Shown in pieces: positions 1-64,000 of a stretch of 64,000 nucleotides of DNA (position 1 is the stretch's first letter; each line of letters starts with the position of its first letter). This DNA is from Bryobacterales bacterium F-183 (GTDB taxonomy: Bacteria > Acidobacteriota > Terriglobia > Bryobacterales > Bryobacteraceae). The position numbers were made by a program, and so were the translations under genes. The stretch covers positions 1,240,001-1,304,000 of the forward strand of contig AP025252.1 in assembly GCA_016865505.2 (NCBI GenBank), read 5' to 3'. The notes below the pieces were generated by a model, which was not told the DNA's origin, searched no databases, and saw nothing but the letters and a program-made list of their open reading frames with translations.

Positions 1-112
1 TCTGATCGCTACGGGCACGCCGCCTGGCGTCGGTCCGATGCAGCCTGGCTCGACGGTCCGCATCGAGATCGATGGGATCGGTATTTTGGAAAATCCCGTC
101 CAAGCCGAGTAA
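1..112 (+). CDS. Fumarylacetoacetate hydrolase family protein, C-terminal end (partial)
   Basis: The first 37 codons in frame, from position 2 to the TAA at 110-112, end a protein whose 5' part lies outside the window. The visible residues include [12 protein letters not shown] followed by [16 protein letters not shown]. This is the typical C-terminal signature of the FAH family, which covers 2-keto-4-pentenoate hydratase-like and fumarylpyruvate hydrolase-like enzymes with a metal-dependent fold. The transaldolase-family gene starts 12 nt downstream on the same strand, so the two are probably co-transcribed. The exact substrate cannot be told from this fragment. Confidence 0.85.
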
Positions 113-124
113 AACACCACCACC

Positions 125-778
125 ATGAAATTCTTCCTAGACACCGCGAATCTCGACGAACTGAAGAAGGGCGCCGAATGGGGCATCGTCGATGGCGTCA
201 CCACGAACCCAAGCCTGATTGCCAAGGAAGGCATCAAGTTTGAAGACCGTATCGCTGAAATTTGCCAGATCATCGACGGTGACATCAGCGCCGAAGTGGT
301 TTCCACCGAAGCCAAGCTGATGATCCCGGAAGGCAAGAAGCTCGCCGCCATCCACAAGAACGTCGTCGTCAAACTGCCGCTCACCCGCGAAGGTATCAAG
401 GCCTGTTCCGCTCTTTCGAGCGAAGGCATCCGCACCAACGTTACGCTCTGCTTTTCCGCCGCACAGGCGATTCTGGCCGCCAAGGCCGGCGCCTACCTCG
501 TCAGCCCGTTTGTGGGCCGCATCGACGACATCGGCTGGGACGGCAATCAGCTCATCCGCGACATCGTGGACATCTACATCGAGCAGGGCTTCAAAACCCT
601 GGTTCTGGCCGCTTCGCTGCGCACCTCGCTCCACGTGATCGAAGCCGCGCGCGCCGGTGCACAGGTCGGCACCATGCCGTTCAAGGTGCTCGATTCGATG
701 TTCAACCATCCGCTTACCGACAAGGGTCTGGACCAGTTCCTGAAGGACTACCAGAAGGCTTTCGAGCCCGCCAAGTAA
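125..778 (+). CDS. fsa: Transaldolase-family protein (fructose-6-phosphate aldolase/TalC type)
   Basis: This 217-residue protein has the short transaldolase fold, a single TIM barrel without the extra helices of long TalB enzymes. The N-terminus [16 protein letters not shown] and the following [14 protein letters not shown] are family hallmarks. The Schiff-base lysine is probably K in VVVKLPLT, and [19 protein letters not shown] and [14 protein letters not shown] follow as expected. Members act either as transaldolase in the pentose phosphate pathway or as fructose-6-phosphate aldolase, and sequence inspection alone does not separate these. It is cytoplasmic and lies 12 nt after the FAH-family gene. 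Confidence 0.92.
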
Positions 779-805
779 GCAGCGTTTCTCTCTGTTCCGG
801 ACACG

Positions 806-1213
806 ATGTTACCTGCCGCCGAAGCCTGGAAAGTCGTAGGACTGGCCGGAGCCGCAAGCGTCTTGCTCGCCGCCGGAGCAATGATCATTTTTCAGCGCCG
901 CAACACTCCCGAACGCCGGGAGATGAAGCGGCGCTTTTTCGTGAACCGAGACGGACGCGTGGGGGACGCCGTACTTTTAGAGGCAGGCAGCGAATCGCTT
1001 GTCTACCAGTACGAGATCAATGGCGTCAGTTATAGTGCGTCACAGGACGTACAAATGCTGGCCTCTTATCTGCCGGAAGAGCCGGAACGATTGGTGGGGC
1101 CGGTGAACATTAAATACATAGCGCGGAATCCGGCCAACTCGATTGTGGTATGCGAGCAATGGTCGGGGATTCGCGCAGCACAGAAGTTACGAGGGAGATC
1201 AAACACACAATGA
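806..1213 (+). CDS. Small membrane-anchored protein, DUF3592-like
   Basis: This 135-residue protein has one N-terminal membrane segment (about residues 8-29, rich in Gly/Ala/Leu). A soluble domain follows with the pattern VYQYEINGVSYSAS and a later VNIKYIARNPANSIV, reminiscent of DUF3592 domains. The domain assignment rests on pattern similarity only. It starts 27 nt after the transaldolase gene. Its TGA overlaps the ATG of the next gene in an ATGA junction at 1210-1213, suggesting translational coupling. No function can be named. Confidence 0.7.
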   Translation: MLPAAEAWKVVGLAGAASVLLAAGAMIIFQRRNTPERREMKRRFFVNRDGRVGDAVLLEAGSESLVYQYEINGVSYSASQDVQMLASYLPEEPERLVGPVNIKYIARNPANSIVVCEQWSGIRAAQKLRGRSNTQ

Positions 1214-1596
1214 AGAACAAGGTATTGGTAGCGGTAGCGGCGTTGGGCCTGATGCTCGGCGGCGCTGGATTGATGGTAGCGGCGCAGCAGTTCGGCAAGC
1301 CGAAGACGATTCTGCACATCATCACGGTGAAGTGGAAGGCGGACGCTACGGCGGCGCAGAAGGAAGCGGCCATCAAGGGTGTCGAGAAGATGGCGGGTCA
1401 GGTCCCGGGTTTGAAGAATGTGTGGCTGGACACGATCAAGGTGCAGCCGGGCGGTTACAACAACGTGATCGTGATGGAGTTCCAGGATCAGGCAGCGTTC
1501 AACGCGTACGCGGATAACCAGGCGCACAAGGATTGGGAGAAGGTTTATCTGCCGATCCGCGAGCAGAGCACGACGCACGACGCGACGAATAAGTAA
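1210..1596 (+). CDS. Exported Dabb (stress-responsive A/B barrel) domain protein
   Basis: The ATG at 1210 is preferred over the in-frame ATG at 1150. It follows a GAGGGAG ribosome site, forms an ATGA overlap with the upstream stop, and begins a clean signal peptide (MKNKVLVAVAALGLMLGG... to about AAQ). The mature part, ILHIITVKWKADATAAQKEAAIKGVEKMAGQVPGLKNVW and later VIVMEFQDQAAFNAYADNQAHKDW, is the dimeric alpha/beta barrel of the Dabb family. The product has 128 residues. Family members are small ligand-binding or aldehyde-active proteins. An exported version is somewhat unusual, and its ligand is unknown. Confidence 0.85.
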   Translation: MKNKVLVAVAALGLMLGGAGLMVAAQQFGKPKTILHIITVKWKADATAAQKEAAIKGVEKMAGQVPGLKNVWLDTIKVQPGGYNNVIVMEFQDQAAFNAYADNQAHKDWEKVYLPIREQSTTHDATNK

Positions 1597-1612
1597 GGTT
1601 ACGAGCGGCCAA

Positions 1613-1641
1613 TTGTGGGGCGGTTTGCTACCGCCTCACAA
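1613..1641. repeat. 12-bp inverted repeat with 5-nt loop between convergent genes
   Basis: TTGTGGGGCGGT and ACCGCCTCACAA flank the loop TTGCT, pairing over 12 positions with one G-T wobble. It lies between the convergent Dabb and STAND genes, where a bidirectional terminator is expected. There is no T-tract on either side, so it may instead be a dispersed palindromic element. A second small palindrome, GCATGC-ACC-GCATGC, follows near 1667-1681. Confidence 0.6.
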
Positions 1642-1686
1642 CGGCTTGCACCCACTGCTGCGGGGGCATGCACCGCATGCGATCAG

Positions 1687-4149
1687 CTACTCGCTTTGGG
1701 AATGTTGGGACAGACGACGCACTTCTTCGATCGCCGCCAACGCATCCTCTGTTTCAGGGATGAGTCCAAGTTTGGCGTAACCCTCTTTGGCTGCCGCAAA
1801 TGCCCTTTCGGCCCTATCCAGATACTCGGCGAGCGGAGGTGAAGAAATCTTTGCCAGGCTCAATGCGGACACACCGAGATTAAACTGAGACGACGCCCAA
1901 TCCTCGGGGAACGCCTCGGCTGTTCGAATCTCAAGACAACGCTCAAAGCACGCTATCGACTTCTCTAGATTACCCGCAGAGCTGTCGCGGAGCCCACCAT
2001 ACACAATACCGAGATTTTCGTGCACTTTTGCCCACTGATATGGAAAGGTTTCTCTCCTGTAGACGGTTAGCGTCTGATTGAAAAGATCAATTGCCTTTTG
2101 AGAATAGATCGCGTCTCCGTCCTTCGAATAGGCCATCGCAAGATTATGTGTTGTTCCTGCCCAGAAATAGGGCTGACTCTCAGGATGGAAGGCCTTCTGT
2201 GCGTTCTCCAAACACTGGATCGCTAACGTTAGATATTCTCGCCCATCAATTCTCGCGAGATAAATGTATGCAAGGCCGAGGTTATTCTGAACTCTGGCCC
2301 TTACCAACGGGTCCGTATACACCTCCAGGGCGCCGACAAAGCAGGAGATAGCCTTCTTCAGGTTAACGGCCCACCCGCCATCCTTCATGTAGCTCCAAGC
2401 GTTCCCGAGATGATTCTGTATTTCCGCCCATTTGACGGGTGACTGATCTTTGGTACAGAACCGTGAAGCAAACTCAAGACACAAAATGGCTCGCTGACAT
2501 CTTTCATCCCTCGGGCCCAATGAACCAAGCTCGTACTCAACACCTAAAGCGACTAGAGCTGCAGCCGCATCGCCGTTGGTCGGAGGCGCATCAATAATCG
2601 CGGTCGGTTCCCACCATTTCAATAACGCAGCGTGCTGCACCATGTCCAATTGCGACCGGGTTGCCTCTGCGCTTGCAACCCACTGTGCTAACGCAGCGCG
2701 AGAATCCAACCGCCAATGGTGGAACCATTCCAAGGCGTCGTTCCCTCGCGACTTCCAATACGCTCGCCAGCGCTCGTGCCAGGCATTTGGGACTTCGCCC
2801 GTATGCTGCAGCGCATCCTGTACGGATGAATCGACTGAGTACCAACCGGCGTCAGACGTTGAGGGAACCAGAAAGCTTAGCCCACGCAACATATCGATCG
2901 CCAGATCCTGCGCGACGGACCAGCTTTCGCTATGCATGGCGCGTGCGGCCGCTTCGTCGAACGTGGGCGTTACCGCCAACCTGCGGACCCATTCCTGCTC
3001 TACCTCGGACGGCAGGGACTTGAGGAATCGCCGCACCAGGCTGGCCATGTCCCCTTTGTTCACCTCTGCGAACAGAGCGGGCGTTGGAACTCGCTTGGCA
3101 CGCAGTTCCAGCCAGCCGATGTCTGCGAACAGGCCTAGGCTTGCCGGATGGTAGCCTTGCCCTTCGCCTACCCAAAGACACTTGTCGAGGATGGCTTGCT
3201 GTACGCCAGGGTCCCGCAAGTTGCAACGATTCAGAAAATCCCGCGCATCGGGATCGGAAAGGCCGCTCAGACGATGTTGTTCCAGCCAGGCGCGATCTTC
3301 CCAAATCGCATCGATGAACTTCCAATCCAGACGGTTTTGCCCCGCGATGATAAAGAGCACCCGGTCGCGCAACGCATAGATCAGCTCACGCAGGCGCATC
3401 GATGCGCGCTCTTCCGCGACCTCGCTCATGCCTGCGGGAATCAGCGCTTCGAGTGTGTCGACAAACACAACCGCGCGGACGGCGCGATGGGCTGGCCGGA
3501 GCGGAAACGCGTCATCGGCCTGCAAATCCTCACTGAGGCGGAAGCATAGCTCGTCTTCGAGAGCGGCCAGTTCCTTGGCGCGCAGACCCGCGACGTCTTT
3601 GAGGAAGCGTTCGCGAATCGCCGACAGCGCTGCCTTATCCTTCACTGCGCCGTACGCCTTCTCCATCATGGAAAGAGCGCCGCCCAGTACGGGATTCAAC
3701 GCTCCGCCTGCGGCCTTGACGGCTTCCCAGAACATCCCCGCGCCGGCATTCTTGACGCTGTGTTCCAACGCCGCCTCGTCAAGCCGATACCGCTTGACGA
3801 GAGTGAACGCGAACGCAAGGTCAAACTGCGGACAAGGGCGTTCAGTCAGCTTGCGGACCTCTGCGAGGAACAAAAGCGAATCGGAAAGGAAAGGGTTGCT
3901 GTCCTGTTCGCGTGTGTAGTCGATGAGGACCGCGGGCACAGCGTGGACACCGGTCAGCGCCAGGCGAAGTTTGCGAATCAGCCAGCTTTTGCCGATGCCG
4001 CCCATGCCGTAGAACATCAACGCCGGAAAGGGACCTTCGACGGAGTCCAGATAGCGGTGGAAAAGCTGCAGGGGTTCTTCACGGTCGGTGAACCGGTCCT
4101 GCAGGAGCGACGGAAGGCTGGGGTCGCGGGGCTTTGCCACTTTCCGCAA
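1687..4149 (-). CDS. STAND-class P-loop ATPase with C-terminal TPR repeats
   Basis: This 820-residue cytoplasmic protein opens almost directly with an NTPase. The Walker A motif GMGGIGKS (residues 48-55) is followed by a Walker B-like AVVFVDTLEAL near residue 225 and helical sensor regions. The last ~280 residues are tetratricopeptide-type repeats, seen as recurring AxxxxxLGxAY...A...F patterns such as NNLGLAYIYLA, HNLAMAYSKDG and ENLGIVYGG. This layout is that of STAND signalling ATPases, which switch on when the repeat domain binds a ligand. The usual N-terminal effector domain (nuclease, TIR, protease) is missing. It faces away from the gene at 4289, leaving a promoter-bearing gap between them. 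Confidence 0.8.
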   Translation of the reverse strand: MRKVAKPRDPSLPSLLQDRFTDREEPLQLFHRYLDSVEGPFPALMFYGMGGIGKSWLIRKLRLALTGVHAVPAVLIDYTREQDSNPFLSDSLLFLAEVRKLTERPCPQFDLAFAFTLVKRYRLDEAALEHSVKNAGAGMFWEAVKAAGGALNPVLGGALSMMEKAYGAVKDKAALSAIRERFLKDVAGLRAKELAALEDELCFRLSEDLQADDAFPLRPAHRAVRAVVFVDTLEALIPAGMSEVAEERASMRLRELIYALRDRVLFIIAGQNRLDWKFIDAIWEDRAWLEQHRLSGLSDPDARDFLNRCNLRDPGVQQAILDKCLWVGEGQGYHPASLGLFADIGWLELRAKRVPTPALFAEVNKGDMASLVRRFLKSLPSEVEQEWVRRLAVTPTFDEAAARAMHSESWSVAQDLAIDMLRGLSFLVPSTSDAGWYSVDSSVQDALQHTGEVPNAWHERWRAYWKSRGNDALEWFHHWRLDSRAALAQWVASAEATRSQLDMVQHAALLKWWEPTAIIDAPPTNGDAAAALVALGVEYELGSLGPRDERCQRAILCLEFASRFCTKDQSPVKWAEIQNHLGNAWSYMKDGGWAVNLKKAISCFVGALEVYTDPLVRARVQNNLGLAYIYLARIDGREYLTLAIQCLENAQKAFHPESQPYFWAGTTHNLAMAYSKDGDAIYSQKAIDLFNQTLTVYRRETFPYQWAKVHENLGIVYGGLRDSSAGNLEKSIACFERCLEIRTAEAFPEDWASSQFNLGVSALSLAKISSPPLAEYLDRAERAFAAAKEGYAKLGLIPETEDALAAIEEVRRLSQHSQSE

Positions 4150-4187
4150 TTCTACACCAGGGCTTCGGAAATCCGGTGAAAAACGGA

Positions 4188-4216
4188 TTGATCGATCCGG
4201 TGAATTGGCCTATACT
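4188..4216 (+). promoter_or_regulatory. Sigma70-type promoter for the 4289 gene
   Basis: TTGATC at 4188-4193 and TATACT at 4211-4216 are separated by exactly 17 nt. Transcription would start near 4223, giving a leader of about 65 nt before the ATG at 4289. The element lies in the gap next to the divergent STAND gene, which supports a promoter role. Confidence 0.65.
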
Positions 4217-4288
4217 AACCAAGTACGCAAGAATCTGGCGCGTACGGGTGTTGGAAAGCGTAAAGCCAACCGATACAACCACTTACAG

Positions 4289-4768
4289 ATGATTTTTACC
4301 TTTCTCAAGCGATCTGCTGCCGCTGCCATGCTTTTGGCCCTTCCCTGCGGTGCGATCGCGCAAGAGAACGACGACCCCAGACATAAGCAAATGCAGGAGT
4401 TCCTGCAGGCCAAACGGTCGCCTTTGGCGGAACATGCCAAGTCCTTTTTGGAAGCGGCGGATCGCTACGGGCTCGATTGGCGTCTGCTGCCTTGCCTGGC
4501 GCTGGTGGAAACCGGCGGGCGGCGTGAGATCCGCAATAACAATGTCTTTGGGTGGGGCAACGGACGGATACAGTTCTCCTCCGTGTCCGAAAGTATCCAT
4601 CTGGTGGCGGAACGTCTGGCAAACGCCGCGCCGTACCGTAAGAAGACGACGGAAGACAAACTGAAGGCGTACAACCCGCGCAATCGCCGTTATGCGGCGC
4701 ACGTGTTGACCATGATGGGTTTGGTGGGGCCAGCCGCTGTTGCCGCTGCCACCGCTGTCGAAGAGTAG
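4289..4768 (+). CDS. Exported glucosaminidase/lysozyme-like domain protein
   Basis: Upstream in-frame ATGs exist, but the ATG at 4289 begins a clear signal peptide (MIFTFLKRSAAAAMLLALPCGAIAQ) and lies downstream of a good promoter, so it is chosen. The 159-residue product has one domain with RYGLDWRLLPCLALVETGG, NNNVFGWGNG and the later YNPRNRRYAAHVL. This is the pattern of short lysozyme-fold, mannosyl-glycoprotein endo-beta-N-acetylglucosaminidase-like proteins, with E in LVETGG as the likely catalytic acid. A periplasmic role in peptidoglycan cleavage is inferred from this family resemblance. Confidence 0.75.
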   Translation: MIFTFLKRSAAAAMLLALPCGAIAQENDDPRHKQMQEFLQAKRSPLAEHAKSFLEAADRYGLDWRLLPCLALVETGGRREIRNNNVFGWGNGRIQFSSVSESIHLVAERLANAAPYRKKTTEDKLKAYNPRNRRYAAHVLTMMGLVGPAAVAAATAVEE

Positions 4769-4868
4769 ATACACTCTCCTCCTGCACCAGCAGCGCAGCC
4801 GTCCGTTAGGCCGATCCCCCACCGAGGGAATCTTGTTGTTTATGATTTCCCAATAGCCGATTTGGGAA

Positions 4869-5015
4869 TCACGCCAGTTTCATTACGCCAAATAGAACTG
4901 CGGCAAAGAGAGCTACAGATACAACAGCAATCGTAGCCCACATCATCATCCGTTCCTTCATCGTACTCTCACGGTCACGATCATGCTTCATCTGCTCGTC
5001 CAGGCTGTCAAACAT
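4869..5015 (-). CDS. 48-residue membrane protein
   Basis: On the minus strand an ATG at 5015-5013 opens a 48-codon frame ending in TGA at 4871-4869. It is preceded by a strong Shine-Dalgarno sequence, GGGGGAGG, 7-8 nt upstream. The product begins MFDSLDEQMKHDRDRES, a charged amphipathic stretch, and ends with one membrane helix of about 23 residues (MMMWATIAVVSVALFAAVLFGV). From memory, similar MFDS-type proteins of this size occur in other acidobacteria. The function is unknown. Nothing else recognisable was seen in 4769-4868 or 5030-5180. Confidence 0.7.
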   Translation of the reverse strand: MFDSLDEQMKHDRDRESTMKERMMMWATIAVVSVALFAAVLFGVMKLA

Positions 5016-5183
5016 ATGGAAACCTCCCCCGGCATAACTTTGCCGGTATGATGCGCCTCACGATCAACGAACGTAGTTAGGTATGAGGCCGACGCTTATA
5101 AAACAACACTCGCGCATCACATCCGAGGTCAAAACAAACACCCAGACTGGTGGAATGATACATCCGCTGATTGCAAAATACAA

Positions 5184-5222
5184 GGCCACCCCGCACGGCA
5201 TCGGCGATGCGCTGGGGTGGCC
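5184..5222 (-). terminator. Terminator downstream of pyruvate carboxylase
   Basis: GGCCACCCC (5184-5192) and GGGGTGGCC (5214-5222) form a perfect 9-bp stem about 20 nt after the pyc stop codon. Read on the minus strand it is followed by TTGTATTTTGC. On the plus strand it is followed by TTGAGTTTTT, so it could act in both directions. Confidence 0.7.
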
Positions 5223-5241
5223 CTTGAGTTTTTGACGGAAG

Positions 5242-8200
5242 CTATTCGATGACGATCAGCAAGTCCTTGGCTTCGACGTTCTGTCCCGCCGCTACCAGCA
5301 ACTGCTTCACTTTGCCGTCGATGGGTGCGTAGATGGTCGACTGCATCTTCATCGCTTCCATCACCAGCAAACGGTCGCCCTTCTTGACCGTAGCGCCGTT
5401 CTCCACGGCGATGCTGGAGATCGCGCCGGGGATGGGGGCGCCCACTTCGCCGGACTTGGACGGGTCCGCTTTGGCACGTGCCTGTACCGTGGCCTGCAGG
5501 CTCTTGTCGCGGATCTTGACCTCGCGAGGCTGGCCGTTCAGCTCAAAGAACACCACGCGCGATCCATCGGGATGCGGGTCGGAAATGGTGAGTAGCTTGG
5601 TCACTAGCGTCTTGCCGGCTTCCAACTCAATTACGATTTCCTTGGCCTTTTCGAGCCCGTAGAAGAACTCCGGCGTCGGCAGTACTTCGACGTCGCCGTA
5701 CGTCGCATGCGCCCGGTTGTACTTGAGGAAGACATCCGGGTACATGAGGTAGCTCATGAGGTCCGTGTGCGAACACTTGCGTCCGGTCTTTTGTTCGAGC
5801 GTGGCGTGCGCCTCTTCGAGATCCACCGGCTTGAGATGTTCACCCGGACGCCCCGGACGAGGCTTGGCACCCTTCAGGACCGTTGCGACAATGTCCTCGG
5901 GCCAGCCGCCTTCGGGCTCGCCGAGGTCGCCGGACAGCATTTCGACAACCGAGTTCGGCAACGTCAAGTTATGGTTGGGACCCAGCTTGGCCAGGTCCGC
6001 CGCCTTCATGCCGTTGTTCACCAGGAAGATCGCAAGGTCGCCGACTACTTTGCTCGACGGGGTCACCTTGATGATGTCGCCGAGCGCCTGATTCGCTTCC
6101 GCATACGCCACGGCGACCTCATGCCAGCGTGGACCGAGGCCCATCGCTTCCGCCTGTTCTTTGAGGTTGGTGTACTGGCCACCAGGCATCTCATGCAGGT
6201 AGACTTCGGCGGTGCCGCTCTTGGGTGCGCTGTCGAACGGCACATAATACGTACGCACCGTTTCCCAGTAATCGGACGCACGGTCGAGCGCTTCAAGGTT
6301 CAGGCCGGTGTCGCGATCGGTGTTGGCCAGGGACGCGACGATGGAGTTCAGGTTCGGCTGGCTCGTTGTACCGCTCATCGATGCCAAAGCCGCGTCTGCG
6401 ACGTCCACGCCTGCTTCCGACGCTTTAAAGATCGACGATGCGTTGATGCCGCTGGTGTCGTGCGTATGGAAGTGGATGGGCAAGCCGACTTCTTCGCGCA
6501 AGGTCTTTACCAGTTTGTGGATTGCGTACGGCTTGGCGAGGCCGGCCATGTCCTTGATGGCCAGAACATGGGCGCCCATCTTCTCCAGTTCTTTGGCCAT
6601 CTTGACGTAGTACTGCAAGGTGTACTTGTCACGCTTGGGATCGAGGATGTCGCCCGAATAGCAGACCGCCGCCTCGCAAATCGACCGGTTGGTCTTGCGT
6701 ACGGCTTCCATCGGAAGCTTCATGTTGGGCAGCCAGTTCAGCGAATCAAACACGCGGAAGATGTCGATGCCCTGCTTCGACGATTCCTGAATGAACTCGT
6801 CGACGACATTGTCCGGATACGCGGTGTAGCCCACCGCATTAGACGCACGCAGCAGCATCTGGAAGCAGATGTTGGGGATGGCTTCGCGCAGCTTTGCCAG
6901 ACGCGACCACGGGTCTTCGAGCAAAAAGCGCAATGCTACGTCGAACGTCGCGCCGCCCCACATTTCGAGGCTATACAAGCCGCTCATGTGGTGCGACACG
7001 TAGTTGGCCGTTTGCAGCATGTCGTAGGTACGCATGCGCGTGGCCATCAATGATTGATGGGCGTCGCGCATGGTGGTGTCGGTTAGCAACAGGCGCGTCT
7101 GCTCGCGGGTCCACTGGGCAAACTTCTCCGGCCCGATCTCCAACAGCAGGTCTCGCGTACCCTTGAGCGGCGCTTCCAGGCTGTGCGGCAGCGGCGCGGG
7201 AGTACGCAGAGCCTTGGTCGGCTTAGGCTTGCCCTTTACTTCCGGATTGCCGTTGATGATGGTCTCGCTGAGGTACGTGAGCAGCTTGGTCGCACGGTCG
7301 CGACGAGCCTTGAACTTGAACAGCGATGTATCTTCGTCCAGGAACGACGTGGTGATCTCGCCCGCCTGAAACTTGGGGTGATTGACGACGTTTTCCAGGA
7401 ACGGGATGTTCGTCTTGATGCCGCGGATACGGAACTCACGCAATGCGCGATCCATGCGATGGCACGCGTCGGGGAACTTGCGACCCCAAGCCGTGACCTT
7501 CACCAGCAGCGAGTCGTAATAGGGCGTGATGACCGCGCCACCGTACGCCGACGCGCCATCGAGGCGGATGCCAAAGCCCGCGGGCGAACGGTACGTGTGG
7601 ATCTTGCCATAATCCGGCACAAAGCCGTTGGCCGGGTCTTCGGTGGTCACGCGCGATTGCAGCGCAAAGCCATGGATTGGGATGTCGGCCTGTGCAGGCA
7701 GCCCAATCTCATCAAAGCTCTTGCCCTGCGCGACCTGGATCTGCGTCTGTACGATGTCGATACCGGTGATCATTTCCGTCACCGTATGTTCCACCTGGAC
7801 GCGCGGGTTCACTTCGATGAAGAACCACTCGCCAGCGTCGACGTCCACCAGGAACTCGACCGTACCCGCGTTGTAGTAGCTGCCGGCTTTGGCCAGAGCC
7901 ACTGCGGCCTCGGCCAGTTCGCGACGGATGCGCGGATCCAGGTTCACCGCAGGTGCTGTTTCCACAACCTTTTGGTGACGGCGCTGGACGGAACAATCGC
8001 GCTCGTACAAATGCAGGATGTTGCCGTGCGTGTCGCCGATGATCTGCACTTCCACGTGGCGGGCGCGACGGATGTAGCGCTCGAGGAACACAGCATCGTT
8101 GCCGAATGCGGCTGCCGCTTCCCGTCGAGCCTCGTCTACCTTGGCGACGAGTTCGGACGCGTTGTTCACCACGCGCATACCGCGACCGCCGCCGCCAAAC

Positions 8201-8679
8201 GCAGCCTTGACGATGAGCGGATAGCCGATCTTGGCCCCAAGCTCTTCGATACCTGAGATGTCGGTTACCGGATCCTTGGTGCCGGGTACGGTACGAATTC
8301 CGGCTTTATCGGCCAATGCACGAGCGGCGGTCTTGTCGCCCAGAAGTTCCAAAAGCTCCGCGCTAGGGCCGACAAACGTGATGCCGTGTCGCTTGCAGGC
8401 CCGCGCCAATGCAGGGTTTTCCGACAAAAAGCCGTAGCCAGGGTGGATGTAGTCGACCTTCTTCTCGGCGGCCATGGCCACGATGTTGTCGACGTCCAGA
8501 TAGGCCTGAACGGGTCCCTTGCCCTCGCCGATGAGGTACGCCTCGTCGGCCTTAAAGCGGTGGAGGCTCAGCCGGTCCTCCTGCGAATATACGGCTACGG
8601 TGCGGAGACCCAATTCATTGGCCGCCCGAAGAATGCGGATGGCAATTTCACCCCGGTTCAGAGCAAGGAGTTTCTGCAT
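5242..8679 (-). CDS. pyc: Pyruvate carboxylase, single-chain
   Basis: The 1145-residue protein has the full domain order of single-chain pyruvate carboxylase, matching the usual ~1150 residues. The biotin carboxylase domain (about 1-450) carries the ATP-grasp glycine loop FGGGGRGMR and EVNPRVQVEHTVTE. The carboxyltransferase TIM barrel (about 530-800) carries LLTDTTMRDAHQS and the metal-binding HFHTHDTSG. A PYC/OADA domain and a C-terminal biotinyl domain with EAMKMQ follow. It carboxylates pyruvate to oxaloacetate using ATP and bicarbonate, replenishing the TCA cycle. It stands alone with its own terminator. No Shine-Dalgarno sequence is evident before the ATG. Confidence 0.97.
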   Translation of the reverse strand: MQKLLALNRGEIAIRILRAANELGLRTVAVYSQEDRLSLHRFKADEAYLIGEGKGPVQAYLDVDNIVAMAAEKKVDYIHPGYGFLSENPALARACKRHGITFVGPSAELLELLGDKTAARALADKAGIRTVPGTKDPVTDISGIEELGAKIGYPLIVKAAFGGGGRGMRVVNNASELVAKVDEARREAAAAFGNDAVFLERYIRRARHVEVQIIGDTHGNILHLYERDCSVQRRHQKVVETAPAVNLDPRIRRELAEAAVALAKAGSYYNAGTVEFLVDVDAGEWFFIEVNPRVQVEHTVTEMITGIDIVQTQIQVAQGKSFDEIGLPAQADIPIHGFALQSRVTTEDPANGFVPDYGKIHTYRSPAGFGIRLDGASAYGGAVITPYYDSLLVKVTAWGRKFPDACHRMDRALREFRIRGIKTNIPFLENVVNHPKFQAGEITTSFLDEDTSLFKFKARRDRATKLLTYLSETIINGNPEVKGKPKPTKALRTPAPLPHSLEAPLKGTRDLLLEIGPEKFAQWTREQTRLLLTDTTMRDAHQSLMATRMRTYDMLQTANYVSHHMSGLYSLEMWGGATFDVALRFLLEDPWSRLAKLREAIPNICFQMLLRASNAVGYTAYPDNVVDEFIQESSKQGIDIFRVFDSLNWLPNMKLPMEAVRKTNRSICEAAVCYSGDILDPKRDKYTLQYYVKMAKELEKMGAHVLAIKDMAGLAKPYAIHKLVKTLREEVGLPIHFHTHDTSGINASSIFKASEAGVDVADAALASMSGTTSQPNLNSIVASLANTDRDTGLNLEALDRASDYWETVRTYYVPFDSAPKSGTAEVYLHEMPGGQYTNLKEQAEAMGLGPRWHEVAVAYAEANQALGDIIKVTPSSKVVGDLAIFLVNNGMKAADLAKLGPNHNLTLPNSVVEMLSGDLGEPEGGWPEDIVATVLKGAKPRPGRPGEHLKPVDLEEAHATLEQKTGRKCSHTDLMSYLMYPDVFLKYNRAHATYGDVEVLPTPEFFYGLEKAKEIVIELEAGKTLVTKLLTISDPHPDGSRVVFFELNGQPREVKIRDKSLQATVQARAKADPSKSGEVGAPIPGAISSIAVENGATVKKGDRLLVMEAMKMQSTIYAPIDGKVKQLLVAAGQNVEAKDLLIVIE

Positions 8680-8723
8680 TTTGTGTGTCTTTTGATTGAA
8701 GCAAACTTTGGGGGACGCCCGTT

Positions 8724-10664
8724 CTATCGCAGGACGAACTCAATACTCTGGGTTGCGACGGTTTTCGCTCCATCGCGGATCTGCACTTCCATCGTGTAGG
8801 GGCCCGCGGAGCTTCGCGGACCAAGGGTCAGCAACCCGCCAAAAGGGACGCGCTTGCCGGTAGCGATGGATCGCGCAGGTCCTGTCCACACGGGCTTGCC
8901 ATCGTGCAGCAGGCGAGGCTCTGCTGTCAAGCCTGGGCGCGAGTTGTACACAGTCAGGCCATAGGAGAACGGCTCGCTGCGGATGAATTCCCGTACTGCG
9001 GGGCTTGGATCGGCTTCCGAACCTGCACCGGTTCTTGCATCGCCTTTGGCCATGCTCAAGCCCGAACAGAACACCGCCGACGCCTTTGCCGGCCAATCCG
9101 GGACCTCTACATAACGGCTGGCCGACCCCACCGCCATCGAACCCGCGTCCAGAATTGCCACTCGCAGGTAATGCGGACCGCCCGTCTTCAACGGCTGCTC
9201 AAAGGTATACACGAAGCCGTTTTCCCGTACCTTTTCCACCGCATCCGCGAGCACACGAATCTGGAAGGAACGGTCGATGCTTGCGGCCTGCGCCGCCTCT
9301 GTCATCGCTACGATGTGCAACGTCGCCGCGCGGTACCCTTGCGCGTCCGCATCGCCAAACGTCAGGCTACGGCCGCTGATGTGTACCAGGCCTCGAATGG
9401 CCGGATGGTCGCTGTCGTCCAGCACAAACGCCGGGGTGAACTGCAGGTCCATATCCTGCGCGGCAAACGGCGACCGCAGCGCCTGCAACAAGCGCGCGCC
9501 GGGCGTGGTCGCGGCAGGCTCAAGTGAGGCACCGGCGCCCGAAAAGCTGCGGCGATACCGAATCTTCAACCCCGCCTGCTTGTTCTTTTTGAGCCGTACC
9601 GTCAGACGTCGCATCGGGTCATCCGGCTTGGCGTCGGCATCGCGCGGAAAGCCCAGCAGGTAGTAGCCGGACTGGTCCTCCAGCGCTTGTGCGATGCCGT
9701 GGTTCAGGTCATTCTGATCGAACATCGTAAGGCCGCCGGTCTCGCCGGAAAGAAAGCTGAGGCCGTCGCGGACCTTGCGGAAGCGCGCCGAGCGGTCGGT
9801 CAGCGCTTGGCTCACCATGTCGGACGGCATGAAGGTGACGTCGTCGGTGGCGTCCAGCGCCGTATTCACCAGGCCTCGCGCATCGATGCTGTAGATCACC
9901 ACCGCCGACCGGTTGGCCGCATCCGTCACCCGACGTGCATCGTCCACGTTGAGTACAGCCTTCTGCCCCGGAGCGTCGCGCAGTTGGATGCCATCGGAGA
10001 ACAGCACCACCGCCTTGCGGCCGCCGGGAAGCTGGCGCATGCCATCCACCAACATACGAATCGCACCCATGGTGCCGTACGAAAACCGCCTGCTCAGTAT
10101 GTTGGCCGCCGTGGAATCGTCGGGGACCAGCGCGTTGGTATTGTTCACAAGGTCGTTCGCGAGGTTGCTTTGGATGCGGTCAATCGCGGCCAGAAGCAGG
10201 CGCTTTTCCGTAGTGAACCGCTGCAGCGACCCCAGATTGCCGCTGGTGGCCACGATTGCCACCACGTCGCCGTCGCGCATCTGGGTGTTCACAAACTTGC
10301 GCAGCGCCAGCCGAGTGTCCTGCAGGCTCACTGCGGACATCCGCAGGTCGTCTACGGCAAAAGCGATGGTGCGTTGTACGTCCTGCGCGCGAAGCGGCTG
10401 CGTGCCTGTGTTGGACGTACCGTTGGTGCTGCTGCCTCCGCTGCCTGCCACATACGAAAAAGCCGAGATCTTGCGAGGCTTGTTGTTCTCCAGCACCTCA
10501 AAGTCATCGGCCGTGAGATTCGCCACGTGACGGCCCTGCTTGTCCGTCACCACAGGATCGATCTGCACCAGCGTGACGGACACGCGGATCGGCTCCGGGT
10601 CCTGCTGGGCCGCAAGACCAATAGAGGCGGCAATTGCAAACAAAACGGCGAGCATCACCTGCAC
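8724..10664 (-). CDS. VWFA-related acidobacterial domain protein, exported
   Basis: The protein has up to 646 residues, with in-frame GTG and ATG starts at 10664, 10658 and 10655. It has a signal peptide (LAVLFAIAASIGLAAQ) followed by the diagnostic segment IRVSVTLVQIDPVVTDKQG and LTADDFEVLENNKPRKI. This segment is typical of the TIGR03436 VWFA-related family, expanded in Acidobacteria. A von Willebrand A fold follows with the MIDAS-like AFAVDDLRMS and later VVLFSDGIQL. The C-terminal 250 residues are a beta-rich region. Family members are probably periplasmic or surface adhesion-type proteins of unknown partner. It is head-to-head with the lipoprotein gene at 10725. Confidence 0.9.
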   Translation of the reverse strand: MQVMLAVLFAIAASIGLAAQQDPEPIRVSVTLVQIDPVVTDKQGRHVANLTADDFEVLENNKPRKISAFSYVAGSGGSSTNGTSNTGTQPLRAQDVQRTIAFAVDDLRMSAVSLQDTRLALRKFVNTQMRDGDVVAIVATSGNLGSLQRFTTEKRLLLAAIDRIQSNLANDLVNNTNALVPDDSTAANILSRRFSYGTMGAIRMLVDGMRQLPGGRKAVVLFSDGIQLRDAPGQKAVLNVDDARRVTDAANRSAVVIYSIDARGLVNTALDATDDVTFMPSDMVSQALTDRSARFRKVRDGLSFLSGETGGLTMFDQNDLNHGIAQALEDQSGYYLLGFPRDADAKPDDPMRRLTVRLKKNKQAGLKIRYRRSFSGAGASLEPAATTPGARLLQALRSPFAAQDMDLQFTPAFVLDDSDHPAIRGLVHISGRSLTFGDADAQGYRAATLHIVAMTEAAQAASIDRSFQIRVLADAVEKVRENGFVYTFEQPLKTGGPHYLRVAILDAGSMAVGSASRYVEVPDWPAKASAVFCSGLSMAKGDARTGAGSEADPSPAVREFIRSEPFSYGLTVYNSRPGLTAEPRLLHDGKPVWTGPARSIATGKRVPFGGLLTLGPRSSAGPYTMEVQIRDGAKTVATQSIEFVLR

Positions 10665-10724
10665 CCCAGTGTAGTTTGTAAACTTTCGCGGAACTCGAAC
10701 CCTGTTGCTTCCGTATCAGGCTGC

Positions 10725-11657
10725 ATGATGTTGTTACGCGCACTGTGTTCCGGGCTTGCCCTGCTTCTTGCCACAAGCTGCCATGTGGACTTCGGCGACA
10801 GTGAGCGGTTTCACGAAGATTTTCATTCCAATCACAAGATCGAGCCCGGCGGGCATCTGTCCATCGATAACCACAACGGGCATATCGAAATCAGCACCTG
10901 GGAAAAAGACGAGATCGAGATCAACGGCACCAAGCATGCCAGCACCAAAGAACTGCTGGAGGATCTGAAGGTAGACGTCGACGCCACGCCCACCAAGGTG
11001 GCGATCCGCATCTCAAAGCCGGAGTTCATGACGGGCGGAGCGGGCGTTCGCCTCAACCTCCGCGTCCCCAAGAAGCTGGAATTGGATCGGATCCGGAGCA
11101 CCAACGGACACATTCGTGTCAACGGGACGGAAGGCCCGGCGACGCTTGAAACCACCAACGGCAAGATCGGCGCCGAGAAGATGAACGGCAAGCTCATTGC
11201 GCGTACCACCAACGGCGGCATCTCGATTGAAGGTCATGCAGGTAGCGTACGCGCCAACACCACCAACGGCAGCATCCAGGGTGAGATGCGCGGAGCGCTC
11301 GAAGCGGAAACCAGCAACGGCAGCATCGACATGAAAGTGGATAACGCTGGAAGCACGAGTCCTGTGCGGTTGGAAACATCCAACGGTAAGATCCATGTCG
11401 TAATGACGTCTGCCGCTGAGCTGCGCGCGCGTACCAATAACAGCTCCATCACGGTCGAACTCCCCGCGGCGACTGATGCCAACATCCGCGCTAAGACCTC
11501 GAACTCGCGGGTCCACTCTGACTTTGGTCCCGATCCTTCCTGGGATGACGAAGACGGCGACAACCGCCGGCGCAGCATGGACATGAAGATCGGCAAGGGT
11601 GGTCCTGTGATCGACCTTTCGACGTCGAACGGCGACATCCGAATTCTGAAGCGATAA
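10725..11657 (+). CDS. DUF4097-type beta-helix lipoprotein
   Basis: The frame is open far upstream, but that part is antisense to the VWFA gene. The ATG at 10725 (or 10728) begins a lipoprotein signal with lipobox LLATSC. The mature protein repeats a TNG/SNG motif about every 20 residues (STNGHIRVNG, TTNGKIGAE, TTNGGISIEG, TTNGSIQGE, TSNGSIDMK, TSNGKIHVV, TSNGDIRIL), as in the right-handed beta-helix of DUF4097 putative adhesins. It is probably anchored in the outer membrane or faces the periplasm. The gene diverges from the VWFA-related gene. Confidence 0.85.
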   Translation: MMLLRALCSGLALLLATSCHVDFGDSERFHEDFHSNHKIEPGGHLSIDNHNGHIEISTWEKDEIEINGTKHASTKELLEDLKVDVDATPTKVAIRISKPEFMTGGAGVRLNLRVPKKLELDRIRSTNGHIRVNGTEGPATLETTNGKIGAEKMNGKLIARTTNGGISIEGHAGSVRANTTNGSIQGEMRGALEAETSNGSIDMKVDNAGSTSPVRLETSNGKIHVVMTSAAELRARTNNSSITVELPAATDANIRAKTSNSRVHSDFGPDPSWDDEDGDNRRRSMDMKIGKGGPVIDLSTSNGDIRILKR

Positions 11658-11690
11658 CAACAACGGCATGCCACGTGCAAGATCGTGTGC

Positions 11691-12113
11691 ATGACTACAA
11701 AAGTTCTTCCCATTGCAACGGTGGTGATGCTGGCGGGATTTGCCGCCGGATGCACCACGTCTGACCGCACCACAACCAATTCCCCCACGGTAGAACGCGC
11801 CAAACAGGAAGCGGACGACGCAGCCAAACGAGCGGAGATCGAGGCGCGAGAGGCCAAAGCCGCCATCAATCGCCGGATCGATCAATTGGACGAAAAAGCC
11901 GACGAATTGGCCGAAAAATCGAAAAAAGCGACAGCCAAAGCCCGGGCCAAGATGCAGCGCGAAGGGGAAGAGCTAAAGGTAGAAGCCAAGCGCCTGCGCG
12001 CACAAATGTCCACTTGGGACGATAAGGCCGATTCCGCCTGGCGCACCACCAAACGTGAAGTGGAAGAAGCGCTCGATAAAACCGAGGCCGCTCTGAAGAA
12101 AATGGTCGATTAG
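11691..12113 (+). CDS. Small coiled-coil lipoprotein
   Basis: The frame opens at 11685 (MCMTTKV). The ATG at 11691 gives a more standard lipoprotein signal ending LAGFAAGC. The mature ~120 residues are almost wholly alpha-helical and charged (AKQEADDAAKRAEIEAREAKAA, EKADELAEKSKKATAKA), giving an extended coiled coil rather than an enzyme. It resembles envelope-spacer or stress lipoproteins in general form, but no family is recognised. It follows the DUF4097 gene by about 30 nt and may share its transcript. Confidence 0.7.
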   Translation: MTTKVLPIATVVMLAGFAAGCTTSDRTTTNSPTVERAKQEADDAAKRAEIEAREAKAAINRRIDQLDEKADELAEKSKKATAKARAKMQREGEELKVEAKRLRAQMSTWDDKADSAWRTTKREVEEALDKTEAALKKMVD

Positions 12114-12151
12114 GGCAAAAAGGTGAGAGGCGCTTGGCGATAATAACGCTG

Positions 12152-12991
12152 ATGCGCCGCCTCGCCCTTGCTTCGTTTTTCAGCGTCTTAACTCTGATCG
12201 CGCAAACCCGAGTCTTCATCATCTCGGACGCGGAAGGTGTGGCCGGGGTGTGTCATCAGCATCAGACGGAGCCCAGCGGTACGGACATGCCAGACCTACT
12301 GCATGGTGAGGTGAACGCCGCCGTACAAGGATTCTTCGACGGGGGTGCGGACGAGGTGATCGTCCTCGATGGACACGGCGTCGGACACAATCTTTCGGCG
12401 TTGAAGATCCATCCGCGGGCGCGCTTGATCCTTGGGCCGTTGCCGTTCAATCTGTCGTTTGACCGCAAGTACACAGCCTTGGCATTTGTGGGTCAACATG
12501 CGATGGCCAACGTCCAGCAGGCCATCATGGCGCACAGCTTCAGTTCGCTTGGCATCCAGAACATGAAGGTGAACGGCAAGCCAGTGGGCGAAATCGACAT
12601 CTGGACCGGGGTTGCGGGAGAGTACGGTACGCCGGTGATCTTTCTCTCCGGTGATCAGGCCGCGGCGGATGAGGTCCGTGCGATCGCACCCCACGTCACC
12701 ACCGCCGTGGTGAAGACCGCGCTCGGCCGCAACACCTGCGACAGCATGTCGGCTGCTGCGGCACGCCAGCTGATACAGGCAAAGGCGAAAGAGGCAATGT
12801 CCAAGATCAGCGTCGCGAGACCATACGTGGTGAAAGGTCCTGTGACGTTGGAAGTGGAGTACACCACGCGAAACTCACTCACCTCAGACGCGGCGCGCTG
12901 GAACAACACGAAGGTGATTGACGACCGTACGATTCAGTTCTTTGGAGCCACCCTGCTGGAAGCGTGGACTCGTTACCGCAGTCTTCGCTGA
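12152..12991 (+). CDS. Exported M55 (DppA-like) D-aminopeptidase, copy 1
   Basis: The ATG at 12152 gives a signal peptide MRRLALASFFSVLTLIAQ. An in-frame TTG at 12134 behind an AAGGTGAG site is an alternative start. The mature protein carries the M55 zinc ligands in order: SDAEGVAGV (Asp and Glu), DGHGVGHN (His), FVGQHAM (His) and VGEIDI (Glu). The family forms ring decamers with a self-compartmentalised dinuclear zinc site that cleaves D-amino-acid peptides. Most relatives, such as DppA, are cytoplasmic, so an exported form suggests use on cell-wall D-Ala peptides. It lies 12 nt before a close paralogue. Confidence 0.88.
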   Translation: MRRLALASFFSVLTLIAQTRVFIISDAEGVAGVCHQHQTEPSGTDMPDLLHGEVNAAVQGFFDGGADEVIVLDGHGVGHNLSALKIHPRARLILGPLPFNLSFDRKYTALAFVGQHAMANVQQAIMAHSFSSLGIQNMKVNGKPVGEIDIWTGVAGEYGTPVIFLSGDQAAADEVRAIAPHVTTAVVKTALGRNTCDSMSAAAARQLIQAKAKEAMSKISVARPYVVKGPVTLEVEYTTRNSLTSDAARWNNTKVIDDRTIQFFGATLLEAWTRYRSLR

Positions 12992-13003
12992 CATAATCAA
13001 CGC

Positions 13004-13849
13004 ATGATGCTTCGTTTGATCTTTCCCTGCATTGTTCTCACCTCCGTACTGTCCGCGCAGCAGAAGCGAATCTTTGTCATCACCGATGCGGAAGGCGTGG
13101 CCGGGGTGTGCCACCAGCATCAGACAGACCCGCAGGGTACGGACATGCCGGAACTTCTGCACGGCGAAGTGAACGCCGCTGTACAGGGTTTTTTTGACGG
13201 AGGCGCCGACGAGGTCATCGTGTGGGACGGCCACGGTGCGGGCACCAACATGTCCGCCACCAAGATTCATCCGCGCGCACGGCTGATTCTGGGTGCGATG
13301 CCCTTAAACATGACGTTTGACCGCAAGTACACGGCAGTTGCCTTTGTTGGTCAACATGCGATGGGCAACGTGCAGAACGCGATCATGGCCCACAGCTTCA
13401 ACTCACTCGGCGTCCAGTACATGAAGGTGAATGGCAAGCCTGTGGGTGAGATCGACATCCGTGCCGAGATCGCGGGGGAGTTTGGTACGCCAGTGATCTT
13501 TCTGTCGGGAGATCAAGCGGCAGCGGACGAGTTGAAGGTGATTGAGCCGAATGCCGTGTCGGCCGTGGTGAAGACCGCCATTGGCCGCAACACCTGCGAC
13601 AGCCTGTCTGCTGTTGCCGCGCGCCAACTGATTCAGCAGAAGGCGAAGGAATCGATGTCCAAGATAGGGGTCGCAAAGCCGTACGTGGTGAAGGGTCCCA
13701 TCACTCTGGAGTTGGAGTTCACGACCCGCAATTCGTTGCCGCCGGATGCGAAGAACTGGCCCGCGGCGAAGGTGATCGACGATCGGACGGTCCGTTATAG
13801 CGGAGCTACGGTGCTAGAGGCCTGGACCCGCTATCGCGGCTATCGGTAA
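13004..13849 (+). CDS. Exported M55 (DppA-like) D-aminopeptidase, copy 2
   Basis: This 281-residue paralogue of the upstream gene is almost collinear with it, keeping TDAEGVAGVCHQHQT, DGHGAGTN, FVGQHAMGN and VGEIDI. All expected zinc ligands are therefore present. The signal peptide is MMLRLIFPCIVLTSVLSAQ. It starts 12 nt after copy 1, so the pair is a tandem duplication, probably in one transcript. A CATAAT sequence lies 6 nt before the ATG and could be an internal promoter with a leaderless start. Divergence is spread over the whole length, so the duplication is not recent. Confidence 0.88.
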   Translation: MMLRLIFPCIVLTSVLSAQQKRIFVITDAEGVAGVCHQHQTDPQGTDMPELLHGEVNAAVQGFFDGGADEVIVWDGHGAGTNMSATKIHPRARLILGAMPLNMTFDRKYTAVAFVGQHAMGNVQNAIMAHSFNSLGVQYMKVNGKPVGEIDIRAEIAGEFGTPVIFLSGDQAAADELKVIEPNAVSAVVKTAIGRNTCDSLSAVAARQLIQQKAKESMSKIGVAKPYVVKGPITLELEFTTRNSLPPDAKNWPAAKVIDDRTVRYSGATVLEAWTRYRGYR

Positions 13850-13898
13850 TAAACCTGGAAGAAACAACGTTAACCCAGCGGGGCTCTCAGTTCTACAG

Positions 13899-13930
13899 TC
13901 CGCGATTGCGCGGATGTCTTGTTTATTCAA
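13899..13930 (+). terminator. Candidate terminator after the M55 pair
   Basis: TCCGCG (13899-13904), loop ATTG and CGCGGA (13909-13914) form a short perfect hairpin, followed by TGTCTTGTTTATT. It lies 50 nt after the second M55 gene. The stem is only 6 bp, so confidence is moderate. Confidence 0.45.
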
Positions 13931-13946
13931 TCCGTAGGCGACTCCG

Positions 13947-14236
13947 ATGACGGAAGTAGGTCCCGCCGACAATATCACGCACGCCACGATCAAACTCGGC
14001 GTGACGAAACTGATAATGCGGGACGACCTGCGCCGGACGCGAAGCCTGAGAAAGCGAGAAACATCAGCTTTGCGCTGGGTGTCGCCGACACGTCCAAAGC
14101 AGAGTTCTTCGCCGCGTTGAGTGTAGGATGTGCGATTATCATGCCGTTGAAGAAGCCCTATTGGGCCAAGGGGTTCGGGACGTTGATCGACAAGTTCGAT
14201 ATCAAGCGGATGATCAACTGCGAAGCGCCGAGGTGA
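13947..14236 (+). pseudogene. Decayed PhnB-like VOC-family gene
   Basis: Two frames together resemble the C-terminal two thirds of a PhnB/DUF-type VOC protein. From the ATG at 13947 one frame reads ...ADNITHATIKLGVTKLIMRDD, like the family strand HARLxIGxxxLMxSD. After about 14030 the similarity moves to another frame: ARNISFALGVADTSKAEFF, then MPLKKPYWAKGFGTLIDKF and MINCEAP, like the family end MPLxxxFWGxRFGMLxDKFGVxWMINCE. A frameshift lies near 14025-14045, and the first ~45 residues of the family are absent. The remainder of 13850-14336 holds no other gene I can support. Confidence 0.65.
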
Positions 14237-14336
14237 GCGATCTTGCCGGGAGGGCCCGAGTGGCCAGCCGTTCGCATATTACCCGTCTACTTGTCGGTAT
14301 CTACTTGAACCGGTCTCTTCGGACGAAGAGAGATGG

Positions 14337-15587
14337 ATGACTCTTCCGTCCCTTGTCACCCCAGAGAATCGAAACTGGATCGAACGCGAAGAGCGTACCA
14401 ATCAACTGGTGCGCCGTTTGGCTGCTTGGTGTTTTCTGAATGAACAGCCCACAGCCGAACAAATATACGGGCTCGCAAAGCTCACCTGGATTACCCAAAG
14501 TTACAACGAAATCCACGAATCGTACATTCGGAGCACCAAGATTCCCGCGCTTGGTCACATCTTCGCGACTGACTTTGGTAATGCGCCGCTGGAGGAAGTT
14601 GCCGGCTGGGTCGCCAGCCAAACAAAATCACCCGAGCTCGCCTCGCTCATCCGAAGCCACACCGGATTCACCAATCTATACCCTGCATATCGAAACCAGG
14701 CCCGAAAGTGGTGCCACAACAACTACCAGGACCTTCTGCCTATCGTGCAAATGGCCTACTCGATCCGGACGGAGGAGGACGGTATCGAAGTAATCCGCCG
14801 AGTTGCGGAGCTCCCGCGAATTCCGAACGGGAACAGCGCTCAGGGCTACACCGATGCTGCGACCCTTCTGACGCCGCTTTGCTTTGCCCTTGATCCGCAC
14901 CAGCGGTTTCCAATCATCAATAAAGACCCTGGCGTAGATCAACTGCTTCGCAAACTTGAACTGTCCGGTTCCACCTTAGAAGACAAGTATCAAGGACTTA
15001 TGAAGATGTACACGCTGTTCCCCGGCATGCTTCCGAATGCCGCTGTACTCGATCAATCCGCGCGGGCCCTTATCGCGCTTATCGAGCAAACTGGAACCTC
15101 CCCGGAGGACAGTAGCGTGCGAGTGCTGCGGACCGCGGCCCTTCCACTGAAAGATGAATCGGATGTGGAAGCGGTGCACCGGCAGATGGAGTTCTCGCAG
15201 CGTCGTATCCACAACGCCATGACAAACCAAGTGCGTTCGCTACTCCGTAAGCGGTTCCGCGTGGAAGAAAGCAAGTCGCGCGAGACTCTGTTCGACATCA
15301 AAATCCACAACTACGATGGGAACGGCAACAATCTGCTGGTCGAGGTGAAGAGTGCCGCCGAAGACGGTACTATCCGCATGGCCATCGGTCAGCTCTTTCA
15401 CTACTGGTATACCGAGCACGGCTCACTCGACAGCGCGCACTTGGCGTTGCTTCTGCCGGAGAAACCATCCAAAACCATGTGTGGCCTTCTGGATGCACTC
15501 GAAATCGGCGTGATGTGGTTGGATAGGAAGCGCCTCTTCACCAGAAATGACTGGCTGGGCGCGCTGGCGGCCATCAGCTACTTCTGA
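14337..15587 (+). CDS. Orphan protein with C-terminal PD-(D/E)XK nuclease-like domain
   Basis: This 416-residue cytoplasmic protein has a helical N-terminal ~290 residues that I do not recognise. A C-terminal domain with the nuclease pattern follows: D320 in TLFDIKIHNYDG, then a strand with E336 and K338 (LLVEVKSA), then a helix with Q352 (MAIGQLFHYWY). D-Xn-EXK followed by a QxxxY helix is the arrangement of restriction-endonuclease-like folds. No methylase or other defence gene is nearby. The ATG at 14337 is preceded by GAAGAGAG. Its 3' end overlaps the convergent iscX gene by 10 bp. Confidence 0.7.
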   Translation: MTLPSLVTPENRNWIEREERTNQLVRRLAAWCFLNEQPTAEQIYGLAKLTWITQSYNEIHESYIRSTKIPALGHIFATDFGNAPLEEVAGWVASQTKSPELASLIRSHTGFTNLYPAYRNQARKWCHNNYQDLLPIVQMAYSIRTEEDGIEVIRRVAELPRIPNGNSAQGYTDAATLLTPLCFALDPHQRFPIINKDPGVDQLLRKLELSGSTLEDKYQGLMKMYTLFPGMLPNAAVLDQSARALIALIEQTGTSPEDSSVRVLRTAALPLKDESDVEAVHRQMEFSQRRIHNAMTNQVRSLLRKRFRVEESKSRETLFDIKIHNYDGNGNNLLVEVKSAAEDGTIRMAIGQLFHYWYTEHGSLDSAHLALLLPEKPSKTMCGLLDALEIGVMWLDRKRLFTRNDWLGALAAISYF

Positions 15588-15787
15588 TCGTTCCACTCTT
15601 CGAGCCAGGCCATCTGGATTGCTTCCAGCTTGGCCTCGTTCGACTTGGCCGGGTCGTCCTCAAAATCCTCTAGCTCGGTCACCCACTTGTGAAGGTCCGT
15701 GTACCGGATGTACGTCGGATCCTGATCCGGGAACTTCTCACTCAGCGCAATGCCGATGTCTTCTGCATCAGTCCATCCGAATTTCAT
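15578..15787 (-). CDS. iscX: Fe-S assembly protein IscX
   Basis: The 69-residue acidic protein matches IscX (YfhJ) along its whole length. It has the [20 protein letters not shown] start, [19 protein letters not shown] in the middle, and [17 protein letters not shown] at the end. IscX binds IscS and iron through acidic residues and moderates cluster assembly. The start overlaps the hscA stop by an ATGA-type junction, so it is the last gene of the isc operon. Confidence 0.95.
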
Positions 15788-17628
15788 ATCTTTGTCCCCT
15801 TCAAAGCACCGCTCACAGCCGTATTCACCATGATCTCCGCCAAGTGGTGCGTAACCTCATCGAGCTCCGTCATCTTCGAACGAATGAACGCGTAATCGTC
15901 GCTGTGGTACACCACCTGCAACTCGTTGTACACCCGGTCAATCTCGTTGCGCTCGGCTTCCGGCAACTGCGCAAACGCATCGCTCTGCTTGGACTTCGCT
16001 ACCGCAGCAATCAGGCGGTCCGCCTCCACGCGAGCCTCGCGTACCTGGCGCTCACGAAAGTCATCCTCAGCCTTCTCAAAGGACTCCTGGATCATCGCTT
16101 CCACCTGATCATCCGTCAGCCCGTAGGACGGCTTTACTTCCACGGACTGCTCTTTGCCCGTACGACCATCACGCGCCGTGACGTTCAAAATGCCGTTGGC
16201 ATCGATGAGGAACCGGACTTCGATCTTCGCCAGTCCAGCCGGCAGCGGATCAATGCCCTTCAGATCGAACCGCGCGAGTGAACGGCAGTCACGAACCATT
16301 TCGCGCTCGCCCTGCAGGACGTGGATGAGCACGTTCGATTGCCCGTCGACAGCGGTTGTGAACGTCTCGGAAGCCGACGCGGGGATGGTCGAGTTGCGAT
16401 GGATCAGCTTCGACACAACGCCGCCCATCGTCTCGATACCCAGCGACAACGGCGTGACGTCCAGCAGCAGCTTGTCGGTGACGTCGCCGGAAAGAATGCC
16501 TGCCTGTACCGCAGCGCCCAACGCTACCACTTCGTCTGGATTCAGCTCTGTATGCGGCTTGGCCTTGAACAGCGCCTCCACCGCCTGGCGTACCAGCGGG
16601 ATGCGCGTCGACCCCCCGACAAGCACCACTTCGTCCACCTGCTCAGGCGTAAGACCGGCGTCCTTCAACGCCGCACGGCATGGACCGAGCGTGCGATCGA
16701 CAATCGGCGCGATCAGCTTCTCAAACAGCTCACGAGTCAGCGCGCGTTGGTATTTCTTGCCCTTGTAATCAAGCTCGATGCTCGTTTCGGGCACAAACGA
16801 AAGCTTTTCCTTAGCAGCGATCACCGCGCGACGCACCGTCTGCACGATCTGGTGGTTATCCGCGACCTTCGCATCGCCCCACTCGTTCGCCATGTCGTCC
16901 AGCGCAATCGCCAGCAGGATGTTGTCGATGTCGTCGCCGCCCAGGTGCGTATCGCCGTTGGTGGCGAGCACTTCAAAGATGCCGTCGTGCAGCTTCAGAA
17001 TCGAGATGTCGAACGTACCGCCGCCAAAGTCGTACACCGCGACGATGCCGTTCTGGCGCTTGTCCAAGCCGTACGCCAAAGCCGCTGCCGTAGGTTCATT
17101 CACTAGGCGCAGCACTTCGAGTCCGGCGATGCGCCCTGCGTCCTTGGTGGCCTGGCGCTGCGCATCGTTGAAGTACGCAGGTACGGTGATCACGGCCTGC
17201 GTGATCTCTTCGCCATTGAAGTACGCTTCCGCATTCTTCTTGATTTCGCGCAGGATGAAGGCTGAAATCTCAGGTGGAGTGAAAGTCTTTTCGCCCAGTT
17301 GCAGCCGGATCACGCCTTCCGACGGAACCACCCGGAAGGGGAACAGCCGCAGTTCTTCCTGGATATCGTCCGCGCTGCGCCCCATGAGGCGCTTCACCGA
17401 ATACACCGTACGTTCGGGGTGCGACACCAGCAGCGCGCGGGCATTTTCGCCGGCCACAACCTCGGCGCCCAGGTTCGACACCACGGACGGCACGATTGCG
17501 CCGCCATTGGCCGTGGGAATGATCTTGGGACCCGTCAGGTCCATGAACGCGCCGAGCGAATTGGTGGTGCCGAGGTCGATGCCGATGATCCGCTTGGTCT
17601 CACCGAAATCGATTTGAAAGGTACTCAT
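15784..17628 (-). CDS. hscA: Fe-S assembly Hsp70 chaperone HscA
   Basis: This 614-residue Hsp70 is close to the usual HscA length. The ATPase domain shows [15 protein letters not shown], the phosphate loop [14 protein letters not shown] and [15 protein letters not shown]. The substrate-binding domain contains [17 protein letters not shown]. It lacks the long C-terminal tail of DnaK and lies between hscB and iscX, which identifies it as HscA rather than DnaK. It works with HscB to release clusters from the IscU scaffold. Its start overlaps the hscB stop by 4 bp. Confidence 0.95.
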
Positions 17629-18131
17629 ATGGACGAATCAATCTTCTGTACGAGGTTCTCAATATACCGCCGGCGATTGAGTACGCCACGAATCTTCTGC
17701 AAATCGTCGCGCGATTGCGACGCGTCGTAGGCGGCGAACAAACCCTGCAGTCCACCGTCGATCTCACCGAGCATCGCCGCGAACTTAGTACGGAAACCGT
17801 CCAACTGCTCACGGTCGGACTCTTCAAGCGCCATGTTCAGCTCAAAGACCTCTTCGAGCAACTCTGGCGGGACGTCCTTGGTGCGCTGCTCGCCGATGTC
17901 AAACCCGTGCTGCTTCAGCACGTACTCGGCGCGACGGATGGGATCCTTCAACGTGCGAAGCCCGTCGTTGAGCACAGACGTTTTTTCAAGCGCCTGTTGT
18001 TGCTCTTCGACGGGCCTTCGGGTGAAGCGATCGGGATGCAGTTCTCGGCTCAGCCGGTAAAACCGTTGCTGCAGGTCGTCAACATCGACAACCAGCTTTG
18101 GCTCCAGGCCAAAGGCCTCGAAATAGGTCAT
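17625..18131 (-). CDS. hscB: Fe-S assembly J-domain co-chaperone HscB
   Basis: The 168-residue protein has an N-terminal J domain with the essential HPD motif (RELHPDRFT, near residue 37). A C-terminal helical domain with [14 protein letters not shown] and [17 protein letters not shown] follows, typical of HscB, where it binds IscU. It stimulates HscA ATPase activity and delivers IscU. The N-terminal zinc-binding cysteines of some HscB forms are absent. It is 2 nt downstream of iscA and overlaps hscA. Confidence 0.94.
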
Positions 18132-18133
18132 GA

Positions 18134-18475
18134 CTAAGCCGAAAACGAAGTACCGCAGCCACAGCTTTTCTTGGCGTGCGGATTCTCAAACGCAAAGCCG
18201 GACTGAATCAGCGAATCCTTCCAGTCGAGCGTCATGCCGTCCAGGAACTTCATGCTCTTAGGATCGATATAAACGTTCACCGGATCGCCGGACTTCTCAT
18301 CCTGGAACTTGAAGATATTGTCGGTGGGCCGGGGCTGGCGGTCGAACTTGAACTGGTAGCTCAAGCCCGAACAGCCGCCTCCCAAAACGCCCAGACGCAA
18401 GCCGCCTTCGCTGACGCCATGCTTTACGAAGGCCTCGCGAATCTTGCCCACCGCCTTTGGCGTGACTTCAATCAT
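18134..18475 (-). CDS. iscA: A-type Fe-S carrier IscA
   Basis: The 113-residue protein shows all three cluster-binding cysteines of A-type carriers: one in GVLGGGCSGLSYQFKFD and two in the C-terminal SCGCGTSF. The N-terminal ITPKAVGKIREAFVKHG-type helix is also typical. It carries clusters from IscU to target enzymes. It is 1 nt from iscU in the isc operon. Confidence 0.94.
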   Translation of the reverse strand: MIEVTPKAVGKIREAFVKHGVSEGGLRLGVLGGGCSGLSYQFKFDRQPRPTDNIFKFQDEKSGDPVNVYIDPKSMKFLDGMTLDWKDSLIQSGFAFENPHAKKSCGCGTSFSA

Positions 18476-18476
18476 G

Positions 18477-18890
18477 TTACGCGGTCACAGCGCCGACGGG
18501 CGTGCGCTTCTCTTCCTTCGCCTTGTAGTCCGCAATCGCCGCCTTGATGGCGTCTTCGGCGAGCACGGAACAGTGGATCTTCACCGGCGGCAACGCCAGC
18601 TCAGCCACGATCTCGGTGTTCTTGATGGCCAGCGCTTCGTCCACGCTCTTGCCGCGCAGCCATTCGGTGGCGAGCGACGAGCTGGCAATGGCGGAACCGC
18701 AGCCGAACGTCTTGAACTTTGCATCGTCGATGACGCCCGTTTCCGGGTTCACCTTGATCTGGAGCTTCATGACGTCGCCGCATTCGGGCGCGCCGACCAT
18801 ACCGGTGCCCACGTTCGGATCGGCCTTGTCGAGCGATCCGACGTTGCGGGGATTGTTGTAATGATCGAGAACTTTGTCGGAATAAGCCAT
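18477..18890 (-). CDS. iscU: Fe-S cluster scaffold IscU
   Basis: The 137-residue protein has YSDKVLDHYNNPRNVGS at its start and the three scaffold cysteines in GAPECGDVMKL, FGCGSAIASSS and KIHCSVLAED. It retains the conserved Asp next to the first cysteine. The HscA-binding LPPVK motif is present (ALPPVKIHC), which fits the presence of hscBA downstream. [2Fe-2S] clusters are assembled here using sulfur from IscS. Confidence 0.96.
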   Translation of the reverse strand: MAYSDKVLDHYNNPRNVGSLDKADPNVGTGMVGAPECGDVMKLQIKVNPETGVIDDAKFKTFGCGSAIASSSLATEWLRGKSVDEALAIKNTEIVAELALPPVKIHCSVLAEDAIKAAIADYKAKEEKRTPVGAVTA

Positions 18891-18911
18891 GATGGATGTC
18901 TCCTTAAAAAC

Positions 18912-20132
18912 CTAGTGGGCGGTCCACTGGACCTTGCTCAGATCCACGCCTTCCTTGAACATCTCGTAGAGCGGCGAGAGTTCGCGCAATTTCTTCACAA
19001 CGTCGATAACTTTGGCGGCCACGTAATCCACTTCTTCCTCGGTAGTGAAGCGGCCCAGGCCAAAGCGGATGGAACTGTGTGCCAGATCGTCGCCCGCGCC
19101 AAGTGCCTTCAACACGTAGCTGGGTTCGAGGGTCGCCGACGTACAGGCCGAGCCGCTCGACACCGCAACGTCATTGATGCCCATCAGCAGGCTTTCGCCT
19201 TCGACGTACGCAAAGCTGACGTTCAGGTTATGCGGCAGGCGGTGCTGCATGTTGCCGTTGATGTACACTTCGTCGAGCTCGGCGAACAGCTTGTCCTTCA
19301 GCTTGTCGCGCAGAAACGCCAGACGGCGGCCTTCTTCAGCCATTTCCTTATGGCAAAGCTCGCAGGCTTCGCCCAAACCAACGATGCCGGGGACGTTCAA
19401 GGTGCCGGAACGCATGCCGCGCTCGTGACCACCGCCCTGCATCTGCTCGGCCAGCCGGACGCGCGGGTTGCGGCGGCGGACATACAGCGCGCCAACGCCC
19501 TTGGGTCCGTACATCTTGTGACCGGTGATCGACATGATGTCGATGCCGTCCTTCTGAACGTTGATCGGGATCTTGCCAGCTGCCTGCACGGCGTCGCTGT
19601 GGAAGAGGATGCCCTTTTCCTTGGCGATCTTGGCGATTTCCTGCACCGGCTGCACCACGCCGATCTCGTTGTTGGCGTACATGATCGAGATCAGGATGGT
19701 CTTGTCGGTGATGGCGTCGCGCAACTGCTGCAGGTCGATCAAACCGTCGGTCTGCACGGGCAGGTACGTGACGCGGAAGCCGTCCTTCTCCAGGCGCTTG
19801 CAGGTGTCCAGAATCGCCTTGTGCTCGGTGGCGGCGGTAATGATGTGGTTGCCCTTTTCGGCATACATCTGCGCTACGCCTTTGAGGGCCAGGTTATTGG
19901 ACTCGGTGGCGCCGCTGGTGAACACGATTTCCTTCGCGTCCGCGCCGATGAGGTCCGCAATCTGTTTGCGCGACTTTTCCACTGCCTCTTCCGCCTGCCA
20001 GCCGAACGCATGGTTCCGGCTTGCTGCGTTGCCGAAGATCTCGGTGAAGTACGGGGTCATGGCGGCGAACACGCGCTGATCCATGCGCGTGGTCGCGTGG
20101 CTGTCCATGTAAATGGGGAACTTGAGAGACAT
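18912..20132 (-). CDS. iscS: Cysteine desulfurase IscS
   Basis: The 406-residue PLP enzyme starts with [16 protein letters not shown] and carries the PLP lysine in [12 protein letters not shown]. The mobile catalytic loop [14 protein letters not shown] includes the persulfide cysteine. HFGLGRFT-type C-terminal residues and the IscU-interacting tail are present. It takes sulfur from cysteine for Fe-S clusters and probably for thiolated tRNA. It lies between iscR (9 nt upstream) and iscU (21 nt downstream). Confidence 0.96.
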
Positions 20133-20141
20133 GTGAATTTC

Positions 20142-20633
20142 CTATTTGGATGCAGCAGGGGCCGAAGACAACGCATATAACTTTGTCGTCGCGGCCATAT
20201 TCGGCACTGGCAACTCGTCGGCCGCCAGATCTTGAATCGTAATGTCGCCGAGTAACTTCAAAATGCCTTCGTGTACCTTACGGAGCGGTTCGCGGACGTT
20301 GCACGTGTTGGCGATGACACATGCCTTATCGTCCGCGCCGCCATGTTGCGTAAAGCAATGCGTCAGGATGATCGGACCATCAATGGCCCGGATCACCTCA
20401 AGTGTTGAAATCTCCCGGGCGTCGCGAGCCAGACGGTACCCCCCGTTGTTTCCCTGCTCCGAACGCAAAAAACCGGACTTGTTCAACTTCTGCAGGATCT
20501 TCGCCAGTAGCGGGAGCGGAATATGATATGTTTCCGCAATCTCTTTCGCGCTGGCCACACCCTGGCTGGCATTCACGGCCAGATGCTTCAACGCAATCAG
20601 ACCGTAATCCGCTTTCTTGGTCAGCTTCAACAT
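20142..20633 (-). CDS. iscR: Rrf2/IscR-type transcription regulator of the isc operon
   Basis: The 163-residue protein has the Rrf2 winged helix (LTKKADYGLIALKHLAV, IPLPLLAKILQKLNKSGFLRSEQGNNGGYRLAR). Three cysteines, C93, C105 and C111, could hold a [2Fe-2S] cluster. Spacing is C-x11-C-x5-C instead of the C-x5-C-x5-C of E. coli IscR, so ligand geometry may differ. As first gene of the operon it probably represses isc transcription when cluster-loaded. An IscR-like operator overlaps its own promoter. Confidence 0.88.
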   Translation of the reverse strand: MLKLTKKADYGLIALKHLAVNASQGVASAKEIAETYHIPLPLLAKILQKLNKSGFLRSEQGNNGGYRLARDAREISTLEVIRAIDGPIILTHCFTQHGGADDKACVIANTCNVREPLRKVHEGILKLLGDITIQDLAADELPVPNMAATTKLYALSSAPAASK

Positions 20634-20650
20634 GGCTTTGCTCCGTACTC

Positions 20651-20680
20651 AGCATAACTCAATACGACTGAAAATGTCTA
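20651..20680 (-). promoter_or_regulatory. Promoter of the isc operon
   Basis: On the minus strand TAGACA (20680-20675) and TATGCT (20656-20651) are separated by 18 nt, with the iscR ATG 18 nt beyond the -10. Both hexamers match four or five of six consensus positions. Confidence 0.55.
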
Positions 20681-20684
20681 GTAA
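20666..20684. promoter_or_regulatory. IscR type-1-like operator
   Basis: GACTGAAAATGTCTAGTA on the plus strand matches 15 of 18 positions of the right part of the remembered IscR type-1 consensus GACTRWWWYAGTCRRSTA. It covers the -35 hexamer and spacer of the isc promoter, the position expected for autorepression. The left flank (ATASYY) is poorly matched. Confidence 0.5.
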
Positions 20685-20752
20685 GACTTTTTTGATCCTG
20701 TTAAGTTGGGTCCATCCCTAGAATTCGCCCGTATTCGCCCGATAAGTCCGGC

Positions 20753-21460
20753 ATGGTCGGGTTCTTGCTGCTGAGCCTTCTCGCGGACGTCACGACATCG
20801 GACTTAACCGGCACCGTGGAGGTGACCCGTCCGCTCACCCGGAGGCGTATCGCAGTAGACGCCTACCAGAATCGCGCCCCCGCGCTCGACGGTGGGGCAG
20901 CGCTAAACCCATCAAACGAAATGGACAGCGTGGCGATCTATGTGGAACGCATCAATGGAATGCCGGTCGGGCTGCCGGCCAGCACCGTTTCCCAGGAACC
21001 GTTGGAGTTACGGCAGAAGAATCGCAACTTCAGCCGGCAGTTGGTGATTGTGCCCGTCGGAGCAACGGTGAGCTTCCCCAACGACGACCCCATTTTCCAC
21101 AACGTTTTTTCGCTTTCTAAAGCCAAGGCCTTTGACTTGGGGTACTTTCCGAAAAACCAGACGCGGGTTGTGAAGTTCACCAAGCCCGGCATTGTCGAAG
21201 TGTTCTGCCACCTGCACGCGAACATGTCGGCGACGGTGGTAGTGGCGCCGACACAGTACTACACCCAGCCCGCGAAGGATGGCAGCTTTGTGCTGCGAGA
21301 CCTGCCGGCCGGGGCGGAAGTAGATCTGGTAGCGTGGCATCGCGCTGCAGGGTTCTTCCGCCGGCGTGTGAAAGTGCCGGCCGGAAATGTGCGTTTTGTT
21401 TTGCCTTTGCGGGAAACCGCGCCGGAGCCAGTGGATGCGCCGCCACGGACAACGCCGTGA
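20753..21460 (+). CDS. Exported cupredoxin (methylamine-utilisation-like) protein
   Basis: The 235-residue protein has a short signal sequence and a cupredoxin fold. Candidate copper ligands are His in DPIFHNVFSLS and Cys-His-x-His in VEVFCHLHANM, plus the following Met, a blue-copper set. Proteins of this type are often annotated as MauL-like methylamine utilisation proteins, though that role is not implied. The C-terminal ~80 residues add a carboxypeptidase-regulatory-like beta domain (GSFVLRDLPAGAEVDLVAW). It is followed after 1 nt by a sensor HD-GYP gene, suggesting a periplasmic copper-binding partner. Confidence 0.8.
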   Translation: MVGFLLLSLLADVTTSDLTGTVEVTRPLTRRRIAVDAYQNRAPALDGGAALNPSNEMDSVAIYVERINGMPVGLPASTVSQEPLELRQKNRNFSRQLVIVPVGATVSFPNDDPIFHNVFSLSKAKAFDLGYFPKNQTRVVKFTKPGIVEVFCHLHANMSATVVVAPTQYYTQPAKDGSFVLRDLPAGAEVDLVAWHRAAGFFRRRVKVPAGNVRFVLPLRETAPEPVDAPPRTTP

Positions 21461-21461
21461 A

Positions 21462-23213
21462 ATGAGCTTGGCACGGCGCGCGCTGCTCCTCACGGCGCTC
21501 CCAGTGCTGGTGATTGTTTGCGGTACCTTCTTTGCGCTCGACACGCTGGTGCGCCGTCTGGTGGCTGCTGATTTGAGTGGCAGCCTGGCGGAGTCGCATG
21601 CGTTGCTGAAGGCGGAACGTCTGGCCGGCGAGGAGCGCACACGACAGGCGCTGGCGGTGTTGGCCGAATCCACTGGGCTGAAAGCGGGGTTGCTGCTGCG
21701 GCGCGAACTCGACCAGGCGGGAGCGCTTACCAGCGCGGACGACCGGCGGCAGATGGAGGAAACCCTGCGCGAGCAGGTGCGTTATCTGCGCCAGACGCTC
21801 AACTTTGACCTCTATATTCTGCTGGACGCGCAAGACACCGTGCTGGCCTCTCACCCGGAGGTGAAGGAATTCACCCCGGCTACGCCCATGGTGGAGCATG
21901 CCGGAGCCTTTTACCAGATGGTGACCGTACCCGTAACCCGGGACGACGAGACGGTGGGCTTTGTGGCAGTGGGCAGCCGCCTCCATCTGGACCATCCACC
22001 GGCCCTGCTGCTGCGGCGCGGCCGGTTGGTGGCATCGGGCGTAGCGGACATGACGGCACCGCCGGCGGACGAACCTTCGCAACTGGCGGCAGTGGGCCGC
22101 ACGTGGGTGGCCTCCTACGACCGGCGGGGCGACTATACGCTCGTGAATCTGCGGGAAGTGGACTCGGTGCTGAGGCCCGCACTCGAATCGCAGCGCATTG
22201 TGCTGGCGCTGGCGGCGGCGTTGCTGCTGGCGGGTTGTTTCGCCGTGAGCTATGTAGGGGCAAAAGAGTTGAGCCGGCCGCTACGGAATCTCAGTGGCAT
22301 GCTGGAACGGACCTCCTGGGAGGGTGAATTGCCCAGTTCGTTCCCCGACGATGGGCGTATTGCGGAAGTGGCGCAACTCTCGCGCAGCTTTGAAACCGCC
22401 TCGGGCGCTATACGCCTGTCGCGCGCGCGGCTGGAGGAGGCCTATGTCGACTTCATGGGCGCCATTGCAGAGGCATTGGACGCGCGCGATGCGTACACCG
22501 CGGGGCATTCGCGCCGGGTGGCTGACTATGGCGTTTGTATCGCCCGTGCCATCGGACTGCCGGAGGCGGACGTCGAGCGCATCCGCCTGGGCGGCATGCT
22601 GCACGACATCGGCAAAATCGGCGTCCCGGACCGGATTTTGCATAAGCATGAGCGCTTGACCGATGAGGAGTTTGCGGCCATCAAAGAGCATCCTGCGATT
22701 GGAAAGCGCATCCTGGAGCGGATTGGACGTTTTGAGCCCTATTTGCCTGCCGTGGAACTGCACCATGAGAATCACGACGGCACGGGCTACCCGTACGGGC
22801 TGCGCGGCGACGCCATCCCGCTGGACGCCCGCATCCTGCACGTGGCCGACGCTTACGATGCCATGACGTCGGACCGGCCGTACCGGCAGCGGATGCCCGA
22901 GGATCGGGTGCGGCGTATTTTGCGCGAGTGCGCCGGCACGCAGTTCGATCCGGCGATTGTGGATATTTTCCTGAACGTGCGGCCGGAGGTGTTGGCCGGT
23001 ATTTCGAATGACTTGGAGAAGCTAAGCCATGCAATTACGGACTCATCGAATCACCGTGTACCTGGTGATGGCATGCTGGATACCCCTGCACGCCCAGGAG
23101 GCCACGGCCGGACTGCACATTCCCGTGCAAGTGTCGGCGAATCTGATGGCGACCGACCGTTTCGCCACTCGCCTGCCGACGTCGCTGGCGACGCTCGGGT
23201 CCGCACAGAGTAA
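21462..23213 (+). CDS. Membrane sensor with C-terminal HD-GYP phosphodiesterase
   Basis: The ATG at 21462 is 1 nt after the cupredoxin stop; longer in-frame extensions run inside that gene. The N-terminus has a membrane helix (RALLLTALPVLVIVCGTFFAL) and a ~220-residue periplasmic sensing domain. A second helix (IVLALAAALLLAGCFAVSYV) and a HAMP-like linker follow. The HD-GYP domain is intact: HSRRVADYG, MLHDIGKIGVPDRIL, HPAIGKRIL, HHENHDGTGYPYGL and ADAYDAMTSDRPYR. It should hydrolyse cyclic-di-GMP or a related dinucleotide. The last ~60 residues overlap the next gene out of frame by 185 nt, which is unusual. Confidence 0.9.
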   Translation: MSLARRALLLTALPVLVIVCGTFFALDTLVRRLVAADLSGSLAESHALLKAERLAGEERTRQALAVLAESTGLKAGLLLRRELDQAGALTSADDRRQMEETLREQVRYLRQTLNFDLYILLDAQDTVLASHPEVKEFTPATPMVEHAGAFYQMVTVPVTRDDETVGFVAVGSRLHLDHPPALLLRRGRLVASGVADMTAPPADEPSQLAAVGRTWVASYDRRGDYTLVNLREVDSVLRPALESQRIVLALAAALLLAGCFAVSYVGAKELSRPLRNLSGMLERTSWEGELPSSFPDDGRIAEVAQLSRSFETASGAIRLSRARLEEAYVDFMGAIAEALDARDAYTAGHSRRVADYGVCIARAIGLPEADVERIRLGGMLHDIGKIGVPDRILHKHERLTDEEFAAIKEHPAIGKRILERIGRFEPYLPAVELHHENHDGTGYPYGLRGDAIPLDARILHVADAYDAMTSDRPYRQRMPEDRVRRILRECAGTQFDPAIVDIFLNVRPEVLAGISNDLEKLSHAITDSSNHRVPGDGMLDTPARPGGHGRTAHSRASVGESDGDRPFRHSPADVAGDARVRTE

Positions 23214-24360
23214 CTCGCTCGACACATGGGGCGGCGGCGTCCGCTTGCTCGCCGCGCCTACCTGGAAATTCAACCGGCATTGGCTGGCGCACGCCACCTT
23301 CCAGGCCAACACGCAGCCGTTCTTTCCGTACGAGGCCTACCATGTGAACCGCCCTTTGGTCCGCGGACGCCTGCTGCAGGGTTACCTGGCCTACACAACC
23401 AGCGGATCCAATCGCAGCGTGACGGTGAAGGCCGGGCAGATTGCCACAGCGTTTGGCGACTTCAGCCGGCGCTATTCGGACACCGACAATCCCTTGATCG
23501 GCGCTCCGCAACCCTACGGCAGCTACCTGCTGGTGCGGCCCGACGAGTTGCCTTGCACCAACTTCGATTTGCAGCATCAGCAAACCGTGCATCCCAACAT
23601 TTCCGCGTATCACTGTGCCCCCTGGGAAAGCTATTCCTACGGTGTGCTGCCCGTAACTCCCTATGGCGTCTTCGGCGGCGAGGTGGACGTGAACTATCGT
23701 GATCTGGACGCGCGGTTTCAGTTGACCAATTCGAACCCCTCCAATCCGAAATCGGTCCTGGCGAGCGATCAGTCGCTACAGTGGGCAGGCGGCGCGGGCT
23801 ATACGTTTTTCCACCGGTTGCGGGTGGGCGTTTCCGCTTTCATGGGAAACTGGCTCGACGGCAAAGCGGCCAAGCAGGTACGGGAGTGCTGCCGGCGCAA
23901 ACGCTACTGCGCCTGCGGCAAAGGAATTGACGTCCAGTATCGCTCTGGCCGCTTGGCGGTGACCGGCGAATGGATGCGCCTGCATTACAACTATCCCGGC
24001 TTCATCCACAGCCCGTCGGTGACCTACGCGTATGCCGAGACCAAAGTAAATCTGCACCCGCGCTGGTATGTGGCAGGCCGGGCGGGGACGCAACGTCATG
24101 GTCACGTTTTAGCCGACGTGAACGCGGCGGGTCACGAACATGCGCTGATCGATCGCACGCTGGACCCGTCTACCCCCACTTTCCAGCCGAACAAATTGGC
24201 CGTGGAAGTTGGCGTGGGTTACCGGCCGACGCGCCGGTTGCTGATGAAGGCATCGCAGCAGTGGGTCCGCCGGGCGGAGGCATTCGGCCCGAAGGACCAT
24301 GTCTTCCTGCTCCAACTGGTAGCCACACTGCCGGATGTTTGGAAGGCTTCGTCGCGTTAA
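23029..24360 (+). CDS. Porin-like outer-membrane protein
   Basis: The 443-residue product begins with a signal peptide (MQLRTHRITVYLVMACWIPLHAQ). The rest is a series of short alternating strands (VTVKAGQIATAFGDFSRRY, GAGYTFFHRLRVGVSAFMGNW, RLAVTGEWMRLHYNYPGF) like a beta-barrel porin. A cysteine-rich loop (RECCRRKRYCACGKG) is unusual and might bind a metal. The TAA of its own frame lies immediately before the ATG. It forms a three-gene unit with the cupredoxin and HD-GYP genes. No closer family is recognised. Confidence 0.7.
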   Translation: MQLRTHRITVYLVMACWIPLHAQEATAGLHIPVQVSANLMATDRFATRLPTSLATLGSAQSNSLDTWGGGVRLLAAPTWKFNRHWLAHATFQANTQPFFPYEAYHVNRPLVRGRLLQGYLAYTTSGSNRSVTVKAGQIATAFGDFSRRYSDTDNPLIGAPQPYGSYLLVRPDELPCTNFDLQHQQTVHPNISAYHCAPWESYSYGVLPVTPYGVFGGEVDVNYRDLDARFQLTNSNPSNPKSVLASDQSLQWAGGAGYTFFHRLRVGVSAFMGNWLDGKAAKQVRECCRRKRYCACGKGIDVQYRSGRLAVTGEWMRLHYNYPGFIHSPSVTYAYAETKVNLHPRWYVAGRAGTQRHGHVLADVNAAGHEHALIDRTLDPSTPTFQPNKLAVEVGVGYRPTRRLLMKASQQWVRRAEAFGPKDHVFLLQLVATLPDVWKASSR

Positions 24361-24399
24361 ATTACCCTCCCCTGCGTCGGATGCAAGGCTTCCACCCCT

Positions 24400-24428
24400 T
24401 TGCCCTGGGTGAAAAAAACCGATATGAT
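24400..24428 (+). promoter_or_regulatory. Sigma70-type promoter for the Oar-like receptor
   Basis: TTGCCC (24400-24405) and TATGAT (24423-24428) are 17 nt apart, and an AAGGAG ribosome site lies at 24487-24492. The leader would be about 70 nt. Confidence 0.65.
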
Positions 24429-24504
24429 GTCGTGCAGTTTTGCTGGTAGGCCAAGCTTTGCCTACCGGTTGCTTCAGACGTAGTTTAAGGAGTGAAGTTC
24501 CCTG

Positions 24505-27500
24505 ATGAGCCGATTCAAATCGGTAGCGCTCTGCTATGCGCTACTAGCAACGGCCACGCTTGTGTCCGCCCAAACGTTGGGAGACATTAGCGGCGAGGTC
24601 AAAGATCCCACGGGCGCCATTCTTCCCGGCGCAGCCGTCACCATCACCAATTCCGCAACCAACGCTTCGCGATCCACCGTCACCAACGACGCTGGCCTGT
24701 ATGCATTTCCCGCCCTGCAGCCCGGTCTTTATAACATTACGGCCGAATTGAAGGGCTTCAAAAAGTATTCGCAAAACGGTATCGAACTACAGGTGCAGGG
24801 CAACCTGCGCGTCGACATCGCCATGACAGTAGGTGACGTGAGCGAAATCCTCGAAGTTACCGCGCAGGGTGCTTTGCTCGCCACGGAAAATGCCACTGTC
24901 GGTACCGTCGTCGAACAAAAGCGCATTGTCGAACTTCCCATCAACGGTCGCAACTATCTGTCGCTCGCTGGTCTGGCGCCCAACGTCAGCGCTGGCTTCC
25001 CCTCTGCCGGTCAGGCGGATGGACGCCAGGGTGGTGATCGCGCCAACCAGAACATCTCGGTTGCCGGTATGCGCAACCAGTTCAACCGCTTCACGTTGGA
25101 CGGTGTGGAAAACACGGACCCCAACTTTAATACCTACGTCATCTTCCCCTCCGTGGAAGCTCTGCAGGAATTCAAAGTGCAGTCCGGTGTGTACCCGGCC
25201 GAATTCGGTCGCGGCGCCACGCAGATCAACGTGTCCACCAAGGGCGGCGGCAACCAGTATCACGGCTCTTTGTTTGAATTCGTGCGTAACGACAAGCTGG
25301 ACGCCAAGAACTACGCCTTTACCACTGCTCGTCCCCCCAAGGATCCGTTCAAGTGGAACCAGTACGGCTTCACCCTCGGCGGTCCTGTGACGATCCCCAA
25401 GTTGTTTGACGGCAAGAACCGCTTGTTCTTTATGTCGAACTACGAGTGGTTCCGCCAGCGCCGCAACGTACAGGCTGTGTACAGCTTGCCTTCGGCGCAG
25501 ATGCGCACCGGCAATTTCAGCCAGATCGCCGCTGGCATCTTCGACCCGGCCAGCCGCCGTCAGGTGACGGAAAACGGCGTGACGTTCACGCGCGCCGATC
25601 AGTTTGCCGGCAACCAGATCCCGACCTCGCGTTTCGATCCGGTTTCGTTGAAGTTGCTGTCGTACTACCCGACCCCCAACATCCCCGGCAACGGTCTGAT
25701 CAACAACCATCAGATCGCGCTCGGCCGCCCCATTAACAAGGATCAGTTCATCCAGCGCTTTGACTGGGTGGAATCGTCCAAGTCCAACTGGTTCGGCCGC
25801 TATAGCCGCTCGGAAGAGAATCAGTTGAATGGCGCGCTGTCGCAGAACGGTGAAAAGATCGTCACCAACGCCAGCCAGTGGATGTTCTCCAACTCGCGCG
25901 TCTTCACCAACACGCTCGTCAACGAATTCCGTTTCGGTCTCACCAAGTTCTACAACACCACTGGACCGGAACTCGCCTTCACGACGGACGTCGTGGGTGC
26001 ACTCGCCATCCCCGGCCTCGCTTCCGGACCTCCCGTACAGTGGGGCATCCCGAGCGTGGACTTCGCCGGTGTGTACAGCGGCCTCGGCAACAGTTCCGAA
26101 GGTCCGTATGAAAACAACAACCGCGCCATGCAGTTCATCAACAACCTGAGCTGGAACAAGGGCAAGCACAGCCTGAAGTTCGGCGGCGAAGTTCGCAAAG
26201 ACGAATACAACCAGGTGGGCAACCAGTTTGCCCGTGGCCAGTTCGGCTTCCAGCGCATCGCCACCAACAACTTTGCGCTGAACGCGTCCAACGCTGCGGT
26301 TGCCGTCGGCGGCGATCCGTTTGCTGACTTCATGCTCGGCCAGTTGAACCAGTCCGAAGCGGCCGTCTCCATCGCCCGTGGCCAGTTCCGCGCCACCGGC
26401 TTCGCCTTCTACATCGACGACACCTGGCGCCTGAACTCCAAGCTGACCATCTCCATGGGCCTGCGTTACGAGAACACCCCGCCATGGACCGACCAGACCG
26501 GTACGTTGTTCAATGCGATCGTCCCCAACGACATCCGTCCGACGGACTTCCGCAACGCCATCGTCACCGACCAGAGCCTGCACCCGTACTTCCTGCGTCA
26601 AGGCGCTCCTCGCCAGAACTGCTACGAAGGCATCAACCTTCGCTGGGTTGCTGGACCGGAGTTCCCGCAGTATCCGATTCAGGTTCGTTGCGACGGTTCG
26701 CTGGGCGACCGCCTGGTCAATCGCGACAACAACGACTGGGCTCCCCGCCTCGGCATCAGCTACCAGTTGAACTCAAAGACGGTCATCCGCACCGGCTTTG
26801 GCGCGTTCTACTCGCAGGACACCGGCAACCCGCGCTTCGACATGTCGCGCAACCTGGCCGGCCGTCTGCGTGACAACGCCAATACGCTCAACCCGCAGTT
26901 GCGCTGGTCCAACGCGCTGGCGTCCATCGCTGGTGGCGTTGCCAACGTCAACCGCCCGTACTCGTTTGCCAACCCGCCAAACCGCCGCACGCCGTACTCG
27001 ATGCAGTACCTGTTGAACATCCAGCGCGAGCTGAGCAACAGCCTTGTCTTCGAAATCGGCTACCTCGGCAGCGTGTCGCACCGCCTGGAACAGCTCCGTG
27101 CGGTAAACGAAACCGTACCGGCTCCGCGCGCCACGGGTCTCAGCCTCAACGCGCGTTCGCCGTTCCCCGAATTCGGCCGTATTCAGCTGGTCGACAACTC
27201 GGGCAACGCCAACTACAACTCGCTCGGCACCAAGCTCACCAAGCGTTACTCGTCCGGTTTGACGGCGTTGGTGTCCTACACCTACAGCCGTTCGATCGAC
27301 ACTGGTTCGGCCATCCGCAACCAGGGTGGCGACACGCTGTTCCCCCAGAACAGCTACTGCCGCCAGTGCGAACGTGCCCGTTCGAGCTTTGACGTCGGAC
27401 ACCGCTTCGTCACCAGCATCCTGTACGATCTCCCCGTCGGCAAGGGTCGCAGCTGGAACATCAGCAACGGCTTTGCCAACGCAGTGATTGGCGGCTGGCA

Positions 27501-27966
27501 GGTCGGCAGCATCGTCACCTTCCAGAGCGGCTTCCCGATCACCATCACTCAGTCGGGCGACCCGTCGAACACCGGCGGCCAGTTCGATCGTCCGGTGGCC
27601 ACCACCATCTCTCCGTATCTCGACAACCCCGATCCCCAGCGTTGGTACAACCCGGCCGCCTTCTCGTTCACGCCAGACGGCAGCTTCGGCAACGTTGGTC
27701 GCAACACCGTGTCGTCGCCGCCCATCCGGGCGTGGGACTTCTCGGCTCTCAAGAACTTCGCCATGCCGTACAAAGAAGGCCACCAGCTGCAGTTCCGCTT
27801 TGAGGCCTTCAACGTGGCGAACCACCCGATCTGGGGCAACCCGGACACCAACATCAACAGCGGACCCCGTAGCGCGGAAACTGGCCTTGGCGCCAACTTC
27901 GGCCGCATCACGGGCACCAGAACGAACATGCGCAACCTGCAGTTGGGCTTGCGTTACACGTTCTAA
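24505..27966 (+). CDS. Oar-like TonB-dependent outer-membrane receptor
   Basis: The 1153-residue protein has a signal peptide and an N-terminal carboxypeptidase-regulatory-like domain (LGDISGEVKDPTGAILPGAAVTITN..., about 25-105). A plug with LPINGRNYLSLAGLAP and MRNQFNRFTLDGVENTDPN and a long C-terminal barrel ending in an aromatic residue (LQLGLRYTF) follow. This is the acidobacterial/myxobacterial Oar-like class, which imports or exports large substrates with TonB energy. The ATG follows AAGGAG by 12 nt. Codon choice is strongly biased to C-ending codons, as expected for an abundant envelope protein. It has its own promoter and terminator. Confidence 0.92.
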   Translation: MSRFKSVALCYALLATATLVSAQTLGDISGEVKDPTGAILPGAAVTITNSATNASRSTVTNDAGLYAFPALQPGLYNITAELKGFKKYSQNGIELQVQGNLRVDIAMTVGDVSEILEVTAQGALLATENATVGTVVEQKRIVELPINGRNYLSLAGLAPNVSAGFPSAGQADGRQGGDRANQNISVAGMRNQFNRFTLDGVENTDPNFNTYVIFPSVEALQEFKVQSGVYPAEFGRGATQINVSTKGGGNQYHGSLFEFVRNDKLDAKNYAFTTARPPKDPFKWNQYGFTLGGPVTIPKLFDGKNRLFFMSNYEWFRQRRNVQAVYSLPSAQMRTGNFSQIAAGIFDPASRRQVTENGVTFTRADQFAGNQIPTSRFDPVSLKLLSYYPTPNIPGNGLINNHQIALGRPINKDQFIQRFDWVESSKSNWFGRYSRSEENQLNGALSQNGEKIVTNASQWMFSNSRVFTNTLVNEFRFGLTKFYNTTGPELAFTTDVVGALAIPGLASGPPVQWGIPSVDFAGVYSGLGNSSEGPYENNNRAMQFINNLSWNKGKHSLKFGGEVRKDEYNQVGNQFARGQFGFQRIATNNFALNASNAAVAVGGDPFADFMLGQLNQSEAAVSIARGQFRATGFAFYIDDTWRLNSKLTISMGLRYENTPPWTDQTGTLFNAIVPNDIRPTDFRNAIVTDQSLHPYFLRQGAPRQNCYEGINLRWVAGPEFPQYPIQVRCDGSLGDRLVNRDNNDWAPRLGISYQLNSKTVIRTGFGAFYSQDTGNPRFDMSRNLAGRLRDNANTLNPQLRWSNALASIAGGVANVNRPYSFANPPNRRTPYSMQYLLNIQRELSNSLVFEIGYLGSVSHRLEQLRAVNETVPAPRATGLSLNARSPFPEFGRIQLVDNSGNANYNSLGTKLTKRYSSGLTALVSYTYSRSIDTGSAIRNQGGDTLFPQNSYCRQCERARSSFDVGHRFVTSILYDLPVGKGRSWNISNGFANAVIGGWQVGSIVTFQSGFPITITQSGDPSNTGGQFDRPVATTISPYLDNPDPQRWYNPAAFSFTPDGSFGNVGRNTVSSPPIRAWDFSALKNFAMPYKEGHQLQFRFEAFNVANHPIWGNPDTNINSGPRSAETGLGANFGRITGTRTNMRNLQLGLRYTF

Positions 27967-27988
27967 ACCACGCTGGCGAGCGGTAACC

Positions 27989-28024
27989 AAAGCCGGGGTA
28001 GCGAAAGCTGCTCCGGCTTTTTTT
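27989..28024 (+). terminator. Rho-independent terminator after the Oar-like gene
   Basis: AAAGCCGGGGTAGC, tetraloop GAAA and GCTGCTCCGGCTTT make a stem of about 12 bp with G-T wobbles, directly followed by a run of seven T. This is the clearest intrinsic terminator in the window. Confidence 0.9.
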
Positions 28025-28069
28025 GTAATCACCGGTCCCGATTTGCGCATGAGTTGCGCTCTTTAAGGC

Positions 28070-29188
28070 ATGATCCGCCTTGCCACGTTCAACGTTGAAA
28101 ACCTCTTTGACCGTCCCAAGATCATCAATCTGGAAGATACGGCCAAGTCTGCCAGCCTCCTGCAGGCCGCCGCGCAGCTTCAGGCCGAGCTCGCCAAAAC
28201 CGTTTACGACAAGCCGCGCATCGAACAGCTTCTGACAGAGCTCAAAGACTACGTTACTGTTCGCGCCGATCGTGGCAAGTTCTTCAAGACGAACAGCACC
28301 ACTAAGCTGAAGGCCAACGGCAAGGACGACTGGGCCGGCGGCATTGAGTTCCTCCGTGAGAAGTTCAAAGAGCCGCAGCGCGTCAACACCGCGCAAGTCA
28401 TCAAGAACGTCGACGCAGACGTCATGTGTCTCATCGAGGTCGAAGGCCGCCAGGCGCTCAGCGACTTCATGCGCGAGTACATCCCCAACACATCGAAGCG
28501 CCTGATGCGCAACATGCTCATCGACTCGCCGATTGACCCTCGCGGCATCGACATCGCGGTGGCATGGCGCAAAGCCGGCCTCGGCACTATTCGCAGCAAT
28601 GCGTACGACTCACGCCGCGTTAACAACCGCAACGTCAGCGTCTGGAGCCGCGACTGTCTTGAGGTGGAATTGAGCCTCAAAGACAACAAATCCCTTTGGA
28701 TTCTCGCCAATCACTTCAAGAGCAAAGCCGGCGGTGCCACCGCGGCATCGGACGACAAGCGACTGGCGCAAGGCCAGCGCCTTGCCGAGATCCTCACCAC
28801 GCGCTACGACCTCACCCAGGACCTCGTCGCCGTCATGGGCGATCTCAACGATACGCCGGACAGCCCGGCCATCGCGCCGTTGTACGCCGTGCCCAACCTG
28901 CACGATGTCTTCGACGCCGCGGGTACAGACCCGACCGATCGCTACACGTACTACTTCGGTGGCGCGCCAGTCGCCAAGCGCCGTACCCAGATCGACTACA
29001 TCTTTGTTTCCGAGCCGTTGAAGGATGCCATCCAATCGGTCTCTGTGTATCGCAAGGGCATGACTGCGGTCGCCAAAGGCCTCATCCCCGAAGAGACACC
29101 GTTCGCCGGCATCACCGGAGCCAAAGACGCCGCGTCCGACCACGCGGCAATTGTCGTGAACTTTGCGGGGCTCGACCTGCCCGACTAA
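28070..29188 (+). CDS. Endonuclease/exonuclease/phosphatase family protein
   Basis: The 372-residue protein carries the four metal-site blocks of the EEP (DNase I-like) fold: FNVENLFDRP, CLIEVEGRQAL, GDLNDTPDSPA and SDHAAIVVNF at the end. KRRTQIDYIFVSEPL is the expected strand before the last block. There is no evident signal peptide, so it is likely cytoplasmic, acting on DNA or a phosphoester. The neighbouring genes do not narrow the substrate. The ATG has no clear Shine-Dalgarno sequence. Confidence 0.88.
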   Translation: MIRLATFNVENLFDRPKIINLEDTAKSASLLQAAAQLQAELAKTVYDKPRIEQLLTELKDYVTVRADRGKFFKTNSTTKLKANGKDDWAGGIEFLREKFKEPQRVNTAQVIKNVDADVMCLIEVEGRQALSDFMREYIPNTSKRLMRNMLIDSPIDPRGIDIAVAWRKAGLGTIRSNAYDSRRVNNRNVSVWSRDCLEVELSLKDNKSLWILANHFKSKAGGATAASDDKRLAQGQRLAEILTTRYDLTQDLVAVMGDLNDTPDSPAIAPLYAVPNLHDVFDAAGTDPTDRYTYYFGGAPVAKRRTQIDYIFVSEPLKDAIQSVSVYRKGMTAVAKGLIPEETPFAGITGAKDAASDHAAIVVNFAGLDLPD

Positions 29189-29202
29189 CCAACAGCGCTA
29201 TA

Positions 29203-30144
29203 TTGGCCCTGTTGATCCTAGCTGCCATCTTCGTCGTCGTCGCCACTTCACTCACGGCAGCAGAAGACCGCCTCGGGTCCGTCGAGTTCTTTGGCGCTGG
29301 AACCGGCGCGGACGCCCTGCGCGACCACCTGCCGCCCAAGCCCGGCATGCTGCTACCCGAAGACGACGCAGGTCGCGCACGCCTGTTGCAACAGATCGAA
29401 CAAGCTGTCGTACAGCACACAGGCAAGCCTCCAACAGACATCGCGCCCGTCTGCTGCGATGCGCAAGGCCATTGGATCTTCTATATCGGCATCCAAGGTC
29501 CTCGTGTCGCGATGCCGCAAGGCAGGCGTTCGCAAGCCGCTGCTGTACGCGTGCCGCAGGCCTTGCTCGACATCTACCGCCAGACACTCGAACAGAACGT
29601 AGCGGCGGTAAACGCAAGCGCCACTGAAGAGCACACGCGCGGCTACGCACTGTCCACCCACAAGCCCCTGCGCGACGTGCAACTCCAACTCCGGCAGCAG
29701 GCCGTCCCCAACGCTACGCTCCTGTACAAGGTGCTGCAGCAGTCCTCGGATACGGAACATCGCGCCGCCGCCGCTACCGCCATCGGCTACCTCGATCCAT
29801 CGGCCAAGCAAATCCGAGCCCTGCTCGATACCGCGTTCGACCCTGACAGCACGGTACGCAACAACGCACTGCGAGCCCTCTGGGTACTATCGGTGAAGCA
29901 TGCGGCGAAGGTCGTGCAGTACGCGCCGATGCGCAAGCTAGTGGCGCTGCTTCGCTCCGGCCAGTGGTCGGACCGTAACAAGGCACTGCTCTTGCTGATG
30001 TCGCTTGCGCAGACGCAGAACAAAGCGCTGGGCCAAACCCTTCGCAGCGTCGCGATGCCGGAATTGCAGGAAATGTCGCGCTGGCAGAACCCCGGCCACA
30101 GCGATCCCGCCCGGCTCCTGCTTCGATTTGTAGCTGGACTGTAA
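29203..30144 (+). CDS. Membrane-anchored or exported HEAT-repeat protein
   Basis: The frame is open from 28696, but that part is a shadow of the EEP gene. Starts at TTG 29203 or TTG 29212 fit the hydrophobic N-terminus LALLILAAIFVVVATSLTAAE, a signal peptide or anchor. TATATT lies just before 29205. The C-terminal half shows HEAT-like helical repeats (HRAAAATAIGYLDPSAKQIRALLDTAFDP, VRNNALRALWVLS, RNKALLLLMSLA). The N-terminal domain has a CC pair (IAPVCCDAQGHW) and no recognised fold. It would act in the periplasm or at the membrane. Function unknown. Confidence 0.65.
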   Translation: MALLILAAIFVVVATSLTAAEDRLGSVEFFGAGTGADALRDHLPPKPGMLLPEDDAGRARLLQQIEQAVVQHTGKPPTDIAPVCCDAQGHWIFYIGIQGPRVAMPQGRRSQAAAVRVPQALLDIYRQTLEQNVAAVNASATEEHTRGYALSTHKPLRDVQLQLRQQAVPNATLLYKVLQQSSDTEHRAAAATAIGYLDPSAKQIRALLDTAFDPDSTVRNNALRALWVLSVKHAAKVVQYAPMRKLVALLRSGQWSDRNKALLLLMSLAQTQNKALGQTLRSVAMPELQEMSRWQNPGHSDPARLLLRFVAGL

Positions 30145-30155
30145 CCTTTCATTTT

Positions 30156-30185
30156 TTGGGGGAATTGCCAGTTGTCGGCTATTCT
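30156..30185 (+). promoter_or_regulatory. Candidate promoter with near-leaderless start
   Basis: TTGGGG (30156-30161), an 18-nt spacer and TATTCT (30180-30185) end 6 nt before the GTG at 30192. Transcription would then begin at or next to the start codon. No Shine-Dalgarno sequence is present. Confidence 0.5.
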
Positions 30186-30191
30186 GAGTCC

Positions 30192-31418
30192 GTGGCTGCA
30201 ATCCAGTTGCGATTTGTCCTTTGGGGGTTACTGCTTTGCACCGTCTTGCAGGCCGCCGTTCCGATGCGGGTGTATGTCGCTGACCTTGGCGCCAACACCG
30301 TCACACTAGCTTGGGGGCGAGCGGACGGCTCGTCTGAAAACACCATCGGACGCGGCGCCAAAAGCTACGGGGAAGCCACCGTACACATTGGCAATCAAAC
30401 CATCCGTACCAAAGCCTCCTGGACCCAGGTCACCAATCTCGAGCCCGACAAAAAGTACCCGTACACCGTGGAAGTCGGCGGCCAAAAGATCGGCGAAGGT
30501 ACGGTACGCACCTGGCAGGACAAGAGCCAGGCATTTACCTTTTTCGTCATCGGCGACTTCGGCAATGCATCCCGCGCACAGTACGCGATCGCCCGCCGCA
30601 TGGAAGAAGAGTATAAAAAACTGGAAAGTTCCGGCGAGCCAGTACGCTTTGTATTGTCAATGGGCGACAACATCTACGGCAAGATCTCGTCCGGTGGCGC
30701 GCGTGACCGCGATTGGGAAGCCAAGTTCTTTCTGCCCTACGAGTACATCTTGAAGTCAGTACCCTTCAAGGCGGTGTTGGGAAACCACGACGGGAACGAA
30801 TCGGAATCGCGTGCCGACCTCGCCGTGTGCCTCGACAACCTCTTCATGCCGGACCGTTGGTATCGCTTCACGTACGCAAACTTCGCTGAGTTCATCGCCC
30901 TGGACTCCACCACCAACACCGAATCGGGCCCGACCTCCCCCGCGTATACCGATGGTGGCAAGCAATCCACATGGCTCAAAGCCGCGCTCGCCGCACCGCC
31001 GCTACCGTGGCGCCTTGCCGTACTGCACCATCCGATGTTCTCTGCCGGACCCGGCCATTCGAACGCGCTCGAAAAACTTCGCCATTGGTTTGACCTCTTC
31101 AAGAACACCCATGTACAGGCGGTTTTTTCGGGTCACGAACACAACCTGCAGTTTTCCGAACGCAACGCCAACACCGGCAACATGCAGTTCATACTCTCGG
31201 GTTCCGGTGGGGAACTTCGCTCCGGAAGTGTACGAAAGCGGATGAAGGCAGCGTCCATTCGATCTTGGGCGAACCAAAATCAATTTTTAATCGTACGAAT
31301 CCGGGAGGGGGAAATGACCATCCAACCCGTCGGCACCACAACGCAATCCGTACTGCTGCGCGACGAGAACAGCCGCGCGGTGGAACAACCTGTCCGTGTA
31401 AAGAATCTGCAACATTGA
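30192..31418 (+). CDS. Exported purple-acid-phosphatase-like metallophosphoesterase
   Basis: The GTG at 30192 gives a signal peptide (AAIQLRFVLWGLLLCTVLQA), so it is preferred over the upstream in-frame start at 30156. An N-terminal fibronectin-like domain (about 20-110) precedes the catalytic domain. All five metal blocks of purple acid phosphatases are visible: VIGDFGN, MGDNIYG (with the family Tyr), LGNHDGN, VLHHPMF and SGHEHNL. It should cleave phosphomonoesters outside the cytoplasm. It opens a plus-strand run of five genes, with the barrel gene 19 nt downstream behind its own AGGAG site. In this context a role as the phosphatase opposing the kinase-like product of 32700 is an inference. 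Confidence 0.88.
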   Translation: MAAIQLRFVLWGLLLCTVLQAAVPMRVYVADLGANTVTLAWGRADGSSENTIGRGAKSYGEATVHIGNQTIRTKASWTQVTNLEPDKKYPYTVEVGGQKIGEGTVRTWQDKSQAFTFFVIGDFGNASRAQYAIARRMEEEYKKLESSGEPVRFVLSMGDNIYGKISSGGARDRDWEAKFFLPYEYILKSVPFKAVLGNHDGNESESRADLAVCLDNLFMPDRWYRFTYANFAEFIALDSTTNTESGPTSPAYTDGGKQSTWLKAALAAPPLPWRLAVLHHPMFSAGPGHSNALEKLRHWFDLFKNTHVQAVFSGHEHNLQFSERNANTGNMQFILSGSGGELRSGSVRKRMKAASIRSWANQNQFLIVRIREGEMTIQPVGTTTQSVLLRDENSRAVEQPVRVKNLQH

Positions 31419-31437
31419 ACCTGAATCAGGAGAACGA

Positions 31438-32697
31438 ATGAAGTTCTTGTTTGCCGCAGCGTCAACTTTGACATTTCTTTTGGCCTCCCCGTTGGCGGCA
31501 CAAGAATCGCGAACCGAAGAGATCGAAACCGAACGCAAGAAGAAAGCCGCACAGCTCTCCGACGAGTCTGTCTCCAAGGCAGAAGGCCGCTTGCTGATGT
31601 TTAAAGAAGGCAAGTACCTCGAACGTTTCACCGCCGGATACAACGGTTTTCGGGCCAAAATCGGCAATATGGTCACCGGTGGCGGCTTTGCCATCGGACC
31701 CGAATACTATCGCGAAGATCTCTTTGCCGGCCGCATGACAGCGCGAGCCTCCGCGCAAATCTCCACCCGCGGTTTTCAAAAGTACGAAGCCGAAACGCGC
31801 ATCCCCAACTTTGCCCGCCGCATTCTTTCGTTTGAAGGCTTTGCCACCTATCGCAACTACGCCGCCTTGCAGTACTACGGCACGGGTCCCGACCGGCCCA
31901 AGGACCTTCGAGCCAACTATCGCTTGGAAGACACCAGCATCGACGGTATCCTAGGCGCCCAGATGTTCCGCCACGTCAAACTCGGCGGCTCGCTCGGCTA
32001 CCTCTGGACCAACGTCGGCCCCGGAAACGATCGCCGCTTTATCTCAGCCGAAAAAGTCTTTACGCCCGCCGTCGCGCCTGGCATCGACGAGCAGAGCAAC
32101 TTCCTCCGCCCCGGTTTGTTTGCACAATACGACTACCGCGACAACACGCAAGGCATCGCCAAGAGCGGCGGCAACTACGTCTTCCAGTACTCCTGGTTCC
32201 TCGACCGTAAGCTGCAGCGCTACAGCTTCCGCCGCATGGATATCGACCTTCAGCAGTACATCCCGTTCCTGAACAAAACCCACGTCATCGCCTTGCGAGC
32301 CAAGACCACGATGACGGAAACCGACCGCAATGAGGCTGTACCGTTTTACCTGCAGCCCATCCTCGGCGGCTCCGACGACCTCCGAGGCTACCGCTTCTTC
32401 CGCTTCGGTGATCGCAACAGCATGGTGATGAACGCCGAGTACCGTTGGGAAATCTTTAGCGGACTCGACGGCGCTATCTTCGCCGATGCTGGCAAGGTCA
32501 CGCCGCGCCGTGGCCTCATCAACTTTCGCGACCTCGAATCGTCCGTAGGCATGGGCCTCCGCTTCAACGCCCGCAACGCCACCTTCATCCGCATCGATGT
32601 CGCTGCCAGCCATGAAGGCGTACAGGTCTGGTTCAAGTTCAACGACGCATTTCCATCGCGCCGCTTCGGTACCACTTCAGGGCAACCGGTGTATTAA
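31438..32697 (+). CDS. BamA/TamA-like surface-antigen outer-membrane barrel
   Basis: The 419-residue protein starts with a signal peptide (MKFLFAAASTLTFLLASPLAAQ) after an AGGAG site. A short charged linker and a barrel with ERFTAGYNGFRAKIGNMVTGGGFAIGPEYY at its start follow. Near the end lie LQPILGGSDDLRGYRFFRFGDRNSMVMNAEYRWE and FADAGKV. GGSxxLRGY with RfxxxN is typical of bacterial surface antigen (D15) barrels. POTRA domains are lacking, so it is not the housekeeping BamA. It could translocate or anchor partners. The kinase-like gene starts 2 nt downstream. Confidence 0.82.
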   Translation: MKFLFAAASTLTFLLASPLAAQESRTEEIETERKKKAAQLSDESVSKAEGRLLMFKEGKYLERFTAGYNGFRAKIGNMVTGGGFAIGPEYYREDLFAGRMTARASAQISTRGFQKYEAETRIPNFARRILSFEGFATYRNYAALQYYGTGPDRPKDLRANYRLEDTSIDGILGAQMFRHVKLGGSLGYLWTNVGPGNDRRFISAEKVFTPAVAPGIDEQSNFLRPGLFAQYDYRDNTQGIAKSGGNYVFQYSWFLDRKLQRYSFRRMDIDLQQYIPFLNKTHVIALRAKTTMTETDRNEAVPFYLQPILGGSDDLRGYRFFRFGDRNSMVMNAEYRWEIFSGLDGAIFADAGKVTPRRGLINFRDLESSVGMGLRFNARNATFIRIDVAASHEGVQVWFKFNDAFPSRRFGTTSGQPVY

Positions 32698-32699
32698 CC

Positions 32700-34247
32700 A
32701 TGAAGAAATTCCTGCTTCCTCTCACCGTTGCCGTCAGCGCCGCCCTGGCGCAACAGCCCAAGTTCTACACCGACGATCCGCTGCTCAAGGAGCCCGCGCC
32801 GCTCAACATCGAGAAGGCCAAGGCTCGCAAGCTCAGCGACTACTACGATCTGTTCTCGCACCAGTTCGGCAAGCTCGGCGAACGTCATCCGCAGAACGGC
32901 CCGCCCATTCGCGCCAAGGCCGTTAACACCCTCGGCGAACCCATGGACGGCGCCTGGTACACCCACCGGCACTACTTCAAGCGCATGACCAAAGAGGAGC
33001 TGGAAGCAGGTCCCGGCAATCGCCGTCCGCCCGCCGGCCAGCAGTGGACCGTGGTCGGCGCAAAGTCAGAAGGCATCACGCCCGGCTTCACGATCCTCGA
33101 CGGCAACGGCCAGCGTTACTTCATCAAGTTCGACCCCATCAGCAACCCCGAGATGGCCACCGCCGCGGACTCGATCTCGTCGCGCTTCTTCTACGCACTC
33201 GGCTACCACGTACCCGAAAACTACATCATCCAGTTCGACCCCGAACAGTTGAAGCTCGGCGACGATGTTGAACTCGCCGACAGCACCGGCCGCAAGCGCA
33301 AGATGACCCGTCGCGACATCTACGAGATCCTCGTCAAGGTTCCCAAGTCGGACGACGGTTTGTATCGCGCCACCGCCAGCCGCGCCATCGACGGCAAGCC
33401 CATGGGACCACCGCGTTACTACGGCACGCGCCGTGACGACCCCAACGACATCGTCCCGCACGAACACCGTCGCGACCTTCGCGGGTTGCATGTCTTCTGC
33501 GCCTGGCTCGACCACGACGATTCGCGCTCCATCAACAACTACGACGCGCTTGTCAAAGAGAACGGCGTCCAGTTCTTCCGGCATTACCTTTTGGACTTCG
33601 GCTCCACCCTTGGCAGCGGCAGCCAACGCCCCAACAGCGCACGCTCGGGTGCGTACTTTTTCACCTGGAAAGGCTCGGCCAAACAGCTCGGTACCCTCGG
33701 CCTGATGCCGCCCTATTGGGCCCTCGCCCGCTACCAGTACTTCCCGTCGATCGGCTACATCGAGGGCGACGTCTTCGACCCCGACCTGTGGGTGCCCGAG
33801 TACCCCAACCCAGCCTTCATCAACCGTCTTCCCGACGATGAGTTCTGGGCCGCCAAGCAGGTGATGGCCTTCACCGACGAAGACATCAAAACCCTCGTCG
33901 CCACCGGCGAACTCTCCGACGGCCGCGCTGAAACCTACCTCGTCGAAGTGCTCAAAAAGCGTCGCGACAAGATCGGCGCCAAGTACTTCGCCAAGGTTCT
34001 GCCGTTTGATCGCTTCCGCCTCGACACTAGCGGCAAGCTCCTCTGGGACGATCTCAGTAAGAGCATCAACGATGCCAAGGTCGCCTGGTTCAGCTACGAC
34101 AACAAGACCGGCACGCGCACTCCGGCCGCGAACAGCAGCCCCAGCGGCTACAGCCTCGCCGTCGTCAGTTCCGCCACGCGGCCCAAGCAAACCATCGAGG
34201 TCTACCTGCGCGATGGGAATATAATCGGCATCGACCGCCACTGGTAA
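32700..34247 (+). CDS. Exported protein with HipA/FAM20-like kinase motifs
   Basis: The 515-residue product begins with a signal peptide (MKKFLLPLTVAVSAALAQ). The middle carries an ordered set of motifs resembling atypical kinases. K143 lies in QRYFIKFDP (strand with the ATP lysine). E151 starts a helix, EMATAADSISSRFFYALGYHVPE, like the helix of PI4K, HipA and FAM20 folds. An Asp/Asn-rich catalytic-loop candidate, LDHDDSRSINNYD (270-282), and D299-F-G in YLLDFGSTLG follow. If real, this is a kinase outside the cytoplasm. Annotation pipelines would likely call it hypothetical. It lies between an outer-membrane barrel gene and an NTT-like carrier gene with 2-3 nt spacings. Activity is inferred, not shown. 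Confidence 0.6.
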   Translation: MKKFLLPLTVAVSAALAQQPKFYTDDPLLKEPAPLNIEKAKARKLSDYYDLFSHQFGKLGERHPQNGPPIRAKAVNTLGEPMDGAWYTHRHYFKRMTKEELEAGPGNRRPPAGQQWTVVGAKSEGITPGFTILDGNGQRYFIKFDPISNPEMATAADSISSRFFYALGYHVPENYIIQFDPEQLKLGDDVELADSTGRKRKMTRRDIYEILVKVPKSDDGLYRATASRAIDGKPMGPPRYYGTRRDDPNDIVPHEHRRDLRGLHVFCAWLDHDDSRSINNYDALVKENGVQFFRHYLLDFGSTLGSGSQRPNSARSGAYFFTWKGSAKQLGTLGLMPPYWALARYQYFPSIGYIEGDVFDPDLWVPEYPNPAFINRLPDDEFWAAKQVMAFTDEDIKTLVATGELSDGRAETYLVEVLKKRRDKIGAKYFAKVLPFDRFRLDTSGKLLWDDLSKSINDAKVAWFSYDNKTGTRTPAANSSPSGYSLAVVSSATRPKQTIEVYLRDGNIIGIDRHW

Positions 34248-34250
34248 TTC

Positions 34251-35633
34251 ATGGCCCAAAACAAGCGGACCGACTATCAATCCATACCCGAGCTGCGCAC
34301 GCAGACGATGTTCCCCTCCTTCACCGTCGAAGGAGAAATCAAGCGCGGTCCGCTGGAACGTTTCCTGTCGCTCTTTGCCGACGTCCGCGCGGGCGAAGGC
34401 GCAAGCGCCCTGGTGATGACGCTCAACGTCCTGCTGTTGTTGAGCGCCTATTACCTGCTTAAAACCGCACGCGAACCGTTGATCCTCACCGAAGGCGGCG
34501 CTACCGTCAAAGCCTACTCTGCCGGTGGTCAGGCCGCGCTGCTCATGGCCCTCGTACCCTTGTACGGCTACGTTGCCTCCAAGGTGAATCGTCTCAAGCT
34601 GGTCATCGGTCTGATGCTGTTCTTCGCCTCGCACCTGCTCATCTTTCAAGCCATGGGAGTAGCCGGCGCAGCGATCGGCGTCGCATTCTACATCTGGGTC
34701 GGCATCTTCAACGTCTTCGTCATCTCCCAGTTCTGGGCCTTCGCCAACGACTTGTACACAGAAGGCCAAGGCAAGCGCTTATTCCCGATGATCGGTGTCG
34801 GAGCCTCGCTCGGAGCCCTCGCCGGATCGCAAGCCGCTACGTGGCTGTTCAAGGAGTTCCAGCTTTCGCCGTACGCTTTGATGACGGGTGCCGCCGCTCT
34901 CTTGGGCGTCTGTTCAGGACTCGTCTTCCTGGCCAATAGCCTCGAAAACAATCGCGAGTCGAATGCCATGAACAAGCACGCCAACGACAAGGTCGAAGGG
35001 GAAAACGGCTTCTCGCTCGTACGCAAGAGCCGCTACCTGACCTTGATCGCCATGCTGATCGTGCTGCTCAACGTGGTGAACACCACGGGTGAATTCCTGC
35101 TCAGCAGCGTGGTGTCGGAAGAAGCGCAAAAGCTCCACCCCGACGACAAAGACGCGCGGGGCAAGTTCATCGGCGGCTTCTACGGCGAATACTTCTCCTG
35201 GGTCAACCTGCTCGGCCTCCTGCTCCAGACCTTCGCCGTATCACGTATCTTCGACTTCATCGGCGTACGAGGTTCGCTGTTCATCTTGCCTTCGCTTGCT
35301 TTGACGAGCTACTCGCTGATGGCTGTCGCACCCATCCTCAGCGTCGTCCGAGCCGCAAAAATGGCCGAAAACGCCACGGATTACTCATTGCAGAATACCG
35401 TACGCCAAGCGCTCTTCTTGCCCACCAGCCGCGCCGAAAAGTATAAAGCCAAGGCCGCCATCGACACGTTCTTTATGCGCATGGGTGACGTCCTGCAGGC
35501 GGGCATCGTCAAAGCAGGTTCAGAGCTATCGGTAGGCTTTACCGGCTTCGCGTGGTTCAATGCGTCGCTCACCGTGGTCTGGCTCTACATCGCGTACCTG
35601 CTCGGCCGCGAACATCGCAAGATGGGCTTCTAG
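34251..35633 (+). CDS. NTT-type (ATP/ADP translocase-like) nucleotide carrier
   Basis: The 460-residue protein has about 10-12 membrane helices. Its start is typical of the bacterial/plastid nucleotide transporter family: LERFLSLFADVRAGEGASALVMTLNVLLLLSAYYLLKTAREPLIL. Further family-like segments are FWAFANDLYTEGQGKRLFPMIGVGASLGALAGS and LFLPTSRAEKYKAKAAIDTFFMRMGD. Characterised members exchange ATP, ADP or other nucleotides across membranes, while roles in free-living bacteria are poorly known. It follows the kinase-like gene by 3 nt and precedes the PQQ gene by 3 nt. Substrate and direction cannot be read from sequence. Confidence 0.82.
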   Translation: MAQNKRTDYQSIPELRTQTMFPSFTVEGEIKRGPLERFLSLFADVRAGEGASALVMTLNVLLLLSAYYLLKTAREPLILTEGGATVKAYSAGGQAALLMALVPLYGYVASKVNRLKLVIGLMLFFASHLLIFQAMGVAGAAIGVAFYIWVGIFNVFVISQFWAFANDLYTEGQGKRLFPMIGVGASLGALAGSQAATWLFKEFQLSPYALMTGAAALLGVCSGLVFLANSLENNRESNAMNKHANDKVEGENGFSLVRKSRYLTLIAMLIVLLNVVNTTGEFLLSSVVSEEAQKLHPDDKDARGKFIGGFYGEYFSWVNLLGLLLQTFAVSRIFDFIGVRGSLFILPSLALTSYSLMAVAPILSVVRAAKMAENATDYSLQNTVRQALFLPTSRAEKYKAKAAIDTFFMRMGDVLQAGIVKAGSELSVGFTGFAWFNASLTVVWLYIAYLLGREHRKMGF

Positions 35634-35636
35634 CCA

Positions 35637-37007
35637 ATGCTAGCGGCCCTTGTCTGTTCCATTGCCGTCAGTCTTCTGGCAGCTGACGACTGGTCACGCT
35701 TTCGAGGACCCAACGGCAGCGGCATCGCCACCGGAAACAGCAGCTACCCAATCGAGTTCGCGCGTGATCGCAACATGCTCTGGCGTACCCCAGTGCGCCC
35801 CGGCAAGTCCTCACCCGTACTCACAGACCGCCACCTCTTTCTCACGGCCTTCGACGACCAAACGCTCTACACGCAGTGCTTTGACCGCGCCACCGGCAAG
35901 CTCCTCTGGGAACGTGGCGAGCCACTCGCGCACAAGCTCGGCACCAACGCGCTCAATCACCCCGCCGCGATCTCGCCCGTCACCGACGGCTCCAACGTCT
36001 ACGTCTTTTTCAAGGACCTCGGCCTGCTCTCCTACACACCGGCCGGCAAGCTCCGCTGGCGCGTCCCGCTAGGTCCCTTCACCAATAGCCAAGGCCTGGG
36101 CGCAGCCCCGATCCTCGCTCGCGACATGATCATCCTGCAGGTGGATCAACTCGAGGACTCCTACCTCGCCGCCTTCGCCATCAAGGACGGCAAGCAGCGT
36201 TGGAAGGTCGCACGCGAGGAATCCGAAAGCTGGGGGACGCCCTTGCTTTGGAAGGGCGACACCATCGTCACCGTCGGCGCGAACCAGATCGGCGGACATC
36301 GCATCACCGACGGCAAGCGAGTCTTTACCTTCCCCGGCGCCAGTCCCTCGATGGTGGCAAGCCCGATCCTCGACGACGCCAACAACATCCTGTATGCGTT
36401 CGGCTACGGCTACGCCACAAGCCTCCCGTTTGAACGCCTTCTCGAACGCAGCGACAAGAACAAGGACGGCAAACTCAGCCCCGACGAATACGGTACGCTC
36501 AACGTCCTGAGGGCCGCAGGGCAGTACATGGGCAATCGCGACGGTACGGTGACCGCTCACGAGTGGGATCTTTGGAATCGCCACGTCCAAGGCCCTTCCG
36601 GGCTCATCGCGCTAGACCTCAAGCCCGCGCAACCAAAGCTGCTTTGGCGCTATGAGAAAGGCTTCGACAGCGTGATTCCGTCCCCGCTTTTGCACGCTGG
36701 CATTCTGTACTCGGTGCGCAACGGAGGCATCTTAACGGCTTTCGACGTACGCACCGGCGAGGTCACCAAGACCGCACGCATCCCAGGCGCTCTCGGAGGC
36801 TACGCGGCCTCACCCACTTTCGCCGCAGGGCATCTGTACATCTGCAGTGAAGAAGGCAAGGTCGCCGTACTCAAGCCGGGCCCGCAGTGGGACCTCGTGC
36901 AACTCAACGACCTGAAGGAAGACATCTTCGCCACACCCGCCTTCTCCCGCGGCGTGATCTTTATCCGTACTGCGGAAGCGCTCTACGCCTTCGGCCTCAA
37001 GAACTAG
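35637..37007 (+). CDS. Exported PQQ-like beta-propeller with inserted EF-hand
   Basis: The 456-residue protein has a signal peptide (MLAALVCSIAVSLLAA) and repeated propeller blades with tryptophan/glycine patterns (DDWSRFRGPNGSGIA, TGKLLWERG, AGKLRWRVPLG, KDGKQRWKV). A calcium-binding-type loop, DKNKDGKLSPDEYG (near 275-288), and a second partial loop (NRDGTVTAHEWD) interrupt the propeller. Such proteins are common in Planctomycetes and Acidobacteria as periplasmic binding or scaffold proteins. It is the last gene of the plus-strand run, 3 nt after the NTT gene. It overlaps the convergent NTT-HEAT gene by 11 bp. Confidence 0.85.
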   Translation: MLAALVCSIAVSLLAADDWSRFRGPNGSGIATGNSSYPIEFARDRNMLWRTPVRPGKSSPVLTDRHLFLTAFDDQTLYTQCFDRATGKLLWERGEPLAHKLGTNALNHPAAISPVTDGSNVYVFFKDLGLLSYTPAGKLRWRVPLGPFTNSQGLGAAPILARDMIILQVDQLEDSYLAAFAIKDGKQRWKVAREESESWGTPLLWKGDTIVTVGANQIGGHRITDGKRVFTFPGASPSMVASPILDDANNILYAFGYGYATSLPFERLLERSDKNKDGKLSPDEYGTLNVLRAAGQYMGNRDGTVTAHEWDLWNRHVQGPSGLIALDLKPAQPKLLWRYEKGFDSVIPSPLLHAGILYSVRNGGILTAFDVRTGEVTKTARIPGALGGYAASPTFAAGHLYICSEEGKVAVLKPGPQWDLVQLNDLKEDIFATPAFSRGVIFIRTAEALYAFGLKN

Positions 37008-39348
37008 CTTTCTTCACACGCAACAATCGTTCCGCGTTTGTCTCCAGCAACAGCGCCATCATTTGTTCCCGAGCCTCTTTGGTCTCCGCTTCCGGTGGTG
37101 GCGTCTCTTCCAGTACTGTCCACAACCGCTTCCGGATCTCTTCGGGAATCACACTCTCCAGATACTCCAACGCCAACCCGCGAAACATGCGATCTTCCTG
37201 GTGCAGCGCGCGGAACGCCGCCATCAATGGATCCCGCGGCAGCACCACCGCGAATAGCGAAAACACATGCTCCAGGCTGCGATTGGCGCGCTCCCGCAGG
37301 ACATCGTCCAAAAAGTCATACCCGCCGCTATCTCCGCCATCGGAATCATGCAGTACGGTCGTCTTCTGGCGTGAACTCCAAATTGCCTGATTCACGGTCA
37401 GCTCACGCTCGGCCGCCGCCATCACCGCACGATCATGAAAATCCAGATTCTCGCAGTGCCGCTTCATATACTCCAGCGCCCTGCCACACTGGTACCGGAT
37501 CTCAAATCGCGGATCGTTCAACGCATTCACCAGGCCATCGACGCTCTGTTGTGACGCAACGCGAGCCAGCAACCTTGGCAACCGCCGCCGGATCGCAAAG
37601 TCCACATCCTGATCCGTCAGCGCATCGTTAATCTGCCCGGCAATGCGCTTGCCGCCACGTTCCAGGTACTGCCGTGCTGCTGCACTCACTTCGTCCCAAG
37701 CCAACAGCCGGATCACCTGCGGCACCGCTAGCGGATCAAACGGCTCCCCATCGGTCAAAGCCGCGACCACGCGCTTCGCATTGCGGCTACGCAACTCCAA
37801 CAGTCGCTCTACAGAAGGATCCTGAATGCGCTGCTTCTCCACCACCACAACCGGCTTCGCAGCCGCAGCAACGGCAGGTACGCTCTTCGCCGCCTCCGGC
37901 GTCAGCGTATCCAGATTCTCGTTCGTCTCCGACGGATGCTTCGGCGGAGGCTCCTTCACCGCAGGCATCTGGCTGAACGACGGCAAGCCCTCAAACACAG
38001 TATTCATCAGGGACTCGTCACGTTCACTCCGATGCGTACCGCCCGTCTCCTCCGCCGCGCTGTCTTCCTCTTCGCGCGCCCGCTCCACGAGACCGCGCTC
38101 CAGAACCCCGCGGTACGACCCTTCCAACCGCAACGCCAAGGTCGCGCTGATCGTGGTCAACACCATGCCAAGACCCAATATTTCCGGCCTTGCCAATTGC
38201 GGACCCAGCCACACCATGATTTGTACGGCGCCAGCGCCAGCGGCATCGCCCAAACGGTCAAACCCCACGTCGATGATCGTTTTTACTGCGCGCTTATCGC
38301 TCGGCGGCACCGGCGTGTACAGAAACTCGTACCCGCTTCGAAACAGCGACCCTCGCAACACCACTTCAATCCCGCGCAGCAACGCGACCAGCGGGTACAC
38401 AGGCACCAGCAGCGCCACCGTGGACCCTAAGCCCACCGCTACCGGCAACGTCGCCACCGATCGCGACACACCAAGCCACTCCACAGCGGGCTTGGCCAGG
38501 AACGTCTGCAGCAGAAACGTCAGCACCTGACACGCCGTATAGAACACCGCGAAGTACCGCACCAGTCCCGGACCCTTGCCGATCGATAACGTCGCGCCCA
38601 ACTTGAACAGGTAATCGAGCAACGCAGCCGTACACGTACCCAAGAACACTAGCGCTGCCAACTGCCACAACAGCGGTGTCTGCCGGAACGCTTCCGCCGC
38701 GCTCGTCTCTTTACCGCGCGGACGCAGCCTTCTCTTCTGGCTGGTCGGCAGCGGCTTCAGCCGCCACGCGATGCCCGCGCAGACCACATGGAACCCGCCC
38801 AGCACCACCAGCATGTAATCGCCCAGCGACCATGCCACCAGACGCTCCGCCAGCAGACCCCCTGCGATCCCCCCCGCCGTACCGAACCCCGCGATGCGCC
38901 CGAACCGCTTCTTGGCCTCGCGCAGGTCGAACACCTCGCTCAACAACAGCCAGAAGCCGGACAGCAGAATCGCGCCCAGCCCGACCACATGCAGATAGAT
39001 CGCAACCGCCACAGGACGCGGCAGTACCGGCGCCAGCATCCACTCCACGACATGCAGAAGTCCGCTGACAGCAAAGGATATGGGGATTGTCCGCGCAGGA
39101 CCAAAACGCTCGTTCCCGCGCGAAAACACAATCGCCAGCAAAAAGCTCAGCAGCGCCGCGGAGACCACCATCTTGGGCAGGTCCGAAGGATCGAACTGCT
39201 GCAGAAAGAAGCCGTCGCGCGCCGCCTTCGACGCCACCTGATGCGCGATCATCGTGAAGGACCCGGCCATCGCCAGGCCCATCACTGCTTGTGGATCGTG
39301 ATTGTCTCGTTTGTTGTTTGCTGTTACAGCGCCGCCGGCCACTGGCAA
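36997..39348 (-). CDS. NTT-like membrane carrier fused to HEAT-repeat domain
   Basis: The 783-residue protein has two parts. Residues ~20-430 form about 12 membrane helices with the NTT/MFS-like VASKAARDGFFLQQFDPSDLPKM, REAKKRFGRIAGFGTAGGIAGG and PVPPSDKRAVKTIIDVGFDRLGDAAG. After a low-complexity linker (~430-520), the C-terminal ~260 residues are helical HEAT-like repeats (VPQVIRLLAWDEVSAAARQYLE, FEIRYQCGRALEYM, MFRGLALEYLESVIP). The TTG start at 39348 directly abuts the stop of the Ser/Thr kinase gene; GTG 39342 is an alternative. Precedent for NTT-HEAT fusions exists in the literature as I remember it. The HEAT part probably senses or docks a partner, perhaps the kinase. Confidence 0.78.
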   Translation of the reverse strand: MPVAGGAVTANNKRDNHDPQAVMGLAMAGSFTMIAHQVASKAARDGFFLQQFDPSDLPKMVVSAALLSFLLAIVFSRGNERFGPARTIPISFAVSGLLHVVEWMLAPVLPRPVAVAIYLHVVGLGAILLSGFWLLLSEVFDLREAKKRFGRIAGFGTAGGIAGGLLAERLVAWSLGDYMLVVLGGFHVVCAGIAWRLKPLPTSQKRRLRPRGKETSAAEAFRQTPLLWQLAALVFLGTCTAALLDYLFKLGATLSIGKGPGLVRYFAVFYTACQVLTFLLQTFLAKPAVEWLGVSRSVATLPVAVGLGSTVALLVPVYPLVALLRGIEVVLRGSLFRSGYEFLYTPVPPSDKRAVKTIIDVGFDRLGDAAGAGAVQIMVWLGPQLARPEILGLGMVLTTISATLALRLEGSYRGVLERGLVERAREEEDSAAEETGGTHRSERDESLMNTVFEGLPSFSQMPAVKEPPPKHPSETNENLDTLTPEAAKSVPAVAAAAKPVVVVEKQRIQDPSVERLLELRSRNAKRVVAALTDGEPFDPLAVPQVIRLLAWDEVSAAARQYLERGGKRIAGQINDALTDQDVDFAIRRRLPRLLARVASQQSVDGLVNALNDPRFEIRYQCGRALEYMKRHCENLDFHDRAVMAAAERELTVNQAIWSSRQKTTVLHDSDGGDSGGYDFLDDVLRERANRSLEHVFSLFAVVLPRDPLMAAFRALHQEDRMFRGLALEYLESVIPEEIRKRLWTVLEETPPPEAETKEAREQMMALLLETNAERLLRVKKASS

Positions 39349-40998
39349 CTAGGCTCTCATAATCTCCAGGCGCGACGCCGTCTCTTCCGTACCCTGCGGT
39401 ACGCGAGGATCGTCACCGGCCCCTTCGAGAGTATCGGGCACACTCGGATTCGGGATGTTCGTCTCCCACCACTGCGCGGCCATGTCGCGGCAGAAGGTCG
39501 GTACGTCGTCCAACCGTTCTAGCTTGCGCGCCAGATCTTGCGCCGATTTTGGACGCTTCTCCGGATCCTTATCCAGACACTGCAGAATCACCCGCTCCAA
39601 CCCAGCCGGAACTGGCAATTCCGTACGCTCATTCATCGGCACCGGGCTCTTTTGTACGTGCGCCAAAGCCATTGCCGTAGGTGTCGCCTCGGGGAACACC
39701 AAGCCACCCGTCAGCATGAAGTACGCCACGCACCCCAGGCTATAAATATCGGTACGGCCGTCCACCTTCGCGCCACCCAGCGCCACTTCCGGTGCCATAT
39801 ACGCCGGCGTACCAGTGGCCGAACCATCCATCGTCATCATGGATTCGTCCTGGCCGAGCTTGGTCTTTACCAGCCCAAAGTCCAAAACCTTGGCAAAGTC
39901 ATGCTGCCAGCCCAGCTTCGACAAAAAGATGTTGCGAGGCTTGATGTCGCGATGCACCATGCCCAACCGGTGGGCTTCCTCCAGGGACTCGCAGATCTGG
40001 ATCAGAATATTGCGCACCCGCCCCGGATGCATCGGCCCATGGCGATCCACTAGCGTCTGCAGGTCGATTCCTTCCAGCAGTTCCATCACGTAATAGAACA
40101 TGTTGTCGGACGTGACGCCAAAGTCGTACAGCGCAACCGTATGCGGATTGCGCAACGCCGCCGTCGCCCGGGCCTCACGCTCAAAGCGCTTGCGAATCAC
40201 CGCCTCATTCCGCATTGTTTGACCGGAAAGCAGTTCCGGACGGATCAGCTTCACCGCCGCCGGACGCGCCAGCATTTTGTGGTTCGCCAGCCAGACCTCA
40301 CCCATGCCGCCCTGCGCGATCACGCGATCGAGCGCATAGCTGCCCAGGTCTTCCGCCTTCTGGGACTGAATCTGCATCGTGTACATCCGGCGATTCAGGT
40401 AGTTGGTCAGCACCACCGACAACACCATGGGAATCATCCACATCGCGAAGCGGTTCCAACCGATAAAGTCATGCCCAAAGACGAGGATGGACGCGTAGTA
40501 CCCGGCAGGCCACATCAAGCCAGTCAGGATTCCGGTCACAAGGTTCAGCGCCGGAGTATTCGGAATCAGCATCCCGCACACCACCAACCAAAGGGTGGTG
40601 CCGGAAATGCCAACCACGGGCACGGCAGAGCTGGAGACCAGCGAACACTCGGCGAGGCTGATGGCAAAGCCGATCAGCACCTGAAATCCACTGCCCAAAT
40701 AGAGGATGGTTTGTTTGGAAAACCAGCCAGCAGCCTGCACGCCGGCAAATGCAAAAGACAGCAATACGATCGACAGCGCCATCAGACGGGTCACCGGATG
40801 TTGCTGCATATACGCCGCTTCCGGCTGCAGGAACCCGTCGGCAACAAAGTACGCGACGCAGAACACCGCACTGATCATCGCCACCATGCAAAGGCGCACG
40901 ACGGCTTTTTCCAATAGCTTGGGCGGCAAAGCAAACCCGCTAGGTTTTGCCAGATCGCCAGTATTTGTGGACGGACCTCTCGCTAATTGTTTCGGCAT
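39349..40998 (-). CDS. Membrane Ser/Thr protein kinase with N-terminal multi-helix domain
   Basis: The 549-residue protein has about six N-terminal membrane helices (residues ~30-200), then a complete PknB-type kinase. Motifs are the glycine loop VIAQGGMGEVW, AAVKLIRPE with the ATP lysine, catalytic MVHRDIKPRNIFL, metal-binding DFGLVK and GTPAYMAPE. The kinase is C-terminal, so it faces the cytoplasm while the membrane part may sense. The stop codon abuts the NTT-HEAT start, implying strict co-expression. Phosphorylation of the NTT-HEAT protein is an attractive but untested idea. Most bacterial PknB-type kinases instead have the kinase first and the membrane helix after it. Confidence 0.92.
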   Translation of the reverse strand: MPKQLARGPSTNTGDLAKPSGFALPPKLLEKAVVRLCMVAMISAVFCVAYFVADGFLQPEAAYMQQHPVTRLMALSIVLLSFAFAGVQAAGWFSKQTILYLGSGFQVLIGFAISLAECSLVSSSAVPVVGISGTTLWLVVCGMLIPNTPALNLVTGILTGLMWPAGYYASILVFGHDFIGWNRFAMWMIPMVLSVVLTNYLNRRMYTMQIQSQKAEDLGSYALDRVIAQGGMGEVWLANHKMLARPAAVKLIRPELLSGQTMRNEAVIRKRFEREARATAALRNPHTVALYDFGVTSDNMFYYVMELLEGIDLQTLVDRHGPMHPGRVRNILIQICESLEEAHRLGMVHRDIKPRNIFLSKLGWQHDFAKVLDFGLVKTKLGQDESMMTMDGSATGTPAYMAPEVALGGAKVDGRTDIYSLGCVAYFMLTGGLVFPEATPTAMALAHVQKSPVPMNERTELPVPAGLERVILQCLDKDPEKRPKSAQDLARKLERLDDVPTFCRDMAAQWWETNIPNPSVPDTLEGAGDDPRVPQGTEETASRLEIMRA

Positions 40999-41030
40999 TC
41001 GACGTCGACTCCCAGAAAGCTTTACTGCTT

Positions 41031-41060
41031 CTTATAGATAAAGCGGAACCGGGAAACGAT
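41031..41060 (-). promoter_or_regulatory. Weak promoter candidate for the membrane kinase
   Basis: On the minus strand TATAAG (41036-41031) lies about 30 nt before the kinase ATG. The upstream hexamer near 41059-41054 (TCGTTT) is a poor -35. A separate 7-bp hairpin, CTGAGGA / TCCTCAG, at 41096-41116 lies 40 nt after the UPF0182 stop but has no T-tract. Confidence 0.35.
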
Positions 41061-41154
41061 TCAGTCACCTAGAAGAAGGATTCTTTTTGCACAGCCTGAG
41101 GATACTCTGTCCTCAGCCTAAAGATAGCGCAAGAAAATCCCGGCGTCGCCCCCG

Positions 41155-43764
41155 CTATCGCTTCCGAATCTCGGACTCCAACGCGTCCAACTCAATCCGC
41201 AGCCGCCGCAACCGTTCCAGGATGCGCGTATTCACATCCTCCTGCGGAGCGACAGCCGGCTTCCCTTCCGTCGTACCACCCGCCGACTCAGGCTCTGTCC
41301 GCATCTGCGGCGCAGGACCCCCTGCCAGCACTTCCAGCGCCCTCTCGTACGTATCCTCGTACACGATGCGCCCGCCCATCGCCAGCACTACCTTCTTCAA
41401 CTGCGGCATCCGCGCATTCGCCGCCTGCAGATAAATCGGCTTCACATACAGGAACGTATCGTCCACCGGCAGCACCAAGGTCTGCCCGCGCAACACTTGC
41501 GACCCCTGCTGGTTCCACAAGTTCAGGTCCTTCGATATCGTTTGATCCTGATCGATCCGCGCCTCCAACTGCATCGGACCAAGGAGCACTTCCTGCTTCG
41601 GCATCTGCAGGAACACGATCTCGCCATAGTGCGCCGGATCGTTCCGCGCCGCCATGTACCCGATCAGGTTGTCCTTCCCGCGCGGCGAAAACGGCAGTAC
41701 TAACAAAAACTCCGCCTGCGTCTCCCCCGGCAACGCCGCTAACACGAACGTCGGCTCCATTGCCTGCGCCCCAGCGCCTTGCTTCTGGACGTACCGCGCG
41801 CGATCCCACAAGTCCGCTTTGTTGTAAAACGCCTCAGGGTCCCGCATATGGTACGTGCGGTAAATAAACGCCTGTGCCTCGAACATCTTCTCGCCGAACC
41901 GCAAATGCTCGCGGATCTCCTGCGGCATCTGCGACCCTTCCCGGAACAGCTTCGGAAACAGATTCTGGTACGACCGCACCACCGGGTCTGTCGGATCCAC
42001 GATGTAGATGTTCGTCTCGCCATCGTAAGCATCCACCGTCGCCTTCACCGAATTGCGGATGTAGTTGTAGGACCGGAATCGCCCCTCCGACACATACTGC
42101 GAATACGGATGCGCGTCCGAAGTCAGGTACCCGTCCACGATCCACACCAGCCGTCCCTCTTTCGTCATCACCAGGTACGGATCCTGATCCCAATCCACGA
42201 ATCCGGCCAACGTCTCCAACCGGTCATCCACATTGCGATGGATCAGCATCCGGCTATCGCCAGTCAGGTAACTCGTCAGCACGATGTTCGGATTGCCGTA
42301 CGCCGCAGCGGCCAGCAAACGCATGCCGAACCCGCTCACCGGGATGCCGCGATTGCCCTGGTACTTCGTATGCACGTTGTCCGAACCCGACGGGTAATCA
42401 AACTCCTGCTGCGCCGTACGCACAAACACCGGCTCATGCGTGATCTCGCCGTAGTACAGCTCCGGCCGCGTCAGCTTCAGCGACGGCGTACTCACCTCCG
42501 GCGGCGCATCCTGGACGTACAACTGCGGCAGCCCGTTATTGTTGATCTTGTTCGAATCCGCCAGCACCAGGCCGTACCCGTGCGTGTACACAAAGTTCGG
42601 ATTCACCCACTGGTTCCGCGCATCGCCCAACTGCTCAATGTCCAACTCGCGCGGCGCCACCATCACCTGCCGCACCATGCCGTTGATGTTGTACCGGTCG
42701 ACGTCGATATCCCGGTACGTATACGGGCGCAACGGCTGCACCTGGCTTACTGTGTCGCGAAACGCCTGCCAATCCCATAGCCGTACGTTCTCGAGGACCT
42801 GCCGGTGCTTCGCAAAATCGATCTTCGCGTCCGCCTTCGCCGCAAAACTGATCTCGCGCGTACCCTTGTCTAACCCGTATGCCGAAAGCGTCGCCGCAAT
42901 GTGACGTTCAATGTACGGCTTCTCGAGCGAAATCTCATTCGGCTTCACATACGCGGCAGCCACCGCGCCCGGCACCACCACACGCAGGATCGCCGCCACG
43001 ATAGGACCCGGCAACGCCAGCCAGTACCGTCCCATCGCGACAAACACCCCGCTCGCCACCAGCGCCATGATGGACACCCACTGCAAAGGCAGCCGGATCT
43101 TCTCGTCCACATAATCCGCGCCGGTCAAAAAACCGTGCTGCGACGTCAGCAGTTCGTACCGGCCAAAGTACAGCCGCACGGCCCAAAAAATCAGCAGCGC
43201 CGCGCCCAAAAAGCGCAGAGGCTTGGTCACTTCGATCCGAATCTGTTTGTCGCCAAACGGAATTGAGGACACAAAGTAGATCACCGTCCCCAAAAACGTC
43301 AACAACATCAGCCCATTGATGCTTTGTATATAAAAGGGCAGGTCGAACAGGTAGTACGACAGCGGCTCCCCAAACAAAGGATCGCGCCAGGATGACGCAC
43401 TCGCCGTAGAATGCCCGCCAAAGTACTGCACAATCGTCCACGGGCTCACCGTCGCCGCGCCGATCACCAGACTGAATACCGCAATCAGGACATTCGCCGC
43501 GCTGTAGTTCGGCGGGTCGACATCAATAATCTCCGCCATGGACCGCGCCCGCCTGCGTCCCAACAAAAATGCCGTACGAAAGATGAAGAACGCCAACACC
43601 GCCGCGGCCAACCGTGGTGCATACCGGTATAGCGCCATGCTGTACCACGTATCCAATTGCCCCATCTCGTTCCACCAAGCGTAGTCGATAATCGCCGATG
43701 CGGAAAAGGTCAGCAAAAAGAAGCCAACCACCAGAGCGCCGAGTATCCAACGGAGTTGAGTCAT
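41155..43764 (-). CDS. UPF0182 family membrane protein
   Basis: The 869-residue protein matches the UPF0182 (COG1615) layout. Seven N-terminal membrane helices (residues 1-270) include ALYRYAPRLAAAVLAFFIF. A large extracytoplasmic domain follows with YTYRDIDVDRYNINGM, FVYTHGYGLVLA, LYYGEI, WIVDGYLTSDAHPYSQ and AYDGETNIYIVDPTDPV. An acidic, coiled C-terminus (DVNTRILERLRRLRIELDALESEI) ends the protein. The family is widespread in actinobacteria and cyanobacteria with unknown function. It lies 156 nt upstream of the kinase on the same strand and may or may not belong to that unit. Confidence 0.92.
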   Translation of the reverse strand: MTQLRWILGALVVGFFLLTFSASAIIDYAWWNEMGQLDTWYSMALYRYAPRLAAAVLAFFIFRTAFLLGRRRARSMAEIIDVDPPNYSAANVLIAVFSLVIGAATVSPWTIVQYFGGHSTASASSWRDPLFGEPLSYYLFDLPFYIQSINGLMLLTFLGTVIYFVSSIPFGDKQIRIEVTKPLRFLGAALLIFWAVRLYFGRYELLTSQHGFLTGADYVDEKIRLPLQWVSIMALVASGVFVAMGRYWLALPGPIVAAILRVVVPGAVAAAYVKPNEISLEKPYIERHIAATLSAYGLDKGTREISFAAKADAKIDFAKHRQVLENVRLWDWQAFRDTVSQVQPLRPYTYRDIDVDRYNINGMVRQVMVAPRELDIEQLGDARNQWVNPNFVYTHGYGLVLADSNKINNNGLPQLYVQDAPPEVSTPSLKLTRPELYYGEITHEPVFVRTAQQEFDYPSGSDNVHTKYQGNRGIPVSGFGMRLLAAAAYGNPNIVLTSYLTGDSRMLIHRNVDDRLETLAGFVDWDQDPYLVMTKEGRLVWIVDGYLTSDAHPYSQYVSEGRFRSYNYIRNSVKATVDAYDGETNIYIVDPTDPVVRSYQNLFPKLFREGSQMPQEIREHLRFGEKMFEAQAFIYRTYHMRDPEAFYNKADLWDRARYVQKQGAGAQAMEPTFVLAALPGETQAEFLLVLPFSPRGKDNLIGYMAARNDPAHYGEIVFLQMPKQEVLLGPMQLEARIDQDQTISKDLNLWNQQGSQVLRGQTLVLPVDDTFLYVKPIYLQAANARMPQLKKVVLAMGGRIVYEDTYERALEVLAGGPAPQMRTEPESAGGTTEGKPAVAPQEDVNTRILERLRRLRIELDALESEIRKR

Positions 43765-43851
43765 CGCCCCCAGTGTAACGGCTCCCGCAATTACATCCCA
43801 CCAATAAAGCCGCGGCTAACCAAAAGATAGTCCGTTCGTTATCCAGTCAGC

Positions 43852-46239
43852 ATGCCTCGGCTCCCGCTCGATCTCCGCTACGCCTTCCGTACCCTCAAGG
43901 CCTCGCCCGGCTTCTCCCTCGCCGTGATGCTCGCCCTCGGCCTCGCCATTGGGACGTCCACCGCGATGTACGCCGTGGTCCATGCCGTACTGCTCGATCC
44001 GCTCGCCTATCGTGACCCCCAGCGTCTCGTCGCCATCCTGCAAGACAGCCAGTTTGCCGTAGCGCCCGCTAACTTCCTGGACCTCCGCGCGGCCTCGCAG
44101 CCCTTGTTTACCGACATCGCCGCCGCGGAAGTCTGGAACCCCCGGTTCGAACCTTCCTCCGCACCAGAAGCGCATCCCGACCGCGTACCCGCCGTTCGCG
44201 TCACTCCCAATCTCTTCCCTCTCCTCGGTGTCGCACCCATTGCCGGCCGTACCCTTTCGACCGGCGCCGACGGGGAAGTCGTCCTCAGCTACGCCCTGTG
44301 GCAAAAGCGCTTTGGCGGCGCTCCCGGGGTCGTCGGCCGTACCCTCCGTCTCGATGGCCAAACCTATACCATCACCGGAATCATGCCGCAAAGCTTCGTC
44401 TTCTCGCCCTTCTGGGCCAAAGGCGACCTGTGGGTCAGGCTCCCCCTGGAACGCCGCCTCGCCGATCGCAAGGGCTCGTCGCTCCGCCTCTTCGCCCGCC
44501 TGCGCGACAACATTACCCTGGACCAGGCCCGTACCCAGGTCGCTAAGCACTCGCAACAACTTCGGGACCTCCACCCGCAGGACAACCGCGAACTCGCCCT
44601 CGTCCCCGTACCGCTGGCCGACAAAGTCGTCGGCGATGTTCGACCTCTCCTGCGCGCCCTCGCCTCTGCGGCAGCACTCCTCTTATTAATCGCCTGCGCC
44701 AACGTAGCGAACCTGTTGCTTGCCCGCGCCACCGCACGCCGTCAGGAAGTTGCCATTCGTACCGCGCTCGGCGGCAGCGCCTGGACCATCGCCCGCCAGT
44801 ACCTCACTGAAAGCCTCCTTCTCGCTCTCGGCGGCGCCACCTTTGGACTTGCGCTTTCCGCTGTCCTTCTACCTTTCGCCCGCCTCGCCACCGACGTACC
44901 CCGCATCGCCAACGCCACCATGAACTGGCAAGCGATCCTCTTCTGCCTCGCCCTCGCCGTCGCCACAGGACTCGCCTTTGGTACCGTTCCCGCACTGGTC
45001 GCCACGCGCATGCATCGCCTGCAAGTCTCCACCCGCGGAGGCTCCCTCCCCGGCGGACGGCTTCGTTCCGCACTGGTCGTCGCCGAAGTGGCGCTATCCA
45101 TGATGCTCGCCGTCGGCGCGGGGCTCGCCGCCCAAAGCTTCGTACGCCTCGCCGCCGCAGACCCCGGCTTCCGCGTCGCAGGAACGCTCTCACTGCAGGT
45201 GCAAATCGCTCAGTCTCGCGCCGAACGCCTCCTCGCCGTACAGAACAAACTGCGTGACCTTCCAGGCGTCACCGATGTCAGCGCCATTAACCACGTTCCA
45301 CTCGCCGGCGATGTCTGGGGCGTTGGCTTCCAAACCGAAGGCGACACGCAACGCAACCGCGCCGTGTACCGCGTCGTCGAACCCGGCTACTTCCAAACCA
45401 TGGCGCTCGCCCTCCAGCCAGGCAGCCGGGACTTCCACCTTCGCGACACCCTACAAGCTCCCCAGGTCGCCATCATCAATGAAGCGCTTGCCAAATCCGC
45501 CTTCCCGCAAGGCGACGCCATTGGCAAGCGGCTCACCCTCAGCGAACCCGGTAGCCCGACCCCCATCGTTTGGCGTACCATCGTCGGCGTCGTCGCCAAC
45601 GCCCGTCAACGCGACTGGCGCAGCGCGCCGGACCCTGAAATCTACCTGCCCTTCCGCCAGAGTGACGACTATCTGCAAAGTGCCGCCCAACACTTTGCCA
45701 CCATGACGTTGGTCGTCCACACGCAGGACCACAACCCCGCCTCCCTCACCGAACCCGCGCGCCAAGCAGTCTGGACCATCGACCCCACCGCGTCCATCTC
45801 CAACATCACCACCCTGCAAGCAGAAAAGGACCGCCAACTCTGGCGGCCCCGATTCGCGATGTGGATTGCCACCGCCTTCGGTACCCTCGCCCTCATTCTC
45901 GCGGCGCTCGGCATCTACGCAGTTGTCGCCTACGCCGTCAGCCTGCGCTCCCGCGAAATGGGCATCCGGCTTGCTCTCGGTGCTTCGCAAGCCAGCGTGA
46001 AAGGAATGATCATCGGACAGGGGATAAAGCTTGTAGGATGGGGGATCGCCATCGGACTCGCAGCCTCACTCGCGGCCGGCCGAATCCTGCAATCCATCTT
46101 GTACGAGGTAAGCGCGCGAGACGCCTGGACCTTCAGCGCCTCCGCGCTCCTGTTTCTCGCGGTAGCAATCGCCGCATCGTACCTCCCCGCCCGCAGAGCC
46201 GCCGGAACCGATCCGGCAATGGTCCTGCGGGGTGAGTAG
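43852..46239 (+). CDS. ADOP-type (duplicated orphan permease) FtsX/MacB-like protein
   Basis: The 795-residue protein fits the acidobacterial duplicated orphan permease family (TIGR03434). The start DLRYAFRTLKASPGFSLAVMLALGLAIG and NFLDLRAASQPLF are typical. There are two MacB-type periplasmic domains and two FtsX permease domains. The first (about 270-400) contains CANVANLLLARATARRQEVAIRTALGGS and the second (about 680-790) contains SLRSREMGIRLALGASQASV. No ATPase partner gene is adjacent, hence 'orphan'. Such proteins may work with a distant ATPase in peptide or lipoprotein export. The coding region is notably rich in GTAC. Confidence 0.93.
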   Translation: MPRLPLDLRYAFRTLKASPGFSLAVMLALGLAIGTSTAMYAVVHAVLLDPLAYRDPQRLVAILQDSQFAVAPANFLDLRAASQPLFTDIAAAEVWNPRFEPSSAPEAHPDRVPAVRVTPNLFPLLGVAPIAGRTLSTGADGEVVLSYALWQKRFGGAPGVVGRTLRLDGQTYTITGIMPQSFVFSPFWAKGDLWVRLPLERRLADRKGSSLRLFARLRDNITLDQARTQVAKHSQQLRDLHPQDNRELALVPVPLADKVVGDVRPLLRALASAAALLLLIACANVANLLLARATARRQEVAIRTALGGSAWTIARQYLTESLLLALGGATFGLALSAVLLPFARLATDVPRIANATMNWQAILFCLALAVATGLAFGTVPALVATRMHRLQVSTRGGSLPGGRLRSALVVAEVALSMMLAVGAGLAAQSFVRLAAADPGFRVAGTLSLQVQIAQSRAERLLAVQNKLRDLPGVTDVSAINHVPLAGDVWGVGFQTEGDTQRNRAVYRVVEPGYFQTMALALQPGSRDFHLRDTLQAPQVAIINEALAKSAFPQGDAIGKRLTLSEPGSPTPIVWRTIVGVVANARQRDWRSAPDPEIYLPFRQSDDYLQSAAQHFATMTLVVHTQDHNPASLTEPARQAVWTIDPTASISNITTLQAEKDRQLWRPRFAMWIATAFGTLALILAALGIYAVVAYAVSLRSREMGIRLALGASQASVKGMIIGQGIKLVGWGIAIGLAASLAAGRILQSILYEVSARDAWTFSASALLFLAVAIAASYLPARRAAGTDPAMVLRGE

Positions 46240-46260
46240 AAAGAACAGCTACGGCGAACG

Positions 46261-46893
46261 CTATCTGCGCCAGCGTCGCCGGCGGCTAACCGCGAGCACC
46301 AGCACGCCGCCTAGCGTGAGTATCTGAACAGGTTCCGGGACCGTCGTCACCGTAGGGATGGACCCGGTCAAACGTGCAGCACCAGCGGCAGAGATTCCAG
46401 CGGACTCCCAGGGGCCATTATCGATCGCAAAGAAAACCGATGCGGACTCATACGAGTCATGCCAAAGCGCGGCCACTCCAGTTCCGCGGGGAGCCAACGT
46501 CAGAATGTAATTCACTCCAGCGGTGAGCTTCGGTCCGCCCGGCGTTGCTAGCGTCGTGAGTACTGTATCCGACTGCCCGGGCCTCTCTGTCGTCGTGAAA
46601 TCCCATGAACCAAGAAGATCACCGGGCCCGGTAACACCATCGGTCCAGAGATTCGCAGTGAGAGTACCCTTTCGACTCGCTGCAACACCAAGCTCAATCT
46701 GTTCCAGTACCGCTGTGGTCAGGGCCGTGAATCGAAAGCCCTGCGTGATGGTGAGCAGCGCAACATCGTTTGTCGAAATATTTCGCGACACTTTCCCCTT
46801 GTAAAGGACCGGATCGCCCAGGTTGCTATAAATGGTCTCGCCGCGAAGAGCGCATGCGAATACCATGACGTGAATCAAGCGAAGGGACTTCAT
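46261..46893 (-). CDS. PEP-CTERM secreted protein 1
   Basis: The 210-residue protein has a signal peptide, then YSNLGDP..., the recurrent LWTDGVTGPGDLLGSWDF and LATPGGPKLTAGVNYILTL. It ends with a sorting signal: VPEPVQILTLGGVLVLAV and an Arg cluster (SRRRRWRR). PEP-CTERM tails are cut by exosortase during export to the surface or matrix. The body resembles choice-of-anchor-type domains. The ATG overlaps the upstream paralogue's stop by 4 bp. Unlike four of its neighbours it lacks the CC pair before the TPGGP motif. Confidence 0.85.
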   Translation of the reverse strand: MKSLRLIHVMVFACALRGETIYSNLGDPVLYKGKVSRNISTNDVALLTITQGFRFTALTTAVLEQIELGVAASRKGTLTANLWTDGVTGPGDLLGSWDFTTTERPGQSDTVLTTLATPGGPKLTAGVNYILTLAPRGTGVAALWHDSYESASVFFAIDNGPWESAGISAAGAARLTGSIPTVTTVPEPVQILTLGGVLVLAVSRRRRWRR

Positions 46894-47561
46894 ACGCGTG
46901 TCGGTTCCTTCCTCTCAGGTGTGCCGTCGATGCGCACGCGGCGCCGGAAGAACAACGCGAACCCAGCCATTGAAGCGAGCACACAAACACTGCTCGGCTC
47001 TGGAACTGCGGCCGTCGGCGTAACGTAGATCCTGGCCGCCGGCGCAGTATTGCTGAGAAACTGCCATGACCCGTTATTGAACTTCCGATACACACTGGTC
47101 TGGAAGTTGGTCCATGCCCAACCACCCATAAACGCGCCCCGCCCATTCACTCCCAGCACATACGACTGCCCCTTCTGCAACAAAGGACCGTTCGGCGTTT
47201 GGATGGAGTCGAAGTTACAGCAATTCACGGAAGTAAGCGTCGAACTGTAGTCCCAGGATCCCAACAATGTGCCTGGCCCAAAACCGGAATCAGTCCAGAG
47301 TGACACTGTCACGCGAGGATCTGTGACAATGTCGGGAAGATACCAGACGGCGAGGTCAATCTGCGACACTAGGCCAGTCTTCAAAGATGTGAACCGCGCT
47401 GCGGGCTGCAAGTTCGCCGACAGCGGACTGTCCGCGGTTCCCACAGTATGTCCCGCGTTATCGATATACCCGTTTGACAGCCAATTCAGAGCAATATCGG
47501 CTCGCGCCGGTAAAGTCGTCAGAGTGAAGAGAGAGAGTGCAAGATACGCTGGTACTTTCAT
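46890..47561 (-). CDS. PEP-CTERM secreted protein 2
   Basis: The 223-residue paralogue has NWLSNGYIDNAG, QIDLAVWYLPDIVTDPRVTVSLWTDS, LLGSWDYSS, NCCNFDSIQTPNGPLLQKG and the tail VPEPSSVCVLASMAGFALFFRRR, plus an extra ~15 residues after the Arg cluster. The sorting signal is standard. It is closest to protein 3. It begins 22 nt after protein 3's stop, and a conserved leader block lies directly upstream of the ATG. Confidence 0.85.
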   Translation of the reverse strand: MKVPAYLALSLFTLTTLPARADIALNWLSNGYIDNAGHTVGTADSPLSANLQPAARFTSLKTGLVSQIDLAVWYLPDIVTDPRVTVSLWTDSGFGPGTLLGSWDYSSTLTSVNCCNFDSIQTPNGPLLQKGQSYVLGVNGRGAFMGGWAWTNFQTSVYRKFNNGSWQFLSNTAPAARIYVTPTAAVPEPSSVCVLASMAGFALFFRRRVRIDGTPERKEPTRV

Positions 47562-47583
47562 ATCACGATCCGCGCTCTTTCCA

Positions 47584-48234
47584 TCACGAACCGATCATCC
47601 CGGTTGCAGCCCGTACCCTGCGGCTTCGAATCAACACCGCAGTGCCCAACAGCAGGCAACACACAGCAGCACCGCTTCCCTCAGGCACCGAAGTGGTGTA
47701 CACCCGCGCCGCTAGAGCCTCAAATCCATTCACCTGCCAGGACCCACCGTTGATCGAAATAAACTGTACGCCGCTAATGTTCGTCCCAGCCCAGCCGCCC
47801 AACGTCGTACCGCGCGCGTTAACAACCAGATAATAGGCCTCGCCGGCCTTCAATAGCGGTCCGTTCGTGGGAAAGATCGAATCGTACCCACAACAGACGT
47901 TTGTGTTGAGTGTACTGTTGTAATCCCAGCTTCCCAGCTGTATCTCGGGGTAAGCCATGGAACCGCTCCAGATGGAAACGGTAAAGGAGTTATCCGGACT
48001 GATATCCGGCAAGTGCCAGACGGCAAGGTCGATTTGCGAAACCTTGCCGTCTTTAGCGGGTCGAAACTCAAGACCGACTCGTAAGTCTCGCCCCAATATG
48101 CTGGTCAACGTTCCAACGCTGGTACCGAATCCACTGATATAGCCGTTTGACAGATAATCAACCGCAATATCAGCTTTGGAGGGCAGAGCGCATAATGCAG
48201 AGAGTGACAACAGGTAAAACACAGATGCCTTCAT
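47584..48234 (-). CDS. PEP-CTERM-like secreted protein 3 (VPEG variant tail)
   Basis: The 216-residue paralogue of protein 2 shares DYLSNGYISGFG, QIDLAVWHLPDI and VCCGYDSIFPTNGPLLKAG. Its C-terminus still has a hydrophobic helix and Arg cluster, but the motif reads VPEGSGAAVCCLLLG instead of VPEPSS. The second Pro of the exosortase recognition motif is therefore lost. It may be processed poorly or remain membrane-attached. A conserved 30-bp leader lies 6 nt upstream of the ATG. Confidence 0.82.
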   Translation of the reverse strand: MKASVFYLLSLSALCALPSKADIAVDYLSNGYISGFGTSVGTLTSILGRDLRVGLEFRPAKDGKVSQIDLAVWHLPDISPDNSFTVSIWSGSMAYPEIQLGSWDYNSTLNTNVCCGYDSIFPTNGPLLKAGEAYYLVVNARGTTLGGWAGTNISGVQFISINGGSWQVNGFEALAARVYTTSVPEGSGAAVCCLLLGTAVLIRSRRVRAATGMIGS

Positions 48235-48267
48235 ACCTCAGAAGGCGCGTTTTCCGCAGTGTACCGA

Positions 48268-48900
48268 TCAGCCGGCCATCGTGAATCGGCGCTTCCAGAC
48301 AAGGAATAATCCAAGAAGGGGCAAAGCCATCGTCAACTCTTGCGGTTCGGGCACTCGCGTCAGGATACGTACAGCGCCGGCCTCGTTGGTGAACGTAATC
48401 GGGTCCCACGTCGCGCCGTTATTGTCTGTGGCGTACATCGAACCCGCGACAAGAGCACGGTGCCAAATGGCAAACACATCGTCATCGACCGACATTGTCA
48501 GAAAGTACTGAGTGCCCGCCGTCAACTTAGGACCGCCGGGTGTCGGAATCGAGGTGAGGGCACAGCATGGCCCCACCCTTTGTGTCATTTCAAAGTCCCA
48601 GGAGCCAAGCAGGTCACCCGGTGTGTTACCGCTCGCCACTGTCCACAATGCGGCGGTTGCGGCCGTACCTCGTGAGAAACTCAGCGCGGCATCAATCTGT
48701 GTGATAACGCCTGTTGTCGCCGAGCTGAATACCAGGCCAATGCGGAACGGATTGAATACGTTCGCATTCGGGGTTCCCAACGTGAATCCGAAGTTGGATC
48801 GATATTCAGCAGGGCTGCCCAACGAGTCATAAGCGACATCTGCCTTGGCGGCCGTAGCAAACAAAGTCAGAGCAAACACGAAACAAGTAGATACTCGCAC
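48268..48900 (-). CDS. PEP-CTERM secreted protein 4
   Basis: The 210-residue paralogue begins with a GTG-started signal peptide (RVSTCFVFALTLFATAAKA). It has YDSLGSPAEY, LLGSWDFEM, GPCCALTSIPTPGGPKLTAG and the tail VPEPQELTMALPLLGLFLVWKRR. Its body is nearest to proteins 1 and 6, but it keeps the CC pair found in proteins 2, 3 and 5. The stop codon lies inside the conserved TGATCGG at the edge of the leader block of protein 3. Confidence 0.84.
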   Translation of the reverse strand: MRVSTCFVFALTLFATAAKADVAYDSLGSPAEYRSNFGFTLGTPNANVFNPFRIGLVFSSATTGVITQIDAALSFSRGTAATAALWTVASGNTPGDLLGSWDFEMTQRVGPCCALTSIPTPGGPKLTAGTQYFLTMSVDDDVFAIWHRALVAGSMYATDNNGATWDPITFTNEAGAVRILTRVPEPQELTMALPLLGLFLVWKRRFTMAG

Positions 48901-48963
48901 AACAGGTAACGCGCTGTTTGTCGGAACATCTGATCAAGTACGGTGTAGAGCAGATGGCGACTT

Positions 48964-49665
48964 CTACAGTTTCCGCCCGTGGACACGGCGCCAGCGCGAT
49001 GCCCCTTGTGCTGTCAACAACGACAACGCCAGCAGCGCGACACTCGATGCCTCCGGTACAGCCGTCGGCAGCGCACTCGCATGGATCCGTAAAGCCGGCA
49101 GCCGGTTCACGCTGCTCTGCCATCCCAGGCCACCGTCCGCCGAGTATGCAAGAGTACCCATCCCTTGCGCATAGTTCCACGCGCCTAGGCTGAAAGGACC
49201 AGTTCCCTGCAAGGTAACGAAGTAGAAGGCACCAGCCGCCAATTCAGGGCCGTTCGGTGTCTCCAGTTGGAGAAGGTCACAGCACGAGCCGAATATCGTC
49301 GTCGGAGTAATCGACCAGGATGCCAGTTGCGTCCCGACCTTACCGTTGTTAGAACTCCAGAGCTTCGCCACAAACCCACCGGACGAGTTACCCGCGACCC
49401 CAATCCCGAACTCAAACTTCGTAAGCTTCCGCTTGATTGAGGATGAAAACTCGACGCCGTACGCCGAGTATATAAACGGTGAGTCCACCGAGAGAATGGA
49501 CCATCCGTTGGCCGGAACATAACTAGCCGGTGTACCTACGCTGTCCAGGATGACATCCGCACGCCCCACTGCCATACTGGCCATCGCGAGGCCAAACAAC
49601 AGTGGCAAGCGCACAACAGATCCGCTGATACGGTCAGCTTTCCAATTGAACCCAAGAGATTTCAT
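48964..49665 (-). CDS. PEP-CTERM-like secreted protein 5 (VPEA variant tail)
   Basis: The 233-residue paralogue has a signal peptide, LDSVGTPASYVPANG, FGSCCDLLQLETPNGPELAAG and GWQSSVNRL. The C-terminus reads VPEASSVALLALSLLTAQGASRWRR, so the second Pro of PEP is replaced by Ala, as it is by Gly in protein 3. The body is the most divergent of the six. A conserved leader block lies 8 nt upstream of the ATG. Confidence 0.82.
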   Translation of the reverse strand: MKSLGFNWKADRISGSVVRLPLLFGLAMASMAVGRADVILDSVGTPASYVPANGWSILSVDSPFIYSAYGVEFSSSIKRKLTKFEFGIGVAGNSSGGFVAKLWSSNNGKVGTQLASWSITPTTIFGSCCDLLQLETPNGPELAAGAFYFVTLQGTGPFSLGAWNYAQGMGTLAYSADGGLGWQSSVNRLPALRIHASALPTAVPEASSVALLALSLLTAQGASRWRRVHGRKL

Positions 49666-49912
49666 ATATTCCGGAAGGCGCGCTTTTCGCAGCGGACCGA
49701 TCAGGTGAAAGCGCGACTCATTGATTTTCCGTCGTGAGACACTTCAAGCCTTGCGCTAGTCGCAAGGCAGGAGCGCGCGTTGCGGCCGATGTGAAACGGA
49801 ACATCGGCCGAAGCTACCAGGACCTATCCAACAAAAGCTTGCGGACCCTTCGATTCGAAAGTTTTGGAGTAGGGCAACTGGTAGATGCTTTCGGCTCGGG
49901 CGGGAAGTGGTG

Positions 49913-49939
49913 CCGCCGCGGGAGTGCGTCTCGCGGCGG
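49913..49939 (-). terminator. GC-rich hairpin after PEP-CTERM protein 6
   Basis: CCGCCGCG (49913-49920) and CGCGGCGG (49932-49939) pair perfectly about 20 nt after the stop of the 49960 gene. There is no T-tract. The rest of 49666-49912 shows only the leader block at 49674-49703. Confidence 0.4.
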
Positions 49940-49959
49940 CGGTGGTGAGAAGACGACAC

Positions 49960-50601
49960 TTAACGGGGCGAGCGAAAACGGCGGCGTACCGCCAGCATCA
50001 CAACGCAACCTAGTGTCAGCACGCTGGAAGGTTCGGGCACCCCCACTGGCGCGACCGAGGACAGCAGTCGCGTGGCCATCAGCTGTCCCGCGGTAGCGGC
50101 AAACCAAGGTCCGTTATCTGATGAGAAAAATCTGGCACCGGTAGCGGAGACGTTGTTCCACGCCCCCCATACCCCCGTTCCTCTCGGGGACATCGTCAGA
50201 ATGTAAGAAGTTCCTGCGGTAAGGCTGGGGCCGCCAGGAGTAGCGACCGAGGTCAGTGCGCTGGTACTTGTGCCAGCCGCCACTACCGTTGTGAAGTCCC
50301 AGGATCCCAGCAAGCTGCCGACCGTGGAACCGCCGTCCGACCATAGGCTTACCGTAAGATTTCCGTTGCGCGGCGCATTGACGCCGACCCCAAGATCGAT
50401 CTGAGCCAGCGCCCCGGTCGCGGCAGACGTAAACCGGAAGCCCTGAGCCAGTTGCGTTCCTGCATCAGAAGAGGCGCCTATCGTGCGGTTAGCAACGAGG
50501 TAGCTTGCTGGATCGCCCAGGTTGCTGTAAAGGGTATCGGCAGATGCGGGCAGCGTCAGTGCGCAACCTAGTATTGCCGGTAAAAATAGAAAATTCCTCA
50601 A
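49960..50601 (-). CDS. PEP-CTERM secreted protein 6
   Basis: The frame extends to 50670, but a TTG at 50601 after CGGAGGAA gives a proper signal peptide (RNFLFLPAILGCALTLPASA). It yields 213 residues, matching the paralogues. The body has YSNLGDPASYLV, GSLLGSWDFTT, VATPGGPSLTAGTSYILT and FFSSDNGPW, and the tail VPEPSSVLTLGCVVMLAVRRR. It is closest to protein 1 and is separated from the other five by a 294-bp gap. Confidence 0.83.
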   Translation of the reverse strand: MRNFLFLPAILGCALTLPASADTLYSNLGDPASYLVANRTIGASSDAGTQLAQGFRFTSAATGALAQIDLGVGVNAPRNGNLTVSLWSDGGSTVGSLLGSWDFTTVVAAGTSTSALTSVATPGGPSLTAGTSYILTMSPRGTGVWGAWNNVSATGARFFSSDNGPWFAATAGQLMATRLLSSVAPVGVPEPSSVLTLGCVVMLAVRRRFRSPR

Positions 50602-50690
50602 TGTGTTGTGTTCCTCCGAGATGGTAAACCGGATCGGTATACCGGGGGTCCATCGTAACAGGCTTCGCACCTTGTTTGTCGGAAGTCACA

Positions 50691-50807
50691 CTATTTCCAG
50701 GCCGAGCGGCGGCGTATGCCCAGCAACAGAACAACGCCCAAAGCCAGAGCACTCGAAGGTTCCGGGACCGCGAAGTTCGTCGTAAAGTTCCAGCCCGTCC
50801 AGGTTTT
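50691..50807 (-). pseudogene. Remnant of a seventh PEP-CTERM gene
   Basis: From an in-frame TGA at 50810-50808 the frame reads 38 codons, KTWTGWNFTTNFAVPEPSSALALGVVLLLGIRRRSAWK, to the TAG at 50693-50691. This is a full PEP-CTERM tail with no start codon and no body. It was presumably left when the rest of a tandem copy was deleted. Confidence 0.75.
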
Positions 50808-50868
50808 TCATGCTGGGAGCGCATCTCCCCTAACATCCGTTTAGGTCTGTAGACGTGATGCCGGTGCC

Positions 50869-53385
50869 TTAAGTCCGCCGCAACGCGAGCAGACAAATTC
50901 CGCAAAGCGCCAAAAACATCCCGCCGAGCACAGACACCGTGAACCCATAGCCGTGCCGGACCTTCGCCGAAGGAAACGCATTCTCCGCGATGTCGTCCCC
51001 ACGCTTGGTCAGCTTCTGCTCCACTGCAGGAGGCATCCCGGCGCGACACCGCCCCAACTGCTCGCCGCAAGTCTTCAGCGCATCCGCCAGATCCGCTGGC
51101 GTCTTGCCGCTGAACCGTAGCAGTCGCGCGTCATTCTCCAGCAGCATCCCCGTCTCAAACGCCCAACGCGTCGGCACCACCGTATCCGCGACATACCCAA
51201 GCGCCGGTACGTTGTCGCGCAAGCTATGCAGCGGCAGGATCCCGCCCCCCAGAATGATCATCGGCAGCAGAATCATCGGTAGCGACACCACAGCCGTCTC
51301 ATTGGTAGGCGCGATCGCCGACACACACAGCCCCAGCCCGATCCCGGCCATTGACGTCAAAAACAGCGCCACTAAGGTAGGCACGAAGGCGGCTTCCAAA
51401 CCCGCGCCCATCTTCACAATCGACAGCAGCAGCAGACACTGCAGCAGGCAGATCACCGACAGCACCGCCAGCTTGGACCCGACATACGACAGCAGCGACA
51501 GGTTCACCATCCGCTCCCGCTTCAGGATCGCCCGCTCGCCAACAATCTCGCGTACCGCGTTGTTACACCCAAACCACATCGCCGACACCACCATCAAAAA
51601 GTGCGCCGACCCCAGTCGCGACACAAAGCGCGACCACAACGCAAAGTCCTCGGTATTCTGCACCGGATGCAACGCCGTAATCAGCCCGCCCAACACAAGC
51701 GGCGTCAGCAGCATCATCCACAGTTGAAACGCATCTTTGCGCTTGATCAACAACAGTCGCGACGCCAGGGTCATCAACTGACCAAAGCGATGCTTCACCA
51801 CCCGCTCAATCCGCGCCCGCTTCTGCCGCTCCGGTACCTTGCCCTGCCTCTGCACGACATACCGTGCCTTGGGCGACGCCGCATCGTTGTCGTACTTCTG
51901 CTTCCAATGTTCCAGGCTCCGCTTGTGCATGCCGTCAAAGAAGTCGTCCGGCAACCGCATTGTACTCGCCCCTGGAGCTGCAGGCTTCTCCGCCTCAAAG
52001 AACGGAAACGCACCTTCTGCCGGACCGTAATAAACCAACCGACCCACAGGCATCGCCGTACTCGCGCGCTGCTCATCCGTCAACGCCGGATCCTTGTGAT
52101 TCGACATCATCGCCAGGCAGTGGAACTTCTCATACACGTCGTATCCCGGCTGATGGATCGTCACGACAATCGACTTGCCCTTGTTCGCCAACTCGCGCAG
52201 GCTCTTCACCACATTGCGCGCGTCCGTCGAACTCAATCCCGACGTCGGCTCATCCAAAAACAACACTGTGGGATCGGATAGCAGCTCCATCGCGACATTC
52301 ACGCGCTTCCGCTGTCCACCGCTGATGCCCTTCTTTCCCGGGTATCCGATGAGTCGATGCTGCACCGGAACCGGATTCGCCGGTGTCGCCGTCTCATACA
52401 GACTCACCGCCCGCAGCGCCGCCTCAATCCGCTTCTCGATGTACTCCGCCGACGTACCCGCAGGCAGCCGTAGCTTCGCCGTATAGTACAGCGCCTCATA
52501 CACGGTCAGTTGCGTGTGCATGATGTCGTCCTGCGGTACGTACCCGATGCGATTCCGGAAGTAATCGAAGTACTCGTACAAGCTCCGGCCCGCATACAGC
52601 ACATGCCCCGAAGTTGGCGGACGCGTCCCATTCATCGCATCCAGCAAGGTGGTCTTACCCGCCCCGCTAGGTCCCATCAACGCCACAAGTTCGCCGGGCT
52701 CAATCACCAGCGACACATTCTCGATCAGCGTCTTGCTCCCGCCACCCGGCGAAGGCACAGCCACCGTCAGATCGCGAACCTCAACCGTGATGTCTTTCTC
52801 ATCGCTGCGCTTCTCCACCTGACCTTGCGTATTGATGGTCAGCGCAAACGCTCCCAGCCGGATCTCCTGCCCGGGCTGGATCTCCACTCGACCCTTAATC
52901 CGCACCCCGTCGACATACGTGCCGTTGGTGGAGTTCAGATCGGTGATGGAAAACCGTCCGCCCTCATTCCCGATCCGCGCATGCTCCCAGGACACCGACG
53001 GATGGTCCAGCTTATGGTCGGCCTGCTCAGACCTTCCCAACAAAATGGACCCCTGCAGCTCAAACACCTCAGCCGCTTGCCCGCCGATCGAAAAGCGCTC
53101 ACCCTGGGGCAACTGCAGCGCCTCCATCAACCGCGCCGCGGCCACCGGAAGCCCGCCAAAGTACACCGTATCGCCAGGATTCAGATACACCGCTGTCACC
53201 CGGTTGTTGACGCTGTTGACGAACGTACCGTTGGTGGAGTTATTGTCCTGCAGCACCGCGCGACCCTGATCGTCCCGGTACAGAAGCGCGTGCTCCCAGG
53301 ACACCCCGGGTCGGTTGAGGACAATCCCGCCTTCGGGATTGCGGCCAATGGTGACACGGCGCATCTGCGCGGACGACGAGTGCAT
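50869..53385 (-). CDS. FHA-FHA-ABC ATPase-permease (ABCG-type) fusion
   Basis: The 838-residue protein starts with two FHA domains. Both carry the phosphothreonine-binding pattern GR..., SWEHA and NSTNGTFV (about 12-70 and 113-175; the second has NSTNGTYV). The ATPase follows, with Walker A GPSGAGKTTLL, signature ISGGQRKRVNVAMEL and Walker B VLFLDEPTSGLSS. Six membrane helices of the ABC-2 type occupy the C-terminus. This is a half-transporter of ABCG order, expected to dimerise. The FHA domains imply control by a Ser/Thr kinase, for which the membrane kinase at 39349 is one candidate. The gene diverges from the oxidase at 53487. Confidence 0.92.
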   Translation of the reverse strand: MHSSSAQMRRVTIGRNPEGGIVLNRPGVSWEHALLYRDDQGRAVLQDNNSTNGTFVNSVNNRVTAVYLNPGDTVYFGGLPVAAARLMEALQLPQGERFSIGGQAAEVFELQGSILLGRSEQADHKLDHPSVSWEHARIGNEGGRFSITDLNSTNGTYVDGVRIKGRVEIQPGQEIRLGAFALTINTQGQVEKRSDEKDITVEVRDLTVAVPSPGGGSKTLIENVSLVIEPGELVALMGPSGAGKTTLLDAMNGTRPPTSGHVLYAGRSLYEYFDYFRNRIGYVPQDDIMHTQLTVYEALYYTAKLRLPAGTSAEYIEKRIEAALRAVSLYETATPANPVPVQHRLIGYPGKKGISGGQRKRVNVAMELLSDPTVLFLDEPTSGLSSTDARNVVKSLRELANKGKSIVVTIHQPGYDVYEKFHCLAMMSNHKDPALTDEQRASTAMPVGRLVYYGPAEGAFPFFEAEKPAAPGASTMRLPDDFFDGMHKRSLEHWKQKYDNDAASPKARYVVQRQGKVPERQKRARIERVVKHRFGQLMTLASRLLLIKRKDAFQLWMMLLTPLVLGGLITALHPVQNTEDFALWSRFVSRLGSAHFLMVVSAMWFGCNNAVREIVGERAILKRERMVNLSLLSYVGSKLAVLSVICLLQCLLLLSIVKMGAGLEAAFVPTLVALFLTSMAGIGLGLCVSAIAPTNETAVVSLPMILLPMIILGGGILPLHSLRDNVPALGYVADTVVPTRWAFETGMLLENDARLLRFSGKTPADLADALKTCGEQLGRCRAGMPPAVEQKLTKRGDDIAENAFPSAKVRHGYGFTVSVLGGMFLALCGICLLALRRT

Positions 53386-53452
53386 AGAAGTTCAGACTAC
53401 TCTGACTAGCGTCGTTTCCGCAGCAGAATGCTCATCTTCAGGGCCCACATTG

Positions 53453-53458
53453 TACAAT
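53453..53458 (+). promoter_or_regulatory. Candidate -10 element upstream of the FMN oxidase
   Basis: TACAAT at 53453-53458 lies within the palindrome ATTGTACAAT, 28 nt before the ATG at 53487. No convincing -35 is seen, so an activator or an extended promoter is possible. Confidence 0.35.
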
Positions 53459-53486
53459 TGGTGAAACCCCGCACCCGCTGCTCACC

Positions 53487-54647
53487 ATGAATCCGGAACT
53501 CCTGAAGTACAACCCCCAGTACCCGTCTGTCCAGGATCTGAAGCGCCGCGCCAAACAACGCATGCCCAAGTTCGCCTTCGACTATCTGGAAGGCGGCTGC
53601 AACGACGAAGTCAACCTCGCGCGCAATGAGCGGGACTTCCACGACGTGCTTCTCCGCCCCGTCTACATGCGCAAGTTCGCCGGCCTCGACATGAGCACCG
53701 AACTCTTCGGCCACGTCTACGACGCCCCATTCGGCATCTCCCCCATCGGGCTCCAAGGCCTTATGTGGCCGAACGCGCCGGAAATCCTCGCCAAGGCGGC
53801 CGTCAAGCACAACATTCCGTACACGCTATCGACGGTATCCACAGCGAGCATCGAACAAATCGCCAAAGTCACGGATTCGCGATTCTGGTTCCAGCTCTAC
53901 CATCCAGCGGAAAACAAACTGCGCGACGACATCCTCCGCCGCCTCGAAGCCGTCAACTGCAAGGTACTGGTGGTCCTGGTCGACGTACCTTCCTTCGGGA
54001 TCCGCTACCGCGAAATCAAGGCCGGACTCTCCATGCCGCCCAAGCACACGCTCGCCAACTTTATCCAGGCGGCGTTACATCCGGTCTGGGCGCTCGAAAC
54101 CCTCCGCATCGGCATCCCCGAGTTCGCGACGTTGAAGCCGTACATGGAACCCGGCCTCGACATCAAGCAACTCGGAAAGTTCATGAACGCCACCTTCACG
54201 GGACGCGTGGACTCGGACAAGATGAAGGCCATCCGCGACATCTGGAAGGGCAAACTCGTCATCAAGGGTGTCGTCAGCGAAGAGGATATGGAAGACAGTA
54301 TCCGTATCGGTGCGGACGGCATCATCGTCTCCAACCACGGCGGACGCCAGATCGATTCCGGCGAATCCACCATCAAGCCGCTCAAAAACCTCACCGACAA
54401 GTACGGCTCCCGCATGAAGATCATGATCGACAGTGGACTCCGCTCCGGCGTCGACGTGGCCCGCTCCCTCGCCTGCGGCGCCTGCTTCACCTTCATGGGC
54501 CGTCCTTTTATGTATGGTGTTGGCGCGCTCGGCAACGACGGTGGCAACCACACCATCGCCATGCTCAAAACCCAGCTCAAGCAGGCCATGGAACAAGTCT
54601 GCTGTGAAAAACCCACCGACTTCCCCAAAACTCTCGTCCAATGGTAA
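53487..54647 (+). CDS. FMN-dependent alpha-hydroxy-acid oxidase/dehydrogenase
   Basis: The 386-residue protein matches the lactate/glycolate oxidase family. It has LKRRAKQRMPKFAFDYLEGGCNDE at the start, then PFGISPIGLQGLMWP, TLSTVSTASIEQIA and RFWFQLYHP. LVIKGVVSEEDM carries the flavin-contacting Lys, and SNHGGRQID carries the catalytic His and Arg. IDSGLRSGVDVARSL and GRPFMYG form the phosphate site of FMN. It would oxidise L-lactate, glycolate or a related 2-hydroxy acid. The electron acceptor cannot be decided. No transporter or regulator of lactate use is adjacent. Confidence 0.9.
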   Translation: MNPELLKYNPQYPSVQDLKRRAKQRMPKFAFDYLEGGCNDEVNLARNERDFHDVLLRPVYMRKFAGLDMSTELFGHVYDAPFGISPIGLQGLMWPNAPEILAKAAVKHNIPYTLSTVSTASIEQIAKVTDSRFWFQLYHPAENKLRDDILRRLEAVNCKVLVVLVDVPSFGIRYREIKAGLSMPPKHTLANFIQAALHPVWALETLRIGIPEFATLKPYMEPGLDIKQLGKFMNATFTGRVDSDKMKAIRDIWKGKLVIKGVVSEEDMEDSIRIGADGIIVSNHGGRQIDSGESTIKPLKNLTDKYGSRMKIMIDSGLRSGVDVARSLACGACFTFMGRPFMYGVGALGNDGGNHTIAMLKTQLKQAMEQVCCEKPTDFPKTLVQW

Positions 54648-54744
54648 GTACCTGGAACTGAGTTGCAACTAACGCCACTCCCGTCGCATCCTAAAGGGGT
54701 AGGGCACGCGATGTCCGCCAGGCGTTGTTCGCGAAAGGAAGTGG

Positions 54745-55746
54745 ATGAAAGTATCCGAAGTCGTTAAGGCCTGGGGACGGATCCTGCAAGGCCGCCCCCC
54801 ATCGCTCTCCATTGAGATCACCAAAGAGTGCCCCCTCCGCTGCCCCGGCTGCTACGCCTATGACGATCAGCACCTCGGCGGCGGCGTAACCCTACGTGGA
54901 CTCAGTGACTTCAAGGGTCAGGACCTCATCGACGGCGTACTCGAAATCGCCGATCGCGTCAAGCCTCTCCACATCTCCCTGGTCGGTGGCGACCCCCTCG
55001 TTCGTTACCGCGAAGTCGAAGCCATGGTGCCCGAACTCCTGAACCGTGGCATCCACGTCCAAATCGTCACCAGCGCCTTCCGTGGCTTTAAATCCGAGTG
55101 GTCCACCATGGAGCACCTCAACGTTGTGGTGTCGATCGACGGCCTTCAGCCCGATCACGACGTACGCCGCGCTCCGGCCACCTACGATCGCATCCTCAAG
55201 AACATCGCCGGACAGCGCATCACCATCCACTCCACCATCACCGGACAGATGATGAAGCGTCCCGGCTACCTCGCCGAGTTCCTCGAGTTCTGGACCCCCA
55301 AGGACGAGATCCGCAAGGTCTGGTTCAGCGTCTTTACGCCCCAAATCGGCGACAACCTGCCGGAAATGCTCACCAAAGAGGAACGCCTCCGTCTGGTCGA
55401 CGAACTCCTCGTCCTCCGCAAGCGCTTTCCGAAGCTCGATATGGCCGAAGGGCTGATCCGCCAGTTCGCGACGCCGCCCGGTAGCCCCGATAAGTGCGTC
55501 TTTGCGCGCACTACTGCGGTGTACTCCGCAGATCTTCGCACCAAGGTCACCCCCTGCCAGTACGGCGGGACCCCCGATTGCAGTTCCTGCGGCTGTATCG
55601 CCACCATGGGACTCGAAGCGGTAGCTGCGCACAAGCTCGCCGGCTTTATCCCTGTCGGCGCGATCTTCAAGGCGTCGGTCAAGATCGGCGAGATGTGGCC
55701 TAAGCCGCCAGAGCCGCTACCCAACCCGCTCAAGGTGCTGCAGTAG
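54745..55746 (+). CDS. Radical SAM protein with C-terminal cysteine cluster
   Basis: The 333-residue protein starts 5 nt after AAAGGAAG. The CX3CX2C motif is ECPLRCPGC (near residue 27), and SLVGGDPLV is the GGE-like SAM-binding strand. The C-terminus has CVFARTT and CQYGGTPDCSSCGC, cysteines that could ligate a second cluster, as in SPASM/twitch-type proteins. The KEC...GCYAYDD form is seen in proteins acting on peptides or lipids, but no substrate is recognised. It overlaps the convergent GyrI-like gene by 17 bp. Confidence 0.85.
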   Translation: MKVSEVVKAWGRILQGRPPSLSIEITKECPLRCPGCYAYDDQHLGGGVTLRGLSDFKGQDLIDGVLEIADRVKPLHISLVGGDPLVRYREVEAMVPELLNRGIHVQIVTSAFRGFKSEWSTMEHLNVVVSIDGLQPDHDVRRAPATYDRILKNIAGQRITIHSTITGQMMKRPGYLAEFLEFWTPKDEIRKVWFSVFTPQIGDNLPEMLTKEERLRLVDELLVLRKRFPKLDMAEGLIRQFATPPGSPDKCVFARTTAVYSADLRTKVTPCQYGGTPDCSSCGCIATMGLEAVAAHKLAGFIPVGAIFKASVKIGEMWPKPPEPLPNPLKVLQ

Positions 55747-56236
55747 CCGCCTTGTCTGCCGCTACCCACAACTCCACGATCCCCGAACCCTGCTTCGGGT
55801 CAAACCGCTCTTCGTCGTAAACTTCCAGCAGCATGGGCGACACCGTGCTCTGGGGAGCGGGGCGCCACTCCGTCTGCGACGGGAACCACTCCGCCCATAT
55901 ATTATGGATCGTCCCGGGCATAGACCCCATATGCCCGCGATGCTCGAACACCAGCCAAGTCTGCGCAGGTACCTCGAGCAGCGTGTACCCCTCGGGCAGA
56001 GCCGTAAATCCATTTTTTAGCGGCACACCCGCGAGATAATCAAACTCTGTCTGGCTCGCATAGATCGACGCGCCATAGGACAGCCCATTCGGGACTTGGC
56101 CTTCAATTTCGCCCGCCATCGTGAGCTTGCGCCACAACGACCCGATTCGCGGACCCGCCGTCCGCACGTCCACGCGCTCACGCAATCCTGCGATGTAAAG
56201 TTCTGGCGACGCCAGCACGACCGGTGCTTGAATCAT
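55730..56236 (-). CDS. GyrI-like small-molecule-binding protein
   Basis: The 168-residue protein corresponds to a stand-alone effector-binding domain of the GyrI/BmrR/Rob type. It has GLRERVDVRT, an IGSLWRKLTMAG helix, YGASIYASQTEFDYLAGVPL, LPEGYTLLEVPAQTWLVFEHRG and the C-terminal VELWVAAD. It has no DNA-binding part. Such domains bind hydrophobic drugs or hydrolyse small electrophiles. It is convergent with the radical SAM gene and divergent from adk, from which it is 16 nt away. Confidence 0.8.
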   Translation of the reverse strand: MIQAPVVLASPELYIAGLRERVDVRTAGPRIGSLWRKLTMAGEIEGQVPNGLSYGASIYASQTEFDYLAGVPLKNGFTALPEGYTLLEVPAQTWLVFEHRGHMGSMPGTIHNIWAEWFPSQTEWRPAPQSTVSPMLLEVYDEERFDPKQGSGIVELWVAADKAATAAP

Positions 56237-56252
56237 TGTTGTATGCTAGCGT

Positions 56253-56990
56253 ATGCCGCGAAGCTCACCAGCGTCGGGGCAGAAAGTGAGCGACCCCGTG
56301 GTCCTCTTATTCTTTGGTCCGCCTGGCAGCGGCAAAGGCACCCAGTCCAAAATGATCACGGACTGGCTGCAGATCCACACCATCTCCACCGGCGAAATCT
56401 TTCGCGCGGAAGTACAGGCCGGAACCAGCCTCGGCCGCGCCGCCCAGGACATTATGAATAGCGGCGGACTCGTTGGCGACGACATCGTCAACGCCATGCT
56501 CGAAACCCGCCTCTCCCAACTCGACCTCCACCACGGTGTCCTGCTCGACGGCTATCCCCGCACCATTCCGCAAGCCCAGTTCCTCGATCAGTTCCTCACC
56601 GCTCGAGGTCTGCCCGAGCCCACCGTCCTCCACCTGGACTCGCCTCGCGACATCATTATTCATCGCGTCAGCGGACGCCGCCACTGTGCCGCCTGCAACC
56701 GCGGCTACAACATCTACTTCCAGCCGCCCCAGGTGGAAGGCGTGTGCGACTACGATGGCGAACCCCTCTCCATTCGCGAGGACGACCGCGAAGAGATCGT
56801 ACGCGAGCGCCTCCTGGACTACGACCGCCGCACCAGTCCTCTCCTCGGTTATTACGAAGGGCGTGACTACCACCGCATCGACGGCAACCGCCCGCCGGAA
56901 GAGGTCGCGCGAGAAGTCGCCACCCGGTTGGAAGGCCAAATGGTACGGGTTCGCTCCAGTCTCACCGCCCGCCGCCACCGTGGCCTGTGA
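56253..56990 (+). CDS. adk: Adenylate kinase
   Basis: The 245-residue protein has the P-loop FFGPPGSGKGTQS, the AMP-binding TISTGEIFRAE and LLDGYPRTIPQAQ. A long LID domain carries CAACNRGY and VCDYDGEPL, forming a probable zinc site of three Cys and one Asp. REDDREEIVRERLLDYDRRTSPLLGYY completes the fold. It interconverts ATP, AMP and ADP in the cytoplasm. The first ~17 residues precede the P-loop strand and may be extra, with ATG 56253 only 5 nt after a TATGCT element. It does not lie in a ribosomal-protein operon, the common adk context, so it may be a second copy. Confidence 0.88.
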   Translation: MPRSSPASGQKVSDPVVLLFFGPPGSGKGTQSKMITDWLQIHTISTGEIFRAEVQAGTSLGRAAQDIMNSGGLVGDDIVNAMLETRLSQLDLHHGVLLDGYPRTIPQAQFLDQFLTARGLPEPTVLHLDSPRDIIIHRVSGRRHCAACNRGYNIYFQPPQVEGVCDYDGEPLSIREDDREEIVRERLLDYDRRTSPLLGYYEGRDYHRIDGNRPPEEVAREVATRLEGQMVRVRSSLTARRHRGL

Positions 56991-57153
56991 ATTGCCTTAT
57001 GGGAAGGCAGTGAGACTGCCCCAAATGGCCAATTTGCTCAAAAAACAAGGTCCTGTGGAGAACTCGGGATCTTGCCGTTGGGTCAGATTGACACACCGCT
57101 GGGACATCCTGGCGCAAGTGATAGTCTCGAAAGAACTTCGTCCCGGATTCCGC

Positions 57154-57183
57154 TTGACTTATAGCTGGGCCGGATGATATCAA
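57154..57183 (+). promoter_or_regulatory. Promoter for the 57549 gene and its long leader
   Basis: TTGACT (57154-57159), an 18-nt spacer and TATCAA (57178-57183) preceded by TGA, an extended -10. Transcription would begin near 57190 and give a leader of about 360 nt. Confidence 0.5.
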
Positions 57184-57189
57184 TGGAAA

Positions 57190-57548
57190 GACTGCGTCCC
57201 AGGGTTTAAAGCCCGGCAGCTATTTCGCTAGAGATGGCTAGCCTGCACGAACGAAAAATATTAAGAGAAGTCCGCTCAGCGTGAACTTCCGAAAGTACAG
57301 CGAGAGAGGCCCGAAAAGGCTCAACATATCGAACTAGTGGCTGAAGCCGGAACAAGCGAAAGCTGTTCCCTCCGTGATGGAAACATTACGGCAAGAGAGA
57401 TCTTAGGGGAAAACTCATCGCAGTTGGCGACAACTGCGGAAACTATTGATCTGCTGGACGAAGCCCTCTGGCTGTAAATAAGAGGCTCAGGTTGAAGAAG
57501 AGAACTTTCATCAATTCAAACCCAACCATACTTCACAAGGAGAAGGAA
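57190..57548 (+). ncRNA. Candidate structured leader RNA with three GNRA hairpins
   Basis: Three stems of 8 bp occur in succession. 57349-57369 is GGAACA(A)GC-GAAA-GCTGTTCC with one bulged A. 57372-57391 is CCGTGATG-GAAA-CATTACGG. 57419-57438 is CGCAGTTG-GCGA-CAACTGCG, perfect. All three are capped by GNRA tetraloops. A weaker hairpin with loop CGAAAA lies at 57306-57322, and further pairing (AGCTAT / ATGGCT) lies near 57219-57238. Base composition is visibly less GC-rich than the flanking genes, and no reading frame fits. I know no RNA family it matches; group II intron domain V was looked for and not found. 56991-57153 holds nothing recognisable. Confidence 0.55.
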
Positions 57549-59591
57549 ATGGCGAATTTTCGCAAGCTGCTGTTAGCCTTCGCCGGGGCCGCCGTATTTG
57601 CCTCGGTGTCCGCTAACGCACAGGTCCTGGCCACGAACCAGGCCCTGCAGTGCGTAGCCAATGCCGGTGTTCCTCCGCTCGTCCGTGCGGAAGGCCTGGC
57701 CGAACTCGTCGGCGACGTTACGCTGAACTGCCAGGGTGGCGTTCCCACCCAGGCTGGCGCTATCATCCCGGCCACCAACATTCGTGTGTTCTTGAACACC
57801 AACATCACCAGCCGCATCCTGGCCACCACCGGTCAGTTTTCGGAAGCGTTGTTGATGATCGACGAACCCCACTCGACCACCAACCCGAACACCCCGCTCC
57901 GCGTTTGCGGCGACGCCTCGACCAACGAAGTGCCGACCAACCCGGGCGTTTGCACCATGTTCGGCACCGGCAACGGTCTCGGCGTCTACTCGGGCGCTAA
58001 CCCCGCTCCGGACGTGTCGACCCTCAACCGTCCCAACGTGTTCCAGGCCCGCCAGGTTGCCGCGAACGCTGTGGAATGGCCCGGCGTGCCCGTGGATCCT
58101 CCCGGCACTCTGACCACCCGCATCATCCGCATGACCAACATCCGCGCCAATGCGAACCAGCTCGGCGTGTCCAGCACCCTGGTCCCCACCCAGATCACGA
58201 TGTTCATCTCGATCACCGGTGCGACCTCGATCCCGATCAACAACCCCACTCAGACCGTCGCCTTCATCCAGGTCGGTCTCCAGAGCGCGGTTCGCGGCCC
58301 GGGTAACTTCCTGCAGTGCGTCTCCCAGAACCCGGACCTGGCTGCCAATAGCTCGGCTCCGTCCCCGAACATCTACACCGGTTCGGCCAGCACTCTGGGC
58401 AATCAGGGCTTCCAGTTCCTGGTCCGTGCGACCGAGAACTTCCCCAGCGCCTTCAAGAAGCTGAACGTCGCTCAGATCAGCTCCACCGCAACCACCTACC
58501 CCGACACCTTCTGGAACCAGAACGTTCCCGGTGCGATCTACAACACGGAAGACGCGTTCACCAACACTGGCAGCGCTCTCGGCCGTGCGTACATCGACCC
58601 GAGCCCGAACCCCCCGCTTCAGCTGGTTAACACCGGCGCTGGCGTGGGCGCCACCCCGACCTTCCCGGCTGTCCGCGGTCTCCGTACCGCTGGCGCGGCG
58701 AATGCCGGTACCCGCCTGATCTACCAGTTCAGCGGCGTGCCGAACGGCGTGCAGCTCTGGGTTCCCGGTGCGGTTAACGTCACCTCCACCCTCACGGGCG
58801 GTTCCACTGGCGTTGCTCGCCTCGTCACCACCGACTCCAACGGCGCTGGCCCGTTCTCCCCGACCACCGTTAACTCGGCCGGTATCGCTCAGGTCCAGGT
58901 CTTCAACGGCGCTGGTATCGCGGTGTACGAAGTCCTCTTCGCGGATTCGTTCACCCAGGAGCGTATCGACGTTCCGGTGGCTGTGGCCTACGTCGCCAAC
59001 CCGGGCAACAACCTGCCGGTTCCGGCGGTTCAGTCCGGCGTGACTGTCAGCTTTGCTCCTCTGAGCACGATTGGCACCGCGTCTGACTCGGCCCCGATCC
59101 CGCGCTTCGTGCCTTCGCCCGGCCCGCGCAACACCTTCATCATCCAGAAGTGCAACTGCAACCTCCTGTTCCCGTTCATCTCTAACCAGCTCGGTTATGA
59201 CACCGGCGTCGCGATCAGCAACACGTCGCTCGACACCGGTACGGGTCTCGGTGCAGTTCCGCAGCAGGGTGTCGTCACTCTCAACTACTACTGCGGTCAG
59301 ACGGGTTGCACCTCGCCACCCGCTCAGACCACCAACGCTCCGGTTCCTGCCGGCCAGCAGTTGACCTTCACCGTCTCCGGTGGTGGCAACTACGGTATCG
59401 CTGCAACCCCGGGCTTCCAGGGCTACATCATCGCCCAGGCCCAGTTCCAGTGGTGCCACGCCTTCGCGTACATCAGTGCGCAGGGCGCGCTGCCGACCTC
59501 CAACGGCGCGTCGATGGGCTACCTCGCCCTCGTCATGGACAACCCGGTCTTCCGCCCGGGCGTGACCAACAACGAAAACCTCGGCCACTAG
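57549..59591 (+). CDS. Major secreted protein of unknown fold
   Basis: The ATG at 57549, 7 nt after AAGGAGAAGG, is chosen over the in-frame start at 57492 because it opens a signal peptide (MANFRKLLLAFAGAAVFASVSANA). The 680-residue mature protein is rich in Asn, Thr, Gly and Pro and beta-type segments, with a few cysteine pairs (LQCVAN/LNCQGG, RVCGDAS/GVCTMFG, KCNCNLLFPF, YYCGQTGCTS). No membrane anchor is seen at the C-terminus. Codon use is extremely biased to C/G-ending codons, suggesting very high expression. A surface-layer or matrix role is an inference. A long leader and a downstream terminator isolate it as a single gene. Confidence 0.8.
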   Translation: MANFRKLLLAFAGAAVFASVSANAQVLATNQALQCVANAGVPPLVRAEGLAELVGDVTLNCQGGVPTQAGAIIPATNIRVFLNTNITSRILATTGQFSEALLMIDEPHSTTNPNTPLRVCGDASTNEVPTNPGVCTMFGTGNGLGVYSGANPAPDVSTLNRPNVFQARQVAANAVEWPGVPVDPPGTLTTRIIRMTNIRANANQLGVSSTLVPTQITMFISITGATSIPINNPTQTVAFIQVGLQSAVRGPGNFLQCVSQNPDLAANSSAPSPNIYTGSASTLGNQGFQFLVRATENFPSAFKKLNVAQISSTATTYPDTFWNQNVPGAIYNTEDAFTNTGSALGRAYIDPSPNPPLQLVNTGAGVGATPTFPAVRGLRTAGAANAGTRLIYQFSGVPNGVQLWVPGAVNVTSTLTGGSTGVARLVTTDSNGAGPFSPTTVNSAGIAQVQVFNGAGIAVYEVLFADSFTQERIDVPVAVAYVANPGNNLPVPAVQSGVTVSFAPLSTIGTASDSAPIPRFVPSPGPRNTFIIQKCNCNLLFPFISNQLGYDTGVAISNTSLDTGTGLGAVPQQGVVTLNYYCGQTGCTSPPAQTTNAPVPAGQQLTFTVSGGGNYGIAATPGFQGYIIAQAQFQWCHAFAYISAQGALPTSNGASMGYLALVMDNPVFRPGVTNNENLGH

Positions 59592-59689
59592 TCCCAAGGC
59601 TGGGAGGCGATCCGGGCAACCGAATCGCCTCCTGCTAAAGGGTTAGCCACCTGAGGCGGCGAAAGTCACTCGGTAGTATACAAACCTCC

Positions 59690-59735
59690 AAGGGCCGGAC
59701 CGGCAGCAATGCCAGTCCGGCCTTCGGCTTTTTCC
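59690..59735 (+). terminator. Terminator between the two large secreted-protein genes
   Basis: GGCCGGAC (59693-59700) pairs with GTCCGGCC (59715-59722), with an inner GGC/GCC pair around AGCAAT. TTCGGCTTTTTCC follows. The position 100 nt after the 57549 gene's stop fits. Confidence 0.8.
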
Positions 59736-59846
59736 ACAGCAAATTTTCCACTGTAGTACGCTAGTTATATCCAACTCACCAAAAAACATGTGGTACTCTC
59801 TATGAAGCACTCCCCGCGTCCGCCTGCTCTTTTTCGAGGTCTCTTC

Positions 59847-62800
59847 ATGTCTTTACGAAGTGTACTTCCGGCGGTGGCGTGTCTATTCGCGTTCGGATCT
59901 GCGGCGGCAATCGCTCAGAACCAGTACGTGGTTTTCCACTCCGGCGCGGGAAATTCTTCCACCAACGTCTATCCGTACCTCATTGGCGGGGTTATCCAAC
60001 CCTTACAGCCTCTGGTGGTCTCCGGTGGAGTCTTTCAGATACTGCCCGTGCCAGATGGCACGAAGTACTATGCAATTGCTGACGGCGGCACTGCCGTCAC
60101 ATCGATCCAGGGTTCTTTTACCGCCCCGGTCGCTCTCGCAACTGCCTTTGCCGGCGCGCCCAAGGCCGCCGTTGTCAGCCCTGACGGCACCAAGCTATTC
60201 GTCGCCGCAGGTCGCGTTTACGTCATCAATACCAATAGTGATCAGGTTCTGAATCCCACGGGGATCACCGTCCCTGGCGACCCCATCGACATTCGGGTCA
60301 GTTGGGACTCCACCCGGTTGTTTGTGCTGAGCCGTGCCGCCACCGCCAGCAACAACTTCACAACCCTCACCTCCTTTGACATTGTCAACAATTACACCAA
60401 GCTGGCTGAGATCAGCTTCCCGGGCAACCCCAATGAAGCCCCGACCGGCATCCTCATTGGGCCCAACGGACTTTTGTACCTGTCCTCCTACGCCCGTGTA
60501 CACGAAATCAATCCCACCACGCTGACCCTGACGGCCACAGGCAGCATCACTGCCTTCGGCTATCCCGGCAAGGGCACGATTACCGCAGACGGCAAGTACA
60601 TTGTTTACCCGAACCTCAACCCGGGCTTCGGCGGCAACAGCGTCATGCAGTTGGAACTCGCCACCAAGACCTTCAAGACCGCGGCCGCGCAAAGCGAAGT
60701 ATTCACCCGCTTCTTCAACGCCACGTTGGACGCCGATCCCACCAAGCTCTACGGCTACGCCACCAGCGGTCGTCTCTACGAGATCACCTTGGGCAGCCAG
60801 GTGATCGTCGATAACGCCTCGTCCATCAACAGTGTCTTCGGCACGGGCATCACTGCTCCGGTTTACCCGAACGTCACGTTCTCCAACGAAGTCCCCCCGC
60901 GCACCATCTGGGTCACTCGCAACACCACCAACCCCGATGGCAGCAGCGGCCGCGAACTCGTCCAGATGGGTCTCCCCGGCGGTAGCGCCATCCTGCAGCG
61001 TGCGCTTCCGTTCACCCAGCAGATGGAGCTGAGCTTCGTCTCCCCTGGCGTCACCAGCGGTGGCACCCGCATCCGCGGAACCAACCTGGAACAGACCGTC
61101 TCCGGCGGTGGCCGCGCGCCTCTGCCGTTGATTGCACGTCTCATCGACAACGCCGGTCGCGGCATCTTCCGCGGCCAAATCACCTTCGTCTCCGAAAACC
61201 CGGCCGTTACCTTCACCCAGCCCCAGGTCGTTACGGGCTCCGAAGGTTGGGCGCAGACCTTCGTTACCGTACCTTCCACCCCCGGCACCTATAAGGTGGT
61301 TGCCACCGGCGGTCAGGATGTCACCCCAACCGAGTACTCCATCGTTGTCCCCGGCATCGTCGGTGGCGGCAATGGCTCCAGCCAGGGCGGCATCTTCATC
61401 TTCTCCGGCAACGGCCAGTTGCAGCGCGAAAACTTCCCGCTCTCCGAACCGATGGTGGTGCAGGTGCTCGATGCCAATGGCATCCCGCTCTCCGGCCAGC
61501 GCGTGGTCTGGACCCAGGTCTCCGGCAGCGGCCCCCTCTCGGGCGGCTCCATCGAAAACAACACCGATCAGGAAGGCAAAGCGTACCTCCAGTTCACCAC
61601 TGGTCTCGTCACGCTCCCCTTCGCCGCTGGACAGGACGTCATTGAGGCTTCCACCGCAGTTGGCAAGGTCACCTTCTACTCCACTACCCTCGCTCTCCGC
61701 CAGCCGAACGGCTCCACCGCCGGCGACGCCCAGATCGAGTACATCTACCCCAATCTCAGCGATCTCAACAACCGCAACTTTACCTTGGAAGCCGGCCAGA
61801 CGCTCGTGAACGCCATCGGCGTCCGCGTCGCGGATTACACCGGCCAGCCCATCGCTAACGTCGGTATGCAGGTCACCACCACGCCCCCGTCGGTTTATGA
61901 AGGCACCGCTGGTCCGCCCGCAGGCTTCACCGCCTCTTGCGCCACCATCAAGCTCACCGATCCTCAGGGCAACACCTCGTGCGACCTCAAGGCCGGCAAC
62001 CGTCCCGGATCCGGTACGCTCTATGTCATCGTCGGTTCCTACCGTTCGATGTCGACGTTGAACCTCACCATCACCGTAGGTAAGGCGTCCGCGTTGAAGA
62101 TCCTTGCGGGTAACACCCAAAAGGCCCGGTCCCAAACCCGGCTTCTGGTGCCGCTCCAAGTCCAGGTCACCGACCTGGGTGGCAACCCCATCCAAGGCAC
62201 GGCCGTCACCTGGTCTCGTGTTGGACCCACCAACTTCGGTACCTTCGGCGCCGAACGTACGGCCACCAACACGGCGGGCATCGCGCAAAACAGCTTCACC
62301 ACTGGTACCGCCCCTGGCAAGTATCAGATCCGCGCGCAAATCGACAACCCCACCGCCGGTGGCACTCCGATCTTCGTCGTGTTTGACGTCGAAGTGGAAA
62401 CCACCCTCGGCGGCCTCGTTCAGGTCTCCGGCAACGGACAGAGTGTTGGTGTCAACTCGGCCTTCCCGCAACCGCTGGTGGTCCAGGTCAACGATCTCAC
62501 CGGTCAGCCTCTCCCTGGCGTACGCGTCGACTTTGTCGCCATCGGCTCCGGTAGCGTCTCCCCGGCCTTCGCCACTACGGACGCCTCGGGTCGCGCCTCG
62601 GTAACCGCTCGCTCGGGTGCTACGGCCGGAGCCCTCACGGTCACGGCCACGGTCAACACTCTCAGCACCCAGTTCGGTCTGACGGTGACGCCGCCCAGCC
62701 CGACCATTCTCGGCACCAACATCGTCAACACCGCTAGCCAGCAGGTCGGTCTTACGCCCTGCGGCCTCGCCACCATCTCCGGCACCAACCTTCTCCCCGG

Positions 62801-63437
62801 CATCACTGGCATCGTCCAGAACCAGGGCTTTGGACAGTTGCCGGTTTCGCTCGGCCCGGTCCAAGGCATCACGATCGGCGGCATCACCGCTCCGATCATC
62901 CGCCTTGTGAACTCGGGTGGCAGAGAAATGATTGATATTCAGACGCCTTGCGAAGTCCAGCCCGGCTTCACCACCGTTGTCGTCAACGTCAACGGCCAGA
63001 GCCCGGCCACGGTCAACACGGTGCCTGTCTATCAGTACCAGCCTGGCGTCTTCGAATACGACGAAACCGACGGCCGCCGTTATGCGGTAGCAGTCAAGGC
63101 AGACGGCTCGTTCGTATCGCCCTCCAACCCAGCAGAGCGCGGCAGCACCATTCGCCTGCTGGCCACCGGCCTCGGCCAGACCAGCCCTGCGATGGGTACC
63201 AACCGTGCGGGTGTCCCGAACCAACTCGTTCTCGCCAACCTCATCGGCGGCGTGAATGACGCGGGCGTCCGGGTGGTGCGTGCGGAAACCGTCAATGGCC
63301 AAATCGGAAACTACCTCGTCGAGATCGAGATCCCGGCCACCACGGCTGCGGGTCCCTACCAGAGCGTAGCGCTCGCCATCCCCACGGGGACCGGCGACGT
63401 CATCTTCTCGAACGGCGCGTACATCCCGATCCGCTAA
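59847..63437 (+). CDS. Secreted Ig-repeat protein with propeller and TIGR03437-like C-terminus
   Basis: The ATG at 59847 (after CGAGGT, 6 nt) opens a signal peptide MSLRSVLPAVACLFAFGSAAAIAQ. In-frame starts at 59790 and 59802 would add 19 or 15 residues. Residues ~25-400 form beta-propeller-like repeats (PKAAVVSPDGTKLFVAAGRVYVIN, TADGKYIVYPN). Several invasin-type Ig domains follow (PLIARLIDNAGRGIF..., QVLDANGIPLSGQRVVWTQVSG, QVNDLTGQPLPGVRVDFVA). The last ~230 residues (NTASQQVGLTPCGLATISGTNL..., VPVYQYQPGVFEYDE, LLATGLGQTSP) resemble the TIGR03437 domain. It is exported and probably surface adhesin-like. A terminator follows. Confidence 0.88.
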   Translation: MSLRSVLPAVACLFAFGSAAAIAQNQYVVFHSGAGNSSTNVYPYLIGGVIQPLQPLVVSGGVFQILPVPDGTKYYAIADGGTAVTSIQGSFTAPVALATAFAGAPKAAVVSPDGTKLFVAAGRVYVINTNSDQVLNPTGITVPGDPIDIRVSWDSTRLFVLSRAATASNNFTTLTSFDIVNNYTKLAEISFPGNPNEAPTGILIGPNGLLYLSSYARVHEINPTTLTLTATGSITAFGYPGKGTITADGKYIVYPNLNPGFGGNSVMQLELATKTFKTAAAQSEVFTRFFNATLDADPTKLYGYATSGRLYEITLGSQVIVDNASSINSVFGTGITAPVYPNVTFSNEVPPRTIWVTRNTTNPDGSSGRELVQMGLPGGSAILQRALPFTQQMELSFVSPGVTSGGTRIRGTNLEQTVSGGGRAPLPLIARLIDNAGRGIFRGQITFVSENPAVTFTQPQVVTGSEGWAQTFVTVPSTPGTYKVVATGGQDVTPTEYSIVVPGIVGGGNGSSQGGIFIFSGNGQLQRENFPLSEPMVVQVLDANGIPLSGQRVVWTQVSGSGPLSGGSIENNTDQEGKAYLQFTTGLVTLPFAAGQDVIEASTAVGKVTFYSTTLALRQPNGSTAGDAQIEYIYPNLSDLNNRNFTLEAGQTLVNAIGVRVADYTGQPIANVGMQVTTTPPSVYEGTAGPPAGFTASCATIKLTDPQGNTSCDLKAGNRPGSGTLYVIVGSYRSMSTLNLTITVGKASALKILAGNTQKARSQTRLLVPLQVQVTDLGGNPIQGTAVTWSRVGPTNFGTFGAERTATNTAGIAQNSFTTGTAPGKYQIRAQIDNPTAGGTPIFVVFDVEVETTLGGLVQVSGNGQSVGVNSAFPQPLVVQVNDLTGQPLPGVRVDFVAIGSGSVSPAFATTDASGRASVTARSGATAGALTVTATVNTLSTQFGLTVTPPSPTILGTNIVNTASQQVGLTPCGLATISGTNLLPGITGIVQNQGFGQLPVSLGPVQGITIGGITAPIIRLVNSGGREMIDIQTPCEVQPGFTTVVVNVNGQSPATVNTVPVYQYQPGVFEYDETDGRRYAVAVKADGSFVSPSNPAERGSTIRLLATGLGQTSPAMGTNRAGVPNQLVLANLIGGVNDAGVRVVRAETVNGQIGNYLVEIEIPATTAAGPYQSVALAIPTGTGDVIFSNGAYIPIR

Positions 63438-63458
63438 CTCGAACAACCTTCCAAACCC

Positions 63459-63500
63459 AAAAGGGCCGCTCCTCGAAAAGAGGCGCGGCCCTTTCTCTTT
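63459..63500 (+). terminator. Terminator after the Ig-repeat gene
   Basis: AAAGGGCCGC (63460-63469) pairs with GCGGCCCTTT (63484-63493), with an inner CCTC-GAAAA-GAGG stem. CTCTTTCCC follows. Confidence 0.8.
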
Positions 63501-63523
63501 CCCCCGCAACAACTTACCATCTT

Positions 63524-63593
63524 CCGTGCCAGACACAGTGCCATTCCGTGCCTGTCACGGTGCCACTCACGGTGCCAGGCACGCCCAGACGCG
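63524..63593. repeat. Cluster of GTGCC palindromes
   Basis: Within 70 bp the pentamer GTGCC occurs five times in direct orientation, with GGCAC and GTCAC in between. These include the perfect palindrome GTGCCAGGCAC at 63572-63582 and the imperfect GTGCCTGTCAC at 63549-63559. The pattern resembles dispersed REP-like intergenic elements. 63594-63691 holds nothing else recognisable. Confidence 0.6.
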
Positions 63594-63724
63594 AGGACTA
63601 GGGACTTCGGGATACCTCACCCCAGGAAAATCCCGTGACCTCCGTGTCGGACCTCGCGGACTTTTGTCGCCTTACTGTTGTCCGAACTCATTTGAAACCA
63701 GCAGCGAGGTCACAAAAAACACCC

Positions 63725-64000
63725 ATGCCCCCAACACCGGCCAATATTGCCACCCAAACTTTTGGAACCATCAAAAACGTACCCTTGTACGCCGATGTCT
63801 ACGGCGCGATCCGAAAACTTCTTGGACAAGGCCAGTTCATTCTTCGAAAGAAAGCACCCATCTACAAAGCCATTCGCGGCGTCAAAAGCGGTGAACCCCA
63901 TTCGAGCGTAGCCGCCCAAACTACCATCTACGACCCCAGCCTCATCAGAGGCACGGAACCTTCCAATCGCTTCACCGGTCGCCGCGTACCCGGCCTCACC
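63725..64000 (+). CDS. Unknown protein, N-terminal part (runs off the window)
   Basis: From the ATG at 63725 a frame stays open to the window end (92 codons). It has good third-position GC and plausible protein character, for example LYADVYGAIRKLLGQGQ, APIYKAIRGVKSG and TTIYDPSLIRG. An in-frame TTG at 63692 is an alternative start; GAGG at 63706-63709 is distant from the ATG. No family is recognised and no signal peptide is visible. The completeness of the gene cannot be judged here. Confidence 0.45.
   Translation, partial: MPPTPANIATQTFGTIKNVPLYADVYGAIRKLLGQGQFILRKKAPIYKAIRGVKSGEPHSSVAAQTTIYDPSLIRGTEPSNRFTGRRVPGLT

Follow-up and report, generated by a model that had tools for sequence, protein, structure and literature searches.

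Organization of the locus

The gene cluster at 30192-40998 of the window (the whole 64,000-nt stretch of Bryobacterales bacterium F-183 DNA analysed here) raises the question of whether some bacteria phosphorylate molecules in their periplasm. As far as we know, this compartment is taught to have no ATP and kinases are not expected there, and it is because of this supposed absence of ATP that such a system would matter. A sequence-only reading of the window had proposed a cell-envelope phosphorylation system at this site. All seven ORFs on which that proposal was built were recovered (Table 1), as were the gaps of 19, 2, 3, and 3 nt separating the five plus-strand genes from 30192 to 35637 and the 11-bp convergent overlap (36997-37007) of the last of them with the minus-strand gene 36997. 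By neighbourhood statistics, the arrangement of the locus is far beyond chance, and the gene set is conserved in soil-type Acidobacteria.

Two further plus-strand genes lie upstream. A terminator-like hairpin at 27989-28021, directly 5' of the gene at 28070, suggests that a transcription unit starts there; this gene is probably the first of the unit, to which the HEAT-repeat gene at 29182 probably also belongs together with the KIN genes. A better start for the phosphatase than 30192 may be TTG 30165, which follows GGGGGAA.

Table 1. Features of the locus, with positions numbered from the first nucleotide of the window.
Feature	Coordinates	Strand	Evidence
Exo/endonuclease/phosphatase-family protein	28070..29188	+	Exo_endo_phos_3 2e-15; ExeM/NucH-like 8e-13
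HEAT-repeat protein, exported	29182..30144	+	HEAT_2 3.8e-7; signal peptide
Metallophosphatase, exported, purple-acid-phosphatase-like	30192..31418	+	Pfam Metallophos 1e-13; motifs; N-terminal hydrophobic segment
Omp85-superfamily outer-membrane barrel without POTRA, core partner	31438..32697	+	Pfam Omp85; signal peptide
KIN, exported protein with predicted FAM20C/HipA-like kinase fold, core	32700..34247	+	Predicted fold; conserved residues
NTT-family carrier, NTT-E subfamily	34251..35633	+	Pfam TLC 3.6e-13; subfamily signature
PQQ/BamB-like beta-propeller with EF-hand, exported	35637..37007	+	Pfam PQQ_2 5e-19; EF-hand_5 1e-4
NTT-HEAT fusion protein, accessory	36997..39348	-	Pfam HEAT_2, MFS_1; NTT profile E=2.4e-14
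Hanks-type Ser/Thr membrane kinase (STK), accessory	39349..40998	-	Pfam Pkinase 6e-41; 4 predicted TM, then kinase domain

An exported kinase-like protein and its outer-membrane barrel

The 31438 protein matched Pfam Omp85 over residues 102-390 (4.6e-16) and NCBIfam Omp85_fam with 9e-23, which is below the cut-off of the latter model. Its barrel is preceded by only ~100 residues in which no POTRA match was found; it resembles the 'noNterm' Omp85 subfamily. A barrel gene stands immediately upstream of KIN, on the same strand and at a distance of at most 269 nt, in 64 of the 65 KIN loci, the remaining one ending at a contig edge, and the adjacency holds down to ~37% KIN identity. The constant partner of KIN is therefore the Omp85 barrel and not the carrier or the phosphatase, and the pairing is obligatory. 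The culturable Edaphobacter aggregans DSM 19364 is among the carriers of the pair (L052). Conservation of the gene order holds for the barrel-KIN pair and extends to an NTT gene near KIN in part of the loci (see below), but the adjacent phosphatase is lineage-specific and the propeller is not conserved.

KIN itself had no match to any Pfam or NCBIfam family, and PDB sequence searches gave nothing significant with either the single KIN sequence or a KIN profile; a plasmid search likewise returned no KIN match. Weak HipA_2/HipA_C matches appeared in its relatives, which were searched for within Acidobacteriota. One member labelled Arcobacter (L044) clusters among the acidobacterial KIN sequences and looks misbinned. 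The comparison of a modelled 32700 protein with FAM20 and HipA, suggested in the sequence-only reading, was carried out with an AlphaFold model of pLDDT 92.2. Its best PDB fold matches were Fam20C in first place (E 7e-4), CtkA, HipT, RIO2, HipA, and PI3K; all top matches belong to the kinase superfamily, with modest TM-scores of 0.3-0.5. The predicted fold is thus that of a kinase, nearest to FAM20C and HipA-type kinases. Moreover, the window protein carries a signal peptide, and the leader is strongly hydrophobic in 61/65 KIN sequences according to a simple heuristic, in keeping with the initial view of 32700 as a kinase-like protein acting outside the cytoplasm.

The elements of KIN follow each other as in kinases: a helix, the catalytic loop HDDSRxxN, two strands, and DFG. 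The roles of nucleotide-binding Lys (K143, conserved in 53/65), catalytic Asp (D274, 59/65), Asn (N279, 62/65), and metal-binding Asp (D299, 64/65) were assigned from this motif order and not from structural superposition. While the window protein and its clade retain the full catalytic set, it is lost in some other clades: K143, D273, and D274 are substituted in several of them, K143 in 12/65 and D274 in 6/65 sequences, for which reason some KIN members are probably pseudokinases. A relation between catalytic-residue loss and absence of an NTT was also considered, and only a loose trend was visible on the tree. The substitutions, together with the barrel rather than the carrier being the constant partner, would fit KIN as an AMP- or glutamyl-transferase, or as a pseudokinase scaffold for barrel assembly or gating, with the NTT serving general nucleotide salvage. 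We consider this improbable in view of the near-general retention of D299, N279, and D274 and the intact catalytic set in the window clade; besides, a scaffold would leave unexplained why the carrier goes together with three families of exported kinases or kinase-like proteins.

The NTT-E carrier and its association with exported kinases

The TLC ATP/ADP transporter match of the 34251 protein is above the curated cut-off, and its profile matches the NTT1 structures of C. pneumoniae (3e-19) and Arabidopsis (3e-13). It represents a distinct NTT subfamily, NTT-E, with its own invariant signature residues. Of the four charged residues important in AtNTT1, K155 is kept (K87), E385 probably corresponds to E281 in a gapped part of the alignment, and E245 and K527, both essential for transport in AtNTT1, are replaced by G151 and D413. 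Because of these two replacements, the protein falls within the NTT superfamily but outside the canonical ATP/ADP exchangers. Given the replacements and the NAD carrier known in the wider family, ATP as the cargo of NTT-E is uncertain. The second carrier-like protein, 36997, is assigned to MFS_1/HEAT and not to TLC in Pfam; despite this, its match to the NTT profile means that the NTT-HEAT label, already given on first reading, is correct. In about a dozen loci, the NTT-HEAT and STK genes were found as a pair close to KIN.

An NTT or NTT-HEAT gene lay within 5 kb of KIN in 16 of 40 evenly drawn loci, against 0.29 expected and a maximum of 5 in 200,000 simulations. More than half of the KIN loci have no NTT within ~8 kb, and no NTT was detected in four KIN-bearing genomes. 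In the reverse direction, all in-sample NTT-E genomes (21/21) possess KIN, a second exported kinase family (PK), or a fused kinase-like family, the latter two described below. In a held-out set of 195 genomes, 19 of 22 NTT-E carriers also have KIN or PK (p=9e-10, kinship ignored), and in a 20th the gene for a kinase-like/Omp85 fusion lies 115 nt downstream of NTT-E. NTT-E is thus linked, both statistically and operonically, to three families of exported kinases or kinase-like proteins. The proposed link between exported kinase and NTT therefore stands: it is conserved near KIN and is seen again with two further kinase families. The same distribution bears on a reading in which carrier and phosphatase scavenge nucleotides or phosphate, with the kinase-like protein playing a regulatory or incidental part. 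Characterised NTTs do import nucleotides, and the exo/endonuclease-phosphatase and the purple-acid-phosphatase (PAP)-like phosphatase probably share a transcription unit, but NTT-E is conserved with exported kinases and not with phosphatase or nuclease, which makes scavenging very unlikely.

A second kinase family and kinase-like/barrel fusions

In KIN-less genomes, NTT-E occurs in phosphatase-kinase-NTT-kinase operons that contain PK, whose leaders were seen by eye, and a PPP-like gene as the exported phosphatase. The PK profile matched the structures of FAM20A (3.4e-12), FAM20B (2.1e-8), FAM20C (3e-8), and C. elegans Fam20 (5e-7), as well as PI4-kinases at 1e-5. KIN was not recognisable as FAM20 by sequence, and its profile comparison with PK was non-significant although the catalytic motif aligned. 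In other KIN-less genomes, a kinase-like domain is fused to an Omp85 barrel adjoining NTT-E, and the 31438 family profile matches the C-terminus of these proteins with E down to 2e-20. The kinase assignment of this fused family comes from its motif and its profile similarity to PK (E 1e-5), the best PDB match, CtkA, being non-significant. An AlphaFold model of the fused kinase-Omp85 protein (7 sequences) had a pLDDT of 50 and hence was not used for fold search. In Persicobacter, a metallophosphatase with an intact Metallophos domain, the kinase-like domain, and the barrel form one polypeptide. A degenerate N-terminus in Hymenobacter was considered as a homologue of the window phosphatase, and the match was not significant.

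The presence of the FAM20B xylosylkinase and the PI4-kinases in the superfamily, both matched by PK, would also suit KIN as a kinase of envelope lipids or glycans (LPS, phospholipid, or an exported glycan), with the barrel as anchor or substrate channel. PlpD, a periplasmic enzyme borne on an Omp85 barrel, changes membrane lipids when lost (PMC11116518), and PAP2 and undecaprenyl-diphosphate phosphatase genes adjoin some copies. Such neighbours are, however, inconstant, nothing points to a lipid-binding surface, and the substrates of FAM20A/C, which gave the best matches in sequence and fold, are proteins, so that we see this alternative as rather unlikely, if the least so of those considered.

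Phosphatase, propeller, and membrane kinase

By inspection, 30192 has all five purple-acid-phosphatase metal motifs (GDFG, GDNIY, GNHD, VLHHP, and GHEH); the PAP N-terminal domain was below cut-off (E=0.016). This type of phosphatase stands beside KIN in 8/65 loci, in near relatives only, and its position next to KIN is lineage-specific. Its supposed membership in the system holds in the sense that exported phosphatases recur, in the PK operons and in Persicobacter, but not for this particular gene. The propeller, also initially included, lies in the transcription unit but was dropped as not conserved with KIN: it was found next to KIN only in one 85%-identical relative (L031). The envelope role first given to the membrane kinase also finds no support: 39349 is an ordinary membrane STK that pairs with NTT-HEAT, and its kinase domain is therefore probably cytoplasmic. 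PADLOC returned nothing for 30192, 31438, 32700, 34251, and 36997; for 39349 it gave many kinase defence models, PD-T4-6 being the best, with the protein matched as a single gene and partners left aside. An unconserved gene order, a non-kinase fold, or a non-nucleotide cargo, named at the outset as outcomes that would speak against the proposal, did not turn up.

Proposed mechanism

We see an even chance that the locus encodes a FAM20-type kinase system that is exported, tethered to the outer membrane, and supplied by an NTT carrier. Its core would be the two-gene unit of the POTRA-less Omp85 barrel (31438) and the exported FAM20/HipA-superfamily kinase KIN, which the barrel probably holds on the periplasmic side of the outer membrane. 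NTT-E, located in the inner membrane, might exchange nucleotides between cytoplasm and periplasm and so provide the phosphoryl donor with which KIN would phosphorylate envelope or secreted proteins, lipids, or glycans. An exported metallophosphatase, 30192 in the window and members of other families at other loci, may reverse the modification or clear spent nucleotide. Such an arrangement would correspond, in bacteria, to that of the animal Golgi, where a lumenal FAM20 kinase is combined with ATP import.

The broader claim, that Acidobacteria and, in the fused form, Bacteroidota carry out true phosphorylation dependent on ATP or another nucleotide in the periplasm, with the NTT exporting nucleotide, Omp85-anchored FAM20-type kinases writing, and phosphatases erasing, is put forward tentatively and is somewhat doubtful. 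If true, it would represent an independent bacterial version of the secretory kinase system of animals, or its ancestral form, would make periplasmic or cell-surface phosphorylation in bacteria directly testable, and would give a function to an NTT subfamily of free-living bacteria and to POTRA-less Omp85 barrels.

Relation to known systems

No bacterial FAM20 or NTT-kinase system was found in the literature searched (mainly open-access, with bioRxiv preprints outside its scope). Animal FAM20A/B/C are, like KIN and PK, signal-peptide kinases of the same superfamily working outside the cytosol; PK resembles them by sequence (1e-12 to 1e-8) and KIN by fold, Fam20C being best. In contrast to them, KIN and PK are bacterial, and their operons also encode a nucleotide carrier and a phosphatase; KIN is additionally paired with an outer-membrane barrel. 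As PK is clearly FAM20-similar by sequence, the system would bear on the origin of the animal FAM20 kinases. HipA/HipT, CtkA, and related bacterial atypical kinases share fold and weak profile similarity with KIN. HipA and HipT act as toxins in the cytoplasm and have antitoxin partners, whereas KIN is exported and has no HipB-like gene adjacent. Bacterial members are not mentioned in the paper on the FAM20 structure, and a Legionella kinome survey described the FAM20 cluster as specific to eukaryotes or metazoa (PMC9758233).

NTTs are broadly distributed in free-living bacteria, and NTT-HEAT fusions of the kind seen in 36997 have already been described in a survey that mentions no kinase (Major et al. 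2017, PMC5381601). NTT-E differs from the described members of this superfamily by its residues and by its linkage to exported kinases. PlpD (patatin-Omp85), which faces the periplasm, is a precedent for a barrel-held enzyme there, albeit a lipase on the same polypeptide as the barrel, with no kinase or carrier (PMC11116518). Fusions of PF00149 with Omp85 ('Metallo') and the related POTRA-less 'noNterm' barrels were described by Heinz and Lithgow (2014, PMC4104836), who read PF00149 as a metalloprotease and mentioned no kinase; PF00149 is the calcineurin-like phosphoesterase family. The 'Metallo' architecture is shared by the Persicobacter protein, while in the window phosphatase and barrel are separate genes.

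Gene content of the locus

The coordinates and spacing of the seven genes in the sequence-only reading were both confirmed in the window (table below). The minus-strand protein labelled NTT-HEAT was recognisable as NTT-like only with the NTT profile built in this analysis; since it matched that profile at E 2e-14, the label stands. A terminator-like hairpin lies 5' of 28070 and, for this reason, the plus-strand transcription unit is suggested to extend from 28070 to 37007, with two more genes upstream of the phosphatase. The ABC transporter ~10 kb from the gene of the Hanks-type kinase (STK) carries FHA domains, which suggest phospho-dependent regulation.

Features of the window and of compared loci (L-numbers)
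Locus	Position	Strand	Feature
Window	30192-31418	+	Metallophos protein (Pfam)
Window	31438-32697	+	Omp85 barrel (Pfam), without POTRA domain
Window	32700-34247	+	KIN, kinase-fold protein; no family match in Pfam or NCBIfam
Window	34251-35633	+	TLC/NTT carrier (Pfam), subfamily NTT-E
Window	35637-37007	+	PQQ/BamB-like propeller (Pfam) with EF-hand motif (DKNKDGKLSPDE)
Window	36997-39348	-	NTT-HEAT protein
Window	39349-40998	-	STK, Hanks-type kinase (Pfam)
Window	41155-43764	-	Large membrane protein, UPF0182 family (Pfam 6e-215); adjoins STK gene
Window	46261-49665	-	Run of five same-strand genes (210-233 aa) without Pfam match; possibly a tandem family
Window	50869-53385	-	ABC transporter in which FHA domains are joined to the ATPase and the ABC-2 membrane domain
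L092	7758-12990		Both exported kinase families in one cluster: barrel-KIN-PK-phosphatase-PK
L093 and L096	6594-8609		Both exported kinase families in one cluster: barrel-KIN-PAP2-PK
L142 (Hymenobacter radiodurans plasmid)	2804-6562		1252-aa 'hypothetical protein': degenerate phosphatase-like N-terminus, kinase-like region, Omp85 C-terminus; downstream of undecaprenyl-diphosphate phosphatase gene

KIN as a kinase-fold protein

The kinase-like character first proposed for KIN was borne out by a model with a kinase fold, motifs in kinase order and conserved residues. The AlphaFold model, built from an alignment of 47 relatives, was confident (pLDDT 92.2, pTM 0.92), and its best PDB matches were Fam20C (zebrafish, human, worm), CtkA, HipT, RIO2, HipA and PI3-kinases. 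With a top E-value of 7e-4 and TM-scores of 0.3-0.5, the modelled likeness to Fam20C/HipA-type kinases is rated as superfamily-level only; by sequence, 16 of the 47 family members weakly matched HipA_2. The motifs follow the order YFIKF, a helix, HDDSRSIN, two strands and LLDFG, and across 65 loci K143 was conserved in 53, D274 in 59, N279 in 62 and D299 in 64. In some clades K143 or D274 has been lost, and these proteins may be pseudokinases. KIN is taken as exported because 61 of 65 proteins have a strong hydrophobic N-terminal leader.

Constant and variable partners

The Omp85 barrel is the constant partner of KIN: its gene lay immediately upstream, on the same strand and at most 269 nt away, in 64 of 65 loci, the 65th (L077) being interrupted by a contig end. 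This adjacency was maintained even at ~37% KIN identity. One contig, L044, is labelled Arcobacter sp., yet its KIN groups inside Acidobacteriota, and it probably comes from a misbinned MAG.

The proposed association of kinase and carrier is real. Of 40 loci from a sample drawn evenly across the phylum, 16 had a gene for an NTT or NTT-HEAT protein no more than 5 kb from KIN; gene number and genome size predict 0.29, and 200,000 simulations gave a maximum of 5. The STK/NTT-HEAT pair was found again beside the KIN unit in about a dozen loci. The phosphatase, earlier read as eraser, was upheld in part as a partner: exported phosphatases are frequent partners, but the window metallophosphatase occurred near KIN in only 8 of 65 loci, all close relatives. 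The PQQ propeller, also listed among the five plus-strand genes, is not a conserved part, being near KIN in L031 alone apart from the window itself.

Exported kinases beside NTT-E carriers

The neighbours of NTT-E copies in KIN-less genomes or places were inspected. Five genomes (L100, L103-L106) had an operon in the order exported PPP-like phosphatase, kinase, NTT and kinase(s), the kinases forming a second exported family, PK (~280 aa, motifs NEDRHxxN and IDHSR), whose profile matched FAM20A (3e-12), FAM20B (2e-8), FAM20C (3e-8) and PI4-kinases (1e-5). In a third arrangement, a kinase-like domain (GDWDRHxxQW, EDRDQAF) was fused to an Omp85 barrel, encoded beside or directly downstream of NTT-E in L102 and L178. 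Among the three families, the kinase assignment is weakest for the fused one, for which AlphaFold gave no usable model and support comes from a PK profile match of 1e-5. Pairing of NTT with an exported kinase in KIN-less places is an independent recurrence. In Persicobacter (Bacteroidota), Metallophos (1e-11), kinase-like and Omp85 (3e-11) segments form one 1214-aa chain, whereas in the window the same functions belong to three adjacent genes. In L176, a fused kinase-Omp85 gene shares one strand with barrel-KIN and NTT-E, all within ~8 kb.

KIN, PK or the fusion was present in 21/21 NTT-E genomes of the first 199, a count that is not independent as this set also served to find the families. 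In 195 held-out genomes, KIN or PK was present in 19 of 22 with NTT-E compared with 53/195 overall (p=9e-10, kinship ignored). A twentieth (G341) encoded the fusion downstream of NTT-E at a distance of 115 nt; the two exceptions were G224, with its NTT-E copy near a contig end, and G338, where the carrier is partial and the genome 76% complete. A kinase lay in the NTT-E neighbourhood at 13 of the 20 held-out loci read. NTT-E genomes spanned 14 families in the first set and 13 in the held-out set.

Carrier residues and cargo

The window carrier is a clear NTT, and NTT-E has its own invariant signature. Four charged residues matter in AtNTT1 (PMC4256464, PMC3306366): of these, NTT-E retains the ADP-site lysine (K87) and probably E385 (as E281), while E245 is replaced by Gly and the ATP-site K527 by Asp. 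Because of these partial replacements and the existence of an NAD-carrying NTT outside the canonical clade (PMC5381601), the cargo may be ADP, another nucleotide, or ATP bound by altered contacts.

Proposed system and its precedents

The best-supported reading is a kinase on a barrel: an exported FAM20/HipA-type kinase would be held at the outer membrane by the Omp85 barrel; in many genomes a dedicated NTT-type carrier would supply it, and exported phosphatases are frequent partners. Lumenal FAM20 kinases are known from the animal Golgi and are a precedent for the proposed bacterial system. The kinase-barrel-carrier combination appears undescribed as a bacterial system, neither it nor such bacterial FAM20 relatives having been found described in a literature search beyond whose reach many papers lay. 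Its components have precedents: PF00149-Omp85 fusions and POTRA-less barrels (PMC4104836), as well as NTT and NTT-HEAT proteins of free-living bacteria (PMC5381601). Barrel-held KIN would resemble PlpD, in which an enzyme on an Omp85 barrel is located in the periplasm (PMC11116518).
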